From the IMG/VR virus record IMGVR_UViG_3300026347_000001, positions 1 to 20,128 of that record: DNA of 20,128 bases; one strand, given 5' to 3'. The notes below the pieces were generated by a model, which saw nothing but the letters and a program-made list of their open reading frames with translations, was not told the DNA's origin and made no database searches. Shown piece after piece: positions 1 through 20,128 of this stretch (positions are counted from its first letter, which is position 1; every line of letters begins with the position of its first letter). A program made the translations under genes and the position numbers. The DNA is from a virus.

Positions 1-305
1 CCACGTGGTGGGCGATGACCCCGGACATCGTTCGCTGTCTCGGTCGGATGGTGCCGGCTCCGGTGGGGCACCTCTTCTGCGACAACGCGGTCAAGGATCT
101 CGGAGAGGCCGCGGGGTGCCTGCGCTACCTTCCTGATGTGATGATCGAGCACATGCACCCGATTGCCGGCAAGGCCGACCTGGACTCCGGCTACGCCCGC
201 GTGAACGCGCAGGGGCAGTACGTCCATGATCGTGCGGTGTACGCGGGTTGGCGCGCGATGCACATGAACGGCCAGGCGGAGCGGATCCGGGAGCTGCGGT
301 CATGA
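1..305 (+). CDS. Glycosyltransferase, C-terminal end (partial)
   Basis: The frame is open through the left edge and stops at 303-305, so only the last ~100 residues are visible. They read TWWAMTPDIVRCLGRMVP, then HLFCDNAVKDLGEAAGCLRYLPDV and IEHMHPIAGKADLDSGYARVN. The D-N-A-V-x-D-L pattern followed by H-x-H-P resembles the C-terminal half of the family 2-like glycosyltransferases often encoded among actinophage capsid genes; such proteins would transfer sugars to virion or host surface components. The catalytic N-terminal half lies outside the window. An internal ATG at 15 is not a likely start, because coding continues upstream. The stop overlaps the next start (ATGA). Family call by recollection of similar phage proteins, not by search. 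Confidence 0.6.
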   Translation, partial: TWWAMTPDIVRCLGRMVPAPVGHLFCDNAVKDLGEAAGCLRYLPDVMIEHMHPIAGKADLDSGYARVNAQGQYVHDRAVYAGWRAMHMNGQAERIRELRS

Positions 306-886
306 ACGAGTACGCCACCCTCGCCGAGCTGAAACGCGCCCGGAAGATCAGCGATACCACCGACGACACCGATCTTCAGGCTGCCCTCACGCGGGCGTCG
401 CGGGCGATCGACAAGCGGTGTGGCCGCCGCTTCTACCGCGACACCGTAGCGTCCGCTCGGACGTGGCGGGTTGCCGGGCGTATCCGGCCGGTGTTCGATG
501 GTGAGCTGATGCTCACGGACGACATCGCCACCAGTGACGGTCTCGTCGTGGAGATCGGCGACGGCTCCACGTGGACTACGGTCACCGACTATTTCCTAGA
601 GCCGGATAACGCCGTCGTCAAGGGTGAGCCGATCACCGGGATCCTCCGTGACTACAGCGCTTGGGGTACCGGCTATCGCGCCCGGGTGACCGCGGTGTGG
701 GGGTGGCCGGAGATCCCGGACTCCGTCACTGAGGCCACGCTGCTCCTGGCGTCGCGCCGGTTCATGCGCCGGTTCAGCCCGGAGGGTGTGTCCGGGTTCG
801 GTCAGGATGGTGTCGTGCGAGTCAGCCGTTTCGACTCGGACATCGAGGACCTGATCGGGCCGTATGTTCTGGACGGTTTCGCGTGA
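302..886 (+). CDS. Head-tail adaptor (gp6/gp15-like connector)
   Basis: 194 residues. The start at ATG 302 has GGAG at 290-293 and overlaps the upstream stop; an in-frame upstream codon at 248 would overlap the glycosyltransferase and is disfavoured. The N-terminal part (ATLAELKRARKI, then a helix ending in AIDKRCGRRFY) is the typical opening of phage head-tail connector proteins. It is followed by a beta-rich middle and a C-terminal helix TEATLLLASRRFMRRFSPEGVSGF that ends in a serine/glycine-rich tail. These proteins dock on the portal ring and join it to the tail. Position directly before a terminator-like protein and the tail tube agrees. Family assignment is by pattern and gene order. 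Confidence 0.72.
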   Translation: MNEYATLAELKRARKISDTTDDTDLQAALTRASRAIDKRCGRRFYRDTVASARTWRVAGRIRPVFDGELMLTDDIATSDGLVVEIGDGSTWTTVTDYFLEPDNAVVKGEPITGILRDYSAWGTGYRARVTAVWGWPEIPDSVTEATLLLASRRFMRRFSPEGVSGFGQDGVVRVSRFDSDIEDLIGPYVLDGFA

Positions 887-1299
887 ACCTCGCCGATGTC
901 ATGAACGAGGTGGCCGCCGTCGCCGGCGACGTGACCGGCATGCGCGCGTTCGCCTATCCGGCGGACACCATCACTCCGCCGGCCGCCGTGGTCGCGTACC
1001 CCGCAGGTCAGGGGATCGAGTACAACCAGACGTACCGGAATGCCCTCACTCGCATCCCGGATCTTGAGTTGCACCTGATCGGATCCCGGGTTACGGACCG
1101 GTCGGCCAGGGATCAGGCGTCGGCGTGGCTGAACGAGGACGACCCGGAGTCCATGATCTCTGTGCTGCGGTCGCACGCGTGGGAGTCCTGTGACGAGGTG
1201 ACCGTCATCAGCGCCGAATTCCAGGGGGCGTCAGAGGCGGGTGCGCTGTACCTGGACGTCACGTTGCACCTGGATATCATGGGTCCCGGCGTCACCTAG
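883..1299 (+). CDS. Tail terminator-like protein
   Basis: 138 residues from GTG 883, whose first bases overlap the preceding stop (GTGA), so translation is probably coupled. An ATG at 901 is an alternative start. The protein has the size and order of a siphovirus tail terminator or neck protein: an N-terminal helix (LADVMNEVAAVAGDV), a strand segment PPAAVVAYPAGQGIEYNQTY, and a C-terminal strand YLDVTLHLDI. In phages this ring caps the tail tube and joins it to the connector. No separate head-tail stopper gene is seen between this and the adaptor. Assignment rests mainly on location just before the tail tube gene. Confidence 0.55.
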   Translation: MNLADVMNEVAAVAGDVTGMRAFAYPADTITPPAAVVAYPAGQGIEYNQTYRNALTRIPDLELHLIGSRVTDRSARDQASAWLNEDDPESMISVLRSHAWESCDEVTVISAEFQGASEAGALYLDVTLHLDIMGPGVT

Positions 1300-1311
1300 G
1301 AGGAAACGACC

Positions 1312-1716
1312 ATGGCCACCTCGCACGGCAAGTACACAGTCTTCAAGCTCAACGCCAAGGACCTCAGCGACTACACGAACAACAGTCAGCTGGAGATCAC
1401 CTCCGACTCGCACGACGTCACCACCTACGGGAACGACGCCCACGTGTTCGCCGGCGGGTTGCTGAACGGCACCCTCACCGTGTCCGGCTTCTACGACACG
1501 TCGAACACGGACGGGCCGCGCGCCGTGATCAAGCCGTTGATCGGCACCGTCGTCACGGCCATCCACCAGCCGGAGGGCACGGGTACCGGGAAGCCGCAGG
1601 ACTCCGTCTCGGTGCTGGTCACGAAGTACACGCAGACGCACCCGGTTGCGGACATGGTCACCTGGTCTGTGGACCTGCAACTGTCCGGCGACGTCACCTC
1701 CACCACGCAGTCCTAG
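1312..1716 (+). CDS. Major tail tube protein
   Basis: 134 residues, ATG 1312 with a strong Shine-Dalgarno AGGAGG at 1300-1305, the best ribosome site among the tail genes, as expected for the most abundant tail protein. The sequence has the usual tube features: an alternating strand pattern, a loop with DVTTYGNDAHVFAGGLLNGTLTVSGFYDTSNTDGP, and a C-terminal strand SVDLQLSGDVTST. The Ser/Thr/Gly-rich composition fits the tube fold. It stacks as hexamer rings around the tape measure. It is followed directly by the tail chaperone pair, the standard order. Confidence 0.82.
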   Translation: MATSHGKYTVFKLNAKDLSDYTNNSQLEITSDSHDVTTYGNDAHVFAGGLLNGTLTVSGFYDTSNTDGPRAVIKPLIGTVVTAIHQPEGTGTGKPQDSVSVLVTKYTQTHPVADMVTWSVDLQLSGDVTSTTQS

Positions 1717-1729
1717 ATCTGGGAGAACC

Positions 1730-2068
1730 ATGACCGGCTACGCCACCCCCGAATCGCTCCTTGCAGGCGATCTCTCCGTTGCCGCGGAGGACGTCCAGCT
1801 CCCCTCCGGCGCTGTCGTCCGCTTGCGTGGCCTCAGCCGATTCGAGCTGCTGAACAACGGCAAGGGCACCGAGGATCCGCTGGAGGTGGAGGCCCGCAAC
1901 GTCAAGGCGTGCCTGATCGAGCCGAAGATGACGATCGATCAGGTGCGTGCGTGGCAACGTGTGGCGGTCGCTGGCGGCGACTTCCAGACCATGTCGAAGG
2001 TCATCCGTCGCTTGTCCGGCCTTGACGAGGGTGCCCAGAAAAGCGACGTGGCTGAGGCTGGAGACTGA
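1730..2068 (+). CDS. Tail assembly chaperone, short form (gpG-like)
   Basis: 112 residues, ATG 1730 preceded by GGGAG at 1721-1725. It is the first, unshifted product of the tail assembly chaperone pair that lies between tube and tape measure in siphoviruses. It binds the tape measure protein during assembly and is absent from finished virions. Visible features are an N-terminal DVQLPSGAVVRLRGLSRFELL (beta pair then helix) and helices around RAWQRVAVAGGDFQTMSKVIRRLSGL. The last residues (GAQKSDVAEAGD) precede the stop at 2066-2068, where a second frame carries the C-terminal extension. Confidence 0.75.
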   Translation: MTGYATPESLLAGDLSVAAEDVQLPSGAVVRLRGLSRFELLNNGKGTEDPLEVEARNVKACLIEPKMTIDQVRAWQRVAVAGGDFQTMSKVIRRLSGLDEGAQKSDVAEAGD

Positions 2069-2225
2069 CCCCGGTTTCCACTTCGACTTCTTTCTAGCCG
2101 CGAAGCTCGGGAAGACCCTCGGTGAGATCCGGGCGATGCCCGCGTCCGAGTGGCTGGAGTGGGGCGTTTACTACGGCCGCGAGGCGCAGCACATGGAGAT
2201 GGCGAAAGCGAGGGCCGGGAAGTGA
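1730..2225 (+). CDS. Tail assembly chaperone, frameshifted long form (gpGT-like)
   Basis: A second reading frame, open to TGA 2223-2225, codes LETDPGFHFDFFLAAKLGKTLGEIRAMPASEWLEWGVYYGREAQH, the kind of C-terminal T domain seen in phage tail chaperones. It has no convincing start of its own. Relative to the 1730 frame it lies +1 (or -2). A likely slip site is A-A-A-A at 2039-2042: the lysine tRNA on AAA 2039-2041 can re-pair one base forward on AAA 2040-2042. The product would join 1730-2041 to 2043-2225, 164 residues. The frame relation is directly visible; the exact slip site is inferred. Confidence 0.65.
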
Positions 2226-2635
2226 CTGAGCTGAGGGTCGCCGTCACGGGCCTTGCCGAGTTCAACAAGGGGTTGCGTCAGCTCGACAAGGAAGCTCCGA
2301 AGGGCTTGCGTCTGGCGCTGAACGAGGCCGCCGAGTTGCTCGTCTCGGAGACCAGGTCCCTCGTTCCGCGTCGCACCGGTGCCGCGGCCGGCTCCCTGCG
2401 CGCCGCCTCCACGCGGACGTCGGCGCGGGTCAAGGTCGGCGGGCCGAAGGCACCCTACTATCCGTGGCTGGACTTCGGTGGCCGCACGGGACGTCGCCGG
2501 TCAGCCGCACGCCCGTTCATCAAGGAGGGCCGGTACCTGTTCCCGACCCTCTCTCGCATCCGCCCGCGAGTGCTGGCCACCCTGGATGAGGCGATCCGCA
2601 CCGTGGCGCGTGACGTCGGATTGGACGTCGACTGA
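2222..2635 (+). CDS. HK97 gp10-like tail completion protein
   Basis: 137 residues from GTG 2222, overlapping the upstream stop as GTGA. A longer in-frame start at 2150 would overlap the chaperone extension and is disfavoured. The protein reads GLAEFNKGLRQLDKEAPKGLRLALNEAAELLVSETRSLVPRRTGAAAGSLRA, then YPWLDFGG and RPFIKEGRYLFPTL. The PxxTGxLxxS-like segment, the central Y-x-x-x-L/D-F-G and the late P-F-I are marks of the HK97 gp10 family of small tail or neck proteins. In most genomes this gene lies before the tube gene; here it is after the chaperones and before the tape measure. Confidence 0.7.
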   Translation: MTELRVAVTGLAEFNKGLRQLDKEAPKGLRLALNEAAELLVSETRSLVPRRTGAAAGSLRAASTRTSARVKVGGPKAPYYPWLDFGGRTGRRRSAARPFIKEGRYLFPTLSRIRPRVLATLDEAIRTVARDVGLDVD

Positions 2636-4008
2636 TGGCCGGGAACACCGTCAATCTGGAGTTCGCCGGCGATGCGGCGAAGCTCGCCAAGGCCAGCAAG
2701 GACGCACAGAAGTCCATCGCGGGCGTCAACGACGCGGTGATGACGCAGTCCGACAACATGGCGGACGCGTCGAAGTCGTCGGACAACTACCTTGATCGTG
2801 TCGGCAAGCTGGGCGCGGGGATCGAGGGGATGTCCACCGCGGTGGACAATGCCGGTGCCGCCGTGCAGGCGCTCGCCGATCTCCAGAACGCCGGCCGTGA
2901 GCGCGCGGCTCGCCTGGCGCGCGCGGCCAACGACGTCCGTCAGGCCACCGAGGACATGGCGCAGGCCACCCGGGACGCCAGCCAGGCGCAGATCGACAGC
3001 AAGCAGGCTGTTCTCGATGAGGAGCAAGCGCGCCTCGATCAGTCGGTGGCGCTGAAGGACTACAACAAGGCTGTCAAGGAGCACGGTAAGAACTCTGACG
3101 AGGCAAAGCAGGCACAGATCGATCTGAAGCAGGCGGGGATCGATCTGAAGCAGGCGCAGGAGGACTCCGCGCAGGCCACTCGCGACGCCAGCCAGGCGAG
3201 CATTGACGCTGAGGCGGCGCAGCTCGATCTCAACGACGCACAGGCCGAGGCGCATCCTCCCGAGATGCAACAGTGGGCGGACCAGATCAGCATGATCACT
3301 CCGTTGATCACCGGCCTGATGGGTGTAGTTGGGCTAATCACCGCCGCTCAGTGGCTGTGGAATGCCGCGCTCCTCGCCTCTCCGCTGACGTGGATCGTGT
3401 TGGCCATCGCCGCCGTCATAGCGATCATCGTCATCATCGCCACTAAGACGACGTGGTTCCAGGACATTTGGAAGGCGGCATGGGGTGGTATCAGGGCGGC
3501 GGCTCTCGCTGTCGGCCGATGGTTCCGTGACACTTTGTGGGGCAAGTACATAAAGGGTGCATGGGATTCGATAAAGAGCGCCGGAGAGAGCGTCTGGGAC
3601 TGGATGAAGAGCGTTCCGGGAAAGCTGAAGACGTCCTTCTCTAAAGTTACGTCATTCTTGTTCGCGCCTTTCCGTGCCGCCTTCAACCTCATTTCCGACG
3701 CGTGGAACAACACCATCGGTGGACTGCATTGGCAGGCACCCGCCATTCTCGGCGGATTCTCCGTCTCCGTTCCCAACCTGCCGCACTTCCACTCCGGCGG
3801 TGTCGTCGGCGGCCCTCCCGGTAGCGAGCAACTCGCCGTTCTTCAAGCCGGAGAAAGGGTGCTTCCGGCCACGTCGTCCGGCGGGGCGATGTCCATCACG
3901 ATCAACTCTGGTGGCTCACGGATGGATAATCTCCTCGTGGAGATACTCGCTGACGCGATCCGACGGCAAGGTGGCAACGTTCAGGCCGTGCTAGGGACTG
4001 GTGGCTGA
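2635..4008 (+). CDS. Tape measure protein (short)
   Basis: 457 residues, start by TGATG overlap with the previous stop. Layout: a helical N-terminus (1-60); a long Ala/Gln/Asp-rich coiled coil (about 60-210) with two copies of an ATRDASQA block near residues 110 and 180; a strongly hydrophobic part about 221-270 with two membrane-like spans; an amphipathic Trp-rich part (WFQDIWKAAWGGI, WDWMKSV); and a Gly-rich C-terminus with FHSGGVVGG and the AGERVLPATSSGG motif common to tape measures. It sets tail length and travels into the host envelope with DNA. At about 1.5 angstrom per residue it predicts a tail tube of only ~70 nm. Confidence 0.88.
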   Translation: MAGNTVNLEFAGDAAKLAKASKDAQKSIAGVNDAVMTQSDNMADASKSSDNYLDRVGKLGAGIEGMSTAVDNAGAAVQALADLQNAGRERAARLARAANDVRQATEDMAQATRDASQAQIDSKQAVLDEEQARLDQSVALKDYNKAVKEHGKNSDEAKQAQIDLKQAGIDLKQAQEDSAQATRDASQASIDAEAAQLDLNDAQAEAHPPEMQQWADQISMITPLITGLMGVVGLITAAQWLWNAALLASPLTWIVLAIAAVIAIIVIIATKTTWFQDIWKAAWGGIRAAALAVGRWFRDTLWGKYIKGAWDSIKSAGESVWDWMKSVPGKLKTSFSKVTSFLFAPFRAAFNLISDAWNNTIGGLHWQAPAILGGFSVSVPNLPHFHSGGVVGGPPGSEQLAVLQAGERVLPATSSGGAMSITINSGGSRMDNLLVEILADAIRRQGGNVQAVLGTGG

Positions 4009-6095
4009 TGGCCGATCATCCTCTCGACGCGCAGCTCTACTACGACGGCGTCTGGAATGACGTGTCCGGCGATGTCCGGCAGACGTCTCCGGTCACCATC
4101 GTCCGCGGCGGCGGAGAGGTCAGCGAGGCGCTCCGCCCGTCCACGGCATCCCTCACGTTCAACGATCCGGACGGCACCTACCGCCCAGACAGGGCCGCCT
4201 CTCCGCTCTATGGGAAGGTCGGCAGAAACACACCCCTGTCGCTTCCCGGCGGGGTATTCGAGGTTTCCGCATGGAAACCGGACAGGACGATCAGTTATGA
4301 CGGATCCGGTCGCGGAGATCAAACAACCGACATCGAAGCAGGTGGACTTCTCCGTCGTATTGGCACGTGGCGGACGCCGGTCATCTCAGCCCTTGACCAG
4401 ACCATTCCAGATCGATTCGGAAGCAACCTCATCGGGCATTGGCGACTCGAAGACAGCGAGCGAGCCACCTATCCCGGTCCCGAGGTCGGAGAGCTAGCGC
4501 GCCCCACGCAGAATTTCAATGCGTCGTTCGGGAACACCGATGCCCCGCCGGGGGCCAACAGTTCCGTGCAGCTCGCCCGCTCCAGCGCGATCACCGGCAT
4601 CTTTCTTCCGCACTCCGCTGCATCCGGATGGCGTGTCGCGTGGGCACTGAAGCTCGCCCGGTATCCCGACGCCACCACATACGCGGGCATCATGAACCTT
4701 CAGAGCGACAGCTACACATATCAGATATGGGTGAACGACACCTACTACCGGATGTACGTGTTCGATCGCGACACGGGGAGTATTCTCACGTCCGTTGATT
4801 TCGCGTACGGCGCCGCGCCAGTCAACTGGACGCTGATGACCATGGAAGTAGCTCCGTCGGGCGCGACTTCCACGTGGAGTGTTCGCTGGTACATCCAGGG
4901 CGACGACACGGTATGGTCAGCGACCGGCACGTCCACGGCTGCATGCGAGCCTTTGCGTCAGTGGCAGCGAGCCGGGAACGTCTATACCGAGGACAGTCTC
5001 TCGTCGGCCGTGTACGCCGTCGCCAACTCCACTGACGATCTTCTCGACGCGTATGCGCTACTCGCCTTCAACGGCTACCCGGGGGAGACGGCCGGCGCGC
5101 GTTTCGAACGGCTGATGGACCTGTATGGCCTCGACTGGACGATCGAGGGGAGCGCGTCGGACACCGAAGCGATGGGGCCGCAGTACCCGTCCACGCTCCT
5201 GGAGCACCTCAAGGAGATCCGGGACACCGATGGCGGCATGGTCTACGACTCTCCCGATGCTCTCGCGGTGACGTTCCGGACGCGCGTTGACCTTTATTCG
5301 CAGGATCCCGCCCTGGAGTTGACGTACGGCACCGACGTGGCGGCACCGTTCATGCCCGTGCTGGACGACTTGAACGCCGCGAACAAGGTCACCATCTCTC
5401 AGCGCGTCGGTGGCACGTTCACCGCGGAAGACACCACGTCGATCATGAGCACGCAGGCTCCGCCCGACGGGATCGGGGAGTACGCGCAGGACGTCACAGT
5501 GAACGTCGATGACGATGCCCGGCTGGAGCAGCGTGCTTCATGGGCACTGGCCGCTGGCACGGTGCCGGGTGCTCGCTACTCGTCCATCAGGATTGACCTT
5601 GACGCCAACCCTGAATTGGAGTCGGCGTGCGAGGCGCTGAAGCCCGGCGACCGCGTGACAGTCACTGGCTACGATCCGGACGTCATCGACCTGATGATCG
5701 TCACGATCACGGACACCCGTGAGAACCAGAAGCGCCGGTACTTCACGCTCGCCTGCAAGCCGTACACCCCGCATGACGTCGGGATCTACGACTCGACCGA
5801 TTACGCGTGGGACCTCGCCACGTGCACGCTGCAATTCGACACGCCAGCGGCTAATCACAACTTCGTAGTGATCATCACTAGTAAGTATGAACAGTGGTCC
5901 ACATCTGCCGCCTTCGACATCATGATCGCTGGTGAGCGCATCCACGTTCCCGCCGCCGGCGCCGCCGCGCCCACGGGAACAGGCCCGTTCTATCAGTTGC
6001 TATCCGGCGTCACGCGCGCCGTCAACGGCGTGGCCAAGGAGCTTCCGGCAGGCTCCGAGGTGCACATTTACAACCTCGGAAGGTGGGCGCTCTGA
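4008..6095 (+). CDS. Large minor tail protein with LamG-like lectin domain
   Basis: 695 residues, TGATG start overlap. The first ~130 residues (DAQLYYDGVWNDVSGDV, LTFNDPDGTYRPD) look like the N-terminal domain of actinophage baseplate or tail proteins. Residues about 140-320 begin LIGHWRLEDSE and run through QIWVNDTYYRMYVFDR, a beta-sandwich pattern like LamG/concanavalin domains that bind sugars. The C-terminal part (about 370-600) has ERLMDLYGLDWTIEG, EHLKEIRDTDGGMVYDSPDALAV and PGDRVTVTGYDP, like the tail-hub/host-contact region. It is the only large protein after the tape measure, so it probably combines distal-tail, hub and receptor roles. Confidence 0.7.
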   Translation: MADHPLDAQLYYDGVWNDVSGDVRQTSPVTIVRGGGEVSEALRPSTASLTFNDPDGTYRPDRAASPLYGKVGRNTPLSLPGGVFEVSAWKPDRTISYDGSGRGDQTTDIEAGGLLRRIGTWRTPVISALDQTIPDRFGSNLIGHWRLEDSERATYPGPEVGELARPTQNFNASFGNTDAPPGANSSVQLARSSAITGIFLPHSAASGWRVAWALKLARYPDATTYAGIMNLQSDSYTYQIWVNDTYYRMYVFDRDTGSILTSVDFAYGAAPVNWTLMTMEVAPSGATSTWSVRWYIQGDDTVWSATGTSTAACEPLRQWQRAGNVYTEDSLSSAVYAVANSTDDLLDAYALLAFNGYPGETAGARFERLMDLYGLDWTIEGSASDTEAMGPQYPSTLLEHLKEIRDTDGGMVYDSPDALAVTFRTRVDLYSQDPALELTYGTDVAAPFMPVLDDLNAANKVTISQRVGGTFTAEDTTSIMSTQAPPDGIGEYAQDVTVNVDDDARLEQRASWALAAGTVPGARYSSIRIDLDANPELESACEALKPGDRVTVTGYDPDVIDLMIVTITDTRENQKRRYFTLACKPYTPHDVGIYDSTDYAWDLATCTLQFDTPAANHNFVVIITSKYEQWSTSAAFDIMIAGERIHVPAAGAAAPTGTGPFYQLLSGVTRAVNGVAKELPAGSEVHIYNLGRWAL

Positions 6096-6553
6096 TGGCG
6101 GTAACCGGCGGCAACCCGATCTACGCTTCCGACCTGAATCTCGCCGCGGCCGTGAGTTTCGCCTCCACGGTGGTGACGGCCAACTCCGGATCCATCACCA
6201 CGACGACAACGAGCGTGGCGTCACTGACGGCGTCACTCACCAACGGCGCTGTCTACGGCCTGTGGTTCTACGGCCGCATCTCTTCCTCGGTGGCCGCGGA
6301 CATCGCCTACGTCCGCATCCATCCGACGTCGGTGGGTACTACGGAACTGAACATCTGCCCGGTGTACATCCCCACTACCACGACGGCCGGTTACGGCATC
6401 GCCTTGTACGCGGAGTACACGGCCTCAGCCACGGGTTCGCTCACGTTCCTGGCCAGCCTCCAGCGCAACACGGGTACCGGGAACATCATCCTGCGGGCGT
6501 CGTCGGCCGGGCCGGCGTACCTCACCTGTCGTCGCATCACGCCGTACAGCTAG
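6095..6553 (+). CDS. Small beta-rich minor tail protein
   Basis: 152 residues from ATG 6095, overlapping the preceding stop as TGATG; an in-frame GTG at 6083 is less likely. The N-terminus MAVTGGNPIYASDLN is the usual opening of actinophage tail-tip or fibre proteins. The rest is Ser/Thr/Ala-rich with alternating strands (GLWFYGRISSSVAADIAYVRIHP; IALYAEYTASATGSLTFLASLQR), suggesting a single jelly-roll or beta-sandwich exposed at the tail tip. Probably a receptor-contact or accessory protein. No enzyme motif is visible. Confidence 0.6.
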   Translation: MAVTGGNPIYASDLNLAAAVSFASTVVTANSGSITTTTTSVASLTASLTNGAVYGLWFYGRISSSVAADIAYVRIHPTSVGTTELNICPVYIPTTTTAGYGIALYAEYTASATGSLTFLASLQRNTGTGNIILRASSAGPAYLTCRRITPYS

Positions 6554-6660
6554 AACCGCCACCAATGCAGATACCAGGCGTTCGCGAACGCCATCGCCAG
6601 GATCACGCACGGCAGCATGAACGCCGGGAGATCCCAGATGCCGAGCTTGCGTCGCTTCAT
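6550..6660 (-). CDS. Possible 36-residue membrane peptide
   Basis: The 137-base gap between tail and endolysin genes holds an antisense frame of 36 residues: a basic start MKRRKLGIWD, one hydrophobic span AFMLPCVILAMAFANAWYL and an aromatic-basic end HWWRF. This is membrane-protein-like, while the + strand frame over the same bases is highly charged and looks like its shadow. Its stop overlaps the stop of the tail gene. The ribosome site is weak (GGAA) and no promoter is evident, so it may be chance. Confidence 0.3.
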   Translation of the reverse strand: MKRRKLGIWDLPAFMLPCVILAMAFANAWYLHWWRF

Positions 6661-6689
6661 GATCGGTTCCAATCTGTTAAGGATGTTCA

Positions 6690-7520
6690 ATGAGTGACTG
6701 GGTAGTGGTGCCGTGCCTACTGGCGCTCCGTGACGAATTCAACGCGCTCGCGCCCAGCCGAGACAAGGGCGCTGACGGGACGATCGGCGACAGCGCGCAC
6801 ACGTCGTCCTCCGATCACACCCCGGACGAGGACTCCGACGTCCTGCGCGACCACGACGCGGACGACAAGAACGAGGTCCACGCTCTCGACATCGACTCCA
6901 CGGGACCGTGGCCGGCTGGGCGCACCTTCCACGAGATCTGCATGGAGATCATCCGCCGCGAGAAGATCAAGTGGCTGGACGCGAACGACAAGTGCCGCCT
7001 TAACTACATGATCCACGACGGGTACATCTACGACAAGGACAACGATTTCGAGCCGGTCAAGTACAACGGCTCAGATCAGCACACCAACCACGCGCACTTC
7101 AGTTCGCGCTACGAGACCAGCTGCGAGAACGACACGCGCCCATGGGGCGTCTACGAGGAGGACGAGATGGATCAGGTGGAATTCACCAGCCTGCTGAGCG
7201 GCGCGCTCAACGACACGACCGTCCGGGAGCGGATGACTCGCGCCGTGCTCGGCACGGACGGCGTGATCGCCTCGCCGTCGGCAGCGAACAGCAAGAACGC
7301 GGACGGTACCGCCAATGAGTACTGGGCGGGAGGCTCGTTCCTCCAGAACCTGTACAACATGCTGGCCGCGCACAGGTCCGCCGACGTGCCGGCCATCCTG
7401 GCGGAGATCGGCGCGGTGCCGGAAGCCATCAAGGGGAGCACTGTGGAAGAGACCGCATCGATCCTGAAGGCCATACTCGGCGATGACGCGGCGGCAGTCG
7501 GGGCGCTGCTTCAGGCGTGA
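6690..7520 (+). CDS. Endolysin, M15-like Zn peptidase with C-terminal domain
   Basis: 276 residues, ATG 6690 with AAGGA at 6676-6680. Residues 1-145 resemble the D-Ala-D-Ala carboxypeptidase (peptidase M15) lysins of actinophages: S41-D-H43-T-P, then V63-H-A-L-D67-I-D69, and H131-T-N-H134-A-H136. H43, D67 or D69, and H134/H136 are the likely zinc ligands. An acidic stretch (DEDSDVLRDHDADDKNE) lies between H43 and D67. It would cut peptidoglycan peptide cross-links at lysis. Residues ~160-276 form a separate helical domain, presumably for wall binding or multimerisation. A strong internal ribosome site precedes residue Met160. Two small membrane genes follow, as in a lysis cassette. Confidence 0.8.
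   Translation: MSDWVVVPCLLALRDEFNALAPSRDKGADGTIGDSAHTSSSDHTPDEDSDVLRDHDADDKNEVHALDIDSTGPWPAGRTFHEICMEIIRREKIKWLDANDKCRLNYMIHDGYIYDKDNDFEPVKYNGSDQHTNHAHFSSRYETSCENDTRPWGVYEEDEMDQVEFTSLLSGALNDTTVRERMTRAVLGTDGVIASPSAANSKNADGTANEYWAGGSFLQNLYNMLAAHRSADVPAILAEIGAVPEAIKGSTVEETASILKAILGDDAAAVGALLQA
7155..7169 (+). promoter_or_regulatory. Internal ribosome site and start within the endolysin gene
   Basis: GAGGAGG at 7155-7161 is followed after 5 nt by an in-frame ATG at 7167-7169 (Met160). Its spacing is ideal. It would give a separate 117-residue C-terminal product. Some other lysins make a free wall-binding domain in this way; here it is inferred from sequence only. Confidence 0.45.
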
Positions 7521-7548
7521 CCGTTCCCGATACCATGATCGGGAACGG
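7521..7548 (+). terminator. Perfect 11-bp hairpin between endolysin and membrane gene
   Basis: CCGTTCCCGAT at 7521-7531 pairs fully with 7538-7548, with a 6-nt loop ACCATG. It begins right at the endolysin stop. No U-run follows; instead AAAGGGG, the ribosome site of the next gene, comes directly after. It may slow polymerase, protect the 3' end, or tune translation of the membrane gene. Confidence 0.5.
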
Positions 7549-7560
7549 AAAGGGGTGCGT

Positions 7561-7728
7561 ATGCCTCGATGGGCAAGGGCATTCACCCTGGTCGTAGGGA
7601 TGACCGCATGGGCGGCGATGGTCACCGGATCACTCCTCCTTAGGGAGACGCCGCCCGCGGTCATCGTCGGTTTCCCGCCGGCGCTGTGGATCGCGCTCGT
7701 GGGACGAGACAAGGAGGACGACTCGTGA
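7561..7728 (+). CDS. Small two-span membrane protein, holin-like
   Basis: 55 residues from ATG 7561, with AAAGGGG at 7549-7555. After a basic start (MPRWAR) there are two hydrophobic stretches, AFTLVVGMTAWAAMVTGSLLL and AVIVGFPPALWIALV, and a charged tail GRDKEDDS. Size, two spans, charged C-terminus and position directly after the endolysin suit a holin, which forms the membrane lesion at lysis. Function is inferred from context only. Its stop overlaps the next start as GTGA. Confidence 0.6.
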   Translation: MPRWARAFTLVVGMTAWAAMVTGSLLLRETPPAVIVGFPPALWIALVGRDKEDDS

Positions 7729-7811
7729 GCTACGCGATAGCCGTCATCGCGTCCGTGCTGGCGTGGGCTGTAGCCGGGTACGCCCTGCGTAGCGTCATCC
7801 GCAGGCGCTGA
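7725..7811 (+). CDS. 28-residue single-span membrane peptide
   Basis: GTG 7725 has a near-ideal ribosome site AAGGAGGA at 7711-7718 and overlaps the preceding stop. The product MSYAIAVIASVLAWAVAGYALRSVIRRR has one membrane span and a strongly basic C-terminus, so it probably inserts with the tail in the cytoplasm. As the last gene of the lysis cassette it may be a second holin, antiholin or pinholin partner. It is short, but ribosome site, overlap and membrane pattern agree. Confidence 0.6.
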   Translation: MSYAIAVIASVLAWAVAGYALRSVIRRR

Positions 7812-7817
7812 CGGGAA

Positions 7818-7841
7818 GACCCCCGGCAGATGCCGGGGGTC
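7818..7841. terminator. Two-way terminator between convergent gene blocks
   Basis: GACCCCCGGCA (7818-7828) and TGCCGGGGGTC (7831-7841) form a perfect 11-bp stem with a tiny loop. It lies 6 nt after the last + strand late gene and before the - strand operon end at 7928, so it can serve both. Confidence 0.75.
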
Positions 7842-7927
7842 CTGCGGCGTTCGATGACCTCTGCCCGGAGTCTGTGTCACTGGCCCGGTCACCATTTCCG
7901 CCCGTCCTGAGGCTGCGATCTCCCTGA

Positions 7928-8296
7928 TCAGTGGGTGTCGACGACAGTGCGCCCGCCGTGCTGGAAGGGCCGGGTGCGGTTGAATGCGACCTTGCGGTGG
8001 AACTCCGCCTCCAGGTCGATCCCGAAGACGTCGCAGAGGTCTAGCAGGCGGATCAGCACGTCGGCCAGCTCGGACCCCACCCCTTCGGGCTTCGGGAGCC
8101 GGGAGCCGTAGACGACCTCGGTGGCGTCGGCGAGACGGTGGTCGCGGTACGCCTCCAGCGCCTCGGACAGCTCGCTGTGCAACAGGGCGATGCACTCGCC
8201 AAAGGACTTGCCCTCGTCGCGCCAGCCCTTCTCGACGTTCACCTCCCTGACCTCTGCCGTCATCTCGTCGATCGCGTGGAACTTGGGGTAACCCAT
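7928..8296 (-). CDS. MazG-like nucleotide pyrophosphohydrolase
   Basis: 122 residues, ATG at 8296, upstream AAGAGG on the coding strand. All-alpha NTP pyrophosphohydrolase features are visible: helix LLHSELSEALEAYRDH with E42, E45 and E48, then ELADVLIRLLDLCDVFGIDLEAEF with E76 and D79, giving the two acidic metal-binding motifs (ExxE and ExxD). MazG-like enzymes hydrolyse NTPs or dNTPs to NMP and pyrophosphate. In phages they may lower ppGpp-type stress signals or shape nucleotide pools. It is the last gene of the repressor operon. Confidence 0.78.
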   Translation of the reverse strand: MGYPKFHAIDEMTAEVREVNVEKGWRDEGKSFGECIALLHSELSEALEAYRDHRLADATEVVYGSRLPKPEGVGSELADVLIRLLDLCDVFGIDLEAEFHRKVAFNRTRPFQHGGRTVVDTH

Positions 8297-8324
8297 GGAA
8301 ACCGATCCTCTTTCTTGGGTTGGA

Positions 8325-8513
8325 TTACGCCTTGCCGATAGCCAGCAGTCCGACCTTGCTGATGATGGGCATCATCAGCGAGTTGTGCACCATTCCCGCT
8401 TTGCCGAGGGCCGTGAACGTGGGATCCCGGTACGGGATCTCGCCGTACGTCGCCCCGGGATGCTCGTAGAGCCATTTCAGGCACTCGATCTGCGTCTTAC
8501 TCAGTCTCTTCAC
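8325..8513 (-). CDS. Small protein, possible winged-helix DNA binder
   Basis: 62 residues from GTG 8513, overlapping the stop of the upstream gene (GTGA). The sequence MKRLSKTQIECLKWLYEHPGATYGEIPYRDPTFTALGKAGMVHNSLMMPIISKVGLLAIGKA has helix-turn-helix-like spacing (TQIECLKWLYEHPGATYGEI) with a following AL-x-KAGM-V, reminiscent of a minimal winged helix ending in L-T/S-x-x-G. Not firmly recognised. In an operon with the XRE regulator. A longer frame upstream is only the shadow of the neighbour. Confidence 0.55.
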   Translation of the reverse strand: MKRLSKTQIECLKWLYEHPGATYGEIPYRDPTFTALGKAGMVHNSLMMPIISKVGLLAIGKA

Positions 8514-8731
8514 TCCTCGTACCGCCACACGTTGGTGATGGTGACGCCGACGTCGGTGGTCGCGTACCCGAGCGACTTGGCCACCGACTCGATGATCTCC
8601 TTGACGTGCTCCGGGGCGAAGGTGCACGGGGAGCCGTTCCGCGCCGGCGTGAAGTCAGCCACGTGACCGTGGCCGGATGTCCGCCCCCTGACGCTGAACG
8701 TGTAGCTGATCAGATACGTCGGCTGATTCAC
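8510..8731 (-). CDS. Hypothetical protein, 73 residues
   Basis: GTG 8731 start overlaps the repressor stop (GTGA). The protein starts MNQPTYLISYTFSVRGRTSGHGHVADFTP and ends with a helix EHVKEIIESVAKSLGYATTDVGVTITNVWRYEE: a small alpha/beta fold with two strands, helix, then strand. A similar pattern occurs in small actinophage proteins of unknown role. No catalytic motif is evident. Third coding frame of the repressor operon. Confidence 0.6.
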   Translation of the reverse strand: MNQPTYLISYTFSVRGRTSGHGHVADFTPARNGSPCTFAPEHVKEIIESVAKSLGYATTDVGVTITNVWRYEE

Positions 8732-9207
8732 TTTCCCAACTCCTTCTGGATCCTGTTGACGACTCCCCGTAGCCGGCGTACCTCGTCCGTCAGTCGCCTG
8801 TTGGCCGCCTTCACCTCGGTGAACATCTCTTGCTCAATACGCGCTAGCGGGTTCTCCGCCACCTCCTGCTCCGCCAGCACCAAGCGCCGGTACGCGGTGA
8901 TCAGGTCCCGGTTCGCTCCGTCGGCGGTCGGCAACAGCTGTGCCGTGCGCGCTCCGTTCACCACGGCCTCGCGCTCCTCGGCGGTGGCCGCCTGAGCACG
9001 CGTCATCAACACCACCTCCCATCCCGCCGCGTTCACCAGCGCGATGAACGTCGTCAGGTCGGGATTGACGCGCGCGTTCTCGTACTTACTGATCATCGAA
9101 CTGTCGACCCCGGCGTCCGCGCCGAGATCGAGCTGACTCTTCCCGGTGATCGCTCTGATCTCGGCGATACACTGGCCCGCCAGTGCGGCGAGACGCACCC
9201 TGATCAC
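8728..9207 (-). CDS. XRE-family repressor with C-terminal coiled coil
   Basis: 159 residues. GTG 9207 overlaps the stop of a 9-codon leader (GTGA); another GTG at 9198 is possible. Residues 12-60 are a classical XRE/Cro helix-turn-helix: AEIRAITGKSQLDLGADAGVDSSMISKYENARVNPDLTTFIALVNAAGWEV. Residues 75-155 are charged and helical (AYRRLVLAEQEVAENPLARIEQEMFTEVKAANRRLTDEVRRLRGVVNRIQKEL), probably a dimerising coiled coil. Its promoter contains one of the dispersed 18-bp operators, so it is the obvious candidate to bind all of them and regulate itself. No peptidase domain for SOS cleavage is present. Repressor role inferred. Confidence 0.75.
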   Translation of the reverse strand: MIRVRLAALAGQCIAEIRAITGKSQLDLGADAGVDSSMISKYENARVNPDLTTFIALVNAAGWEVVLMTRAQAATAEEREAVVNGARTAQLLPTADGANRDLITAYRRLVLAEQEVAENPLARIEQEMFTEVKAANRRLTDEVRRLRGVVNRIQKELGK

Positions 9208-9233
9208 TGGTAGCCCGCCATCTCTTCGTTCAT
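9204..9233 (-). CDS. 9-codon leader peptide before the repressor
   Basis: ATG 9233 opens MNEEMAGYQ and its TGA (9206-9204) overlaps the repressor GTG. ATG lies exactly 6 nt after the -10 box TAAGCT, the same spacing as other start codons in this regulon. The repressor itself lacks a good ribosome site, so it is probably translated by re-initiation after this leader. Confidence 0.45.
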   Translation of the reverse strand: MNEEMAGYQ

Positions 9234-9242
9234 GCCCTTAGC

Positions 9243-9260
9243 TTACCATCTTCTTGGTAA
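9243..9260 (-). promoter_or_regulatory. Operator/promoter 1 (repressor operon)
   Basis: On the coding (-) strand TTACCA-AGAAGA-TGGTAA, a perfect 6-6-6 dyad. The right arm continues as TGGTAAGCT, an extended -10 (TGN-TANNNT). The leader ATG follows after 6 nt. Confidence 0.7.
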
Positions 9261-9268
9261 AAAAGGAA

Positions 9269-9286
9269 GGCCCCCTTTCGGGGGCC
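9269..9286 (-). terminator. Rho-independent terminator of the 52-residue gene
   Basis: Stem GGCCCCC/GGGGGCC with a 4-nt loop. On the - strand it is followed by TTCCTTTTTT, a good U-rich tail. It sits between the stop at 9294 and operator 1. Confidence 0.8.
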
Positions 9287-9293
9287 GTTCCGT

Positions 9294-9452
9294 TCAGTCG
9301 AGCTTCGTGACACTAACCGTCCAAGAACTACCCGCCGGGAAGGCCGCCCGGATGTCGTTGCGGACGTCGCTGACCCGGTCCTCGGTCTCGTAGCTGACCC
9401 CGACCACGATGCCCTCGTCGTTGATGGTCTTGATCGCGTAGATCTCTTTCAT
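9294..9452 (-). CDS. Hypothetical 52-residue protein
   Basis: ATG 9452 with GAGGGAG 5-11 nt upstream on the coding strand. Product MKEIYAIKTINDEGIVVGVS, then YETEDRVSDVRNDIRAAFPAGSSWTVSVTKLD. Predicted strand-strand-helix-strand. It has its own operator/promoter (9485-9502) and terminator (9269-9286), so it is a self-contained unit. Unlike most units here it has a leader of about 38 nt with a true ribosome site. Function unknown; a small regulator or host-takeover peptide is possible. Confidence 0.65.
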   Translation of the reverse strand: MKEIYAIKTINDEGIVVGVSYETEDRVSDVRNDIRAAFPAGSSWTVSVTKLD

Positions 9453-9484
9453 TTCCGCTCCCTCGCTCGTTGTACCTCAAGTAT

Positions 9485-9502
9485 ATACCAAGACTTTGGT
9501 AA
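9485..9502 (-). promoter_or_regulatory. Operator/promoter 2
   Basis: On the - strand TTACCA-AAGTCT-TGGTAT, continuing as TGGTATATACT, a strong extended -10. It lies 3 bases beyond the stop codon of the 9506-9925 gene and upstream of the 52-residue gene. Confidence 0.65.
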
Positions 9503-9505
9503 GAG

Positions 9506-9925
9506 TCAACGCCTGATCTCAACTACCTGAGTGACCTGGACGGAGGGGCCGTTGACGGCGCGCCGCGTCATCACCGTAGCGGCGGCCAGCACCGCGCACG
9601 CCAGCACGAACATCACCGCAGGAAGCGCAGTGATCACCTCGATCACGAGGATCACGAGCAGCGCCATCCCGGTGAGCGACAGCCCGACGGCGATGATCCC
9701 CTTCGCCCACGCGGGATACGGCTCGGGCAGTTCGCGAAGCAGGCTCACCTTCACCCCGTACCCGCCGCCGGCGCGCCTGTGGAACCGGGAGACCGGCGAC
9801 GCCGCATAGATGTAGCCGCGGCGCTGAAGCCGCTTCAACTGTCGAAGCACCGCGGCCTCGCTCCGCCCGCGCAACACGGTCACGCCGATGGGGCGGACCC
9901 CCTGACTCACCTCGATCTCACGCAC
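9506..9925 (-). CDS. Hypothetical membrane protein, two spans
   Basis: 139 residues from GTG 9925 with a strong ribosome site GGGAGGA just upstream. The first ~70 residues are soluble and basic (RGRSEAAVLRQLKRLQRRGYIYAASPVSRFHRRAGGGYGVKVSLL), with a helix-turn pattern. Residues ~75-118 hold two hydrophobic spans (GIIAVGLSLTGMALLVILVI and PAVMFVLACAVLAAATVM). The C-terminus ends SVQVTQVVEIRR. The start overlaps the WhiB-like gene by 8 bases, so both are on one transcript. Not recognised; possibly a membrane-tethered nucleic-acid or host-interaction protein. Confidence 0.65.
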   Translation of the reverse strand: MREIEVSQGVRPIGVTVLRGRSEAAVLRQLKRLQRRGYIYAASPVSRFHRRAGGGYGVKVSLLRELPEPYPAWAKGIIAVGLSLTGMALLVILVIEVITALPAVMFVLACAVLAAATVMTRRAVNGPSVQVTQVVEIRR

Positions 9926-10172
9926 GATTCCTCCCAGATTGGATCCTGCCGTCGATCAACCACTCCCCGCCGAACACGCCGTTAGCGCGGTGCTCGACGC
10001 CCCACGGGAGACACACGTCCTTCAGCGGGCAGTACGAACAGATCGTGGCGGCGCGACGGCGCGCCCGCTGGCCGTCGATGTTGCGCGCCGTCTCCGTGAA
10101 GTCGTCCGGCCTGCGCGTCGTGGGGCACAGAGCCTGCCCACTCATCGCGAAAGCGGGAATCGCCTCAGCCAT
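9918..10172 (-). CDS. WhiB-like (Wbl) Fe-S transcription regulator
   Basis: 84 residues from ATG 10172 (TGATG overlap with the GIY-YIG gene); ATG 10184 is the alternative and adds four residues. Four cysteines C16, C45-x2-C48 and C54 match the Wbl cluster ligands (C...CxxC...C), followed by G65-V-F-G-G-E-W, a version of the conserved G-[IV]-W-G-G turn with Phe in place of Trp. The tail RNRA is short and basic, suiting DNA contact. Wbl proteins bind a 4Fe-4S cluster and the main sigma factor in actinobacteria; phage copies can interfere with host WhiB control. This supports an actinobacterial host. Confidence 0.8.
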   Translation of the reverse strand: MAEAIPAFAMSGQALCPTTRRPDDFTETARNIDGQRARRRAATICSYCPLKDVCLPWGVEHRANGVFGGEWLIDGRIQSGRNRA

Positions 10173-10717
10173 CACCGCAGCCATGAGGTCACCGCCGCCA
10201 CCACCAGGAGTGCCACAGTCGCACCGTGCGCGGGACGCGCGTTCGGCGAAAGTCCGAGCCGGGTGCGGTCACGGAAGGCGCGCTGTCGCTTCGCTGCGCT
10301 GAGCGGGATCCGCCGGGGATTCCAGCCGTTCTTCGCATGGTTGTACGCCGGCGCGAGCACCATGATCAGCAGCGTCTCGACAGCCCGCAGCAACGGCTTC
10401 CATCGCGGCAGAGGGATCCGGAACGCCACCCGCGGCGACAGGTCCGCCCACGGCTGCGCAGCCTTCCCGTACCGGCCGCCGCCGTCGATGTGTTCGCCGT
10501 GCCGGTCCTTGAAGCTGAACGTCTCCCCTACGTAGGCGAAGTGCCTTCCGGACAGGAGCAGGCACGCCAGCCCGAACCACCACGGGATATCCGTCGGCAC
10601 CAGCGCGAGACTCGTTCCCGCTGCGGCGGCAGCGGCTGCGTAGTCGGGGATGTTCAGCCTGCCGATCAGGCTCGCCGGCTTACGCGTGCGGTAGACGTAG
10701 ACGCCTCCACCCTTCAC
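10172..10717 (-). CDS. Membrane GIY-YIG nuclease-like protein
   Basis: 181 residues, GTG 10717 with AGGGGA upstream and GTGA overlap. Residues G5-V-Y7 and Y62-V-G64 match the two short motifs of GIY-YIG nucleases, followed by FKDRHGEH (R72, H76), a helix with E114 (LLRAVETLLIMVLAPAYN) and N126, matching catalytic Arg, metal-binding Glu and late Asn. Normally GIY and YIG are ~10 residues apart; here 54 residues separate them and hold a hydrophobic insert (YAAAAAAAGTSLALVPTDIPWWFGLACLLL). A third hydrophobic stretch (ATVALLVVAAVTSWL) ends the protein. A membrane-associated nuclease is inferred. It lies between a Zn-finger protein and WhiB in one operon. Confidence 0.6.
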   Translation of the reverse strand: MKGGGVYVYRTRKPASLIGRLNIPDYAAAAAAAGTSLALVPTDIPWWFGLACLLLSGRHFAYVGETFSFKDRHGEHIDGGGRYGKAAQPWADLSPRVAFRIPLPRWKPLLRAVETLLIMVLAPAYNHAKNGWNPRRIPLSAAKRQRAFRDRTRLGLSPNARPAHGATVALLVVAAVTSWLR

Positions 10718-10881
10718 TTTCGGTCCCCTTTCGTCAGGTGATATCGGTCGCAGAACGCGCACCGATAGATCTTGTGGCTGCCCTTGGCGTGCGCATATCG
10801 GCGCAGTGCAGCGCGCGCCTCTTGCCGGGACGCGTACATGACCTTTCCGCCCGGTCCGTTGCATCTCTCCTGCTCAAACAC
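10714..10881 (-). CDS. Small zinc-finger-like protein, 55 residues
   Basis: GTG 10881 start. Product begins MFEQERCNGPGGKVMYASRQ and ends KIYRCAFCDRYHLTKGDRK. C7, C41 and C44 with H49 can form a zinc site, with a basic helix EARAALRRYAHAKG between. The CxxC-x4-H-L-T end is common in small actinophage zinc proteins. The GTG sits exactly 6 nt after TGGTAATGT, matching the start-site spacing in the other repeat promoters, which supports this start. First gene of the operon to 9506; its stop overlaps the next start (GTGA). Confidence 0.65.
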   Translation of the reverse strand: MFEQERCNGPGGKVMYASRQEARAALRRYAHAKGSHKIYRCAFCDRYHLTKGDRK

Positions 10882-10890
10882 ACCACAACA

Positions 10891-10908
10891 TTACCACTGT
10901 TTTGGTGA
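10891..10908. promoter_or_regulatory. Operator 3, shared by divergent promoters
   Basis: + strand TTACCA-CTGTTT-TGGTGA. On the - strand the right arm gives TGGTAATGT, then 6 nt to GTG 10881. On the + strand it gives TGGTGAGATACT; GATACT (10909-10914) is 6 nt from ATG 10921. One dyad thus lies between two back-to-back start sites. Confidence 0.7.
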
Positions 10909-10920
10909 GATACTAGTGTG

Positions 10921-12861
10921 ATGGAGCAGAACAACAACGGGCTCGCGCCTACCATCGCCAGCTTCCGCCTCAGATGGTGGACCCCCCGCGGTGCCACCTA
11001 CCTCGCTGTTCGTACCGGGTGGCGGTACTTCGTCACCGGACGCGAGATCCGCGGTAACGGTGACAACGCCACCTTCTGGCACGACGCCACCAGAGATCAC
11101 CGCGGCAATCCCGTGGAGAAGCTCTCCCGGGCACGCTGGCGTCGCGTCGCCCGGCGATGGGTGATTGCCGGCGTCCCCGCGATCATGGCCGGGATCGACG
11201 GCGCGGCCGGCGTCACGTCGGCGGGATGGCAGGCACTCGGCCAGACGCCGCCGGCGTGGGCGCAGCTCCCGTACGGGACGGCGCTGCTCGCCTACGTCTG
11301 CGTGGTAGCCGGCGTCTCCGCCACCGTGGCGGCACCGATCGTCGCCGCCTGGTGGCGCACCCGGCACATCCGCTCCACCTACGTCTACCCCGCCGCGGCG
11401 ATCCTCGCGAAGGTCACCGGCGTCAAGGTCGGCAAGCGCGACGCGCTCAGCATGATCGAGTTGCCGTCGAACTTCGGGGAACCGTCCGATAGCGAACCCG
11501 AGCCCATCCGCGTGTACGTGCCGGACGGCATCGTCCTCGACACCGCCTCGAAAAAGCGCATCGCGGACGCCGTCGGATCCCGTCTCGGCGCGCCCGAGCC
11601 CGTGGCGCGGTGGACGGAGTCCGGCGTCGTGCGCCGGTACGTGGAGCTGCTCCCGCAGTCCGTGCCCGACTCGATCCCGTCGATCGAGCACCTGATGCCC
11701 GAGCTGCTAGAGACCACCATGGGTAACCCGATGGTGGGAGTCATGAAGGGTCGGCGGATCTCCCGGATCGACATGCACAACGACTCGCCCCACACCCTGG
11801 GGAGCGCGGGCAGCGGCGCGGGCAAGAGCACCTTGTACAAGCTGATCGCCATGCAGCGTCTGCGTCTCGGTGCCTACGCGGTGATCCTCGACTTCAAGAA
11901 ATGGTCGCATCTGCGGTGGGCCGGCCGCCTCCCCGCCGGGCGCGTTGCCATGGAGGACACGGTCGCCGGCATCCACGACATGCTGATCAAGGTTCTCGAC
12001 GAACTCATCTGGCGCAAGTCCTTCAATCTCGATCAGGAGGACGAACTCGCGGCCCTCCCCGTCCTGGACGTTTACGTGGAGGAGATCAACACGCTGATGG
12101 CGCTGCTGGTCTCCTACTGGCAGTCCGAGCGTGCCCGGATCAGGCAGGAGGCGCGTACCGCCCTGCGCCGGATCAAGGAGACCGCGAAGCGCTCCGGTGA
12201 CCCCGACTGGTACGCCGCGGAGATCGAGGAAGCGGAGGACGAACTCGCCCGCGCGAACGGCCTGCCGGTCACGTCCCCTGCCGTCCAGGCGATCCGGTTC
12301 GGGGTCAATCTCGGACGCGAGTTCAAAGTCCACTTCCACTTCATCGGCCAGTCCGTCTCCGCTCAGGCCGCGGGTGGACGTGACACCCGTGAGTCCTTCC
12401 AGACGCGCCTACTCGCCCGCTGGAACGAGAAGACGTGGAAGATGCTCGCGGACGGAATCCCGTTCGTCTCCTGTCCGTCCGGAGACGTAGGCATCTGGGC
12501 TCACGTCCATCAGGGGACGTATGAGATCGTCCGCGTCCCGTACGTCCCGGACGAATTCGCCGTGCGATACGTCCTCGCCGGAGAGCGTCCGTCCATGCCG
12601 ATGTTCCACGGGGACGTTCGTCCGTCCATGGACGCGTCCTCCCATCCGTCCATCGCGTCCACCGAGCCGCTCTCGAAGATCCTGGACGTACTACCCGCGA
12701 AGAAGGACGGATCCCGGATCACCCTCAAGGCCCTGCGTCTCGCGTCCGGTAGGGACGGATTCCCGGTGCCCACCAATACGGTGACCGCCGGCCATGCTGC
12801 TCTGTACGACGTCGACGAGGTACTCGCGTGGTTCCGGAGCAGGGAAGGCTTGACCGCCTGA
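10921..12861 (+). CDS. FtsK/SpoIIIE-type DNA translocase (TraB-like)
   Basis: 646 residues from ATG 10921 (a GTG sits at 10918; ATG fits the leaderless spacing). Two hydrophobic spans at about 80-105 and 120-145 anchor it to the membrane. The ATPase core has Walker A G294-SAGSGAGKST and Walker B VLDVYVEEIN (about 381-390), then HFHFIGQSVSAQAAGGRDTRESFQTRLLARW. Such proteins pump double-stranded DNA; in Streptomyces plasmids the TraB/Tra relative alone drives mycelial DNA transfer. The C-terminus (about 590-646, TLKALRLASGRDGFPVPTNT, then ALYDVDEVLAWFRSREG) resembles an excisionase/MerR-type winged helix, not the usual FtsK gamma. A Spd-like gene is next door on the other strand. Confidence 0.8.
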   Translation: MEQNNNGLAPTIASFRLRWWTPRGATYLAVRTGWRYFVTGREIRGNGDNATFWHDATRDHRGNPVEKLSRARWRRVARRWVIAGVPAIMAGIDGAAGVTSAGWQALGQTPPAWAQLPYGTALLAYVCVVAGVSATVAAPIVAAWWRTRHIRSTYVYPAAAILAKVTGVKVGKRDALSMIELPSNFGEPSDSEPEPIRVYVPDGIVLDTASKKRIADAVGSRLGAPEPVARWTESGVVRRYVELLPQSVPDSIPSIEHLMPELLETTMGNPMVGVMKGRRISRIDMHNDSPHTLGSAGSGAGKSTLYKLIAMQRLRLGAYAVILDFKKWSHLRWAGRLPAGRVAMEDTVAGIHDMLIKVLDELIWRKSFNLDQEDELAALPVLDVYVEEINTLMALLVSYWQSERARIRQEARTALRRIKETAKRSGDPDWYAAEIEEAEDELARANGLPVTSPAVQAIRFGVNLGREFKVHFHFIGQSVSAQAAGGRDTRESFQTRLLARWNEKTWKMLADGIPFVSCPSGDVGIWAHVHQGTYEIVRVPYVPDEFAVRYVLAGERPSMPMFHGDVRPSMDASSHPSIASTEPLSKILDVLPAKKDGSRITLKALRLASGRDGFPVPTNTVTAGHAALYDVDEVLAWFRSREGLTA

Positions 12862-12867
12862 CACGGG

Positions 12868-12902
12868 AGAGCCCCGGTGAGATCCTGCCTCACCGGGGCT
12901 CT
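12868..12902. terminator. Two-way terminator after the translocase
   Basis: AGAGCCCCGGTGAG (12868-12881) pairs perfectly with 12889-12902 (14-bp stem, 7-nt loop). It starts 7 nt after the translocase stop and lies before the stop of the convergent gene at 12913. Confidence 0.85.
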
Positions 12903-12912
12903 GACCTGGGGT

Positions 12913-13143
12913 TCAGTCGTCTTCTGAGGTACCTCGCTCCCGTCTGCGGCGTAGCTCGTACGCCGCCTGCGCCATCGCTGCCCGCTCCGGGGTGTTCACC
13001 CTGGCACAGCACCCGGGACCGTAGTCCAGCCTGCCGGAGCAGGGGCAGAACGCCGGGTGGCAGCGTCCGTACTTGGCCTCGTGGCAACGGCAGGGGTATT
13101 CGTCCTTGAGACGCGTCCCCGCGATCAGCCATACGTCCTTCAC
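12913..13143 (-). CDS. Cysteine-rich small protein, putative zinc binder
   Basis: 76 residues from GTG 13143 overlapping the stop of the DUF2637 gene (GTGA), so translation is coupled. The core reads YPCRCHEAKYGRCHPAFCPCSGRLDYGPGCCARV with cysteines 18, 20, 28, 33, 35, 45 and 46 plus His21 and His29, enough for two zinc sites. The C-terminus is a basic helix AAMAQAAYELRRRRERG with an acidic tail. Longer in-frame extension upstream is unlikely because it lies inside the neighbour. Not recognised; expressed with the Spd-like protein. Confidence 0.65.
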   Translation of the reverse strand: MKDVWLIAGTRLKDEYPCRCHEAKYGRCHPAFCPCSGRLDYGPGCCARVNTPERAAMAQAAYELRRRRERGTSEDD

Positions 13144-13853
13144 CGTTCGTCCTTTCCGATCGCGTCCCGGACGCGTCCAGCGTGAAGGACGGATACCCCG
13201 GACGTGGACGCGACCTCTGCGTCCGTCCGTCCGTCCTGGATGAGACGTACCGCGCGCTTCGTCCTCTGCCACGGCTTCGCGGTCAGTCCGTCCACCATCT
13301 CGAGTACGTCCGAGTCCGTCCGTCCGTCCATCAGAAGGCGGACCGCCTTCTCCACGTCCCATGCCGCCGCGCGTCCGCGCGTCCCGGCGTTCGTCCGCGG
13401 CTTCGGCGCGGGAACCGTCCGCGGCTTAGGTTTCGGCGCGAGCGGGACGATCGGCAGCATCTCCGGGTACACCCGGGTCGTCTTCTCGACCACCTTCTCC
13501 GGTACGTCCTTCGTCCGCCCCGTCGCCTCGATCAGGAAGGACGCGAACATGCACACCGGCATGCTGGACGCGATCAGCCGTGCGTCCATGGCCACTGCCC
13601 CTTCCGCGTCCAGGTTGAAGGCGAGGGAGTAGAACGCTCCGATCAACAGCGCCACCAGCCCGGCGAAGCGTCGCCCCGACTGGACGGACCGGATGCCCAC
13701 GTAGATCAGGCCGTCGATCCCGATGGGGTAGACGGGGCTGATCCACCACGGGTTGCTCTCGCTCACCACGGTCATGATGTGCCCGGCGGACGCGATGAAC
13801 GCCGCACCGGCCACGATCCCGGCGATCGCCTCGCTCTTCACGTTGACCTTCAT
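13140..13853 (-). CDS. DUF2637 (Spd-like) membrane protein with C-terminal HTH repeats
   Basis: 237 residues, ATG 13853. Four hydrophobic spans lie at about 9-29, 36-56, 62-82 and 92-110; the P-V-Y-P-I-G-I-D-G-L-I-Y segment in span 2 is the mark of DUF2637 proteins, common on Streptomyces plasmids near tra and spd (spread) genes. A Pro/Lys-rich linker (PLAPKPKPRTVPAPKPR) leads to two similar helix-turn units, AVRLLMDGRTDSDVLEMVDG and AVRLIQDGRTDAEVASTSG, likely DNA-binding. Probably helps DNA transfer or partner binding with the adjacent FtsK/TraB-like protein. Driven by operator 4 with a leader hairpin that hides its ribosome site. Confidence 0.75.
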   Translation of the reverse strand: MKVNVKSEAIAGIVAGAAFIASAGHIMTVVSESNPWWISPVYPIGIDGLIYVGIRSVQSGRRFAGLVALLIGAFYSLAFNLDAEGAVAMDARLIASSMPVCMFASFLIEATGRTKDVPEKVVEKTTRVYPEMLPIVPLAPKPKPRTVPAPKPRTNAGTRGRAAAWDVEKAVRLLMDGRTDSDVLEMVDGLTAKPWQRTKRAVRLIQDGRTDAEVASTSGVSVLHAGRVRDAIGKDER

Positions 13854-13861
13854 CGGTGTGC

Positions 13862-13885
13862 CTCTCCCTCTGTGTGTAGGGAGAG
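13862..13885 (-). promoter_or_regulatory. Leader hairpin sequestering a ribosome site
   Basis: On the - strand CTCTCCCT-ACACACAG-AGGGAGAG forms an 8-bp stem with an 8-nt loop. The 3' arm AGGGAGAG is the Shine-Dalgarno of the DUF2637 gene (ATG 9 nt on). The 5' arm starts within the promoter -10 box, so nearly the whole leader is this hairpin. Confidence 0.55.
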
Positions 13886-13886
13886 C

Positions 13887-13904
13887 TTACCACAATCTTA
13901 GTAA
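13887..13904 (-). promoter_or_regulatory. Operator/promoter 4 (DUF2637 operon)
   Basis: On the - strand TTACTA-AGATTG-TGGTAA followed by GCT, giving the extended -10 TGGTAAGCT. Here the gene start is 34 nt farther and uses a ribosome site. Confidence 0.7.
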
Positions 13905-13917
13905 GAGACGCCAGAGA

Positions 13918-13943
13918 GGGGACGGACCCGTTCGTCCGTCCCC
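13918..13943 (-). terminator. Terminator of the 14834-13961 operon
   Basis: GGGGACGGAC (13918-13927) pairs with GTCCGTCCCC (13934-13943), loop of 6. On the - strand the following bases are TCTCTGGCGTCTCTT, only moderately U-rich. It lies between the stop at 13961 and operator 4. Confidence 0.65.
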
Positions 13944-13960
13944 TGCGTCTCGCCCGTGCT

Positions 13961-14329
13961 TCAGTCGATCGGGTAGTTCATGACGTGCTCGCGGTACGCG
14001 TCCAGCTCCGGGAAGAGCGACATGTCCGCACCGCCGGCCACCGCGAGCAGGCGCAGGCGCGCGATCAGATCTTCCAGGATCAGCTCCTGGTCCTTGCTCT
14101 CGTCGCCCATTTTGCGCGCCGCGTCCGCGGCTAGTGCGAGGATCGATTCGCTGATCTCCTCGCGGCTACCGTTCCTCATCCGCTGTCCGTGCATGAACGT
14201 CGGAATCTCATGACTGAGCTTGCTTGTCTCGCGCAGCTCCCACAGGTCCGCGCCTCGCCAGTGCCGCCACGAACCGTCGCTGAACACGAGGGCGGATTCA
14301 CAGGACTCACACCATCCCAGCTTGGTCAT
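13961..14329 (-). CDS. Hypothetical helical protein, 122 residues
   Basis: ATG 14329 overlaps the preceding stop as TGATG, with GGGAGAAG upstream. The N-terminal part has C7-x2-C10 in MTKLGWCESCESALVFSDGSW, perhaps half of a zinc ribbon; the middle HWRGADLWELRETSKLSHEIPTFMHGQ is unusual and the C-terminus is helical (EISESILALAADAARKMGDESKDQELILEDLIARLRLLAVAGG). Not recognised. Third gene of the operon driven by operator 5. Confidence 0.6.
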   Translation of the reverse strand: MTKLGWCESCESALVFSDGSWRHWRGADLWELRETSKLSHEIPTFMHGQRMRNGSREEISESILALAADAARKMGDESKDQELILEDLIARLRLLAVAGGADMSLFPELDAYREHVMNYPID

Positions 14330-14496
14330 CACTTCTCCCTCGTGATCTCGTCGATCTTCCGGTCGACGATGATGAAGCAGGCGGTCGCCCAGACGCCCAC
14401 CGAGATAACCGCGACGTAGCCGAACCAGTCGATCCACAGACTCGCCACCCCGGTGGCGCCGGCGACCGCTCCCGCGATGCTCCTCAGCGCGTTCAT
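14329..14496 (-). CDS. Small membrane protein, 55 residues
   Basis: ATG 14496 overlaps the stop of the beta-solenoid gene (ATGA), and its own stop overlaps the next start (TGATG). The product MNALRSIAGAVAGATGVASL, WIDWFGYVAVISVGVWATACFIIV, DRKIDEITREK has two hydrophobic segments and a charged helical end. Tight overlaps on both sides support it as real. Function unknown; an inner-membrane anchor for the operon's products or a superinfection factor is possible. Confidence 0.6.
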   Translation of the reverse strand: MNALRSIAGAVAGATGVASLWIDWFGYVAVISVGVWATACFIIVDRKIDEITREK

Positions 14497-14834
14497 CGGT
14501 GGTCCACCACCGTGGCGTTGTGGCGCGCGCTAACCGTGGTGCATCCGTACACGTGCACAGTGGCGTCGTCGGATGCCCATACCATGGTGTCATCGAATGC
14601 CAACACCCTGACATTGCCGTACGCGTACACCTTGGAGTTGCCGCACGCGTACACCGCGGAGTTGCCATACGCTCTCACCGTGGAGTTGCCGTGCGCGTAC
14701 ACCGTGGCGTCGCCGTGCGCGTACACCGTGGCGTAGCCGGACACCACGAAAGCGCCCGCCTTGACTCTGACGGCGTAGCCGGCCTTGACTGCCTCGTTCA
14801 TCTCCTGCTGCGTGGTAACCGTCTTCATCTCCAT
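14493..14834 (-). CDS. Octapeptide-repeat beta-solenoid protein
   Basis: 113 residues from ATG 14834, which lies 6 nt after the -10 box; TTG 14840 is an unlikely alternative. After a helical start (MEMKTVTTQQEMNEAVKAGYAV) about ten copies of an 8-residue unit follow: ATVYAHGD, ATVYAHGN, STVRAYGN, SAVYACGN, SKVYAYGN and so on, with V at position 3, A at 5 and G-[ND] at the turn. Regular V-x-A-x-G-N spacing predicts a narrow beta-helix, similar to pentapeptide or hexapeptide solenoids, which can mimic DNA or act as surface adhesins. Its N-terminus MEMKT is shared with neighbours in other cassettes. Confidence 0.65.
   Translation of the reverse strand: MEMKTVTTQQEMNEAVKAGYAVRVKAGAFVVSGYATVYAHGDATVYAHGNSTVRAYGNSAVYACGNSKVYAYGNVRVLAFDDTMVWASDDATVHVYGCTTVSARHNATVVDHR
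14526..14752 (-). repeat. 24-bp degenerate tandem repeat in the solenoid gene
   Basis: The unit, on the + strand about GCGTACACCGTGGAGTTGCCGT, recurs every 24 bp with drift, each copy coding one octapeptide. The best-matching copies lie at 14618-14748. Divergence grows toward the gene 3' end (lower coordinates), as if new copies were added near the N-terminal side. Confidence 0.65.
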
Positions 14835-14843
14835 GACCAAAGC

Positions 14844-14861
14844 TTACCACAGTCTTGGTAA
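14844..14861 (-). promoter_or_regulatory. Operator/promoter 5
   Basis: On the - strand TTACCA-AGACTG-TGGTAA then GCT (extended -10), then 6 nt and ATG 14834. Perfect dyad arms. A terminator with a TTTCTTTC tail abuts it upstream. Confidence 0.75.
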
Positions 14862-14870
14862 GAAAGAAAG

Positions 14871-14893
14871 GCCCCGACTGCATGGCCGGGGTC
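14871..14893 (-). terminator. Terminator upstream of operator 5
   Basis: CCCCG (14872-14876) pairs with CGGGG (14887-14891), with partial further pairing inside. On the - strand CCTTTCTTTC follows, running straight into operator 5. It would end the 32-codon unit from 15012. A TTTT on the + strand side suggests two-way use. Confidence 0.6.
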
Positions 14894-14913
14894 TTTTGAT
14901 CGACGGGCTGCGG

Positions 14914-15012
14914 CTACCGGCGGACCACCGTGGCGTCGCAGAAGGTGGACAGGGCTTCGCGGGTGGCCGGCGCCAGTGGTGGGGCTCCGGCGCGGGAACG
15001 GGAACGCAGCAA
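14914..15012 (-). CDS. Possible 32-residue peptide
   Basis: TTG 15012 with GGAG 7 nt upstream on the - strand. Product MLRSRSRAGAPPLAPATREA, then LSTFCDATVVRR, with GC-rich third positions (about 26 of 31). It lies between two terminators, so is isolated from its neighbours, but no promoter of the repeat family is present and the start codon is weak. Could instead be a leftover of a degraded gene. Confidence 0.35.
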   Translation of the reverse strand: MLRSRSRAGAPPLAPATREALSTFCDATVVRR

Positions 15013-15034
15013 GGATCACTCCAGAAAGACGAAA

Positions 15035-15100
15035 AGGGCCGCCTCCGGGCGCGCACCGCCACACCGGGAAGGTGGGGCGGGCATCACCGGAGGCGGCCCT
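15035..15100 (-). terminator. Long-stem terminator after the 135-residue gene
   Basis: AGGGCCGCCTCCGG at 15035-15048 pairs perfectly with 15087-15100 (14 bp). The 38-nt loop can fold again (CCGCC..CACC with GGTG..GGCGG). On the - strand TTTTCGTCTTT follows. Confidence 0.75.
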
Positions 15101-15155
15101 GTGGGCAGCACGAAGGAAGGCGGGAAACGGTGCGGCCTGATGGCCAGGGAGAGTG

Positions 15156-15563
15156 CTAGAGCTTTATCACCTGGGGGTCGCCGCCGACGTGGTCGAGTAC
15201 CTGCGGCAGGAGCTGATCGGCATCGTGGATGCTGCTCCAGGAGGAGGTCTGCCGTCCGGCGCGGATGACGTAGACGATCCAGCCGTACGGTTCGGGGTTG
15301 ATCACGTGCACGCAGTCGGCGTAGTACGGGGCACCGCCGATGACCAGGATCGGCCGAGACACCGCCCGCCGTAGCGTGGTGGCGATCAGGTCAGTGAGCT
15401 GGTGGCGTGCCGCGGTCTCGGTAGCGGCGTGTACGTCGAGACGCTCGCGGGCGGCGTCATCGCCGATGTCCGGCCAGCCCTGCCACTGACTGCCGCGGCC
15501 AGTGCCGCGTGCCAGCAGCACGGGCACCCGGACCGTCGCCGGTTTCAGGATCTCCTCGCGCAT
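15156..15563 (-). CDS. Hypothetical protein, 135 residues
   Basis: ATG 15563 overlaps the stop of a 28-codon frame (TGATG), so is read by coupling. GAGGAG right after the ATG belongs to codons, not a ribosome site. Visible parts: PATVRVPVLLARGTGRGSQWQGWPDI, a helix AARERLDVHAATETAARHQLTDLIATTLRRA, strands RPILVIGGAPYYADCVHVINPEPYGWIVYVIR, and helix DADQLLPQVLDHVGG. Alpha/beta fold, no known catalytic motif seen. The frame is open farther upstream but passes through the promoter, so the long form is not credible. Confidence 0.6.
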   Translation of the reverse strand: MREEILKPATVRVPVLLARGTGRGSQWQGWPDIGDDAARERLDVHAATETAARHQLTDLIATTLRRAVSRPILVIGGAPYYADCVHVINPEPYGWIVYVIRAGRQTSSWSSIHDADQLLPQVLDHVGGDPQVIKL

Positions 15564-15649
15564 CAGCCCACCGCCCCGGCGAGGCGAGAGGTCCTGGCGC
15601 GGCGGCGTGCCTCCGGCGTGTACTTGGTGTAACCCGTCATCATCTCCAT
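15563..15649 (-). CDS. 28-residue leader-type peptide with duplicated N-terminus
   Basis: ATG 15649, exactly 6 nt after the operator 6 -10 box. Product MEMMTGYTKYTPEARRRART, SRLAGAVG. The first 13 residues nearly match those of the next cassette's protein (MEMKTGYTKYTPE), after which the two part. It looks like a promoter plus N-terminus copy fused to new sequence; its stop overlaps the 135-residue gene start. Confidence 0.55.
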   Translation of the reverse strand: MEMMTGYTKYTPEARRRARTSRLAGAVG

Positions 15650-15694
15650 GACCAAAGCTTACCACAGTCTTGGTAAGAAAGAAAGCCCCGGCTG
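15611..15694 (-). repeat. ~84-bp direct repeat, copy A
   Basis: Nearly identical to 15991-16074. It spans the first 13 codons of the cassette gene, the operator/promoter and the start of the adjoining terminator. A shorter match (about 55 bp) occurs at 14821-14880. Confidence 0.75.
15659..15676 (-). promoter_or_regulatory. Operator/promoter 6
   Basis: On the - strand TTACCA-AGACTG-TGGTAA then GCT; ATG 15649 follows the -10 after 6 nt. Identical to operator 5. Confidence 0.75.
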
Positions 15695-15708
15695 TGTGGC
15701 TGAGGGCT
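15684..15708 (-). terminator. Weak terminator upstream of operator 6
   Basis: AGCCC (15684-15688) pairs with GGGCT (15704-15708), with imperfect inner pairing. On the - strand CTTTCTTTC follows and leads into operator 6. It is placed to end the 16029-15715 gene. Confidence 0.55.
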
Positions 15709-15714
15709 TGTCGG

Positions 15715-16029
15715 TCACCTGACCGAGAAACCGTGAGCGTCGCGCCGCTCGGTGTCCTCGGTGAGCGCCAGCGCGTGAAGTTCGTCGACGCTCTTGACGC
15801 GCCACCCGAGGGCGATGGCGACCTCACGGCCGAGAGCAGTCCAGCGGTTGTCACTGTGGACAAGGCCGCGCCGCACCAGCGCTTCGCGGGTGCGGTTGCC
15901 GGCCCGACGGATGATCGAGGCGCTCCCCTCGTTGTACGCCCCGTTGAGAAGGACCACCTGCATCGAGTTGCTGATGGTCTTGGCGAACATCTCCGGCGTG
16001 TACTTGGTGTAACCCGTCTTCATCTCCAT
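15715..16029 (-). CDS. Small winged-helix-like protein, 104 residues
   Basis: ATG 16029, 6 nt after the -10 box of operator 7. Starts MEMKTGYTKYTPEMFAKTISNSMQVVLLNGAYNEGSASI, then IRRAGNRTREALVRRGLVHSDNRWTALGREVAIALGW. The R-x-A-L-x-x-R-G-L-V ... W-T-x-L-G-x-x-V-A segment is a common compact winged-helix pattern for DNA binding in small phage proteins. C-terminal tail VDELHALALTEDTERRDAHGFSVR is hydrophilic. Single-gene unit with its own promoter and terminator. Role likely regulatory, by pattern only. Confidence 0.65.
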   Translation of the reverse strand: MEMKTGYTKYTPEMFAKTISNSMQVVLLNGAYNEGSASIIRRAGNRTREALVRRGLVHSDNRWTALGREVAIALGWRVKSVDELHALALTEDTERRDAHGFSVR

Positions 16030-16074
16030 GACCTCAGCTTACCACAGTTTTAGTAAGAAAGAAAACCCCCGGCT
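15991..16074 (-). repeat. ~84-bp direct repeat, copy B
   Basis: Partner of 15611-15694; the differences are a few substitutions and one indel. The copies are in the same orientation, 380 bp apart. Confidence 0.75.
16039..16056 (-). promoter_or_regulatory. Operator/promoter 7
   Basis: On the - strand TTACTA-AAACTG-TGGTAA then GCT; ATG 16029 after 6 nt. The left arm has T for C at position 5. Confidence 0.72.
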
Positions 16075-16089
16075 GCGCGGCCGGGGGTT
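16064..16089 (-). terminator. Terminator upstream of operator 7
   Basis: AACCCCCGGC (16064-16073) pairs perfectly with GCCGGGGGTT (16080-16089), loop of 6. On the - strand TTCTTTC follows. It ends the 16344-16105 gene. Confidence 0.8.
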
Positions 16090-16104
16090 GCTCGTCAGTG
16101 ACGA

Positions 16105-16344
16105 CTACCAATTGACGGTATCGATGGTGAACATGAACGGCATCCCGATGTCGATGCGCTCCGCGGTCCCTGTCGCCGCCACGCGCCACGAGGCGGCGTA
16201 AACCTCGCTACGGGAAGGGACTCGGCACGTCACACCAAGGGCATCCGCGTTCTTCGCAAGGTCGTCGCGGCGAGAAAGCGCCGCCTGGACGAAGGCGTCG
16301 CGACGAGACATGGCAATCGGGCGAGGCTTCCGGTTCATCTCCAT
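16105..16344 (-). CDS. Hypothetical protein, 79 residues
   Basis: ATG 16344, 6 nt after the operator 8 -10 box. Product begins MEMNRKPRPIAMSRRDAFVQ, with a helix AALSRRDDLAKNADALGVTCR, then a strand-rich end SEVYAASWRVAATGTAERIDIGMPFMFTIDTVNW. Shares the M-E-M start with the neighbouring cassettes, fitting a duplicated 5' end. Single-gene unit with its own operator and terminator. Not recognised. Confidence 0.6.
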   Translation of the reverse strand: MEMNRKPRPIAMSRRDAFVQAALSRRDDLAKNADALGVTCRVPSRSEVYAASWRVAATGTAERIDIGMPFMFTIDTVNW

Positions 16345-16353
16345 GGCTTCAGC

Positions 16354-16371
16354 TTACCACAGTCTTAGTAA
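16354..16371 (-). promoter_or_regulatory. Operator/promoter 8
   Basis: On the - strand TTACTA-AGACTG-TGGTAA then GCT; ATG 16344 after 6 nt. It lies 5 bases beyond the stop of the DUF1353-like gene, with no terminator between them. Confidence 0.72.
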
Positions 16372-16376
16372 GTCGT

Positions 16377-16895
16377 CTAGGTCTTGACCGTACCCGCGCT
16401 CCGGCCACGAGTGGCCACCCACTCGACGACGCCGTAAACGATCAGCGCCAGCGTCACCAGCGCCACGGGAAGCAGGAGCACGACAGCCGCAGGCGCGCTG
16501 ATCGCCAGCACGCCGGGCGCGCTCCTCCACCATCCCGCCCGGCGCCGCCGGTTGAACAGGGCGCCCCAGCGAACGCCGGCCCACATCAGCCAACGCTTGA
16601 CCGGCGGCACCCCCAGCTCACCCATCGCCCGGCGGAACAGGCCATCCGCGTCCCGGCTAGTGATGCTGCCGGTCGGCAGTACGTCCGTGAGCAGGTAGTC
16701 GTGCAGGATCGCGGCCCGGGTGTACAGCCCGTACGACGGGATCAGCCACGCCGTGACCCTCGGGACCGACGCGAAGTCCGTCACGTAGCCGTCGGGTACC
16801 ACGAATTCCTCGCGCGCCCCGACGTACCGCAACGGCTCCACGAGGCCCCACAGCTTGTCAGTGGCCGGCCATACCGCCACTCCGCCGATGAACAT
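16377..16895 (-). CDS. DUF1353-family protein with C-terminal membrane span
   Basis: 172 residues, ATG 16895 with GGGAGG upstream. The N-terminal 115 residues have the DUF1353 pattern: VPDGYVTDFASVPRVTAWLIPSYGLYTRAAILHDYLLTD, then SRDADGLFRRAMGELGVPPVKRWLMWAGVRWGA. V-T-D-F-A-S-V-P and A-A-I-L-H-D-Y are its conserved motifs. The family occurs widely in tailed phages; its role is not known for certain. The C-terminal part adds a hydrophobic region (about 125-160: APGVLAISAPAAVVLLLPVALVTLALIVYGVVEW), so it is membrane-bound. No member of the operator repeat family precedes it. Confidence 0.75.
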   Translation of the reverse strand: MFIGGVAVWPATDKLWGLVEPLRYVGAREEFVVPDGYVTDFASVPRVTAWLIPSYGLYTRAAILHDYLLTDVLPTGSITSRDADGLFRRAMGELGVPPVKRWLMWAGVRWGALFNRRRRAGWWRSAPGVLAISAPAAVVLLLPVALVTLALIVYGVVEWVATRGRSAGTVKT

Positions 16896-16916
16896 GCGCC
16901 CTCCCGGACATAGAGA

Positions 16917-16946
16917 AACCCCGCACCCAGTATCGGATGCGGGGTT
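16917..16946 (-). terminator. Terminator after the 80-residue gene
   Basis: AACCCCGCA (16917-16925) pairs with TGCGGGGTT (16938-16946), with two more inner pairs. On the - strand TCTCTATG follows. It lies between the stop at 16961 and the DUF1353-like start. Confidence 0.75.
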
Positions 16947-16960
16947 CCCCGGGGGGAGGA

Positions 16961-17203
16961 TCAGGCCTTGCGTTCCTTGGCGAGCTTCGCTTTGGCCACG
17001 ACGGTCACGGTCTCGACATCGGCCGTGATGTCGAGGATGCCGCGCTCGTCGCCCTCCTCCGTGATCGACATCGTCACCGGGGTGTCCCAGTGAGCGATGC
17101 CCGCGAGGGCGTCTCTGGTCACGTACGCGACGGCGCGCAGGCTGCCTGTCGCACTGGCGATCACGTCGCCGCTCTCGGTCTCCAGGCGCATCCGGTACAG
17201 CAT
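16961..17203 (-). CDS. Hypothetical protein, 80 residues
   Basis: ATG 17203 overlaps the upstream stop as TGATG. Product MLYRMRLETESGDVIASATG, then SLRAVAYVTRDALAGIAHWDTPVTMSITEEGDERGILDITADVETVTVVAKAKLAKERKA: mostly strands with a lysine-rich end. Co-transcribed with the 215-residue gene and probably works with it in DNA replication or recombination, judged by location near the exonuclease. Not recognised. Confidence 0.6.
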   Translation of the reverse strand: MLYRMRLETESGDVIASATGSLRAVAYVTRDALAGIAHWDTPVTMSITEEGDERGILDITADVETVTVVAKAKLAKERKA

Positions 17204-17850
17204 CAGCGGACGCTGAATCCGGACGCCTGCGCGTCCTTCCACCAGGCCCGCGCGATCGCCACGTCCGCGATCTCGTTGGACGGAACGAAGTGCCACGTTG
17301 GCTTGGGCTTGTTGCCGGCGGTGCGCGGATTCGCCTGAACCTTGCGCTCCCACTCGGCTAGCTCTGCGGCGTACTGCTCGTAGGTCTTCCCGGAGCGCAT
17401 GTCCTTGGCGCTGTAGCCGGCGCGCAGACGTCCGAGCCCGAACGGCTTCGACCCCTCCGCGAGCTTGTTCAGGGTGCCGATGACGTTGCCCCAGGTCACC
17501 CGGAACCCGGAGACGAGGTACGGAAACGTGGTGATCTCCCACGTCTTCTCTTCGTACTCGCCGTCCGTGCCCTGGACCTTAGCCCGGTACGAGTAGGACA
17601 TCGGCTCGCCGTCCAGGATGACGAGGTCCGTCTTCCACTGCTCCCGCGTCGGCTTCAGGCCGTACTCGCGCTGGAGGTACTCGGAGACCTTGGCGTCGGC
17701 GTCGAACTCTCGCGGCACCAGCACGATCAGGCGTTCGGCGATCAGGTCGATCGGCGGAGCCGGCGTGAACTGACCGCTACGCTTCAGGTCCTCCGGGCTG
17801 GCGAACGGGTCGTCATCGACCGCGGTCTCGGCGAACGGGTCATCGAGCAT
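17203..17850 (-). CDS. Hypothetical 215-residue protein, possible DNA-metabolism factor
   Basis: ATG 17850 with AGGAGAA upstream. N-terminus MLDDPFAETAVDDDPFASPEDLKRSGQF holds two DDPFA motifs that also open the exonuclease protein upstream. The middle is strand-rich (LIAERLIVLVPREFDADAKV, KTDLVILDGEPMSYSYRAKVQG, TWEITTFPYLVSGFRVTWGN) and the C-terminus helical (YEQYAAELAEWERKVQ, ADVAIARAWWKDAQAS). The beta-rich core and location suggest a single-strand DNA-binding-like role, but no clear signature is present. First protein gene after the structured non-coding stretch. Confidence 0.55.
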   Translation of the reverse strand: MLDDPFAETAVDDDPFASPEDLKRSGQFTPAPPIDLIAERLIVLVPREFDADAKVSEYLQREYGLKPTREQWKTDLVILDGEPMSYSYRAKVQGTDGEYEEKTWEITTFPYLVSGFRVTWGNVIGTLNKLAEGSKPFGLGRLRAGYSAKDMRSGKTYEQYAAELAEWERKVQANPRTAGNKPKPTWHFVPSNEIADVAIARAWWKDAQASGFSVR

Positions 17851-17877
17851 ACTGTTTCTCCTGTTTCATCCGTGAGT

Positions 17878-17896
17878 CACGAGACGGTATCTCGTG
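17878..17896. repeat. Inverted repeat upstream of the 215-residue gene
   Basis: CACGAGA (17878-17884) pairs with TCTCGTG (17890-17896), 5-nt loop. It adjoins and overlaps the palindrome 17893-17908 (CGTGATCG/CGATCACG), so two alternative stems share 17893-17896. Confidence 0.6.
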
Positions 17897-17900
17897 ATCG

Positions 17901-17989
17901 CGATCACGGGAGGAATCGAACCTCCAGCCCCTCGCGACATTGCCGCAACCAACGGCCTGTTTCGCTCGGCTGACCCAGCAGACGTGATC
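17901..17989 (-). tRNA. tRNA-like element, 89 nt, identity uncertain
   Basis: On the - strand a 7-bp acceptor stem GATCACG (17989-17983) / CGTGATC (17908-17902) encloses a canonical T arm, GGAGG-TTCGATT-CCTCC (17925-17909), in correct spacing to the 3' strand. Possible anticodon arms are CGTTG-GTTGCGG-CAATG (anticodon TGC, Ala) or GCCG-TTGGTTG-CGGC (GGT, Thr), but the distance to the acceptor and the D arm is not standard. No encoded CCA. Either a degenerate tRNA, a type II tRNA I cannot fold by eye, or a host tRNA 3' end copied in an attachment site. Confidence 0.4.
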
Positions 17990-18027
17990 TGTCGCCCCCA
18001 CCGCCTACGCCCGTCTCCGGGTATCTC

Positions 18028-18052
18028 GCCGCATCGGAGAATCCGATGCGGC
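18028..18052 (-). terminator. 11-bp hairpin inside the structured stretch
   Basis: GCCGCATCGGA (18028-18038) pairs perfectly with TCCGATGCGGC (18042-18052), loop GAA. No U-run follows on either strand, so terminator function is uncertain; it might separate RNA units. Confidence 0.45.
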
Positions 18053-18286
18053 CTGTTGCGATACGTGGCGAGGGCAGGGTTTGCGCCTGCATCTCCGGGA
18101 GCAGTACCCGGTGTCCTGTCTACCGCTTCGAGCGCTCTCCGCAGCTGCTTAGACGACCTCTCCTTGCCCGTCTCTCCGGGCCGTCGCGCCTCTATCAGGG
18201 CGTTCTCGCCGGTTTCCTTCGCGTACCCCGACATCGGTTCCTGCCGGGGCTTAGCCTGCGTGTCTACCGGTAACCACTTTCGGCTG

Positions 18287-18311
18287 TGCCCCGTCGTGGA
18301 TTCGAACCACG
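18287..18311 (-). other. Isolated tRNA T-arm and acceptor 3' half
   Basis: On the - strand CGTGG-TTCGAAT-CCACG (18311-18295) followed by ACGGGGC and A looks like the 3' part of a tRNA. The nearest matching 5' strand, GCCCCGG, leaves only 16 nt before the T arm, too little for D and anticodon arms. It resembles a tRNA remnant or attachment-site core. Confidence 0.35.
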
Positions 18312-18362
18312 ATCACCCTCATCCTGTCCGGGGCTAACTATCACCGGCCTAACCACCTACCG

Positions 18363-18417
18363 GCACCGGGAGCCCGCGAAATTCGAGCCATGCAAACCGG
18401 GTCTCCCCGGTGCTCCC
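18363..18417 (-). other. Competing RNA stems
   Basis: GCACCGGG (18363-18370) can pair with CCCGGTGC (18406-18413). The same 18406-18411 can instead pair locally with 18396-18401, giving a 6-bp stem with a GAGA tetraloop on the - strand. A third stem joins GGGAGC (18368-18373) to GCTCCC (18412-18417). These exclude each other in part. Confidence 0.4.
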
Positions 18418-18430
18418 GTTCCCTTGCTTC

Positions 18431-18448
18431 TAACTAAGAGCTTAGTAC
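18431..18448 (-). promoter_or_regulatory. Operator-like dyad 9, degenerate
   Basis: On the - strand GTACTA-AGCTCT-TAGTTA keeps the 6-6-6 layout with 3 mismatches to the consensus arms. Like the others it lies right after a stop codon (18450). Downstream is the structured stretch, not a gene. Confidence 0.45.
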
Positions 18449-18449
18449 A

Positions 18450-19493
18450 TCAGGGGGTGCTGCGCAAGAGGCGATCCCGGGATTTCCTCGCCTCGTCCGC
18501 CAGCACCTCGCACCACACGCCGGCGGCCCGCGCCTCAGCCACCAGACGCGACCCCTCCGCAAGACTATCCACCGCAGCGAACCGGGCGGCGTACTGCTCC
18601 GTCACGGTCACCGGCGGGGCCTGACGCAGCCACGCTCGCGGGTTCTCCTTCGACTTCCCGCCCCGACGATCCTGCGTCACCTGGAAAGCGAGCTGCGCCG
18701 TACACCAACCGGCCTCGATGTCCACCTCGTACACGTCCACGGCAGGCTCCCCGCTCGGATGCTCCTTTGGCATCCACAGCACCATCGCCACCTCGCGGGA
18801 GACGGGCGGCATGTCCACCCACCGCCCGTCCTCCCACACGGCGTCCGCGTTGGCGTAGCAGGCCAGCTGCGCCGCGATCTCCAACCACGTCCAGAACTTC
18901 TTCTGCGTCTTCAGGTCACCGATGTGCACGATCCCCGTGGCCCCATCCCGCAGGGCCGCGTCCAGGGTGCCCACCGCTTCGAAGCGCTCGATCAGCACAC
19001 GCCGCTCCGCCCACCCCGGCAGACGCTCCAGCCCGTTACGACTCAGGGCCGACGTGAACAGGGACAGCTGACGCCGCCCGTACGCGTCGGTGGCGGGCAT
19101 CGGAGTGCCGAGGTGCTGCGCCTCCACCAGGGCATGCCGGCTGTTGCCGAACTCCGACCCCTCGTTCCCGCCGGAGATGGCCTTGCACCGATCCAGGAAC
19201 CCTTCCACCTCGCCGCGCCGCGTCGGGTAGTCCGCACCCCGGATCGCCTCCATCGTGAGGGCGAGATCCCGCATGACGGTCGCTTCGTCCAGGTGAATGG
19301 CGATCATCATCTGTTGCATCTCCCACACGCGCAGCCCGAACGAGTCGGTGATGGCGCTCACCAGGTTGGTTACGCGCTGCCACCCACCCTTCTTGTGACT
19401 GCCGTCCCGGTTCGGGAGCCGATACCGGCCCGCCGTGATCACCTCATCCCGACGGGTCATCAGGTCAGACGGCGCTGCGAACGGGTCATCCAT
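18450..19493 (-). CDS. RecB/Cas4-like PD-(D/E)XK exonuclease
   Basis: 347 residues from ATG 19493 with GGGAGG upstream; a TTG seven codons earlier is unlikely. Catalytic features in order: H120 in GNSRHALVE, G175-T-L-D178, G192-D193-L-K195-T, and Q209-x3-Y213 in WLEIAAQLACYANA, the RecB/Cas4 set (H, D, D/E-x-K, QxxxY). Such phage enzymes resect DNA ends for recombination or replication. It lacks a visible Fe-S cysteine cluster. The N-terminus MDDPFAAPSDL shares the DDPFA motif with the 215-residue protein. It overlaps the preceding gene by 8 bases. Confidence 0.75.
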   Translation of the reverse strand: MDDPFAAPSDLMTRRDEVITAGRYRLPNRDGSHKKGGWQRVTNLVSAITDSFGLRVWEMQQMMIAIHLDEATVMRDLALTMEAIRGADYPTRRGEVEGFLDRCKAISGGNEGSEFGNSRHALVEAQHLGTPMPATDAYGRRQLSLFTSALSRNGLERLPGWAERRVLIERFEAVGTLDAALRDGATGIVHIGDLKTQKKFWTWLEIAAQLACYANADAVWEDGRWVDMPPVSREVAMVLWMPKEHPSGEPAVDVYEVDIEAGWCTAQLAFQVTQDRRGGKSKENPRAWLRQAPPVTVTEQYAARFAAVDSLAEGSRLVAEARAAGVWCEVLADEARKSRDRLLRSTP

Positions 19494-20128
19494 TGCTACC
19501 TCCCAGACGAGCAACGAGCGGGTCGATCCTGCGCGACCCCAGAACCGTATCGATCAGGTCTGACACTTCTCCGGCACGCATGCCGTCGTGGGTGGCCACG
19601 CCGAGCGCGTGCGCCTTGTGCAGCAACTTCTCCGAGGGCTGCTTTCCCCGCCACCGCGCCTTACGGTTACTGAGGTCCATGTCGAAACAGCCGGCAAGCT
19701 CCTCGGCCACCTCCACGGCCGCGTCCTTCGGGATGCCGCGGTGCACGGTCATCCCCACGGAGCGCGGTTTCTGACCGGCCATGGCGAACCATCGATGATC
19801 GAGCACGCGATCCGTGAGGGGCGGGTCGAACGCCGACGTCGTGCACCAGCACACGGACCACTGTCCCGGCGCGGGCCACTCGGCGAGGAACAGGTACACC
19901 TGCGTGCCGCCGGTCAAGAACGCCGTCCCGCTCTTCGTGCTCTTCCACGTGACCGGCGTCCGGCCACGCCCGAGAGGGTCGAACTCCCGGTACTCGACCG
20001 GCCCGTCGTACACCTTCCCTTCGTCCGCGGCCACCCCCTCGCCGGCGTCGAACTCGTCTTCTAGTTCGGTGAGGGTCTTGTTCGACCGAGCCTCGGTCGG
20101 ATCGATCTTCCGGTCGGACAGGTCGGCC
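19486..20128 (-). CDS. Hypothetical protein, 5' end beyond the window (partial)
   Basis: The frame is open through the right edge; at least 213 residues. The visible upstream part reads ADLSDRKIDPTEARSNKTLTELEDEFDAGEG, so a GTG at 20034 is not necessarily the start. The centre is strand-rich (DGPVEYREFDPLGRGRTPVTW, GGTQVYLFLAEWPAPGQWSVCWCTTSAFDPP). The C-terminus is helical and basic (LSNRKARWRGKQPSEKLLHKAHALGVATHDGMRAGEVSDLIDTVLGSRRIDPLVARL). Probably in the same operon as the exonuclease. Not recognised. Confidence 0.55.
   Translation of the reverse strand, partial: ADLSDRKIDPTEARSNKTLTELEDEFDAGEGVAADEGKVYDGPVEYREFDPLGRGRTPVTWKSTKSGTAFLTGGTQVYLFLAEWPAPGQWSVCWCTTSAFDPPLTDRVLDHRWFAMAGQKPRSVGMTVHRGIPKDAAVEVAEELAGCFDMDLSNRKARWRGKQPSEKLLHKAHALGVATHDGMRAGEVSDLIDTVLGSRRIDPLVARLGGSNG

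Follow-up and report, generated by a model that had tools for sequence, protein, structure and literature searches.

What would a phage do with a small nuclease that is probably held at the membrane? The question is raised by the window, by which we mean the whole stretch of DNA analysed, an entire IMG/VR viral entry of 20128 bases from an uncultured phage, with tail genes. On its minus strand, at 10172..10717, lies a gene for a protein of 181 aa with a GTG start and a stop codon at 10172-10174. A sequence-only reading had placed this gene correctly, without mention of the strand, and had described a membrane-held GIY-YIG nuclease with an unusual insert. Its details held: the tyrosines of the GVY (residues 5-7) and YVG (residues 62-64) motifs have 54 residues between them, hydrophobic stretches are found twice between the motifs and once at the C-terminus, and the Arg, His, Glu and Asn said to be retained are R72, H76, E114 and N126. 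The phage host is probably an actinobacterium, since all 158 phage records matching the window exonuclease carry the name of an actinobacterial genus.

By itself, the window protein gave no relevant match in Pfam, PHROGs or NCBIfam. Relatives were gathered through the exonuclease gene, the nuclease and the translocase, which gave an aligned family of 25 members. Scanning viral contigs with a single nuclease or pump sequence returned no relatives; the exonuclease gene yielded the first two. The Pfam GIY-YIG profile (PF01541) stayed below its cut-off throughout the members scanned, with a best E-value of 0.0026 (1 of 3 members, or 1 of 6 in a wider scan) and values of 0.0046 and 0.09 in 2 of 10 proteins. 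Divergence together with the insert can explain such scores. Thirteen columns are invariant in 25/25 members, including Y7, Y62, G64, P123, Y125 and the active-site positions R72 and H76 (10490..10504, minus strand), with a spacing of 4, and E114 and N126 (10340..10378, minus strand), with a spacing of 12. The available text of PMC1952068 gives R.Eco29kI the same spacings (R104/H108 and E142/N154).

Seven sequences gave an AlphaFold model too poor to interpret (pLDDT 50.7). With 25 sequences, the pLDDT rose to 84.3 and the GIY-YIG sheet was present. Strand 1 with GVY (residues 5-12, 10682..10705) and strand 2 with YVG (residues 58-66, 10520..10546), both encoded on the minus strand, lie next to each other in the model, so the outcome that the sequence-only reading had named as refuting it did not occur. 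The modelled order is strand 5-12, helices 25-42 and 47-55, strand 58-66, helix 69-77, strand 96-102, helix 107-121 and the C-terminal helix 160-180. VIA-align of the model gave 7 entries, the best being the N-terminal GIY-YIG domain of UvrC (1yd6, Z 8.9, 81 residues aligned), followed by I-TevI (Z 8.3 and 8.1), a plant Grx N-terminal domain (Z 6.7), which we take to be GIY-YIG-like, and three R.Eco29kI entries (Z 5.8-6.1). UvrC is a repair enzyme of several domains and is not known to have membrane parts. Foldseek also placed UvrC and I-TevI at ranks 1-6, but with E-values of 2.7-6.4. In a search of the PDB with the family profile, the sole match up to E 10 was again UvrC (E 0.26), over YVG...R...E...P.YN. 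Because these modest lines (alignment, model, structure matches and profile) add up, we regard the GIY-YIG fold as established. The window ORF is a diverged GIY-YIG nuclease in which the catalytic residues are kept, and cleavage is predicted from sequence and model. Relatives of the nuclease were not found in named phages (queries: window, L005 and L017 proteins), in plasmids (queries: window and L017 proteins) or, at the sensitivity of a pattern scan, in genome contigs.

The sequence-only reading had made the insert the distinctive trait of this protein. The hydrophobic helical hairpin (10556..10645, minus strand, about residues 25-54) is real enough in the model, where its block has a pLDDT of about 69-78. 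As a family-defining trait it was rejected, since only 4 of 25 members carry it, namely the window protein and three relatives (L003, L004 and L008) that share it at 45-49% identity. The gap from GIY to YIG, measured in 22 members, is 13-15 residues in 12, 20 in 6 and 50-57 in 4. Since L005, L009 and L010 are 57-58% identical to the window protein over the aligned columns and yet have no insert, it is a discrete addition to the loop that joins strand 1 to strand 2. On the tree its carriers need 2 changes, and a single origin could still apply. Between L003 and L004 the insert has a dN/dS of about 0.40 (whole gene 0.36) and is therefore under selection as protein. Three of the four carriers have no charged residue in it. 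Since the modelled helices are only 18 and 9 residues long, the second too short to span a bilayer, we favour a hairpin that dips into the membrane over two complete crossings. Judging by the insert, a compact nuclease can apparently accommodate a membrane-like hairpin between its two motif strands and still retain the active-site residues. In R.Eco29kI, too, residues 56-71 are inserted between the tyrosines of GIY and YIG; this protein is a restriction enzyme, its 16-residue insertion is shorter, and the available part of that paper (PMC1952068) ascribes no membrane role to it.

What remains of the earlier claim is a GIY-YIG nuclease with a probable tether, and the anchor would be mainly the C-terminal helix (residues 160-180, 10178..10240, minus strand). 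Of the 25 members, 24 have a hydrophobic C-terminal segment; the only exception is a fusion to the translocase. On sequence grounds, we therefore treat the insert as a lineage feature and predict the C-terminal segment to be the general anchor. The window protein is rich in Ala and Leu, so hydrophobic stretches are unremarkable in it alone: among 20000 shuffles, 6203 contained a 19-mer matching the hydrophobicity of the tail and 1310 contained a 29-mer matching that of the insert. Since shuffles so often equal these values, the membrane assignment relies on the conserved place of the segments. L005 and L010 form the closest pair without the insert, and between them the tail shows near-free evolution (dN 0.217, dS 0.231) with hydrophobicity kept. 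A membrane location of the nuclease is probable. Because the hairpin sits between strands 1 and 2, which neighbour each other in the fold, the nuclease core must in the model be confined to one side of the membrane. The stretch preceding the tail is rich in Arg and Lys, which suggests that this side is the cytoplasm. From the one-sided core and this stretch, we read the nuclease as facing the cytoplasm where the membrane pump opens.

The nuclease gene comes second in a tight operon. It is preceded by a small ORF of 55 residues (10714..10881, minus strand) with a CxxC...H motif (YRCAFCDRYHLTK), whose TGA overlaps the GTG of the nuclease (GTGA). This GTG start is backed by two relatives, which likewise have GTG immediately ahead of the same GGGVYVYRTRKP block. 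Relatives of the CxxC...H ORF adjoin the nuclease in five other loci (L003, L004, L005, L009 and L010). Overlapping the 3' end of the nuclease is a WhiB-like gene (9918..10184, minus strand; Pfam WhiB 6e-7). The last gene (9506..9925, minus strand) is small, with weak winged-helix matches and a hydrophobic stretch read by eye, and has relatives in L003 and L004. Divergent from the operon is a gene for an FtsK/Tra-like DNA translocase (10918..12861, plus strand), in which residues 80-99 and 114-145 form hydrophobic segments. Beyond this pump gene lies that of a DUF2637 protein (13140..13853, minus strand), whose Pfam match of 2.3e-4 is slightly under the cut-off.

The pairing with this pump goes beyond the earlier reading. 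We examined 26 viral records, and each has exactly one member of the nuclease family. In 25 of them the nuclease gene is beside an FtsK/Tra-like translocase gene, and in the other (L027) the two are fused; 23 arrangements are divergent and in 2 both genes share a strand, with 83-1129 bp between the two genes. Seventeen contigs (13 + 4) were first found by the translocase alone, and all 17 carried the nuclease. Since these were found via the translocase only, the linkage is not circular for them; the nuclease proteins of L052 and L053 are identical, which leaves 16 distinct ones. The fusion is a single ORF of 834 residues (L027, 4590-7094) with an FtsK_SpoIIIE match of 2.7e-5, just above the PF01580 cut-off, and a GIY-YIG match of E 0.09 that covers profile positions 3-78 of 78. 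Hydrophobic segments lie at 83-112 and 116-140 in its pump portion. The one tailless member thus has a fused pump with hydrophobic segments of its own. This fits the idea that the fused pump would provide the anchor in L027 and that elsewhere the tail would keep the nuclease near the pump. Together, the linkage and the fusion suggest that nuclease and pump handle DNA together at the membrane. One fusion in 26 may be due to chance, and the linkage may reflect shared regulation rather than contact.

The pump itself is of a plasmid type. Its profile matched the FtsK/SpoIIIE-type entry 4nh0 (2.1e-6) as well as 6o1w (1.2e-5), a DNA translocase coupling protein that we take to be TcpA. The window pump matched 47 plasmid records, 44 of them from Streptomyces, the best at about 1e-31. 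Among the plasmid matches listed (the best 25 of 47), identity was 26-30% and the annotations were pRL2-11, DUF87, FtsK or Tra. The partner gene is thus homologous to the FtsK-like pumps Tra/TraB and pRL2-11 of Streptomyces and to TcpA. Two predicted membrane segments, as in the window pump, are also described for TraA of pWTY27 in the available text of PMC3583192. At the threshold used, a hydrophobic segment was found in 17 of 19 pumps scanned, the exceptions being L003 and L026. PADLOC gave only generic ATPase matches for the pumps, namely mads_8 (6.6e-10 in L027, 2.9e-4 in the window pump) and SspH. The Streptomyces plasmid pumps differ in lacking the nuclease: none of the 8 plasmid loci examined (of 47) has the family nuclease or a GIY-YIG gene in the 5-6 kb pump flanks, so the nuclease is dispensable for this kind of pump. 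The Dagobah phage likewise has a distant relative of the pump and no family nuclease.

DUF2637 accompanies the pump in both settings. In plasmids pRL2 and pFRL3 the pump gene comes after a DUF2637 gene. With a limit of E 0.1, the domain was matched in 21 of 25 viral records (7 above the cut-off), compared with 4 of 14 control genomes (none above it). In all 21 records the best match is 0.25-4.8 kb from the nuclease, and it lies beyond the pump wherever positions were compared. Since the plasmid relatives of the pump come without the nuclease and DUF2637 is near the pump in both, these phages seem to carry a transfer module of plasmid type to which a nuclease has been added. The term DUF2637 was not found in the open-access papers screened for it. 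On the Streptomyces plasmid L042, a DUF3307 gene is also found near the pump.

From these results we propose, with moderate confidence, that the membrane-held GIY-YIG endonuclease is the cutting partner of the adjacent Tra/FtsK-type pump, its activity being predicted. The C-terminal helix would hold the nuclease on the cytoplasmic face of the membrane, and in the insert subgroup the membrane-dipping hairpin between strands 1 and 2 would serve as an extra anchor. The pump, if it acts on double-stranded DNA as a Tra/FtsK type, would engage DNA at the membrane, where the nuclease would come into contact with it and cut the engaged DNA. Tethering would also keep the nuclease away from the phage's own genomes in the cytoplasm.

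The purpose of such a pair is less clear. Superinfection exclusion, the suggestion of the sequence-only reading, is a tentative answer that we draw by analogy, about as likely as the two purposes taken up after it: the membrane-held nuclease may cut the DNA of rival phages or plasmids on entry, with the pump reeling it in or marking the site. The analogue is SNIPE (PD-lambda-1) of E. coli, which the available text of PMC13190303 describes as likewise a membrane-tethered GIY-YIG nuclease with a cytoplasmic catalytic domain. It cuts phage DNA during injection, and an E-to-A mutation abolishes defence (PMC13190303). A tether would avoid self-targeting here as it does in SNIPE, and HerA-nuclease pairs, in which an ATPase is likewise coupled to a nuclease, serve in defence (PMC11291478). 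However, SNIPE is a bacterial defence gene with an N-terminal anchor and DUF4041. The window nuclease is of phage origin, has a predicted C-terminal anchor, a possible hairpin insert and a pump partner, and at 181 aa contains no DUF4041, a domain that SNIPE needs and that Pfam did not find in the members scanned. PADLOC models matched the nuclease in 0 of 3 members scanned. Moreover, no integrase was found in 22 records, which may be fragments, so long-term prophage immunity is not indicated.

It is possible, if doubtful, that the pair serves hyphal spread. A Streptomyces-type Tra pump with the membrane protein DUF2637 would move phage DNA through septa into adjoining compartments, and the nuclease would process the DNA. 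The resemblance of the pump to Streptomyces plasmid transfer proteins and the DUF2637 genes, next to it in pRL2 and pFRL3 and found in the 21 viral records, speak for this purpose. Plasmid-phages with transfer functions also exist, an example being pZL12, cited among the references of PMC4487206. On the other hand, the nuclease is missing from all 8 plasmid loci, ParA/ParB was found in 0 of 26 records (which may be fragments), and the two short stretches examined held no convincing clt-like repeat array, with only short, scattered repeats after the pump gene. A bolder combination seems rather unlikely to us: phages of mycelial actinobacteria that have captured a Tra pump, DUF2637 and a dedicated nuclease would push processed phage DNA through septa into adjoining compartments or chop rival DNA at this same gate, and the hairpin would dock the nuclease on the pump.

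The regulation of the locus bears on another purpose. An 18-bp palindrome, TTACCA-6-TGGTAA, has 10 copies in the window when up to 3 mismatches are allowed; 1.51 would be expected, and 0 of 100 shuffles reach 10. Copies with 0-1 mismatch (18 bp each) start at 9243, 9485, 10891, 13887, 14844, 15659, 16039 and 16354, mostly just upstream of minus-strand genes. The one at 10891..10908, with 1 mismatch, lies in the divergent promoter region between the nuclease operon and the translocase. A similar palindromic site has 9 matches in L003, where the copy at 18141-18158 precedes the nuclease gene, and 8 in L004. The palindrome resembles a phage regulon operator, and the genes that bear it likely share a regulator. 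A candidate, judged by position, is the HTH_3 gene at 8728-9207, which has a copy directly upstream (9243-9260).

Such a shared site is what co-regulated phage genes would have, and since the operon palindrome recurs at about seven other sites in the window, it agrees with a role in DNA entry and host takeover. An early pump would draw in the remaining phage genome while the nuclease degrades host DNA at the membrane. The T5 A1/A2 pair is an analogue for DNA entry coupled to host DNA breakdown. The lack of integrases in the 22 records points the same way; with the ParA/ParB result, it mildly favours a lytic lifestyle for these phages. The membrane tether, however, is puzzling for a nuclease of host DNA, and we consider this purpose somewhat unlikely. 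There is a similarly small chance that the pair serves none of these three purposes. An ordinary free-standing or homing-type GIY-YIG endonuclease with a coincidental pump neighbour and an incidental tail is quite improbable: free-standing GIY-YIG genes are common in phages and many viral structure matches, weak ones, are to such genes, but the family is single-copy in 26/26 records, always adjacent or fused to the pump, with the tail in 24/25, and Pfam scans of members found no DNA-binding homing domain.

Membrane-held GIY-YIG nucleases are already known through SNIPE. HerA-nuclease pairs have another nuclease fold and are not known to have a membrane anchor. In the open-access papers and passages searched, we found no description of a GIY-YIG nuclease paired with an FtsK-like pump in phages. 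The word "transmembrane" is absent from the available text of a 2006 survey of GIY-YIG proteins (PMC1564403). The window nuclease would represent a second architecture after SNIPE for a membrane-held nuclease, on the phage side and linked to a pump. Little is understood of the way in which Tra-type pumps transport double-stranded DNA uncut. A natural pump-nuclease pair, once fused, makes the coupling of pumping and cutting directly testable.

Some other features of these loci were observed. ORFs that by eye resemble DNA cytosine methyltransferases lie a few kb from the nuclease in L005 (10742-11470) and L010 (5978-6649) and were unmatched in the other loci compared. A DUF3307-like membrane protein is encoded near the nuclease in L003 (19514-20026) and L004 (20102-20683). 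In the window, the gene at 14493-14840 consists of 8-residue repeats (VYAHGxxT-like), with DNA repeats spaced 24 bp, and possibly encodes a beta-solenoid. Three 79-bp direct repeats (14796-14874, 15611-15689 and 15991-16069), 81-92% identical to the reference copy, lie around gene starts and contain the palindrome.

Follow-up and report, generated by a model that had tools for sequence, protein, structure and literature searches.

A membrane ATPase and DUF2637 gene pair of actinomycete siphophages, shared with Streptomyces plasmids: a possible role in the movement of phage DNA

Organisation of the window

The DNA analysed here, referred to below as the window, is the whole IMG/VR entry IMGVR_UViG_3300026347_000001, a linear record of 20,128 bp that is probably a fragment of a phage genome. 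Its DNA gave no megablast match among 50,697 phage records. The left part carries a tail module of siphophage type, and the right part consists mainly of early genes on the minus strand, ending in an exonuclease gene followed by the end of a helicase gene (Table 1). Between the lysis and the replication genes lies a cassette that includes the genes of an ATPase, a DUF2637 protein and a GIY-YIG-like protein. An earlier note, made from the sequence alone, had reported the ORFs for the ATPase, the DUF2637 protein and a Cys-rich protein at this place and a tail module in the same window; all of them are confirmed, the Cys-rich ORF being set to 12913-13143 on the minus strand. The WhiB-like gene and the GC content of 65% point to an actinobacterial host, presumably a mycelial (filamentous) one.

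Table 1. Coordinates of the main features of the window
Feature	Position	Strand	Remark
Head-tail connector, tail and putative lysis module, siphophage type	302-7520	+	lysis role of 6690-7520 presumed
WhiB-like regulator	9918-10184	-	phrog_472, E 2.6e-7
GIY-YIG-like protein, C-terminal hydrophobic segment	10172-10717	-	kept beside ATPase gene
ATPase, membrane dsDNA-translocase type (FtsK/TcpA fold, pRL2-11 family), 646 aa	10921-12861	+	
Perfect 14-bp inverted repeat, probable bidirectional terminator	12868-12902	.	between convergent genes
Cys-rich protein, 76 aa	12913-13143	-	GTG start overlaps DUF2637 stop
DUF2637 protein, 237 aa, with four membrane helices and a helix-turn-helix region at the C-terminus	13140-13853	-	
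Phage exonuclease, adjoining replication arm	18450-19493	-	phrog_466, E 5e-47; syntenic in relatives
DNA helicase, C-terminal part, truncated by window end	19486-20127	-	41-47% to 575-599-aa helicases of G001-G003

Several other features were observed. Two overlapping ORFs (1730-2225, plus strand), flanked by the genes of the major tail protein and the tape measure, resemble a pair of tail assembly chaperones produced via ribosomal frameshifting. A small protein (14493-14834, minus strand) with VYAHGNATVYAHGN-type repeats, probably a beta-helix, matches phrog_15773 and tail families of PHROG. No tRNA genes were detected in the window by ARAGORN; a 600-bp gap without genes (17851-18449, minus strand) holds a tRNA-like cloverleaf at 17902-17989 (tRNA-Sec model, 21.6 bits, below the cut-off). 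Another T-arm-like stretch lies near 18284-18330, and both are possibly decayed tRNA genes.

The phage group of the window

The window (G000) belongs to a group of four phages, its ATPase sharing 55-62% identity with those of G001 (42.5 kb), G002 (about 41.6-41.7 kb) and G003 (41.4 kb). G002 carries a 127-bp terminal direct repeat in a record labelled 'linear', and because of this repeat it can be considered a complete circular assembly. In these three relatives, the genes occur in the order GIY-YIG-like, ATPase, Cys-rich, DUF2637, DUF1353, exonuclease and helicase, DUF1353 being detected in two of them. No close relative of the group was found in 72,556 plasmids, 84,980 genomes and 396 sampled genomes of the phylum. 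The 84,980 genomes were scanned with short peptide patterns on contigs of at least 3 kb; since the group fits the pattern SAG[ST]GAGKS exactly, a close copy should have shown.

Identity and fold of the ATPase

The ATPase gene starts with GTG at 10918 or ATG at 10921 and ends at 12861, giving a protein of 646-647 aa. The residues of its Walker A motif, GSGAGKS, are invariant across three alignments (A1, A4 and A5), and a VEE motif is also present. Pfam is almost silent on the single sequence (AAA_10 at E 0.075). A tblastn search reaches 45 plasmid records, 43 of which come from Streptomyces (E down to 4e-31), whose proteins, annotated pRL2-11, Tra, FtsK or DUF87, align over their full length with ~27-30% identity. 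The HMM search for FtsK_SpoIIIE proposed in the earlier note succeeds at this level: of the 13 proteins in the plasmid-based alignment, 11 hit that family (best E 2e-5), and the plasmid relatives also match DUF87 (DUF87/HerA).

The AF2 model of the protein (pLDDT 86) matches TcpA (Z 26.2) and FtsK (Z 24.4) over residues 147-566. Weaker matches are seen with the type VII secretion ATPases, for the motor alone (Z 20-24), and with HerA, VirB4 and TrwB (Z 16-18). Long helices are modelled at 72-105 and 119-166; one predicted hydrophobic segment passes the threshold in this ATPase and two in that of G021, a more distant phage. As judged from the model, the ATPase is an FtsK/TcpA-type membrane translocase with predicted N-terminal membrane helices. 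The TraB/FtsK-like translocase proposed in the earlier note is retained for its FtsK half, while the likeness to TraB is confined to the P-loop core. A C-terminal winged helix is unproven, HTH_17 being matched weakly in two relatives alone (E 0.005 and 0.08). The gene is under purifying selection (dN/dS ~0.25 for G001 vs G002).

A role as packaging motor, which would have contradicted the earlier reading, was ruled out, given this fold and the presence of separate large terminases in G001 and G003; a terminase distinct from the ATPase is likewise encoded by circular G002.

The DUF2637 protein and the other neighbours of the ATPase

With 21.6 bits against PF10935, the DUF2637 protein of the window lies under the Pfam cut-off of 22.8. 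The family assignment, for which an HMM search had also been advised, is carried by 18 matches among 20 aligned relatives, and the protein of G003, from the same group, exceeds the cut-off. The AF2 model displays helices at 5-33, 41-58, 62-83 and 91-112, followed by a C-terminal helical domain (pLDDT ~96), and several relatives match helix-turn-helix families; the protein may bind DNA at the membrane. Searches with the single sequence gave no match (tblastn vs phages and plasmids), as the family is too divergent. Foldseek with the model gave no significant match, and the similarity to the DUF2637 protein of pRL2 is weak (9%, E 0.003). Purifying selection is also seen here (dN/dS ~0.57, G001 vs G002).

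The 76-aa Cys-rich protein has homologues in G001, G002 and G003 (37-61% identity). Its gene and that of the DUF2637 protein are convergent with the ATPase gene, and a single operon including the ATPase and DUF2637 genes was ruled out because they face each other. The inverted repeat that separates them folds far better than shuffled sequences on both strands (z -4.6 and -4.2) and comparable hairpins occupy the same position in two relatives (L014 and L015), which makes it a probable shared terminator.

For the protein encoded at 10172-10717, beside the ATPase gene, the residues R, H, Y, G, R, H, E, Y and N are invariant (alignment A7), as expected for a GIY-YIG nuclease. Pfam recognizes GIY-YIG in one of the nine members of the family (E 0.0025), and its profile has no match among PDB sequences. 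The nuclease label, drawn from these sequence patterns, is provisional. The C-terminal hydrophobic stretch was read straight from the sequences.

Spread of the ATPase-DUF2637 pair

A scan of IMG/VR with the single ATPase sequence found no relative; the alignment-based scan found relatives in 39 contigs. Among these contigs and the window (40 records), an HK97-type capsid is found over the cut-off in 23 (25 at E <=0.001) and a portal gene in 23. Pfam finds DUF2637 in 18 of the 39 contigs; a wider search places it beside the ATPase in the window, in 22 of the 39 viral loci, as well as in ten loci on chromosomes. This occurrence in viral contigs indicates that the pair is no lone plasmid insert. 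The DUF2637 gene is nearly always upstream and codirectional, being downstream and convergent in the window's group alone. Furthermore, in five more distant phages (G005, G006, G008, G019 and G021), the ATPase is accompanied by DUF2637 and a GIY-YIG-like gene, next to the exonuclease and helicase genes already seen in the group.

In a tree of 72 ATPase sequences, built with a quick method and rooted at the midpoint, phage sequences alone make up the window's group, with full support, and also a second set, with 95% support. The plasmid ATPases form their own set, and those of Micromonosporaceae chromosomal loci are interspersed with integrase-bearing phages. The exact place of the window's group is unsure since long branches meet nearby. 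Several chromosomal loci, with integrase-like genes close by, resemble AICEs (actinomycete integrative and conjugative elements), and others are prophages. An IMG/VR provirus (L029) and a locus of the Actinoplanes italicus chromosome (L096) encode an identical ATPase with tail-like genes nearby, so that the latter is a possible cultured lysogen.

The loci L043-L052 and Streptomyces phage Dagobah (L002) make up a separate branch of short ATPases (~300-330 aa) devoid of the N-terminal membrane part, near which no DUF2637 was found. On several plasmids, shorter second relatives, annotated as hypothetical, occur downstream of the first ATPase (L006, 15040-16536; L007, 14853-16571; L010, 9648-10586).

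Comparison with known transfer systems

The nearest plasmid relatives of the ATPase are the pRL2-11 or 'Tra' proteins, carried mostly by linear Streptomyces plasmids. In pRL2, pFRL3 and pFRL6, these proteins share the Walker A, LD.K..SH and EE.N motifs with the window's ATPase and the DUF2637 gene lies directly upstream, which agrees with the earlier statement that the pair is typical of Streptomyces plasmids. However, DUF2637 is codirectional there, as opposed to convergent in the window. The window also differs by its phage tail module, and in the tree the plasmid proteins stand apart from its group.

The TraB/Tra proteins of pIJ101 and pSVH1 have a similar size and a membrane N-terminus, but their full-length alignment with the window's ATPase fails. 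Transfer by a single Tra protein was elucidated on pIJ101. The parallel drawn by the earlier note with such single-protein systems holds for the P-loop core, which is homologous to that of pIJ101 Tra (hhalign probability 58-95%, 156-173 columns), but not for the partner, SpdB of pIJ101 showing no relation to DUF2637 (hhalign probability 0.3%). In the TraB family, clt/TRS repeats are bound by a C-terminal winged helix; around the ATPase gene of the window, no convincing clt-like repeat cluster was recognised apart from repeats in coding sequence.

The best structural match, and the best match among PDB sequences, is TcpA, the coupling protein of the C. perfringens plasmid pCW3, although identity is only 16%. 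TcpA acts together with a plasmid-borne transfer apparatus. AICEs also use an FtsK-type Tra, and some Micromonosporaceae loci combine the ATPase, DUF2637 and a nearby integrase-like gene, whereas no integrase was found in the window's group. Among the 50,697 phage records, the sole ATPase match is HUN42_00087 of Dagobah, which differs by its size (309 aa). In another phage, Geonosis, a replication role was suggested for an FtsK-like protein (PMC11536984).

The question of a phage-plasmid

According to the earlier note, the element could be a phage-plasmid that spreads between hyphae in addition to forming virions. It would then be a prophage kept as a plasmid and would also conjugate via its Tra-like motor. 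There is a named precedent, the Streptomyces plasmid-phage pZL12, which from its literature description joins phage and transfer genes on one replicon. The title of the original work, as cited in PMC4487206, announces its replication, transfer and plasmid/lytic phage cycle; a passage of PMC3583192 states that its transfer requires a major tra gene and two adjacent genes, and one of PMC4487206 reports ParA/ParB. Clusters of 8-bp repeats beside a primase-helicase gene are found in G005 (14932-15065, TGTGCACA) and G021 (2830-3016, CACTCCGG/CCGGAGTG); these iteron-like repeats are possible replication origins of iteron type and would suit a plasmid state.

However, neither tyrosine (PF00589) nor serine (PF00239) integrases were found in the four phages of the window's group, the window being partial and G002 complete. 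Across the 40 records, a tyrosine integrase is present in 11 and a serine recombinase in three. ParA is found in none of the 40 and ParB in none of the 13 searched, both sets including the window, G001, complete G002 and G003; pZL12, as described, is set apart in this respect. That no close plasmid or cellular copy of the group turned up in the collections searched also disfavours a phage-plasmid, without being proof. For a window that is a 20-kb fragment, these gene searches speak against a plasmid state rather than exclude it; this part of the earlier note is not supported and a phage-plasmid appears improbable.

Possible functions of the cassette

The motor, the DUF2637 protein and the GIY-YIG-like protein can tentatively be regarded as a conserved membrane DNA-handling set of actinomycete siphophages. 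What this set handles DNA for is a matter of similar caution: it may move double-stranded phage DNA through membranes, and in a filamentous host this would most likely happen at septa or from one hypha to another. DUF2637 would tether phage DNA to the membrane, where the motor would hexamerise and drive the double-stranded molecule through. Passage across septa or between hyphae would then allow neighbouring compartments to be infected without a virion, and the cassette would be part of the phage's own infection programme, not of a plasmid state.

Movement of DNA is considered the likeliest role, at somewhat less than even odds, because the same membrane motor and DUF2637 are common to phages, plasmids and integrating elements that otherwise differ in their genes. 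It is supported by the TcpA/FtsK fold, the plasmid homologues named Tra, the adjacency of DUF2637 and the conserved neighbourhood, as well as by the capsid and portal genes (23 of the 40 records each), purifying selection and separate terminases. By analogy, SpdB2 of pSVH1 also lends support, since this integral membrane protein both binds DNA and has TraB as an interaction partner (PMC4170104). Count must be taken, on the other side, of the lack of a clt-like cluster, the unproven winged helix and the mycelial nature of the host, itself presumed. In the literature searched, no transfer phenotype is reported for any member of the family. Furthermore, the short homologues of Dagobah and several contigs, without membrane part and with no DUF2637 found, indicate that the motor can serve another purpose.

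The main rival is a task at the membrane that involves no transfer between cells: while the phage replicates or takes over the host, its DNA would be anchored, segregated or processed there by the cassette, which would be comparable to motor-nuclease pairs but bound to the membrane. Its location in the replication arm, adjoining the exonuclease and helicase genes, and the GIY-YIG-like neighbour would fit such a role, as would the plasmid relatives, matched by DUF87/HerA as well as by FtsK, and the HerA structures. However, TcpA and FtsK are clearly better matches (Z 24-26 vs 16-18) over more residues, and the pair is present on plasmids and integrase-bearing elements whose replication genes are quite different, which argues for a shared transport job; this explanation is considered somewhat unlikely.

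The three proteins have predicted membrane segments and one of them is nuclease-like, and HerA-type motors, which are among the structure matches, are found in anti-phage complexes. This could suggest a module for exclusion or defence, by which DNA arriving from a superinfecting phage or a conjugative plasmid would be blocked or destroyed at the membrane. The presence of the motor pair on plasmids and integrase-bearing loci as well argues against such a module, to which little likelihood is given.

Significance

If the cassette does move DNA, a broader proposal can be made, and it is an unlikely one at present: widespread, non-integrating soil actinophages would possess their own machine for moving DNA from cell to cell, the viral equivalent of plasmid conjugation, and would spread as naked double-stranded DNA through the mycelium before or besides virions. 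To our knowledge, the travel of phages through a septate bacterial mycelium is poorly understood. Plasmid-phages such as pZL12 aside, no dedicated DNA-movement cassette was found credited to a phage in the literature searched. Such a machine would unite conjugation with viral infection within a single genome, and would account for the occurrence of the pair in phages and plasmids as well as in chromosomal elements of the same bacteria. With a function deduced from homology and gene neighbourhood, it would mean that phages of filamentous bacteria may push their DNA from cell to cell besides travelling as particles.
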